A DNA stretch of 26,929 nt from a virus. Position numbers and translations under genes: made by a program. Positions 1 through 26,929 of the stretch are shown piece after piece. Numbering within the stretch: position 1 is the stretch's first letter; every line of letters begins with the position of its first letter. The notes beneath the pieces were generated by a model. It was not told the DNA's origin and searched no databases. It saw only the letters and a list, made by a program, of their open reading frames with translations. Location: positions 1 through 26,929 of the IMG/VR virus record IMGVR_UViG_3300032053_000428. One strand, given 5' to 3'.

Positions 1-343
1 GCTCCTGCTCCGTCTTCTCGAACTTCTCCGAGGAGATGGTGAAGAAGGGGATCTCAGCCTTCGGCGCACGGATGAACCGAGCGGTGGGCTGATCACGGAA
101 AGTGATCGCCATCGCGCGGCTCTGGGGCTCCACGTCCACGATCTTGACGAGCGTGTCGTGGTTGACCGAGCGCTGACAATCCGCGCGGGTGACCTGCTCT
201 GGCGGCAAGATGTGCCGCGAGTAGGCGACTTCACGCAGACGGTCACGAATCCAGGACCCGCCGAGCTCGGCGAGTTTGTCTTTGCCTTCTTGGGTGTCCA
301 ACCGCTGGTTGAACATCTCGAGGGTTGCTTGAACCATGCTCAT
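1..343 (-). CDS. Probable major capsid protein, N-terminal part (runs off the left edge)
   Basis: An open frame of 114 codons starts at ATG 343 and is still open at base 1. A strong Shine-Dalgarno AAGGAG lies 7 bases before the ATG. The fragment begins MSMVQATLEMFNQ and has a helical start followed by mixed alpha/beta sequence (for example NHDTLVKIVDVEP, then PTARFIRAPKAEIPFFTIS near the break). This style resembles major capsid proteins of large myoviruses. Position agrees: it lies downstream of a prohead protease, scaffold-like proteins and a possible decoration protein, which is the usual place for the capsid gene in T4-like and SPO1-like late regions. The capsid call is an inference from partial sequence plus order. 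A different head protein is possible because the diagnostic HK97-fold core is not in the window. Confidence 0.55.
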   Translation of the reverse strand, partial: MSMVQATLEMFNQRLDTQEGKDKLAELGGSWIRDRLREVAYSRHILPPEQVTRADCQRSVNHDTLVKIVDVEPQSRAMAITFRDQPTARFIRAPKAEIPFFTISSEKFEKTEQE

Positions 344-394
344 GATAATTCTCCTTGTTCCTTTCGATCCTTGAATCCTTCAGCGTCCACCCTC

Positions 395-850
395 TTACGG
401 GGTGTGGACAAACCTCAGGAAGTTCTTGTTGTTCGCCGGCAGACGGGTGACATACCCGACTACCAAACCCGACGTGAACTTCTGGAGTCCACGCTTGGTG
501 ACCGTACCGATCGTGACGTTGCTGACCTCGAGCTTGTCACCGACCGCAAGGCCGGCGGCATTCATGATCAGGGTGTCCGCTTCGTACGGGCCGAGGAACA
601 AGAACGGACCCTTCTGGATCGCTTGCACCTCGTACCGACCACGCTCCGCAAAGTACGCGAACGTGGGATAGGCCGACGGAGTGGCCGCACCACGCTGCAT
701 CTTGTACGAAGCCTGATCCAACTCCAGGAACTCGCCGTCGAGCAGCGGGTTCCCGTTTGTCGGGTCAAGAAGGGCGGGAACAACGAGCTCGAAAGGACGA
801 CGGTGAATCGTCTGGAACTCGCTTACAAGTTTGAAATTCTGAACTGCCAT
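395..850 (-). CDS. Small structural protein, possible capsid decoration or head-stabilising protein
   Basis: A 151-residue protein starting MAVQNFKLVSEF, with GGAGG a few bases before the ATG. It is rich in short beta-prone stretches and glycine turns (for example FLFLGPYEADTLIMNAAGL and GLVVGYVTRLP), with no membrane segment, signal peptide or catalytic motif. It reads as a compact beta protein. It sits between a coiled-coil protein and the probable capsid gene, all in one direction with gaps of about 50 bases, so a head-associated role is likely. A decoration or cement protein is the best guess from size and place, but no family is recognised. Confidence 0.5.
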   Translation of the reverse strand: MAVQNFKLVSEFQTIHRRPFELVVPALLDPTNGNPLLDGEFLELDQASYKMQRGAATPSAYPTFAYFAERGRYEVQAIQKGPFLFLGPYEADTLIMNAAGLAVGDKLEVSNVTIGTVTKRGLQKFTSGLVVGYVTRLPANNKNFLRFVHTP

Positions 851-895
851 GACACTACCTCCACGTTAGATTTCTGCGTTGTTGGATCCCTACGA

Positions 896-1261
896 TCACG
901 TGCCCGACGGGTCCTCACCCGTCATGACGAAGTGCTCGAAGGGCGACATCGTGTCGCTCGGCTGGTCACTGAGCCCACCGAACACACGGCCTTGTGGGGC
1001 CGCGAGCTTGATGGCTTCCTCAGTGACACGAAGATCATCGGCCTTATCCAGGGAGGCCACCTTCTGTTCGAAGGTGAGATCCGAAGACAGACCCTTCTCT
1101 TCCATGTCCCGAGCGATCTTCTCCATCCGTTCCCGCTTCTCGAAGCTGGCAACCTTCTCCTGAAGGTCGTTTCGCTCCTTCGACAGGTTACGAATGGCGG
1201 CTCCCGCCTGCTTGAGGAGGGATGCCGCGTCCTGTGAACTGATCTTTTGCATTTGGCTCAT
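896..1261 (-). CDS. Coiled-coil protein of the head gene cluster, unknown function
   Basis: A 121-residue protein starting MSQMQKISSQDAA. A GAGG sits 5 bases before the ATG. Residues about 15-60 form a clear charged coiled coil (KERNDLQEKVASFEKRERME), followed by a helical acidic stretch and a loose C-terminus ending in GEDPSGT. It contains the short motif K-[I/V]-A twice (MEKIA, EQKVA), shared with most structural proteins in this window. It lies 14 bases downstream of the 516-residue gene and 45 bases upstream of the 151-residue gene. It could be a small scaffold or head-assembly factor; the sequence does not settle this. Confidence 0.5.
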   Translation of the reverse strand: MSQMQKISSQDAASLLKQAGAAIRNLSKERNDLQEKVASFEKRERMEKIARDMEEKGLSSDLTFEQKVASLDKADDLRVTEEAIKLAAPQGRVFGGLSDQPSDTMSPFEHFVMTGEDPSGT

Positions 1262-1275
1262 CCTTTCCTCGGGCG

Positions 1276-2826
1276 TTAGCCCATCATAGGAGTTGGTGTA
1301 GATCCGCCGCTCATGCCGCCGGCCTGGGCACCGCCCATACCGCCGAACTCTTGCAGCTTCTCTTGGTCACTCACTCCTGCCTGTGGCGCTGCTCCTTCTT
1401 CGGCAACTGGTGGCATTCCACCACCTCCGGCCTCTCCAGCCAGAAGTTCCTCAGCCTGAGCGAGATCTTCAGGTGTCACACCAGCAAGAGCTGCGGCCAA
1501 CGCGGCATCCATGGTCCCAGCGTCACCAGCTCCAGCCATCGCCTCGGGTGGGGGTGCCCCCATCTCCGGCGGTGCCCCCATCTCTGGGGGTGCTTCGGCT
1601 GGCAGAGCCGGAGGCATAGCTGCCCCTTCGTCCGCCCTCTTCACCAGTGCAGCCACCATCCGACGCGCGTCGGGTGAGGATGCTGCCAACTTCTTGAGCA
1701 GCTCTCTTGCCGCAGAAATCTTCACACCCGCAGAGGAGGTGTTATCCAGCGACTCTTGGAGAGCATGATCGTGCGCCGAGTCCATCATGGGCTCGGCCAA
1801 CAGCTCGGTGAGCGCGCTCTTGTTCTGATGCTTGGCTTGGCCCTTGGTAGCGTTGATAGCAGCTTCGTTGCTGCCAATCAGCTCCCGGCCTCCACCTTCA
1901 CCAGACGTCGGAGCGGAACCCCGAGGCGTATTGCTTCCGGCTTCCGAGCCTTGCATCAAGGCGCTCGGAACACCCGGCTCTGATTGCAACAGGGGTTCTG
2001 TCCCTGCCGAAATCGACGCCGAGGTGTCTGCGTCGTTGGCCATCTTCCGCAGGAGGCTCATGGCCACCTTCGGAGGGATGCCAGCCTGGGCGGCCTTCAG
2101 CATCATCACCTTGGTCCGCTTGGCAGACGCGGCCTTCTCACGAAGGTCACGATCCGCATGGCCGGTTGCCTTGCTGATGGTACGAAGCGCCCTGACAGAC
2201 GCAGTCTTGCCCGATGCCTCAGCGCCACCTTCCTGCTTGAGCAGGTTCTCTGGTTGCACTGGGAGCATCATCCCAAGGTTTGTCTCCATGGCGTTGGCCG
2301 CATCCTGAGGATTCGGCTTCTCGGTGGGAGACGTTCCCTTCGGGAGTTGATTGCCTGAGGTGGCCTCTCCACTCTCCCCAGCGTCCATCGACGTGCCCGG
2401 TGTCGTGGCCGGCATCGACGGGATGGCATTGCCAGCCCCGATACCAGTGCCCGAACCGTCAAGACTGACGGACGACGGAGAGACGGAGTCAGAGTCCGCC
2501 TCAGTCGTTTGATGTTGAGCTTCACCGCCCTCGAAGGCTTTCTTCATGAGAGCGCGACTGATCTCAGCGTACTCCGCCAGTTTCTCCTGGGGAGAGCGTT
2601 GGTGATCAATCAAATGCAGATGGGTCGAGAGATGGTCACAAGCTGATGCCAGCTTGCCCAAGTACTCATTGCTGAGCTTGGAATCCCCAGGGGTCTTGGC
2701 CGAGCGCTGCGACTGCACTGCCGCCGCTTTCTTCTCAATGCCCTTCGAAGCGTCGCGTGCGAGCTTCTCTTTGGCATCGCCAAGCACCTGGTGGACCATC
2801 TCGAAGACCGACGTGTTCATTGCCAT
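1276..2826 (-). CDS. Large low-complexity structural protein, scaffold or core candidate
   Basis: A 516-residue protein starting MAMNTSVFEMVHQ, with AAGGAG before the ATG. Residues 1-105 are helical and charged. About 110-190 is a Ser/Gly/Thr/Pro-rich linker. About 195-265 is helical, with several K-x-A motifs (GKTASVR, REKAASA, MLKAAQ, RKMAND). A second low-complexity linker follows, then a helical block near 330-400. The last 115 residues are Pro/Gly/Ala/Met-rich, with a short direct repeat PPEMGA. There is no enzyme motif. A long helical, low-complexity protein between the protease and the capsid genes is where scaffold or inner-core proteins usually lie, so that is the preferred inference; a tape-like or internal virion protein is an alternative. 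Confidence 0.5.
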   Translation of the reverse strand: MAMNTSVFEMVHQVLGDAKEKLARDASKGIEKKAAAVQSQRSAKTPGDSKLSNEYLGKLASACDHLSTHLHLIDHQRSPQEKLAEYAEISRALMKKAFEGGEAQHQTTEADSDSVSPSSVSLDGSGTGIGAGNAIPSMPATTPGTSMDAGESGEATSGNQLPKGTSPTEKPNPQDAANAMETNLGMMLPVQPENLLKQEGGAEASGKTASVRALRTISKATGHADRDLREKAASAKRTKVMMLKAAQAGIPPKVAMSLLRKMANDADTSASISAGTEPLLQSEPGVPSALMQGSEAGSNTPRGSAPTSGEGGGRELIGSNEAAINATKGQAKHQNKSALTELLAEPMMDSAHDHALQESLDNTSSAGVKISAARELLKKLAASSPDARRMVAALVKRADEGAAMPPALPAEAPPEMGAPPEMGAPPPEAMAGAGDAGTMDAALAAALAGVTPEDLAQAEELLAGEAGGGGMPPVAEEGAAPQAGVSDQEKLQEFGGMGGAQAGGMSGGSTPTPMMG

Positions 2827-2838
2827 GACGGGATCTCC

Positions 2839-3123
2839 TTATGATTCCACGAGCGGCGGCGGTGTTGACTTAATGCCAGCACTGCCATCAAAAGCCGCAT
2901 TCGGCGCGTTAGAATGGACCATGGTGTAGTTCGTTGGCTGAGCAGGCTTTGGCGTCGCAGAGGCTGACCCTTTGCCGATGCCTGGAGTCGGAAGTGGTTT
3001 CCCAACGATGTTGGACCCCAGACCACCGACTTCGGGCTTAGTTGACTTCACCACGTTACCCGTGGCTTGGACAACGCTCCCGTTGGCGATCTTCTGGAGC
3101 TCATCGTTAAAGGAAACCAGCAT
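2839..3123 (-). CDS. Small unknown protein of the head cluster
   Basis: The open frame begins at 3135 (98 residues), but the ATG at 3123 is preferred because GGAG lies 6 bases before it, while the upstream ATG has no good ribosome site. This gives 94 residues starting MLVSFNDELQKIANG. The N-terminus carries the motif ELxKIA, also seen near the C-terminus of the J-domain protein (VDELVKIAD) and in related form across the structural proteins here. The rest is Gly/Pro/Thr-rich and probably unstructured. It lies 12 bases upstream of the 516-residue gene. No family is recognised; it may be a small structural or scaffold-associated protein. Confidence 0.45.
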   Translation of the reverse strand: MLVSFNDELQKIANGSVVQATGNVVKSTKPEVGGLGSNIVGKPLPTPGIGKGSASATPKPAQPTNYTMVHSNAPNAAFDGSAGIKSTPPPLVES

Positions 3124-3148
3124 CCGAATCTCCATGCTCGTTCAGGAG

Positions 3149-4036
3149 CTACTCTCCGGCCTCCACCGCATCAACGTCGATACCAGCAGCCGCCAGCATC
3201 TCCGCAGCGCGTTGGTCGATCACGGCCGCGAGCTTCTCTTCGTCGGACTGACCGATGATACCGTGAGCCTCGGCCCACTCCATCGCACGCTTCTCAGCGA
3301 GGATGTCGATAGCCGCGCTTTCCTTCTTGTGGCCGAGCGCGTAACCAGCGCCGCCGACTGCGGCAGTGCCGCCGCCGTACAAGCCAGCCGTCGCCGCGCC
3401 GCCCTTGAGGGCCTTCTTCAGGCCTTCGGACTTCATGGCAGTGGCCTTGCCGAGACGCTCGCCGGCCTTGGCGCCGTATAGCTCGCTCTTCTTCGGCACG
3501 TTCTTGCCGAGGTTCTTGAAGGCTTCGCCCGCTGCACGGACCTTCTTGGAGTCCTTCATCTGGGCGATGCCGCCGCGGAGGCCTTCGGCCTTCGCTGCGC
3601 TGCTGATGGCCTCACCCGCGCGGGTCAGACCCTTCTTGATGGCTTCACCGGCGCCGCCGGCAGTCTTCTCGATGGCCGTCTTCTCGTTCCAGTAGCTGTG
3701 GGCCATGACGCGACCGAGGAAGTCCGCCTGCGCGACCTTCGCTTCCATGGTCTCTTCGTCTTCGCCCTTCTCGTGGTCCTTGCTCTCGCCAGCCTCGTGC
3801 TCCGCCGATTCCCCGGCCTCTTCAGCAGCAGCCTTCACAAGCGCGCTGTCGTCGCCGAGAAGCTGGTGGGCCAACTTCAGGATGGTGTTGCCATCGAGCT
3901 TGTCGATGTCGATGCCTTCGGCGCGAAGAGTCTCGTCGAGGAGCTGTGCTTCCGCCAACTTCTCAACGTCTGACGTGTCCTGCGAAGCGCCGATGGCTTC
4001 ACGGGTCTGATACATACCTGCAAGAAACTCGTTCAT
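3149..4036 (-). CDS. Structural protein with acidic linker and glycine-zipper segment
   Basis: A 295-residue protein starting MNEFLAGMYQTRE, with AAGGAG before the ATG. Residues about 25-75 are helical (EKLAEAQLLDETLRAEGID). About 75-100 is a strongly acidic Glu/Lys/His/Gly linker. About 105-130 contains the repeated motif NEKTAIEKTAGG. The middle is basic and helical. About 212-238 is a Gly/Ala-rich small-residue segment (AATAGLYGGGTAAVGGAGYA) that could insert in a membrane or pack as a glycine zipper. The C-terminus repeats the EKLA...AGIDVD pattern of the N-terminus. It lies between the protease gene and the capsid end of the cluster. It could be a head-core or injected protein; no family is recognised. 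Confidence 0.5.
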   Translation of the reverse strand: MNEFLAGMYQTREAIGASQDTSDVEKLAEAQLLDETLRAEGIDIDKLDGNTILKLAHQLLGDDSALVKAAAEEAGESAEHEAGESKDHEKGEDEETMEAKVAQADFLGRVMAHSYWNEKTAIEKTAGGAGEAIKKGLTRAGEAISSAAKAEGLRGGIAQMKDSKKVRAAGEAFKNLGKNVPKKSELYGAKAGERLGKATAMKSEGLKKALKGGAATAGLYGGGTAAVGGAGYALGHKKESAAIDILAEKRAMEWAEAHGIIGQSDEEKLAAVIDQRAAEMLAAAGIDVDAVEAGE

Positions 4037-4116
4037 GATTGATTTCTCCTTGATGGGTTATGAGCAACTTTGTCCAGGCCCTGAGGCAATTCATCAAGGA
4101 TGAGGTTTCCTCTCAT
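4033..4116 (-). CDS. Possible 27-residue microprotein between protease and next gene
   Basis: A short frame of 27 codons fills most of the 93-base gap between the stop of the protease polypeptide and the start of the 295-residue gene. It begins 13 bases after the upstream stop and ends in an ATGA overlap with the next start, the usual layout of translationally coupled phage genes. The peptide begins MRGNLILDELPQG and contains LDKVA, another K-V-A motif. The ribosome site is weak (no clear GGAG), and the next gene's AAGGAG lies inside it. It could simply be a leader without a product. Confidence 0.3.
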   Translation of the reverse strand: MRGNLILDELPQGLDKVAHNPSRRNQS

Positions 4117-4129
4117 GCCTACGCCTGCC

Positions 4130-7100
4130 TTACACATTGGCTGGTACCTGTTTCGCATTCCAAACGCGAGAGCCGGCTGCGGACATTTCGTCCAGAACCT
4201 GCTGCGCCTTTGGGTTACGGAGCAGAGCTCCCAGTCCAGTCACTACGCCCATGGATGTAAGCCACGGGTGTTCTGCAATGAGAGCGCCCAGCGGACCTGT
4301 GCCTTCTCCCTTCTCCATCTCGCTCTTCTTATGAGCGGAATAGAGAAGTGAGAGAGGAACCGACCCCAGCAACAGCGCCAGTGAACGACGATCAAGACCG
4401 CCGATCCCGCCCTCTGCTGTTTTGCTGAAGAGGTCTTCTGTGCCCAAACCAAGAGTCCGGGCATGTAGCTCCGGGTGGCTGGTCACAGTTGCTGGTATTG
4501 CTCTCGCTAACTTCATGATCTCTCTTCGGTACCAAGTGTATGCGCTGGCAACCTTGGATAGAAGAGGAGAATCTACTTCGGTCTGTTCCCGGTGAGAAGT
4601 AGGTTTTGTAACAATGATGCGCACTATTCTTCGCCTCACGACAGGCCCTGTATAAGCCTTCCCCTCCAAGAAGGGAAGCAGTGCTTCGAGCAGGCCGTCG
4701 TCCAGGTGCTCTGGCTCGAGGCCTTCGCACGGGGCAGCACTGTCTTTGCTGGGCTTGAATACCTTGCCGGAGTGATCGAGCTTGTCCGCCAGGCCCCCCT
4801 TTCCAATGTGGATAAGGATGATGCGCTGGAACTCATGAGGCTTCAGGGCCATGCCCATCAGTGCTGGAGTAGCCAAGCTCTTCTTGAGATCCTTCTCTTC
4901 GCCGAGCTTATTGAGCACTTCAACTGGAAGGTCAGTTTCCGCCTGGGACAGCAACGGCGTTACGCGGCCCACAGCTTTGCTGGGGCCAATGCGCTTCACA
5001 ATGTCTGCCCACTTCAAATGAGCAGCAGCTTTGGTCTCGTTCGACACCTTCAGCAAATCCTCGGGGCCCCATCCCTCATGAAGTACGCGAGCTACCTTCA
5101 CTGTGGAAATATCAACCGAGGCAGTCTTGGCTTTGTCTGAGCTCTCCATACCAGAGCCGGTGACGTTTGTTTCTCGCTTGGTTACTTGGTCTCTCCAGGT
5201 GCGCTGTCTGCGCTGCGCGGTACCAGCACCACTGAATAGTTCGTCCAAACTGGCGGCGCCCTTCTCCATGCCAAACAACTCCTTCATCCTCTGCGCACTG
5301 AGAGGAGGATGGCCAAGGAAGAAGATACCACTCACCTCGTCTAGTCTCGGCAGCCAACCCAGTACGTCCATCCAATCGGATGGGATCTTGGCGTTGAGGA
5401 TAGACGCTGCACGCGATGCAGCTTCCCAACTGGGGAACCCGGCCTCTTTTGTTTGAAACTCGTCCTCCATGTGCATGTCTGCAACCTTGGAGAACCACTC
5501 AGCGGCCAGCTTCTCACCACGGTCAGCTCTGCCAAGCACAACACGCTTGAACAGAGGGAACGCCATCGCAGTCACTGATCGGAAGAACTGAGGGCTGTTG
5601 TAGTGCGCCAGGTACGCAGCCTTAGCCTCATCGGCGCTGCGGAACCCAAGCATCACTTTGTCCTCGTCGTACTTGCCGTCCTTCGGGCCGCCCACGAAGT
5701 TCTGATGCACAACGTAGACGTTCTCGGCGTCGCGCCACGGGCCTACGTAGACGTCGACCTTGTCGCCGTCCACACCCTTTGACCCCATGATCTCGCCGTA
5801 AGGCAGCTTCAGCTCCGTGCGCCAATTCTTGCCTTCACGAACACTGCCAGGCTTGTTCTCCACATGGACCGTAAGGCCTTTGAACTCGATGGTGCCTACG
5901 AACGGGTACTCTTTGCGATTGGGACTTGGAGGAGGGCCAATCTTGATGGCCTTGGCACGCTCGAAAGTCTCTGCAAGTGGGTCAGACGATTCTTTGCTCA
6001 GGTTGGCGCTGTCTGAGTGGTCAGACGTCCAGATGTTGGCCGGAGTCTGTTTGGGGTAGAAGCCCATGACCTTGGCGCGCTGTTCTACTCCACCTGGAGG
6101 AACAGACTTCACGCCTCGAGATTGTCGTTCGTAGAAGTCGTGGATCTGGCCCCGTCGGCTCTGCACTTCGGACTTGGAGAATCCGTTGGTGCGGTCCACG
6201 TTCGCGGAGTCTTCTTCGTCCCGTGTACCAATGTTGGTACGAAGCAGCCCGTCACCGACCACACTGGGGCTCTCCTGATCGTCAATGCGGCCCATCAGCA
6301 AGCGAGTGTCTGCATCGTCCGCAGGGTCATAGTTTTGGGCTGCCTTCTTCAGAAGGTTGGCGATACGAATCGACCTCTTGCCCAAGCGGGTTTTCAGATG
6401 CTTGCCGACAGCGCTCTCAAACAAGTGGGAGATGGACCCAAGGTCTTTGATGCCAGCAGACTTCTCCGCATAGCCCAACACACGGTCCAAAGCCCCGCTG
6501 CTGTCTTCACTGAGATTCTCAACAGAAGCGGCCTTCAGCAAACCCCCATCCTGGGGCTCTTCGATTTCGGACCCGTAAAGATAGTCCGCGTCGGCTACGC
6601 TCTGGGGAACTACAATCCCAGAAGCCAGCTTGCACATAACCTTGGCAGTCTTGTCTGCGCCGATGAAAACGAAGCTGATGTCAAAGAAGCGTGGGTGGCA
6701 GTTGATAACCCCGATACGACGACCGTCTTCGAGGATCTTGTTCATGCCAATGTTCTTGACGCATGAGCAGTAGTCGTTACGGGTCTTCGACTTGTTGCCA
6801 CAGATGGTGCAGACGTCATACGGGACGCGGCACCCCATCGAGACGTCAGGGAACTCACCGGCGAGGATACGGTCTACGACTTCTGCTGCTCCGTGCTGTA
6901 AGGCCAGAGCCTTGTCGATGATGACAATGAGCTCGACCCGGTGCATCCTTGCGTTCCACACAGACAAAGCGACGTGGCCAAACGCTCGGCTCGGGTCTTT
7001 GTTTCGGTGATGCACGAACGGGTACGCGGACAAGAAGGTCCAGTACCCGTAAGGGGGAATGACTTTGCCTGTGAAGCTATCGTAAGGGTGCTGCTGATCT

Positions 7101-7363
7101 TTGTGGTTGCGGCAGTCGTGAATGAGCGCGGCTTCAGGGAAGATGTCGCCGTTGACGTTCTGACCCCAGTACTCCGACGAACCCATGGCGTTGACGAGCA
7201 CTGCGATCTTGTTCTGGTCCGCCGTGTAGCTCTTCAGCCACGCACGGATCTCCGGCATCAGAGCTCCGGCTTCCTTGGCCATAGGAAGAGCGGGATCGAA
7301 GAGCCGGACGAGCGGTTCACCTGCGGGAGAGATCCCACGGAATGTAGCCAGCTTAGTTAGCAT
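4130..7363 (-). CDS. Prohead protease (T4 gp21-like) fused to an inorganic-pyrophosphatase-like domain
   Basis: A 1077-residue polypeptide starting MLTKLATFRGISP; AGGAAG precedes the ATG and the upstream stop is 9 bases away. Residues about 45-250 match T4 gp21-type head maturation serine proteases: NVNGDIF (69-75), a GH pair with H130 as likely catalytic His, and VSMG with S175 as likely nucleophile. After these come a Cys cluster (C185, C188, C199, C201) and the FFDISFVFIGADKTA strand (227-240). Residues about 485-612 match the InPase domain seen in Mu F-like and other large phage polyproteins: VDGDKVDVYVGP (531-542), DEDKVMLGF (566-574). The remainder is helical, with several K-x-A motifs and two hydrophobic, small-residue segments near 992-1010 and 1022-1048. 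The protease assignment is strong. The role of the C-terminal 465 residues is unknown, and self-cleavage is likely but inferred. Confidence 0.8.
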   Translation of the reverse strand: MLTKLATFRGISPAGEPLVRLFDPALPMAKEAGALMPEIRAWLKSYTADQNKIAVLVNAMGSSEYWGQNVNGDIFPEAALIHDCRNHKDQQHPYDSFTGKVIPPYGYWTFLSAYPFVHHRNKDPSRAFGHVALSVWNARMHRVELIVIIDKALALQHGAAEVVDRILAGEFPDVSMGCRVPYDVCTICGNKSKTRNDYCSCVKNIGMNKILEDGRRIGVINCHPRFFDISFVFIGADKTAKVMCKLASGIVVPQSVADADYLYGSEIEEPQDGGLLKAASVENLSEDSSGALDRVLGYAEKSAGIKDLGSISHLFESAVGKHLKTRLGKRSIRIANLLKKAAQNYDPADDADTRLLMGRIDDQESPSVVGDGLLRTNIGTRDEEDSANVDRTNGFSKSEVQSRRGQIHDFYERQSRGVKSVPPGGVEQRAKVMGFYPKQTPANIWTSDHSDSANLSKESSDPLAETFERAKAIKIGPPPSPNRKEYPFVGTIEFKGLTVHVENKPGSVREGKNWRTELKLPYGEIMGSKGVDGDKVDVYVGPWRDAENVYVVHQNFVGGPKDGKYDEDKVMLGFRSADEAKAAYLAHYNSPQFFRSVTAMAFPLFKRVVLGRADRGEKLAAEWFSKVADMHMEDEFQTKEAGFPSWEAASRAASILNAKIPSDWMDVLGWLPRLDEVSGIFFLGHPPLSAQRMKELFGMEKGAASLDELFSGAGTAQRRQRTWRDQVTKRETNVTGSGMESSDKAKTASVDISTVKVARVLHEGWGPEDLLKVSNETKAAAHLKWADIVKRIGPSKAVGRVTPLLSQAETDLPVEVLNKLGEEKDLKKSLATPALMGMALKPHEFQRIILIHIGKGGLADKLDHSGKVFKPSKDSAAPCEGLEPEHLDDGLLEALLPFLEGKAYTGPVVRRRIVRIIVTKPTSHREQTEVDSPLLSKVASAYTWYRREIMKLARAIPATVTSHPELHARTLGLGTEDLFSKTAEGGIGGLDRRSLALLLGSVPLSLLYSAHKKSEMEKGEGTGPLGALIAEHPWLTSMGVVTGLGALLRNPKAQQVLDEMSAAGSRVWNAKQVPANV

Positions 7364-7371
7364 CTACTTCC

Positions 7372-8097
7372 TCAGTCGTCCGAGCCTTCTCCGGTACGGT
7401 AGCTTTCAGCTTTTGCGTCAGCGGCTCGGGTCAGAGCTCGCTCTTTGTCCAACTTCGCAGTCGACTCTTCCATGCCTCTCGACAGGTCAAAGCCTGGCGT
7501 TCCCTTGGGCATCGCACTCATGAAGAAGTCCACCGCATTGCTGCGGCCCTTCTTGCTGTCGGTCAGGTTCTTGTGAGCCTGAACGAGGTTGCTGACCGTG
7601 CCGATGTCGAGACGCTCTTGGTCGAGGACGTTCTTCACGAACGTGCCCGCAACGAGCGGGTCTCTGGCGTACGCTGGGTTGAATCGGTAGAGGGTGTTGA
7701 ACGCCTTCTCCGTCATGTTCGGGTCTGCTTCGTGGAGGTGGGGGTTCTCCTCCAACATCGTCTTGTATGCCTGGGACTTGTGGAGGCTGTCCTTCACAGC
7801 ATGGAGGGCGCCGCGGCCTGCCTCAGTTCCGAGGCCAAGAGCCCCGCCTAGTGCCGCCGACCCAGCCAGGAAGGGGGCGAGGTCATGAGCGTGAGCAAAT
7901 GCGTGACCGAAGAACCCCGCGTCGGGCTTCAGCTTCTGCACTGCACTCTCCCAGCCTGCGATCTTCTCCATCGCCTCTTTGTAGAGAGTGGGGTTGCGCT
8001 CGCACTCAGCGAGGAAGTCGTGGACGTTACGGCCGATGCGCTCAACCTGTTCGGCTGTGAGGTGCCCCTCGGCTGCAAGTTTCTCTGTGAGCTTCAT
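7372..8097 (-). CDS. Structural protein with membrane-like Gly/Ala segment, unknown function
   Basis: The frame is open up to 8223, but the ATG at 8097 is preferred: AGGAGAT lies just before it, and the upstream extension is basic, Pro-rich and overlaps the preceding gene. This gives 241 residues starting MKLTEKLAAEGHL. Residues about 1-50 are helical and charged, with EKLA and MEKIA motifs. About 70-95 is a Gly/Ala/Leu-rich segment (LAPFLAGSAALGGALGLG). About 120-160 contains FNTLYRFNPAYARDPLVAG, which looks like a conserved phage structural motif but is not assigned to a named family. The C-terminus is charged. It sits directly before the protease gene and may be an internal or membrane-contacting head protein. 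Confidence 0.5.
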   Translation of the reverse strand: MKLTEKLAAEGHLTAEQVERIGRNVHDFLAECERNPTLYKEAMEKIAGWESAVQKLKPDAGFFGHAFAHAHDLAPFLAGSAALGGALGLGTEAGRGALHAVKDSLHKSQAYKTMLEENPHLHEADPNMTEKAFNTLYRFNPAYARDPLVAGTFVKNVLDQERLDIGTVSNLVQAHKNLTDSKKGRSNAVDFFMSAMPKGTPGFDLSRGMEESTAKLDKERALTRAADAKAESYRTGEGSDD

Positions 8098-8107
8098 TGG
8101 TATCTCC

Positions 8108-8329
8108 TCATGCCTGGGGGACGCTGGGTACGAAGCCCGCGTTGGCCGCCTCAAGGTATTGTGGCTGTAGACCAGTGGTGGCACGGTGTACGGCTTTGGA
8201 CACTGTCGGAGCGGTAGCGCCAACCACCATTGCTCCTCCCAAGACCTTCATGGGGTTTCGACCCACCGCTGCGAGGCCTTTGGCGGCGAGGTTCCCTACG
8301 GCTTTGCCGACAAGGGCTTCCTTCGTCAT
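8108..8329 (-). CDS. Small hydrophobic/basic protein, unknown function
   Basis: A 73-residue protein starting MTKEALVGKAVGN at the ATG at 8329, 16 bases after the stop of the 534-residue gene. The longer open frame to 8485 overlaps that gene and is Arg/Ser-rich, so it is judged non-coding. The ribosome site is only moderate (GCAGGT). Residues about 20-45 hold a Gly/Ala/Val segment (KVLGGAMVVGATAPTVS) that could span or touch a membrane, flanked by basic residues. Neighbours are structural proteins on the same strand with short gaps. No family is recognised. Confidence 0.45.
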   Translation of the reverse strand: MTKEALVGKAVGNLAAKGLAAVGRNPMKVLGGAMVVGATAPTVSKAVHRATTGLQPQYLEAANAGFVPSVPQA

Positions 8330-8345
8330 GTGACCTGCTACTCGA

Positions 8346-9950
8346 CTAGATCGAAGGAGCATGGACCACCGCCTCCTGAAGAGCCTTCTCGACCAGGGTG
8401 TGCTGCTCATTGAGCCTCGCCCACGCCTCATCCAAGACGGCAGAACCCTCTGCCAACTTGTGAAGGTCCGAGTAGGCCTCCGCAATAGGGTGCTTCAGGT
8501 TCGGTGTACGTACGCTGGCGCTCTTCTCCATCTCGTACTGGATGGCCGCGGCCTTGGCCTTGGTGATGTCGATGCCCTGGCGCACCAACTCCTGCATCGC
8601 AGAAGTCATGGCCGTCTTGATGCTGACTGGCTCACCGTGAACCGCCGACATCAGGTGAGCTACCTCACCGAGGTTGCCGCCACTCCACAGGTGAGAAGCG
8701 ACTGCCTTCTGGAACCGGACGGTAGCTTCCTTGTGGAGCTCGTTGTTCTTGCCGCGAGCGTAGGAGCAGTCCTCAAGTAGCTTCGCGATCTTCTGCTTGG
8801 CGCGGATGACCGTGCCGTAAGGGTTGGCGTGGGGATACTCTCCCCGGTGGGCAGTGGCCTTCTTGATCATGGCAAGAGAGACCGAGGACTCTGCCGCCTT
8901 CACAAGGAGGTCAGAGTGGGGACGTCCGCTCTTCACATGAACCATAGCCTGCTTCATGAGAGAGCCCATCTTTGTGACGTCTCCGCCCGGCGGAGCTGTG
9001 ATGGCCCCAGCCGCCGGCTCCGGCATCTGAGCTTGCTGCTCTTGCTGCATCGGAGCGGCCTCAACAGGCCCCGCCGCTTGCTGCTGTTCTGGAGCGCCTG
9101 CCGCTCCGGCATCTGGTCCCTGCCCAGGCATACCTGGAGCTGGAGCAGGCACAGCACCTGGCTGGCCTTGCGGGTTCATCGAGTCAAGGGTCTGCTGCTC
9201 CACCTTTTGCAGTTCCTGACGCTTCTTGGCGAGCTCGATCTCACGCTGGAGGTCTAGCATTTGGTCGTTGTGTGTGGCCCCGTTGTCCTCGTCTGAAGTG
9301 GGGGCACCTTGAGCGGGGGCTGCGGCCTGTGTTGGCATCGCAGTGGGCTGAGTCGCCACACCCGACACGAAGTTGGCCTGCTTGGTCTTACCGACCGACA
9401 AGATGCGGTCGAAGATGTCCCCATTGGCGTTGGCTTCTTTGGTCTGGAGAATGCAGTCCAGGACCACGGTACCGTCTTGAGCCACCTTGGCGAAGACAGT
9501 TGACTCCGAGCCTGGCAGCGCGGGGTCCATACCGAAGACTCGGGCGAGCTCGATGTCAGCTTCGACATTGGAGTGGCCGAGCTTCACTGGGCCGGACGAG
9601 TACTCGTCAGGTGGGACGCTCATGACCACGGGGCGAGCTCCGTTGTTGAGCTCCATCAACACCACGCCAGGGTCAGCGACATCGAACTCGATGTTCTTGT
9701 CGCTGGCGTACTTCTCGTTGTCCGAGAAGAGCTTGGCGAAGGTCTCTTGATTGGCAAACTCAACAACTCTCTGCACCTGGTGCGGAGAGATGCTGGGAAA
9801 CTCGCGGGCGAGCTTGATGATGGCGTCGTTGAGCGACGTCCCGCCCATGAGGTATGCCACAGAGGCTCTCTTGGCGAGAGATTGAAGGTCGGATGGGCTA
9901 AGAGCAGCAAAAGTGCTCTTCGACTCAAGGCCAAAGGGAAGATCGGTCAT
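8346..9950 (-). CDS. Large structural protein with Pro/Gln/Ala-rich central linker
   Basis: A 534-residue protein starting MTDLPFGLESKS, with GAGGT before the ATG. Residues about 35-75 form a helical block (SLNDAIIKLAREFPS, then HQVQRVVEFANQETF) of a type seen in phage structural proteins. About 150-200 contains NANGDIF (174-180), very close to NVNGDIF in the protease three genes away. About 200-325 is a Pro/Gln/Ala/Met-rich linker with a short coiled coil (QREIELAKKRQELQK). The C-terminal 200 residues are helical, with many K-x-A motifs. The place between terminase and protease, and the length, would fit a portal, but the sequence does not look like one. Head core or neck protein is an alternative. 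Confidence 0.5.
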   Translation of the reverse strand: MTDLPFGLESKSTFAALSPSDLQSLAKRASVAYLMGGTSLNDAIIKLAREFPSISPHQVQRVVEFANQETFAKLFSDNEKYASDKNIEFDVADPGVVLMELNNGARPVVMSVPPDEYSSGPVKLGHSNVEADIELARVFGMDPALPGSESTVFAKVAQDGTVVLDCILQTKEANANGDIFDRILSVGKTKQANFVSGVATQPTAMPTQAAAPAQGAPTSDEDNGATHNDQMLDLQREIELAKKRQELQKVEQQTLDSMNPQGQPGAVPAPAPGMPGQGPDAGAAGAPEQQQAAGPVEAAPMQQEQQAQMPEPAAGAITAPPGGDVTKMGSLMKQAMVHVKSGRPHSDLLVKAAESSVSLAMIKKATAHRGEYPHANPYGTVIRAKQKIAKLLEDCSYARGKNNELHKEATVRFQKAVASHLWSGGNLGEVAHLMSAVHGEPVSIKTAMTSAMQELVRQGIDITKAKAAAIQYEMEKSASVRTPNLKHPIAEAYSDLHKLAEGSAVLDEAWARLNEQHTLVEKALQEAVVHAPSI

Positions 9951-10020
9951 TTGCTACCTCGCAGCGCTTGCAAGTACCACATGGAGCACCGTAGTCTCAA
10001 CCTAACATGAGGTCTAAATC

Positions 10021-10293
10021 GTGGGAAGAATTGAGCATGAGGACTCGACGTTAATCGACGTTGAGGAAGCACGGTGTCTCCTTCGTAAGTCTCGCAGGAC
10101 TGTTTTCTATCTTGTTGGGAAGGGGCGCCTCACGACTCGGCGTGTGCCAGGTTCCAAGAAGACATGGTTTGAACTCTCGGAGGTCACTCGGCTCGCCAAG
10201 GTCGATGAGTCCCTGGGGCGTCCACAGATGTCGGAGAGGCTGGAAGCGCACCTCCGCAAGTGGCATCCGGGGATATTCAACTACGCTAAGTGA
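10021..10293 (+). CDS. Small helix-turn-helix DNA-binding protein (excisionase/MerR-like)
   Basis: A 90-residue protein using a GTG start at 10021; an in-frame stop lies just upstream, and TGAGGT sits 7 bases before the GTG, which fixes the start. Residues about 11-60 have the layout of the excisionase/HTH_17 fold: LIDVEEARCLLRKSRRTVFY, then LVGKGRLTTRRVPGSKKTWF. This is the usual 'helix-turn-helix, then short wing ending in a hydrophobic strand' pattern. A basic C-terminal tail follows. It is the only plus-strand gene between TerL and the 534-residue gene. Its last 8 bases overlap the 3' end of terL, and it diverges from the 534-residue gene. Likely a transcriptional regulator; the target is unknown, and a divergent site in 9951-10020 is one inference. 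Confidence 0.65.
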   Translation: MGRIEHEDSTLIDVEEARCLLRKSRRTVFYLVGKGRLTTRRVPGSKKTWFELSEVTRLAKVDESLGRPQMSERLEAHLRKWHPGIFNYAK

Positions 10294-12139
10294 TGTCGAG
10301 CTCTTCAAGATCATCCTCTATCTCCTCCATGTCCTCCATAGTACCGATTAGCCCATGATGTCTCTGCATTTCCTTCGTGGGTAGAATAACATCAGGCCTC
10401 GGTTTGTTATAGAAGGAAGCCAGAAACCCAAACGTCAGGGAGTGGAACGAGTCATCGGGGTGCCCCGGTGCCGCCTTGTAGATGTTCATTCGCAGCCGGT
10501 CGTTGTACTCCGAGTAGATGTTCAACAGGTCCATTGAGTAGGGGTCTTCAAACTCCTCCCACCTGGGGAACCAGAACACGTTGCCCCGCTTGATGGCGTT
10601 GAACAAATCCGACATGACCTCGGTGCGGTGGCAAAGGTGGCGTGGTACGCCTAGCTGAGAGTCGAACTTGACCTTCTTCTTGACGTTGCCGACCCACTGG
10701 TACTTCTTGATCTTGTCTGCACCGAAGTCGCGGGTGAGCTCATCGTTTGGCCAGTGACCGCCACCGTAGTCTACCCCAACTCTCTGTACGTTGAAGTCAA
10801 CGATGAGCCTGCGAATGATCTCGAGCTGCTTACGAGGCTCGGACTCGATACCCTCAAAGCGGTGCCAATAGAACACTGTGTAGCGGTCTGGGGCGAAAGG
10901 CAGGTACCCGCCCAAGGTCACGACTGTGTACGTTCCTTCGCCAGTACCCCAGTCGATGCCCATGTAGATGGGGTACTGCCTGCTGTACGGGATGACCTCT
11001 TTGTAGTACCGCATCGAGAGCTCGTCCCAACAGTTGCGCTGGACATCTCGACGAGTGAGTGGCCGAGTACCTGAGTCGTAGCTGCGCCCAAGTACCTCGT
11101 TGTAGAACTTGGCGCGGCTGTAGACGCGCTGCTTGTTCTTGATGTCGGACCACTCAATCCAAGGAACCATGAGCTGCGGGATTCGAAACCCTTCAAAGGG
11201 CTTCTCCACACTTGGGTTGGGGTTGGTCGCAACCCAACGGGCATCCGGGTCATCAGGCCGAATGCCGCCGCCGCACTTGCTACAGATGAGCCCCTTCTCC
11301 CCAATGTTCTCTTCATCGAGGATGTTCCAACACCAGCTCAACGGATTCTTAGGGGTTCCGTGACGCTTACAAGGTACAGACCATTCGTTCTGGGTAGAGA
11401 ATCGTGACCAGTAAAACTCGATTGAGTTATCGAGCGACTTCGGAGTGCCTGCATAGATGAAGTACTTGTGGTCGGAGTGGGACGCGCACTCCTCAATGAC
11501 GGGTACGTTGTCCAACAGGATGTCTTGAAACTCGTCGATGATGACCATGTCCGCAGGGATACCGCGGGTACGGTCTGCGTTGAGGAACGCGAAGCGTAGC
11601 GTGACTTGGGAGTGGTTGACGAAACGCTTCTCGAATACGTTCTTGAGCAGCTTGCTGTTCGTGGTCTGCTTCAGGAACGGAGACAGCTCGATAGGCTCAG
11701 AGACGCGGTCTCGGCTGAAGACCTTCGTCTGTTGGTTCGAGGGGCTGACGTAGAGAGACCGGAAGTACGGGTTGATGAGCAGGTAAGCCAGCAAAGAGTT
11801 GCCCAACAGCGTGGACTTCTCTACCTGCCGACCGGCCATAAGAATGCGGCGCTTGGCAGAGCTGTCGTAAATAGCCCGGAGGTACTCTCGGCCTTTGAAA
11901 CTGAAGTTGACCAGCTTGCCCTTAGATGGAATCTTGAACGACCCAGAGACAAACTCCGATGGAGTAGTGCTCATCGGCCCTTCCCTGCTCAGGGATGTGG
12001 CGTCAGTCTCCTCATTGGCACGTTGCCTGCGCAGTACTTCTCGGTCGTCATGAGGGTCAGGGTCAACGGCAGTCTTCAACCACTGTCGGTTGTCCGGGTT
12101 ATCAGATGTGGGGACAATCATTGGCCTGGGTGCCCTCAT
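10286..12139 (-). CDS. terL: Terminase large subunit (DNA-packaging ATPase and nuclease)
   Basis: A 617-residue T4 gp17-type terminase that pumps DNA into the prohead and cuts it. ATPase: Walker A AGRQVEKST (102-110; Glu where many families have Gly), Walker B VIIDEF (199-204), coupling motif YAGTP (229-233). A Cys-rich insert follows (C257, C270, C286, C289), probably a zinc site. RNase H-fold nuclease: D396 in GIDWGTG, D457 in VGVDYGGG, and D562/D563 in HPDDSF. The C-terminus is acidic. The start is uncertain: ATG 12139 has only a weak ribosome site, whereas ATG 11974 (residue 56, MSTTPSEF) has GGGAAGG close by and would give 562 residues with Walker A at the usual distance. The function call is secure. 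Confidence 0.92.
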   Translation of the reverse strand: MRAPRPMIVPTSDNPDNRQWLKTAVDPDPHDDREVLRRQRANEETDATSLSREGPMSTTPSEFVSGSFKIPSKGKLVNFSFKGREYLRAIYDSSAKRRILMAGRQVEKSTLLGNSLLAYLLINPYFRSLYVSPSNQQTKVFSRDRVSEPIELSPFLKQTTNSKLLKNVFEKRFVNHSQVTLRFAFLNADRTRGIPADMVIIDEFQDILLDNVPVIEECASHSDHKYFIYAGTPKSLDNSIEFYWSRFSTQNEWSVPCKRHGTPKNPLSWCWNILDEENIGEKGLICSKCGGGIRPDDPDARWVATNPNPSVEKPFEGFRIPQLMVPWIEWSDIKNKQRVYSRAKFYNEVLGRSYDSGTRPLTRRDVQRNCWDELSMRYYKEVIPYSRQYPIYMGIDWGTGEGTYTVVTLGGYLPFAPDRYTVFYWHRFEGIESEPRKQLEIIRRLIVDFNVQRVGVDYGGGHWPNDELTRDFGADKIKKYQWVGNVKKKVKFDSQLGVPRHLCHRTEVMSDLFNAIKRGNVFWFPRWEEFEDPYSMDLLNIYSEYNDRLRMNIYKAAPGHPDDSFHSLTFGFLASFYNKPRPDVILPTKEMQRHHGLIGTMEDMEEIEDDLEELDIT

Positions 12140-12175
12140 CGCGCAAGTCTCTACCCTTCCTGGTATAAGGTCTTC

Positions 12176-12535
12176 ATGACCTCTGAGGAACGGTTAGCAC
12201 GACAACGCTTACAGTGGGTTGAGCATGCCAGGCAAGGCATTCTCGCAGCCGTAGGCGAAGGTGTCATCGACCCTCAGTTCCAGGTGTTCCCAACGGTTGA
12301 CCCGTTGCGATTCATCCTGAAGATTACCCTTCTCGTCCCTCTTGGGAAAGCCACAAGAGAGCCACTACGAAATTACCTTCGAGCGTGGGCAAAGGAGTTT
12401 AGCTGCGACGTTCCGGTCATCGACATTCACGAGTCATGGATACAGGCTGAAGTACTGACTCAACAAAGATTTTGGAGCAGAGATGCGAAAGGAAAGTTCA
12501 AGGGAGGCCAGAGGTTTGAGCGCCGGCTTAGATGA
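12176..12535 (+). CDS. Unknown 119-residue protein paired with RNase HII
   Basis: Starts at ATG 12176 with TAAGGT just upstream; the open frame extends further upstream but that part lies over terL and lacks a ribosome site. The protein begins MTSEERLARQRLQW and is amphipathic and basic, with a hydrophobic strand near 45-56 (FILKITLLVPLG) and a C-terminus rich in Lys/Arg/Phe (KGKFKGGQRFERRLR). No family is recognised. It diverges from terL with 36 bases between the starts, and its 3' end overlaps the RNase HII gene by 53 bases, so the two are probably translated together. A nucleic-acid-binding partner of the RNase H is a guess from its charge and context. Confidence 0.55.
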   Translation: MTSEERLARQRLQWVEHARQGILAAVGEGVIDPQFQVFPTVDPLRFILKITLLVPLGKATREPLRNYLRAWAKEFSCDVPVIDIHESWIQAEVLTQQRFWSRDAKGKFKGGQRFERRLR

Positions 12536-13226
12536 GGTTGGCATGGGGTGTTTGGCAGGCCCGCTTTGCGCGGCAGTGGTTGTCTTCCCTGAGAAGGCAC
12601 CAGCCATACCGGGAGTAGACGATTCCAAGAAGCTGAGTTTCTCCACTCGTATGGCCCTCGCCCCGATCATCATGAAGGAAGCACTGTTCTTTGGGATTGG
12701 ATGGTCACAGCCGTCTGTGATCGACCAGGAAGGGCTGTCAGAGGCATGGAGAAGAGCTTGTCTGGATGCACTGGAAGGTGCTCCAGAGGTAGAGCTCCTC
12801 CGCATCGACGGCAACAAAAGACTGAACGGGTTCGCCGGCGAACAGGAGAGTTTCGTGAAAGGGGATGCTCGGTTCTGGCACATAGGTGCCGCCAGCATCA
12901 TCGCCAAGGTCGCACGAGACCTCGAGATGATAGGCATGAGCAAGCACTACCCGCACTACAAATGGGAGCGGAACATGGGCTACGGTTCGAAGGAGCACCT
13001 TGAGGCGCTCTTCCGACTTGGCCCCACCCGCCTTCACCGGGGATGCTTCCTCAAGAAGATCTACCATCGGTTCAGCGACCAAATCGACAAGTCTCAGCTT
13101 CGATGGTCACGCTGGATGGAGGAGTGGTCACCGGCCGTGGAGAACCATGACAACTTCACCGGGTTCATCAAGTCTGACTTGGAGGGTGTCGATATGTCTA
13201 CGGACGTAGAAGGTACTCATTACTGA
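12483..13226 (+). CDS. rnhB: Ribonuclease HII
   Basis: A 247-residue type 2 ribonuclease H, which cuts RNA in RNA-DNA hybrids and at single ribonucleotides in DNA. GGAG lies 5 bases before the ATG. Conserved features: GLDEVG (15-20; D17 and E18), the AGPLCAAVV strand, DDSKKLS (46-52), IDG (D109), AASIIAKVARD (136-146; D146), and GYGSKEHLEAL...GPTRLHRGCF (167-189). The four acidic catalytic residues appear present. The GRG motif after the first Asp-Glu pair is changed to GMG (20-22), which in this family touches the ribonucleotide junction. About 45 extra residues follow the core. The end overlaps the convergent J-domain gene by 29 bases. It may help remove primers or R-loops during phage replication (inferred). 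Confidence 0.88.
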   Translation: MRKESSREARGLSAGLDEVGMGCLAGPLCAAVVVFPEKAPAIPGVDDSKKLSFSTRMALAPIIMKEALFFGIGWSQPSVIDQEGLSEAWRRACLDALEGAPEVELLRIDGNKRLNGFAGEQESFVKGDARFWHIGAASIIAKVARDLEMIGMSKHYPHYKWERNMGYGSKEHLEALFRLGPTRLHRGCFLKKIYHRFSDQIDKSQLRWSRWMEEWSPAVENHDNFTGFIKSDLEGVDMSTDVEGTHY

Positions 13227-14304
13227 AGCGACGCCACTTCTCGTTGACCTTCTCTTCGGTATCACCGATGGCGTCGTTGACAACAGGCATGATCTCGTGT
13301 CGAGCGGCTTGAGCAAGGAAGCGGCTGACAACGTCTGCGATTTTGACAAGCTCGTCCACAAAGGCCAGGTGGGCGAGCTTGTCGAAGTCGCGACTTTGGG
13401 TGAACTTGTCCCACGCAGTGTTCACTGCTTTCATCTTCTCTTCGCTCCCACCTCGGTCGGGGTGGTGCTTCATCGCCTCTCGGCGAAACGCGGCCTTGGC
13501 CTCCGCTTTTGTTTTTACGTCTCCGACCCAGGGCGGTGTCGAAGCCTGGCTTCGAGGAGGTGGGGCAGACCTACCCCTCTCGGCTCCTGAAGCCCAATCG
13601 TCCCAAGAATACTGGCTTCTTCCGGTACCGGCACCACGGCGAGCTCGGCCAAAGATGTCGTCCCACGCATCGTCGATGTCGTCCCACGCATCGTCAGTCG
13701 CACTGCGGGCGTGTTCGTAGGCCCGACTGTTCGCTTCTCTAGCGCTGCGGGCTTCTTCGTACGCCCGACTGCTCTCTCGAGCTTTGCGTGCGCTCTCCCG
13801 AGCTTGTCGAAGTTCCTCTTCGAATTCTCGAGAACGCTTGGCGTACTCCTCCGTGCGCGCCTTGAATCCATCCTGCCACCGACGGTTGCTCTCTTCTCTG
13901 ACCCGCTCCCACCGGCGCTCGCTTTCTTCGCTGGCCCGCTCCCAACGCCTAGAGGCTCCCTGCTCTCCAGCCTCAGCCATAGACCCAGTCACCTTACCGA
14001 ACAGGCTACCAGCCAGCCCACCGCCCAGCGCACCGATGACGGCGTCTCGAACCTTGTGGTCGTTTTCTGCTCCAAGGTAGCCAAGAAGACCCCCACCCGC
14101 TGCACCAACACCCGCGCCGGCAAGCGTGCCGGCAGCCGAAGCGCTCAATGCCGCCTTGTAGAGTCCAGCCTGCTTCACTTTCTCAATGAGCTTCTTCCCC
14201 CTGGGCGTGGCTGCCTCCCACTCGTCTACGGTGCTTTTACTTATCTCTCCGCGGTCTTCCATCGCGTAGAACTTGCGTCGCTGTGCTTGGCTCTTGAATG
14301 GCAC
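13198..14304 (-). CDS. MPFKS-type phage protein with glycine zippers, coiled coil and C-terminal J-domain
   Basis: A 368-residue protein with a GTG start (AGAGGT upstream). Residues 1-43 (MPFKSQAQRRKFYAM, then STVDEWEAATP) form a short basic motif common at the ends of phage structural proteins. About 52-108 is Gly/Ala-rich with two zipper-like segments that could enter a membrane. About 118-200 is a charged coiled coil beginning with an 11-residue repeat (RRWERxxEES). Two copies of DDAWDDI follow (204-217). About 262-305 is a compact J-domain with HPD at 281-283 (MKHHPDRGGSEEKMK), the motif that stimulates DnaK/Hsp70. The last 60 residues include VDELVKIAD. Recruitment of host DnaK to assembly or entry is inferred. 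It is the minus-strand gene just upstream of terL. Confidence 0.75.
   Translation of the reverse strand: MPFKSQAQRRKFYAMEDRGEISKSTVDEWEAATPRGKKLIEKVKQAGLYKAALSASAAGTLAGAGVGAAGGGLLGYLGAENDHKVRDAVIGALGGGLAGSLFGKVTGSMAEAGEQGASRRWERASEESERRWERVREESNRRWQDGFKARTEEYAKRSREFEEELRQARESARKARESSRAYEEARSAREANSRAYEHARSATDDAWDDIDDAWDDIFGRARRGAGTGRSQYSWDDWASGAERGRSAPPPRSQASTPPWVGDVKTKAEAKAAFRREAMKHHPDRGGSEEKMKAVNTAWDKFTQSRDFDKLAHLAFVDELVKIADVVSRFLAQAARHEIMPVVNDAIGDTEEKVNEKWRRFSNEYLLRP
13654..13695. repeat. Perfect 21-base tandem repeat, two copies
   Basis: Two identical adjacent 21-base units inside the J-domain gene encode DDAWDDI twice in the acidic linker after the coiled coil. Perfect identity at DNA level suggests a recent slippage duplication. 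It is not a CRISPR or an attachment site. Confidence 0.85.
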
Positions 14305-14397
14305 GTCACACCTCTCTCGTCATCCCACACCAGGGGTGGTGAGATTTTTGGTAGGCAAGAAGTGGCGCGTTCAAGATTTGCAAGATGACACCACGTT

Positions 14398-14955
14398 CTA
14401 GTCCTTCGGGGTCAACAGTGTGTTGAGCGCCAGGCACGTCTGACGAACGAACCTCTCCAACCCCACTGTGTTTGCCGTGTTCTTCGCCTTCTGTAGTTGC
14501 ACCACGTAGGCATGGAGCTCCGGTACCATCTCGATGGCTACCTCGCCCATCCAGGCGGTGTCGACCGCCTCTTTGATGATGTCCCTGGCGTTGTCTGGGA
14601 ACTTCACCTTCGAGGCTTCCTCTGACCGCCCAGGCACGTAGACAAGGCCGCTATGTCCGCACTTCGGACACGCCTTCATCTGCGTACGGCTGGCCGGCAT
14701 AGGTACTTCTGACCGGCAGCTACGACAACGGTTGATGTAGTGCCCATCTTCCCACTGGTCGGTCATACCGGCCCTGGGGAACAGGTGGAGCAGCACGTCG
14801 CTTTCCTTGACGTTGTACTCCGCAAACAGGTACGGCAGGTCCGTGATCTTCTCGAGCTCGAGAGGATTGGACATGGACGGCGGTGGTTCCGCAAGGACCT
14901 CCACCATCTTCTCTTTCGCCTCACCGTACCAATCAGGCATCTTCATTCCCGGCAT
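14398..14955 (-). CDS. Zinc-ribbon protein, unknown function
   Basis: A 185-residue protein whose start (MPGMKMPDWY) overlaps the end of the 311-residue gene by 23 bases; AGGGAGA lies before ATG 14955. Residues 77-99 carry two Cys pairs, CRSC (77-80) and CPKC (96-99), 15 residues apart, the usual layout of a zinc ribbon. The N-terminal half is acidic and Pro-rich; the C-terminal 70 residues are helical (NARDIIKEAVDTAWMGEVAI). It resembles small zinc-ribbon accessory proteins in phage packaging or transcription modules, but no family is named with confidence. It follows the spike and structural genes and precedes the J-domain and terL genes. Confidence 0.55.
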   Translation of the reverse strand: MPGMKMPDWYGEAKEKMVEVLAEPPPSMSNPLELEKITDLPYLFAEYNVKESDVLLHLFPRAGMTDQWEDGHYINRCRSCRSEVPMPASRTQMKACPKCGHSGLVYVPGRSEEASKVKFPDNARDIIKEAVDTAWMGEVAIEMVPELHAYVVQLQKAKNTANTVGLERFVRQTCLALNTLLTPKD

Positions 14956-15868
14956 CTGGGTCTCCCTTCTCTTCTACTTGGTTCTCTTGTTTGGCCTCTA
15001 CCAAAACCTTCTGGCCTTCTTTGCCATCACCACTATGAAGTCCGTCTGGCCCTGTCAAATCAGAAAGCGCAGGGATTGCTACGTCCCTGTGCGTCAAGAT
15101 CCAGTGACGGACTTCCTTCAACTGCTCTTCGTAGCCGCCACCCTCACCGTAGAGCACACCGTACATGGCACGAAGCTCGCGGTTCAGCATGCTGAGGGCA
15201 ACGTAGGTCTTCTTGTCGTCCTGTTGATACCCAAGGTACTGCACACGGAATGCAAATTGACGATATGAGTCGCGCATTGCTGCCTTGTACTCATACTTGG
15301 GGTTGAGCCCTGCACGGAACAGGGCCTGCTGTTCGCCAGCCTGTAGTGCGGAGATGTAGCTGTCGTAATTGGGATCCCCCGCTAGGAACTGGGGCCACTG
15401 TGTCTTGGTCAAGTTCTCCTTGCGCCAGAAGTAGTGGGAGTACAGCTCCACCATACGGTCGGTGAGTGACTTGGACAGCCGATACTTCTTGCTCAACGCC
15501 GGAGCGATGAAGTCCGGGGGCAGGTCCCCCATCAACAGGATGTGTAGATCGTGCTGGTAGCTGCGGTTGCAGTGGTCACCCACCATCTCTGTGAGCACCC
15601 GCTTCATGTGCTCATCAGGACTCCAGATGGTGGCAATCTTCTCCTGCTTCATGAACGCGGCAGTAGGTGCATGCCGTGGGTTGTTGAACAAGAAGTCCGC
15701 AGGGGCCATGAAGGCGGACAGCAGGTAGTCCCACTGCTTCACCGTCATGTACTGGAGACAGAGGTCCTCCAGGGACTGGTTGACTGCCTCAAGCGTGAGC
15801 GGCTCGTCGGGGTTGCCCCAAGAAGCCGCCAGCAAGAAGCGAACATAGTAGTCGGACGGGTGTCTCAT
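14933..15868 (-). CDS. Helical protein with HTH-like segment, unknown function
   Basis: A 311-residue, mostly helical protein starting MRHPSDYYVRFL. The ATG lies 2 bases after the upstream stop, with no good ribosome site of its own, so translational coupling is likely. Residues about 116-160 (LPPDFIAPALSKKYRLSK, then VELYSHYFWRKENLT) look like a helix-turn-helix followed by an aromatic helix. This recalls uncharacterised phage proteins near terminase genes and could fit a small terminase subunit or DNA-binding adaptor, but this is weak. The last 50 residues are acidic and probably disordered. The next gene overlaps its end. Confidence 0.45.
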   Translation of the reverse strand: MRHPSDYYVRFLLAASWGNPDEPLTLEAVNQSLEDLCLQYMTVKQWDYLLSAFMAPADFLFNNPRHAPTAAFMKQEKIATIWSPDEHMKRVLTEMVGDHCNRSYQHDLHILLMGDLPPDFIAPALSKKYRLSKSLTDRMVELYSHYFWRKENLTKTQWPQFLAGDPNYDSYISALQAGEQQALFRAGLNPKYEYKAAMRDSYRQFAFRVQYLGYQQDDKKTYVALSMLNRELRAMYGVLYGEGGGYEEQLKEVRHWILTHRDVAIPALSDLTGPDGLHSGDGKEGQKVLVEAKQENQVEEKGDPDAGNEDA

Positions 15869-15870
15869 GA

Positions 15871-17865
15871 TCAGTTCGAGAAGCGAAGCTCCTTCTGACG
15901 GAGAGACTGAAGCCCACGAATGACGTCCTCAAGCGCGTACAGCATGCGCTCGACGGCCACCTCTGGCACTTCCTTGAGGCCGATTCGGACTGCGATCAGG
16001 AGCTCGGCCAGCTTGCTCGACGCCGCCTGAAGAGCAGGCAGTAGGTCGACGAAGGTGGACACGTTCTCCGCATTGAGGAAGCCCAACCCGAGGATCTTGT
16101 CCGCGGTGAGAGCATCGTCCAACACGGAGGCTTCCTTGGCCAGGAAGTAGTTGTGGATGGGTGGGTCGAGCTCCGTCAGCTCCTTCTGAAGCTGTGCTCG
16201 AATGCCCGCCATCTTCTCCTTCACGGAGCCGAGAACCTTCAGGCCGGCTACTGACACGCGCTCACCGTTCTGAGCACGGGCAAGGGCCGTCTTGCAGAAG
16301 CGGTGGTCCATTCCGAGGGCCACACCCAGGAACATCGCCTTGTTTCGGTCGATGAACTTGGTGTGATCACTGGCCACCTTGGCGATGGCGGGGCCACGGA
16401 AGGAGAACGTACCGTCCTTGTCCCCAACGATGTCTACGGTGCCGGAGTGGCTCTTGGCAGCCAGCTTCGAGAACAGTTGAGGCTCTGACACGAGCTCAGT
16501 CTTACCGCGCAGTGGCATCCAGTTCAGGAAGTTGGGTAGCACCCACTCCTGCTCGGACACCTTCACCGGCTTGACCAGGCCTTCACCGAACGAGAAGGTC
16601 ACCTGATCTCCGAGGTCGTTCTGCGCCAAGAAGCGCACGCCGGCGGGAGACTGCATCGAACTGGTGATCGTCATCGGGACGAACGCCTTGGCCGTACCGT
16701 GGTCGAGGTAGTAGAGCGCCCCGTAGCCGCGGGGGATGCCCTTCGGGATGTCCGTGGACTTGCCCGCGATCTCGCCAGCAATGTGCTCTTGTAGTGCATA
16801 CTGCGAGCCGTTGTTGAACAACGACAGCGGCAGCACCTGCAGGTCGAGGGTCATCAGCTTGGGGAACACCCAGCCGATCATGGTGTTGCCATTCCCGTCC
16901 TGCACCTTCCAGATGCCGAACGAGTCCGCCACCTTGATCTCCTCCGCCTCAAGCGTCTGCTTGACCGGAGCGTCAGGGCTCATGGTGACCGTGCCGTCGG
17001 CCTCGAGCTGTTGCTGCATGTCTTGGTCACCCATCATGTCCTGAGCAACAGCCATGGGCACGTTCTCTTGCTGCGGGGCGAACATCTCATCCGTGGCCCA
17101 CTTCACCATGGCCTCGTTGGTACCGAGCTTGGTGATCTGCACCACAGTGGGGCGGATACGGCTGGCCACCATCGACGCGACCTTCTCCGGGTCGGACGGC
17201 GTGAGCCGCATAGCTGACGCGAACGCAGCCTTCACCCCGTCATGGGCGTTGTGGATCGTGGAGCGCAGCGACGGGTCAGCCATCGCCGTCTTCATACGGT
17301 CAGCATGGCTGTCTTTGATGCGGTCGTAGAGCTGCGGCAGAAGCGGCAGATTCTCCACCTGAGCCGAGCCCACCTTCGTGCCGCCGGAGCCGAAGCCGGA
17401 GCGGAGCGGGGGCTGAAGGTCGTTGACCAGCGAGGGGTCGTAGGGGCGCAGACGAGCCACGTCGAACGTGTCAGGTCGGATGAGCATCTCCCGCAGCTTG
17501 GCCTCGGTGAGGTGGAAGTACTTCTTCCCGCTGAGGAACACGTCGAGGGGGCTGAGCATCTGCTCCTTGACGACGAGCGGGATGTGGATCTTGTCCAGAC
17601 CCGACCCCTGCATCTCTTCTACCGTCATGGCCGTCTTGGGGCGCACTTCGATGGAGCCGAAGGCATAGCCACGCTCTTCGTCCACCTTGTCCAGGAGGAC
17701 GTGGGAATCGTACCCGCTGAGGTACGGGAGCTGCTTGTACGCTTCCTGCATGATCTCTTGGTGCCAGTTGTCGGTGTTGTCACCAAGTCGGGTCAGCATA
17801 CCAGCCAACTTCTCGGCGCCGTCGAACTGAAGGGGCGCGTCGAGGAAAAGATTCTCAGTAGTCAT
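15871..17865 (-). CDS. Large virion structural protein, unknown function
   Basis: The frame opens at ATG 17871 (666 residues), but AAGGAG directly abuts that ATG; the ATG at 17865 (MTTENLFLDAPLQ) has 6-base spacing and is preferred, giving 664 residues. The first 100 residues are mixed and include EKLAGML. About 225-245 has PEKVASMVASRIRP; the middle has beta-rich stretches (IWKVQDGNGNTMIGWVFPK, then a GYGALYYLDHGTAKAFVPM block). The C-terminal 150 residues are helical, with LAKEASVLDDALTA. There is no signal peptide or enzyme motif. Place between the spike and the packaging genes suggests a tail, baseplate or head-neck protein. Portal is possible but not recognisable. Confidence 0.5.
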   Translation of the reverse strand: MTTENLFLDAPLQFDGAEKLAGMLTRLGDNTDNWHQEIMQEAYKQLPYLSGYDSHVLLDKVDEERGYAFGSIEVRPKTAMTVEEMQGSGLDKIHIPLVVKEQMLSPLDVFLSGKKYFHLTEAKLREMLIRPDTFDVARLRPYDPSLVNDLQPPLRSGFGSGGTKVGSAQVENLPLLPQLYDRIKDSHADRMKTAMADPSLRSTIHNAHDGVKAAFASAMRLTPSDPEKVASMVASRIRPTVVQITKLGTNEAMVKWATDEMFAPQQENVPMAVAQDMMGDQDMQQQLEADGTVTMSPDAPVKQTLEAEEIKVADSFGIWKVQDGNGNTMIGWVFPKLMTLDLQVLPLSLFNNGSQYALQEHIAGEIAGKSTDIPKGIPRGYGALYYLDHGTAKAFVPMTITSSMQSPAGVRFLAQNDLGDQVTFSFGEGLVKPVKVSEQEWVLPNFLNWMPLRGKTELVSEPQLFSKLAAKSHSGTVDIVGDKDGTFSFRGPAIAKVASDHTKFIDRNKAMFLGVALGMDHRFCKTALARAQNGERVSVAGLKVLGSVKEKMAGIRAQLQKELTELDPPIHNYFLAKEASVLDDALTADKILGLGFLNAENVSTFVDLLPALQAASSKLAELLIAVRIGLKEVPEVAVERMLYALEDVIRGLQSLRQKELRFSN

Positions 17866-17875
17866 GGTCATCTCC

Positions 17876-19054
17876 TTACTTCGTAAACGATGCCGTTGAT
17901 AACAGACCTGATAGCTGCCCGGCTAGAGAAGCTACCGCGGGTGCTGCCACAACGGGTGAGCCTGGCGCAGCGCAGGCGAATGCTGAAATCTGCGTGAGTA
18001 GTGTGCCGAGGAAGCTGACGAGCATGTCGCCCTTAACGAGCGGGGAGGCCGCACCATTGCCGAGATGCACCATCGGAGCGTCCATCATAGCCTTCGTACC
18101 GCCCTTCAGCACCGCGTTGACGGCGCCGTCCACAGTAGCATCAGCCGTATCGGACTTCATCATGGCCGCTTTGTTGGACTGCGCTGTGAACAGACCCTTC
18201 ATAGCCTTGATGGTAATGTCCTTCTCTTGCGAGGTAATCTGGATGTTCTCCTTGGCCTCGATGGCGTAGCCCTTCTGCACCAGCCAGGCCACATCGCCTT
18301 CCTTGGTGATGGACAGGTTCACCATCTCTTTGGCCCCGTCATCACCTGAGTCATTGATAATCAGAGATAGTGTAGTCTTGTCACTGTCCCCGTGGGAACC
18401 GATACTGAGCGTCGCGATGTGCGCCTTGTTGTCCGCCTTCTCTTTGGCCTTCAAGGAGAACGTGGTGAGTGCCTTCCCGTCCGTAGCTTTTTCATCTCGG
18501 TCTGTGAGCCAGGTGAGCTCACCACCAAAGGTGAATAGCTCATAGTTCTCGCAGAAATCCTTGATGAAGTTGCGGATTGGGATGTAGAGGCGCTGGGCTG
18601 TGGGGGTTGCCCCAATCTGAACGACACCGCCGCGGCGAAGGATGAGGAAGTTCTCGTCCCGAGTACGCAGCATGATGTCGCCGGGGTTCAATGACTGACG
18701 ACCACCTCGGAAGGTGGTTGTGGACTCATCGGCTGCTGACTGGAACCCCATGACAAACGGGGTCGCGAACCTGCCGCTGCTGGGGCGGCACAGCCAGCAT
18801 AGTGCACCAACCTCAGGCTGTACGTAGATGCCCTCGCCGTTGGCGAAGTGGAAGTACGGGGCCGATACCTGAACGTCGAAGTACCTTTTGTTTCCGTACT
18901 CGCTGATGACGTCTACAGACCAGTCCTCGATGTTCACGTTGATGATTCGACACGTTTCAATAGAAGGTGGATGCCACTCACCCTCCATTACACTGTGGGG
19001 TTGGGGCTCTCGGCCCTTGTTCCCCATATTGTTGAGTGCGTTAGCTGATCCCAT
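17876..19054 (-). CDS. Baseplate spike-like protein (gpV/gp45-type OB fold and repeats)
   Basis: A 392-residue protein; AGGAG overlaps the polymerase stop codon and sits before the ATG, so it is probably co-translated with the polymerase gene. Residues about 33-105 look like an OB fold of the baseplate assembly protein V/gp45 type (IEDWSVDVISEYGNK, then VQPEVGALCWLCRPSSG). About 120-155 has GDIMLRTRDENFLILRRGG, typical of the transition to a beta-helix. About 190-290 is a series of short beta repeats. About 325-345 (MVHLGNGAASPLVKGDML) is the C-terminal pattern seen in several spike proteins. The likely role is the membrane-piercing spike at the baseplate centre. No lysozyme domain or metal-binding tip motif is evident. 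Confidence 0.65.
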   Translation of the reverse strand: MGSANALNNMGNKGREPQPHSVMEGEWHPPSIETCRIINVNIEDWSVDVISEYGNKRYFDVQVSAPYFHFANGEGIYVQPEVGALCWLCRPSSGRFATPFVMGFQSAADESTTTFRGGRQSLNPGDIMLRTRDENFLILRRGGVVQIGATPTAQRLYIPIRNFIKDFCENYELFTFGGELTWLTDRDEKATDGKALTTFSLKAKEKADNKAHIATLSIGSHGDSDKTTLSLIINDSGDDGAKEMVNLSITKEGDVAWLVQKGYAIEAKENIQITSQEKDITIKAMKGLFTAQSNKAAMMKSDTADATVDGAVNAVLKGGTKAMMDAPMVHLGNGAASPLVKGDMLVSFLGTLLTQISAFACAAPGSPVVAAPAVASLAGQLSGLLSTASFTK

Positions 19055-19063
19055 CCTGGTCTC

Positions 19064-22000
19064 CTAGTACAACCACGGGGCCTTGTCTGTACCTGTACCA
19101 AACTCCTTGCCGTAAGCCATAGAAGGAATTGGGTGGGTGCTGTGCAGGGATGACTTCCACCCCTCTGCCGCCGCGTCCAGGATAGTGTCCTTCAAGTTCT
19201 TGCTCTGCAAGCGGGCAAGCCAATCTGTTTGGAGCTCGAGCGGTAGCATGTTGATGCCCTGGAGGATGGGCTTGTACTGCACCGGCTTCTGCCCAGGCTT
19301 GAGGTTGCGGTTGAACGCCACCACTTCAGAGGTAGCTGCGTGGTCTCCTCTCAAGAGTGTCTCGTGGAACCCTGCGTCCGTGACCTCACTCAGGTTGGTC
19401 ATGGCACGAACGAAGGTCTCTACGTTTCGCCGGCGAACCGGGCCTTCATCCTTGTACGAGTTCCAAATCTCGTCCGTGAGGTACTGCTGGACCGCATTCA
19501 TGTTGGTACGCGCCAGCATCTCTCTCGGGTTCTTCGGGCCGTCCGAGATAGAGTCCCCCATCTTGACCTCATCGCCCTTCTTCACCGTCAAGGTACGGCT
19601 CGCAGGTACGTAGTGGTCCTTGCCGCTGACGTGAACACGCCAGCCGCCGGCTGGGTCCTTCTCGATTGCGCTCACCGTTCCATCTGTATCAGCCAGAGTC
19701 GCAGACCCAGGCAGCTTCTTCGGCACGTTGAGTAGTTGCTCCAGTCGGTTGAACAAGCTGGTAGCGTTCGTACCCTTGGCACCTACGATACCGCCCGTGT
19801 GGAAGGCGTTCATCGCAAGCTGTGTAGCAGGCTCTCCCAACGCCTGGGCAGCAATGACCCCTACGTTCGAACCTGGTGAGTGCAACTGACCGTCTTCGTT
19901 CAGGCCGTAGCACTTGGCACACAGGCCCTTGCCGTGAGCACACTTCAACGGGGACCGAACCTCAATCTTGTTCACCTTGTTGTTCTTCAACCTACTCAGC
20001 ATGTCGGAGGTGACCAACGAACCCGCTGGGATCTTGCCCTTGTCGTTGCCCGCCTTGTTGCCAAGGTCAATCTCTCGAACCGTGAATCGGTCAAGAACGT
20101 CTCTGTTATCAATGGGCAGCACCACGCCCTTCGTAGCTCCGCAGTCTTCGTCGATTACCATCTGACTCATCGTGGTGTTGATGAGTTGCTTCGACATCTT
20201 GCCAGGAGCCTGGGTTCCCTGCACACGTCCGATGGTACCCATGCGGGCTCCGTGCATCGACGCGAAGTACGAGCCTATGTCCAAGCCCTCGGAGTATGAC
20301 TTCGGGATGGGGATCGGAACGGGCTCGCCCTTCGAGTCAGCCACCAGCATAGGGGCCACTGTCATTTGCTTGAACTGAGACCAGCTACCGCGCGCACCGG
20401 ACTTCACCCAGTCGTACATGCGGTTCTTCCGGCCGTCGGCACTCTTCTTGGCCTCCGCATGGATCTTCTCGGCTGCGCCAACGTAGAGGTTGACGATCTC
20501 ATCCTTCCTCTTCGTCGGGCTAGAGACTCTTCCTCGAATCTCGTGCTCTTTCTTGGCCGCGTCCTTCAGAACTACGTCGCGATGGACATGGTCCGACAAG
20601 AAGTCATCGAGACCAATCGACATGCCCGTGGCGTACTCGTTACCGATGTCCTTGAACTTGTCGGACACCAAGCCAAAGTCTTTCGGAGTCTTTCGAGCTA
20701 CGTCAGTGAGCAACCCGTAGAGGTTGCCCTTGTTGAGCAAGTAGCTCTGGTCGGTCAGTAGCTTATGGTCACGTACTTCTTCCGGCAACGAGTGGTACAG
20801 CATGAGCCGTCCCACCGTGGTCTTGATTGGCTGGGCCGACTTCTTCAACAGCTCCGCGTAGGCGTCGCCCTCGATGTTGTCGAGCGAGATGAGGTCAGTC
20901 ATCCCGACCTTGCCATCCTTCACTGCTCGCGCGGCGTCGCCCGCCGTAGCGAATCTCATGGACGTCTTCTTGTCCACCTCTGTCAGCTTGTAGATGCCCA
21001 TCATGGACTCTTGTGACGGCTTCGACATGAGGTGACCAGTAGTCGGATTGAACAGGTTGAAGGACGGCATCATCTTGTATGCCTCCTTCACCGCCTTCTG
21101 GCTGACGGGCACGAAGGCAGACATCTTGTCGCCGTCGAAGTCTGCGTTGTATCCCGAGGTAGCAAGCGGGTGAATCTTCACTGCCTTGCCCTCTACCAAA
21201 CGAGGACGGAACGCCTGCACTCCGAACCTGTGGAGAACAGGGTCACGCTTCAGCAAGATGGGGCGCTCTTCGAGTACGTTCTGCAGGGCCTCAAGCGCAG
21301 CAGGATGGTTCTTCTTCACCATCTCCTGGGCATCGAGGGGCTTCTGACCCATCTGCACCAGGCGTCGAACAACGAAGGGCTTGTAGAGCTCAGCCGCGGC
21401 CTTCCTCGGCAAGCCGACTTCATCCAGGCTGAGTGATGGCTCTGGAATGATGACGCCGCGCATCGAAAGGTCTTGTCTACGACCGATTACCTTGTCCTGG
21501 AAGAAGCCTTCTTTCGGCTGTCCTCCTTCACCGCCTGAACCAGAGATGGTCTGCATGATGGCATTGCGGTGCCGGCCCTGATGGATGTGACCTGTCAGCA
21601 TGACTGCCTTGAGCCCGTCGTAGAGCGAGGTCTGAAGCGGCAGCTTCTCCTCCTTCGGCAGCGCGGGGTCGTAGTCCTTGTACTTCAGGTTGATCATCCC
21701 GATATGGTTGTAGAGCCGGTTCACGTCATCGTAGTTGATGTCGCCACTGTCGAGGATCGTGATGGGGCGGAACACCGGGGGCAGCACAGGCATGTGCTTC
21801 ATGGTGTACGCCTCCGAGGGATTCATACCTGCGGTATCCAGCGCACGGAGGTACTTCAGCTTCTTGTTGGCATCGTTGAGCTTAGTAGTGCGTAGGTCGG
21901 GCAGCTTCTGCTCAATGTCTTTCCGCATCTTCTTCTGGTCGATGTCAGCTAGAGCAGACACGATGGCCTGCGGCCCAGTCTTCCCGCCGAGCTCTTCCGT

Positions 22001-25000
22001 ACCAGTAACAACGCGCTTGTAGCTGTTCTGATTCAGCCCCAGTAGCGACGAGATCGGACCTTCGAATACAGGGTTGGGCATCCGCTCGGGCAGCGCGATG
22101 TGCGTCCACTTCTTGCCCTTGAGCCCGCCTGTCATCTTCGGATCGAAGATACCGCCTGCCTCTTCCTTCGCATCCTTTGCTCTCAGCGCACGACCTGCGT
22201 CGGCCAGCGCGCCGTTGCTCATCTCCAACACCTTCTTGTCGGTGAGAGGCTGCAAGATCAAGTCATTGCCTTCCTTGCGTACGTCCAGGCCCATGCCCTT
22301 GAGGTAGCCTTCGAACTTCTTGAACACGAAGGGTGTCTTAGGAGTGGGGATTGAATCTCCCGCTTGGAGTTGTGCCCAGAAGTCGTCGTTCATATCAGAG
22401 TTGCCGACCAGCACTCGGTTGGCGAAGTAGTTGTGGTTCCCTTCAACCTCTAGGTTGTAGAGGTACTTCCCATCATTCCAGGTAAGGTCGGTGTAGCCCG
22501 TCACGCGGAGCACCGGTACATCAACCAAGTACTCTTGAGCCTCGGCCTCATCCATCACGCGATCCAAGGCCTCGCCCACGGGAGCGTCTACCTTGTACGC
22601 CATCGACGGATGGACGTAGGGGGCAATGTAGTTGAAGAACTTGTCGATGTCCTCTTTGGTACCCAGCCGAAGGTCATGTGAGCTGTTGTTCTGACATACC
22701 GTGAAGGTAACCCCAATCTCCACCTTCAAGGCGTCGATCAAACGGTTCCGATCCTCTTCGTTGAAATCTCCAGTGGAGATCCGGACTACTCGCTGTCGAT
22801 TCCCGTGCGTCAGAGACCCGTCGTCTTGGTACCAGACCGCAACAATCATCGGGTTCAACAGCACATGCTTAGGAACTCGTTTGTGCCCCTCCAAATAGAA
22901 GACTCGGTACAGCCCCTCAAACATGGGCTGAGCCAAGGTGCTCCATTCACACATGTCCTGCCCGACGTTGAATCCCTCGTAGCCGGCACAGTAGTCTCGT
23001 ACGTTTCGGGTGGAGAAGTCGGCGAGGATCGCTGCCTTGAACTCCAGGTACTCACGTTGTGCCAAGCAATGGCGTTCTGAGAAAGCGGGGAAGTGGTGGT
23101 CCCCTTTGGTAAGACACCCATCCCCCAGCAAAGACCCGTAGAGAACATTCAGTTGGTGAGCATCCGGCATGAGACCTGTCGACCTGAGCTTCTTACCCTC
23201 CAGGTCCTTGGCCTCTACCTCACCCTCAGTGGTGTAGAACTTGTGCCCTTGCGTACACTTCGTGACGGCCCGCTTGTACTCTCCTCTGGAGTTACGAGCC
23301 ATGTACTCGACCTTGACCAGAGGAGTATCGATCTCACGCTTCCAGTAGTTGAGGATCTTCTTGTACTCGAACTTCAACCCATCCCAAGACAGCACCTTCA
23401 CAGGGAGCTTTTGGTTCACGATGGCTGAGATCATCTTCGGCCCTTGGTCGGTCTCCACCATGGTCCGTCGCAGGAAGCACTTGTACGTCTGCATCTCGCG
23501 GATGTTCTCGCGGGCGTTGTGTGCCAGCAAAGCGTACATGCCCATGATGTCCATGGTTTGTCCGCCCTTGGGACCGCCGCCGGCGGGGAGCATGTTCGAG
23601 TCGTAGGCGTCCCGTGAGCGGACAGACAGACCCTTCTCTGCCGTGTGATGCAGTTTCAAGATGTACTGTTTGCCCACCAGGACGTTGGGGAACTTGCGCT
23701 TGGTGACCGGATCAAAGAGGTCCTCTGTGTCAGACACACCCGCAGCAGCCATCTCCCCCTTCAGGTGCCGTGTATAGTCCGGCACGTTGGGGTCGAAGTT
23801 GTTTACCACGTAGGGCTTGCCCGTCTTCTCTGCGATCTTCGAGGCCGCGGTCTCCAAGATCTGCCCAAGGTTGATACGAGTAGGCACCCCTGTCGGGTTC
23901 AGTATCACCTCGATGGGAGAGCCGTCCTTGTCGTGTGGCATCTCATGGTCGGGCATGATGTTGGTGATGATGCCCTTGTTACCGTGACGTCCTACAATCT
24001 TGTCGCCCACGTCGGCAGGGGCATCAGACTTGACGAAGACGGTAATGTCTTTGCCGTGCCGCACTACCTTGGTGACGACTCCAGGTACTTCCTTGTTCCA
24101 TCGAATCTCACGCGGCTTCCAGGGTCGGATGAGTCCCTTGGAGAACAGGCCCAGCTTCTGCTCGTCCTGAGTAACCGTCTCTTCCTTGAGCACACCAAGA
24201 AGTACGTCGTCCTTGTTGACGGTCTGCCCTTCACGAATGACTGCGGTGTCGTCCAGCTTGTCGGCCTGGTCCTTCGTAACCTTGCCGGCCATGTACGAAA
24301 GGAACTTCTTCTTGTCGAGCTGGAGACTCTTCTCGGACGTCACGCCTTCGCGGAACAGGTGGTCCGACGTCAGCTTCTTTGCAGCAGTCTGGGATATGAC
24401 GATACCGTCTTCGAAGTTGTAGCCCTTCCACGGCATGTACGCGACGCGCAGGTTCGTACCAAGCGCCAGCGTGCCACCCCTCGTGAAGTTAGTATCGGCT
24501 ATTACCTGGCCTGCCTTCACTTCATCCCCGGCCTTAACCAGAGGGTGAGAATTGAGCAGGCTCTTGTCGTCGTTCAGCGGGAAGTCGTCGTAGGTCTGTA
24601 CTTCGTGACGAGTACCCTTCTTGTCTTTGATGATGATGCTGTCCTTGTTCACCTTCTCAATGACGCCCGCCACCGGAGAAGCGTGGCTGACAAACTCCCC
24701 AATACCCTGCTCAAAAGTACGGGAGGGTTGATCACTACGAGTCTGCACGAGCGGCTTTTCTCGGTGCGTCAATGCGATGGCTTGCTCTAGCTGACGGGAG
24801 GCAACCATCGTGCGATTGCCTTGATTGTTCTGCAAGAAGGGGATGAGGTTCGCAGACAAGTCGAACATGCCCTTGCTGGAAGCGAGCACGTAGTCTACTT
24901 CGCTCGGCTTCACCACAGTGACAGTACCATCTGCGTCAGAAACTTTGACCGTCGCCTTCATTGGGATGGGCTTACCGCCCTTCCACTCATACTGATCTGG

Positions 25001-26323
25001 GAAAGCCAGGTTGGACTTGAGCGCCTGGTACGGATTGATCATGTCCTTCTTGCCGGTCTTCACATTGTAGACCGGGATCTTGAGGTCGTGTCCGTCCTTC
25101 ACCACCTGCGAGGCGAGCTGCAACGTAACGCCAATGCGCTCCGACTCTGGCGTTTGAATAGGGTCGAGGAACCCCAAGTGACTGGGGTTGATAGACTGCG
25201 CCTCCAAACCGATCTGGTGCGTGGAGGAGATGCCGCCCTCGCCGGGGGCGTACAGAGTGGTTCTGCGGTTGCCGGAGATGAAGCTGATCGGGTTGGTCTG
25301 CGTAGGGTGCTCGGACAAAACCGAGCTGGTAAAGAACTGACGAAGCGGTTTGCCGAAGATGTCCGGGTTGATGATGTCACGAATCTTGGCGTGCTTGTCC
25401 AGCGTGTTGCCGATCTTCCGCTTGACGCCCTTCTCTACCTGCCACTTCTCGAGTCGCTCATTGATGAGGTCCTCCGCGGAGTGGAGCTCCTTGAACGGCA
25501 GGGAGTCTCGGTCATCTGGCTCTACTTCTTGTCGAGAGACTCTCAAGATCTTGTGAGAGCCGTTGAGCAGCGCCGGTCCCGTGACCTTGTCATAGGGCTT
25601 GCCCAGCGTTAGCTGAGTAGAGTCCGGGCGCAGTACGGTGCCACCAAACTCCTCGTGTACTAGCTTCTTGGCGTCGTCGAGAGTCTCGGGGTTCGTGCCC
25701 TTCACCGAGCGGTAGAACTGACGCAGCGCGGCTTCATCGGTCTTCCAGGTCTTGTTGGCCCCGAAGATCTCTTTGCCCCACGCACGTTCGATGGAATCAT
25801 CATCAACGCCCATCGTCTTGAGGATGGGGTACAGGGGGATGTGCGACTCCCCATAGCGCAACGACATCTTCTGCGTCTTGGGGCTGAAGTCCATGTCGAA
25901 ACCTTGACCCTTGGCCAGGTTCCACTGCGAGGTGAGCTCCCCGTTCTTACGTACGCGGGTGTAGACGCCCGACTTCATACGGAACAGGTTGTTGACCTGC
26001 CACTCGCTGCCGTTGACGATGTAGCTGTAGCGGCGTGTGATCTTCGGTAGCTGCGCTACGTTGACCACCTGGCGGTCGATGACCTTGCCAGTCAGGTTGT
26101 CCTTCAGCTCGAGCTCCGCACGAATAGGGACGGTCCAGCTTCGACCTTTGACCTTGGCATCCTTCTGACTACGGATGTCGTCAACGTGCTTGTTGTCGTC
26201 CACCCACACCCTCTTGGCGTGCAAGGTGTGCTGACGACCCTCAATAGGGAAGTAGTTCTGCACCGTCTGCGCGGTGCGTGTCTTGAGACTTTCAAAAGAT
26301 TCTTCAGGTGAATAATGTGCCAT
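19064..26323 (-). CDS. Fused beta-beta' DNA-dependent RNA polymerase with internal intein
   Basis: One 2419-residue polypeptide; GGAGAGGACCG precedes the ATG. Beta part (1-948, then 1309 to about 1365): FLDPIQTPESERIGV (385-399), GYNFEDGIVIS (634-644), GDKIVGRHGNKGI (773-785), NPTGVPTRINLGQILE (809-824). Beta' part (from about 1390): FFQDKVIGRRQDLSMRGVI (1607-1625), HRFGVQAF (1698-1705), catalytic NADFDGD (1726-1732), SGARGSWSQ (1975-1983), a bridge-helix region (2014-2050), a four-Cys zinc site (C2061, C2128, C2135, C2138), and trigger loop QLAMNAFHTGG (2168-2178). The usual N-terminal beta' zinc finger is absent. After intein removal it is about 2059 residues, shorter than E. coli beta plus beta'. 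It heads the late gene cluster; late or virion-packaged transcription is inferred. Confidence 0.93.
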   Translation of the reverse strand: MAHYSPEESFESLKTRTAQTVQNYFPIEGRQHTLHAKRVWVDDNKHVDDIRSQKDAKVKGRSWTVPIRAELELKDNLTGKVIDRQVVNVAQLPKITRRYSYIVNGSEWQVNNLFRMKSGVYTRVRKNGELTSQWNLAKGQGFDMDFSPKTQKMSLRYGESHIPLYPILKTMGVDDDSIERAWGKEIFGANKTWKTDEAALRQFYRSVKGTNPETLDDAKKLVHEEFGGTVLRPDSTQLTLGKPYDKVTGPALLNGSHKILRVSRQEVEPDDRDSLPFKELHSAEDLINERLEKWQVEKGVKRKIGNTLDKHAKIRDIINPDIFGKPLRQFFTSSVLSEHPTQTNPISFISGNRRTTLYAPGEGGISSTHQIGLEAQSINPSHLGFLDPIQTPESERIGVTLQLASQVVKDGHDLKIPVYNVKTGKKDMINPYQALKSNLAFPDQYEWKGGKPIPMKATVKVSDADGTVTVVKPSEVDYVLASSKGMFDLSANLIPFLQNNQGNRTMVASRQLEQAIALTHREKPLVQTRSDQPSRTFEQGIGEFVSHASPVAGVIEKVNKDSIIIKDKKGTRHEVQTYDDFPLNDDKSLLNSHPLVKAGDEVKAGQVIADTNFTRGGTLALGTNLRVAYMPWKGYNFEDGIVISQTAAKKLTSDHLFREGVTSEKSLQLDKKKFLSYMAGKVTKDQADKLDDTAVIREGQTVNKDDVLLGVLKEETVTQDEQKLGLFSKGLIRPWKPREIRWNKEVPGVVTKVVRHGKDITVFVKSDAPADVGDKIVGRHGNKGIITNIMPDHEMPHDKDGSPIEVILNPTGVPTRINLGQILETAASKIAEKTGKPYVVNNFDPNVPDYTRHLKGEMAAAGVSDTEDLFDPVTKRKFPNVLVGKQYILKLHHTAEKGLSVRSRDAYDSNMLPAGGGPKGGQTMDIMGMYALLAHNARENIREMQTYKCFLRRTMVETDQGPKMISAIVNQKLPVKVLSWDGLKFEYKKILNYWKREIDTPLVKVEYMARNSRGEYKRAVTKCTQGHKFYTTEGEVEAKDLEGKKLRSTGLMPDAHQLNVLYGSLLGDGCLTKGDHHFPAFSERHCLAQREYLEFKAAILADFSTRNVRDYCAGYEGFNVGQDMCEWSTLAQPMFEGLYRVFYLEGHKRVPKHVLLNPMIVAVWYQDDGSLTHGNRQRVVRISTGDFNEEDRNRLIDALKVEIGVTFTVCQNNSSHDLRLGTKEDIDKFFNYIAPYVHPSMAYKVDAPVGEALDRVMDEAEAQEYLVDVPVLRVTGYTDLTWNDGKYLYNLEVEGNHNYFANRVLVGNSDMNDDFWAQLQAGDSIPTPKTPFVFKKFEGYLKGMGLDVRKEGNDLILQPLTDKKVLEMSNGALADAGRALRAKDAKEEAGGIFDPKMTGGLKGKKWTHIALPERMPNPVFEGPISSLLGLNQNSYKRVVTGTEELGGKTGPQAIVSALADIDQKKMRKDIEQKLPDLRTTKLNDANKKLKYLRALDTAGMNPSEAYTMKHMPVLPPVFRPITILDSGDINYDDVNRLYNHIGMINLKYKDYDPALPKEEKLPLQTSLYDGLKAVMLTGHIHQGRHRNAIMQTISGSGGEGGQPKEGFFQDKVIGRRQDLSMRGVIIPEPSLSLDEVGLPRKAAAELYKPFVVRRLVQMGQKPLDAQEMVKKNHPAALEALQNVLEERPILLKRDPVLHRFGVQAFRPRLVEGKAVKIHPLATSGYNADFDGDKMSAFVPVSQKAVKEAYKMMPSFNLFNPTTGHLMSKPSQESMMGIYKLTEVDKKTSMRFATAGDAARAVKDGKVGMTDLISLDNIEGDAYAELLKKSAQPIKTTVGRLMLYHSLPEEVRDHKLLTDQSYLLNKGNLYGLLTDVARKTPKDFGLVSDKFKDIGNEYATGMSIGLDDFLSDHVHRDVVLKDAAKKEHEIRGRVSSPTKRKDEIVNLYVGAAEKIHAEAKKSADGRKNRMYDWVKSGARGSWSQFKQMTVAPMLVADSKGEPVPIPIPKSYSEGLDIGSYFASMHGARMGTIGRVQGTQAPGKMSKQLINTTMSQMVIDEDCGATKGVVLPIDNRDVLDRFTVREIDLGNKAGNDKGKIPAGSLVTSDMLSRLKNNKVNKIEVRSPLKCAHGKGLCAKCYGLNEDGQLHSPGSNVGVIAAQALGEPATQLAMNAFHTGGIVGAKGTNATSLFNRLEQLLNVPKKLPGSATLADTDGTVSAIEKDPAGGWRVHVSGKDHYVPASRTLTVKKGDEVKMGDSISDGPKNPREMLARTNMNAVQQYLTDEIWNSYKDEGPVRRRNVETFVRAMTNLSEVTDAGFHETLLRGDHAATSEVVAFNRNLKPGQKPVQYKPILQGINMLPLELQTDWLARLQSKNLKDTILDAAAEGWKSSLHSTHPIPSMAYGKEFGTGTDKAPWLY
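22400..23479 (-). mobile_element. Intein with LAGLIDADG homing endonuclease inside the beta part of RNA polymerase
   Basis: Residues 949-1308 (360 aa) of the polymerase chain. Block A is CFLRRTMVETDQGPKMI, with Cys at position 1; block B is near GHKFYTTEGEVEAKDL. Endonuclease motifs: VLYGSLLGDGCL (1060-1071) and VWYQDDGSL (1163-1171), both keeping their acidic residues. Block F is YNLEVEGNHNYFANRVLVGN, ending in Asn 1308 before extein Ser 1309. Removing it rejoins QTYK to SDMND, matching the bacterial beta motif TVKSDD. The residue before the terminal Asn is Gly instead of the usual His. The endonuclease looks intact, so the element may still be mobile. Confidence 0.93.
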
Positions 26324-26485
26324 CGGTCCTCTCCAGCACTATCGTGGGAGGCGCAAAGCCTCCTAAGCGGTGGATGGGTACAAGTTCTGCCATCCTACAT
26401 CACTGAAAGTCCAGCCTCCAACATGGAATAAGAGATGTGAAGGGCCCAGTACATCTCTAACCCTACACCAACGGAGGAATAGCAA
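26324..26485. promoter_or_regulatory. Divergent intergenic region with three stem-loops
   Basis: The 162 bases between the polymerase gene (minus) and the first plus-strand small gene hold three inverted repeats. First, GGAGGC/GCCTCC (26347-26352 and 26358-26363, loop GCAAA, extendable by a G-T and a T-A pair). Second, GGATGG/CCATCC (26372-26377 and 26390-26395). Third, AGAGATGT/ACATCTCT (26431-26438 and 26451-26458), whose loop contains the palindrome GGGCCC. None is followed by a T-run, so they are not classic terminators. Start-proximal ribosome sites lie at both ends. No convincing -35/-10 pair is seen. It probably contains the start sites for both directions, perhaps read by a phage polymerase. 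Confidence 0.5.
26431..26458. repeat. Perfect 8-base inverted repeat with 12-base loop
   Basis: AGAGATGT and ACATCTCT flank a 12-base loop containing GGGCCC, ending 27 bases before the start of the acidic microprotein gene. It could form an RNA hairpin in that gene's leader or serve as a dyad binding site. The basis is the sequence only. Confidence 0.6.
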
Positions 26486-26647
26486 ATGGCAAATCCAACT
26501 TCGATGCAGTCGTTCGGCAAGGACGTCCAAGACCAACTCGTGGGCGGCATCTGGGGAACCCCGGATGACGAAACCGAGAAAACGTACAACAGCACGGCCC
26601 AGGACGAGGAAGAGGACGCCGAAGACGACAGCGTTGGAGAAAACTGA
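26486..26647 (+). CDS. Small acidic protein, unknown function
   Basis: A 53-residue protein starting MANPTSMQSFGKD, with GGAGGAAT 5 bases before the ATG. The first half is neutral with QLVGGIWGTP; the C-terminal third is very acidic (QDEEEDAEDDSVGEN). No family is recognised. Its stop overlaps the next ATG by one base (TGATG), so it begins a run of tightly coupled small plus-strand genes diverging from the polymerase. Strong acidity could mean DNA mimicry or inhibition of a basic target, but this is speculation. Confidence 0.6.
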   Translation: MANPTSMQSFGKDVQDQLVGGIWGTPDDETEKTYNSTAQDEEEDAEDDSVGEN

Positions 26648-26763
26648 TGAGACTGATTTTGATGGGGTTCATTGTGGGCCTCGTGAGGAGGCTGGCACAT
26701 GATCTCAAGAAGGCCCGTGATTTACAAAGAGAGGCCGGAGACTCACAGGACAGCAGTACCTAG
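26647..26763 (+). CDS. Tiny basic/amphipathic protein, unknown function
   Basis: A 38-residue peptide starting MRLILMGFIVGLVRRLAHD. Its ATG overlaps the previous stop, and GGAG lies 7 bases upstream. The first 13 residues are hydrophobic, followed by a charged helix and a Ser/Asp tail, so it could be a membrane-associated microprotein. The next gene starts inside it in another frame. Support is the ribosome site and tight spacing only. Confidence 0.45.
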   Translation: MRLILMGFIVGLVRRLAHDLKKARDLQREAGDSQDSST

Positions 26764-26929
26764 CGCACCGCCACGGGTAGCGCCTAAGATCTACCGACCT
26801 CGTGACCCCGAACCTATTGGTACATGCCTGCTGTGCGAAGAACCATTCGCTGGGCCCGACGCTATTCGCTTACGGCATGGATGTGTCCAACAGAGGAAAT
26901 GGGGTACAGAGTTTCACCAGCTCCCGTTC
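26699..26929 (+). CDS. Possible zinc-finger protein, N-terminal part (runs off the right edge)
   Basis: An open frame of 77 codons from ATG 26699 to the window end, starting MISRRPVIYKERPE. GAGGAGG lies 7 bases before the ATG, a strong ribosome site, although the start lies inside the previous small gene. The first 40 residues are basic and Pro-rich. Then CLLCEEPF (C-x2-C) and, 15-20 residues on, RHGC (His and Cys) could together bind one zinc ion. No family is named. It belongs to the plus-strand group that diverges from the polymerase gene. Confidence 0.55.
   Translation, partial: MISRRPVIYKERPETHRTAVPSAPPRVAPKIYRPRDPEPIGTCLLCEEPFAGPDAIRLRHGCVQQRKWGTEFHQLPF

Follow-up and report, generated by a model that had tools for sequence, protein, structure and literature searches.

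The window analysed here, a 26,929-nt stretch comprising positions 1 to 26,929 of IMG/VR virus record IMGVR_UViG_3300032053_000428, very probably encodes a phage's own two-barrel DNA-directed RNA polymerase (RNAP), the β and β′ subunits of which were joined once in the ancestor of its lineage. The same reading includes features predicted from the sequence, namely intein splicing, bacterial-like folding, assembly without a phage α, use of σ, insensitivity to rifampicin, and late synthesis with possible packaging. An initial annotation had proposed a compact phage polymerase with bacterial-like motifs and both subunits in one chain, and this core reading is supported. Nor is the chain an isolated case: a large phage lineage carries the fusion as a rule, with the β/β′ junction inside one ORF at 145 of 148 distinct loci. 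An unusual phage transcription system, as first proposed, is plausible.

A single reading frame for β and β′

The precursor frame contains no internal stops, and its Pfam matches follow one another along one chain as Rpb2_3 and Rpb2_6 (1.6e-58), an intein splicing domain with LAGLIDADG_2 (1.7e-21), and then, 3′ of the intein, the β′ domains Rpb1_1, Rpb1_2 (1.4e-28), Rpb1_3, Rpb1_4 and Rpb1_5 (3.1e-25). In profile comparisons, the chain likewise gives a strong match to bacterial β followed by a strong match to bacterial β′. The 2419-aa frame and this domain order bear out the earlier claim of β motifs followed by β′ motifs in one uninterrupted frame, and GYNFEDG, GDKIVGRHGNKG, NADFDGD, the trigger loop and the zinc cysteines were all found where they had been reported (Table 1).

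Table 1. Features of the RNA polymerase gene and its surroundings in the window.
Feature	Position (nt)	Residues	Strand	Basis or remark
Single-chain β-β′ RNA polymerase precursor	19064..26323	2419 aa (2059 aa spliced)	minus	ATG start
N-extein, nearly all of β (fork/Rif region, flap, β double-psi barrel)	23480..26323	1-948	minus	
GYNFEDG, β motif	24404..24424	634-640	minus	motif location in translation
GDKIVGRHGNKG, β double-psi barrel lysines	23972..24007	773-784	minus	motif location
Intein, splicing domain + LAGLIDADG endonuclease (C...GN|S)	22400..23479	949-1308 (360 aa)	minus	
C-extein: end of β, junction, all of β′	19067..22399	1309-2419	minus	
β/β′ junction, ~10 residues KEGNDLILQP	22247..22276		minus	hand-derived from alignment
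NADFDGD, catalytic metal-binding motif of β′	21128..21148	1726-1732	minus	motif location, conservation
Second zinc site of β′ (DEDC ... CAHGKGLCAKC)	19910..20152		minus	motif location, bacterial alignment
Trigger loop GEPATQLAMNAFHTGG	19790..19837	2163-2178	minus	motif location, conservation
Conserved next gene, family f2, weakly spike/gpV-like	17876..19054		minus	profile match, clustering
Conserved family f1, 'structural protein' in Arash	15871..17871		minus	flank clustering
Terminase large subunit	10286..12139		minus	phrog_675; best Pfam GpA_ATPase
Upstream block TTGGAG-18-TAGGAT, possible σ70-like promoter (weak)	26392..26421		minus	kept in L002, L003, L004

Both double-psi barrel modules are present, as seen from the DxDGD metal motif and the conserved β lysines, and the chain also keeps the bridge helix, a His-bearing trigger loop and the second zinc site. 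Among 69 single chains of the lineage, the three catalytic Asp residues, the β Lys/Arg residues and the trigger-loop His are each at least 98% conserved. Comparison with the homologue on contig L002 gave a dS of 1.17 and a dN of 0.08 (dN/dS 0.068), and the ratio over the junction region was 0.038; the fused state is under strong purifying selection.

The junction and the predicted structure

A profile of 2042 positions was built from the 69 single chains. On this scale, bacterial β ends at about position 987 and bacterial β′ starts at about 998–1001, so that the two subunits are joined almost directly. In the bacterial alignment, the fusion consists of some 10 joining residues plus the loss of the first residues of β′. 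The structure prediction that had been suggested as a check was run, and the AlphaFold models (pLDDT 87) match their bacterial counterparts, with a TM-score of 0.87 between the β′ model and bacterial β′ and a β-half model that matches bacterial β. The junction stretch is modelled at high confidence as part of a β-hairpin rather than as a floppy linker.

One bacterial domain is missing. The profile alignment to bacterial β′ has a gap at chain positions 79-186, the region of the N-terminal zinc-binding domain, and 106 of the 107 phage sequences compared have no cysteine there. Both the helix of the flap tip and the clamp helices of β′ can be aligned with bacterial sequences; in bacteria, these dock σ region 4 and σ region 2, respectively. 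At the rifampicin contacts, the position of S531 is Thr in 103 of the 107 phage sequences, while that of H526 is Gly, Asn, Ser or another residue in nearly all of them. The phage enzyme is thus predicted to be insensitive to rifampicin, which we leave as a prediction because the fork/Rif region is still present.

Inteins and other insertions

The intein interrupts β at a conserved TVKSDD-type motif (QTYK|SDMNDDF), and the exact splice point is given by the chain encoded on L002 (a 59.6 kb contig; 88% identity), which has no intein and measures 2058 aa. The intein is also absent from L003. The insertion is in frame and has Cys1, a terminal Asn, Ser at +1, splicing blocks and an endonuclease domain. 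Since its C-terminus reads GN instead of the usual HN and the splicing domain scores 24.7 against a Pfam cut-off of 35.8, the case for splicing is drawn from the precise in-frame insertion. Self-excision would yield a 2059-aa enzyme, in exact agreement with the length previously proposed (360 aa of the 2419 being intein).

The RNAP gene is in fact a recurrent intein target, with about seven insertion sites at conserved motifs that include NADFDGD and the trigger loop. The chain at L227:4917-14492 carries three large insertions, probably inteins, and one to three such insertions occur in the chains of L012, L032, L079, L087, L202, L216, L219, L223-L225, L229 and L274. Other kinds of insertion were seen as well. 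Vibrio phage D181 has two group I introns (L007:4494-4774 and 697-904), one of them within the RNAP gene. In L003, the RNAP gene is directly followed by an HNH-endonuclease-like ORF (16180-16830) whose end duplicates the C-terminal tail of the RNAP (GMAYGKEFGKGTEKEPWLY), an arrangement resembling a homing element that brings along a substitute end for the gene.

Distribution of the fusion in phages

The initial annotation called for a search of phage and metagenomic proteins. Such a search was run on IMG/VR, the query being an alignment that combined sequences of the window type with those of cultured phages, and 325 candidates were found to encode relatives. The best 79 of these 325 formed the first locus set; further scans brought the number to 223 loci, or 148 distinct loci after collapsing, window included. 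The β/β′ junction lies within one ORF at 145 of the 148, and none is broken at the bacterial β|β′ boundary, with three loci undecidable. Of the 148, 81 are complete single chains, which measure about 2000-2200 aa or, where inteins are present, more. At 22 loci, β is fused to the N-terminal half of β′ and the remaining β′ lies elsewhere, while 29 have one additional cut about 100 model positions into β′ and 13 are truncated or broken at other places. A viral scan seeded with GN1 found six loci, all with the junction inside one ORF, and a β′-seeded scan added two more fused loci (L333 and L334).

Among cultured phages with annotated genomes, Salmonella phage Arash belongs to this lineage, as do Vibrio phages D69, D181 and D148. 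Their chains are colinear with those of the window lineage across the β/β′ junction at about 30-36% identity, a portal-like gene likewise lies upstream of the RNAP, and Arash has the same terminase family. What differs is that β′ has been cut after the NADFDGD motif, which reads AADYDGD in these phages, leaving a 1525-1527-aa chain of β and the N-terminal part of β′ (interrupted in D181) and a separate 606-609-aa C-terminal part of β′. In Arash, the RNAP genes are gp206/gp216.

Two side observations emerged from these surveys. The RNAP gene at L062:6950-13021 contains 11 in-frame TGA codons, of which four fall at conserved-Trp columns and the others at variable columns, and that at L069:6929-13000 contains a single one, at a conserved Trp; this pattern suggests that TGA is read as tryptophan in both phages. 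Separately, the phage-filed records CAKLQH020000005, AGRM01000005 and the OR84xxxx series hold rpoB/rpoC at bacterial levels of similarity. They look like host chromosome and do not belong in a count of RNAPs from phages.

Phylogeny and alternative origins

In keeping with the earlier suggestion, phylogenies were built with bacterial β/β′, using 13 sampled bacteria and no archaeal outgroup, and the lineage fell outside all of the bacteria sampled. The first tree (53 taxa, 1790 columns) separated all phages from bacteria with a UFBoot value of 99. The second (43 taxa, 989 columns), to which a split-gene phage lineage was added, again set the phages apart (support 92), recovered the fused lineage as monophyletic (100), and grouped the branch with a detached C-terminal part of β′, including Arash and the L214 group, as a single nested clade (100). 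The monophyly of the fused lineage and the nesting of this clade make one fusion, followed by cuts inside β′, the simplest history; re-cutting in one subclade, including Arash and D69/D181, would then be later than the fusion. The choice of taxa changes the deep order among phage clades, where several nodes have support values of 20-67, so that a single detachment is moderately supported at best.

These results bear directly on other explanations for the chain. A recent capture of host rpoB-rpoC followed by loss of the stop codon would account for the gene order, β then β′ as in bacteria, and for the bacterial-like motifs. The phage clade is nevertheless separate from all 13 bacteria sampled, and nesting in a host rpoBC clade, which had been raised as the outcome that would undo the reading, is answered by that placement. 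Moreover, the best of the matches listed for a scan of 84,980 species' genomes reached only about 32%, and the portal and terminase neighbours are common to the whole lineage. Considering the trees and the genome scan, host capture was rejected as highly improbable.

The joining of two genes by an assembly or sequencing artefact has to be considered as well, given that the window is itself one metagenomic contig of 26.9 kb. The junction, however, is found in 81 full single chains on independent contigs and, as β joined to the N-terminal half of β′, in cultured phages, and the dN/dS of 0.038 at this point also speaks against a spurious join. The independent contigs with the same fusion also answer the initial concern over a frameshift or stop, and an artefact was dismissed as having next to no likelihood. 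The gene's location among structural genes might point to an inactive relic or a structural protein, but all catalytic residues are kept and dN/dS is 0.07, which leaves this idea with very little probability.

Gene setting, σ factors and a possible place in the virion

Clustering of flanking ORFs from profile-aligned loci revealed a conserved order of portal-like family f0 upstream (78 contigs), RNAP, f2 (67), f1 (69) and terminase family f4 (33), with neighbour functions resting on weak profile matches. Every one of the 24 records examined, that of Arash among them, has a terminase of family phrog_675. A search of named phages for relatives of the neighbouring 666-aa protein found none; later clustering assigned this protein to the structural-protein family of Arash. 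Because relatives have the portal-like gene upstream on the same strand, the RNAP gene sits inside the structural cluster, and the notion that it heads a late cluster was not borne out. The block upstream of the gene is conserved, yet a promoter scan found σ70-like sites to be no more numerous than in shuffled sequences and did not pick it out, and it is therefore only a lead. Elsewhere in the window, positions 4130-7363 encode a protein of 1077 aa that carries an InPase domain (PF18823), with matches to phage minor head and polyvalent proteins. The product of positions 13198-14304 is 368 aa long, is DnaJ-like over part of its length and matches tape-measure proteins weakly.

Among 30 long contigs of relatives, σ70 region 2 and region 4 (Sigma70_r2, r4) were each detected in 13; region 2 was not found in the other 17, which are fragmentary contigs and include the window's nearest relative. 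An α subunit was found in 0 of 30 relatives by a search that was positive in 13 of 14 control genomes. On the favoured reading of a fused phage polymerase, the intein would excise and the 2059-aa chain would adopt a bacterial-like core fold in which a single molecule holds both barrels. Since β and β′ are covalently linked, and no α gene was seen in relatives, assembly would be largely independent of the α scaffold, although host α might still bind. Promoters would be found through a σ factor, of the phage or the host, as suggested by the retained flap-tip and clamp-helix docking sites and by the σ70 domains that many relatives encode. The enzyme would then transcribe phage genes without a phage α and be insensitive to rifampicin. 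We infer splicing, activity, σ use, α independence and rifampicin insensitivity, as well as packaging, the last from gene position only.

The gene has portal, spike and terminase genes as neighbours, which suggests late synthesis of the enzyme and, quite possibly, its packaging for early transcription when the next host is infected. That it is in fact packaged and injected in this way, as in phiKZ or P23-45, is given slightly less than an even chance. Its fixed place between portal-like and spike-like genes on the same strand in about 67-78 contigs would fit, as would the fact that no T7-type polymerase was found in the 30 records, in a search that was also silent in the 14 cellular control genomes and so had no control positive for the family. 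Gene position, on the other hand, may reflect late expression only, and σ-docking sites and phage σ factors would fit a non-virion enzyme too.

Implications

Cells build core RNA polymerase from β, β′ and an α dimer. A natural one-chain core with σ-docking sites could thus reveal the role of the α scaffold, and the fused gene could supply a single-gene, σ-dependent and possibly rifampicin-insensitive polymerase. A broader proposal is that of a widespread phage lineage with a one-polypeptide core that needs no α and perhaps no ω, uses phage σ, travels in the virion and has been re-cut inside β′ in one branch. We consider this fuller picture rather unlikely as a whole; if true, it would be the simplest known σ-compatible core of bacterial type and a worked example of split phage RNAPs arising after fusion. 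Fusion followed by new cuts inside β′ is a suggested route to multi-piece phage polymerases, whereas the opposite order, with separate pieces first, was argued earlier (PMC7824862). The lineage is common, and with Arash (on Salmonella) and the Vibrio phages D69 and D181 it includes named phages in which the content of virions, sensitivity to rifampicin and the use of promoters are now open to testing.

Comparison with known systems

Natural rpoB-rpoC fusions occur in Helicobacter, also with β then β′, but these are cellular enzymes with an ordinary β′ and represent a separate event. Compared with the cellular type, the window chain has no separate β and β′ polypeptides and no β′ N-terminal zinc-binding domain. 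No published statement of a β-β′ fusion in this lineage was found in the literature covered, most subscription journals and preprints lying outside that coverage.

Among phages, the closest described group is mReC, which was reported from 97 contigs as having β and β′ subunits, with fusion mentioned only for crAss-like phages (PMC7481178). The likeness lies in phage β/β′ that can be aligned with those of cells, a deep phage clade and structural-gene neighbours. If the window lineage belonged to mReC (Weinheimer & Aylward 2020), the RNAPs of that group would be fused even though described as two subunits, a possibility that we regard as doubtful. The common database speaks for membership, as do the β and β′ HMM matches with NADxDGD and the position apart from cellular clades, so that the fused protein would pass the mReC HMM tests, here applied with Pfam in place of COG models and with our own reference set. 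The markers point the other way. The mReC capsid protein Gp23 (PF07068) was found in 0 of 30 relatives, and the window, as a fragment, may itself lack the region; this search gave no positive among 14 cellular genomes and was validated by matches in two split-gene phages. The terminase best matched PF05876 and not the mReC marker PF03237 in 7 of 7 cases (the window and six relatives), with PF03237 not fully discriminating, as some terminases of the fused lineage reach it weakly. A distinct phage lineage recovered by the β′-seeded scan (L328-L332, L335-L338) has unfused genes in the order β′ then β, zinc-domain-like cysteines in most members, PF03237 terminases in many, and the Gp23 capsid in its two longest contigs (236 and 194 kb). 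This split-gene lineage fits the mReC markers better than the fused lineage does and is probably of mReC type. Filing the window under mReC was accordingly dropped on the capsid and terminase tests and on the separate lineage that carries those markers.

Another relative is possibly RNAP1 of the hydrothermal vMAG_21, reported as a gene encoding β and β prime at the base of the mReC/phage clade (PMC10159854); fusion is not discussed there. The RNAPs of nucleus-forming jumbo phages (phiKZ/AR9-type) are also two-barrel phage enzymes with the catalytic motifs but have only weak local similarity to the window chain. Their β and β′ are each split into several genes, whereas the window lineage has the junction within one ORF and σ70 domains; no σ factor is present in the jumbo phage group (PMC7824862). 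Fused-DPBB derivatives among cell-type RNAPs in general have also been described (PMC10770324). Finally, gp66 of the crAss-like phage phi14:2, gp64/gp96 of P23-45 and YonO resemble the window chain in carrying two barrels in one chain, but they are highly divergent, with sequence homology to β/β′ that is not easily recognised (PMC7481178, PMC10770324). The window chain, unlike these enzymes, retains a full bacterial-type core with strong matches to both β and β′.
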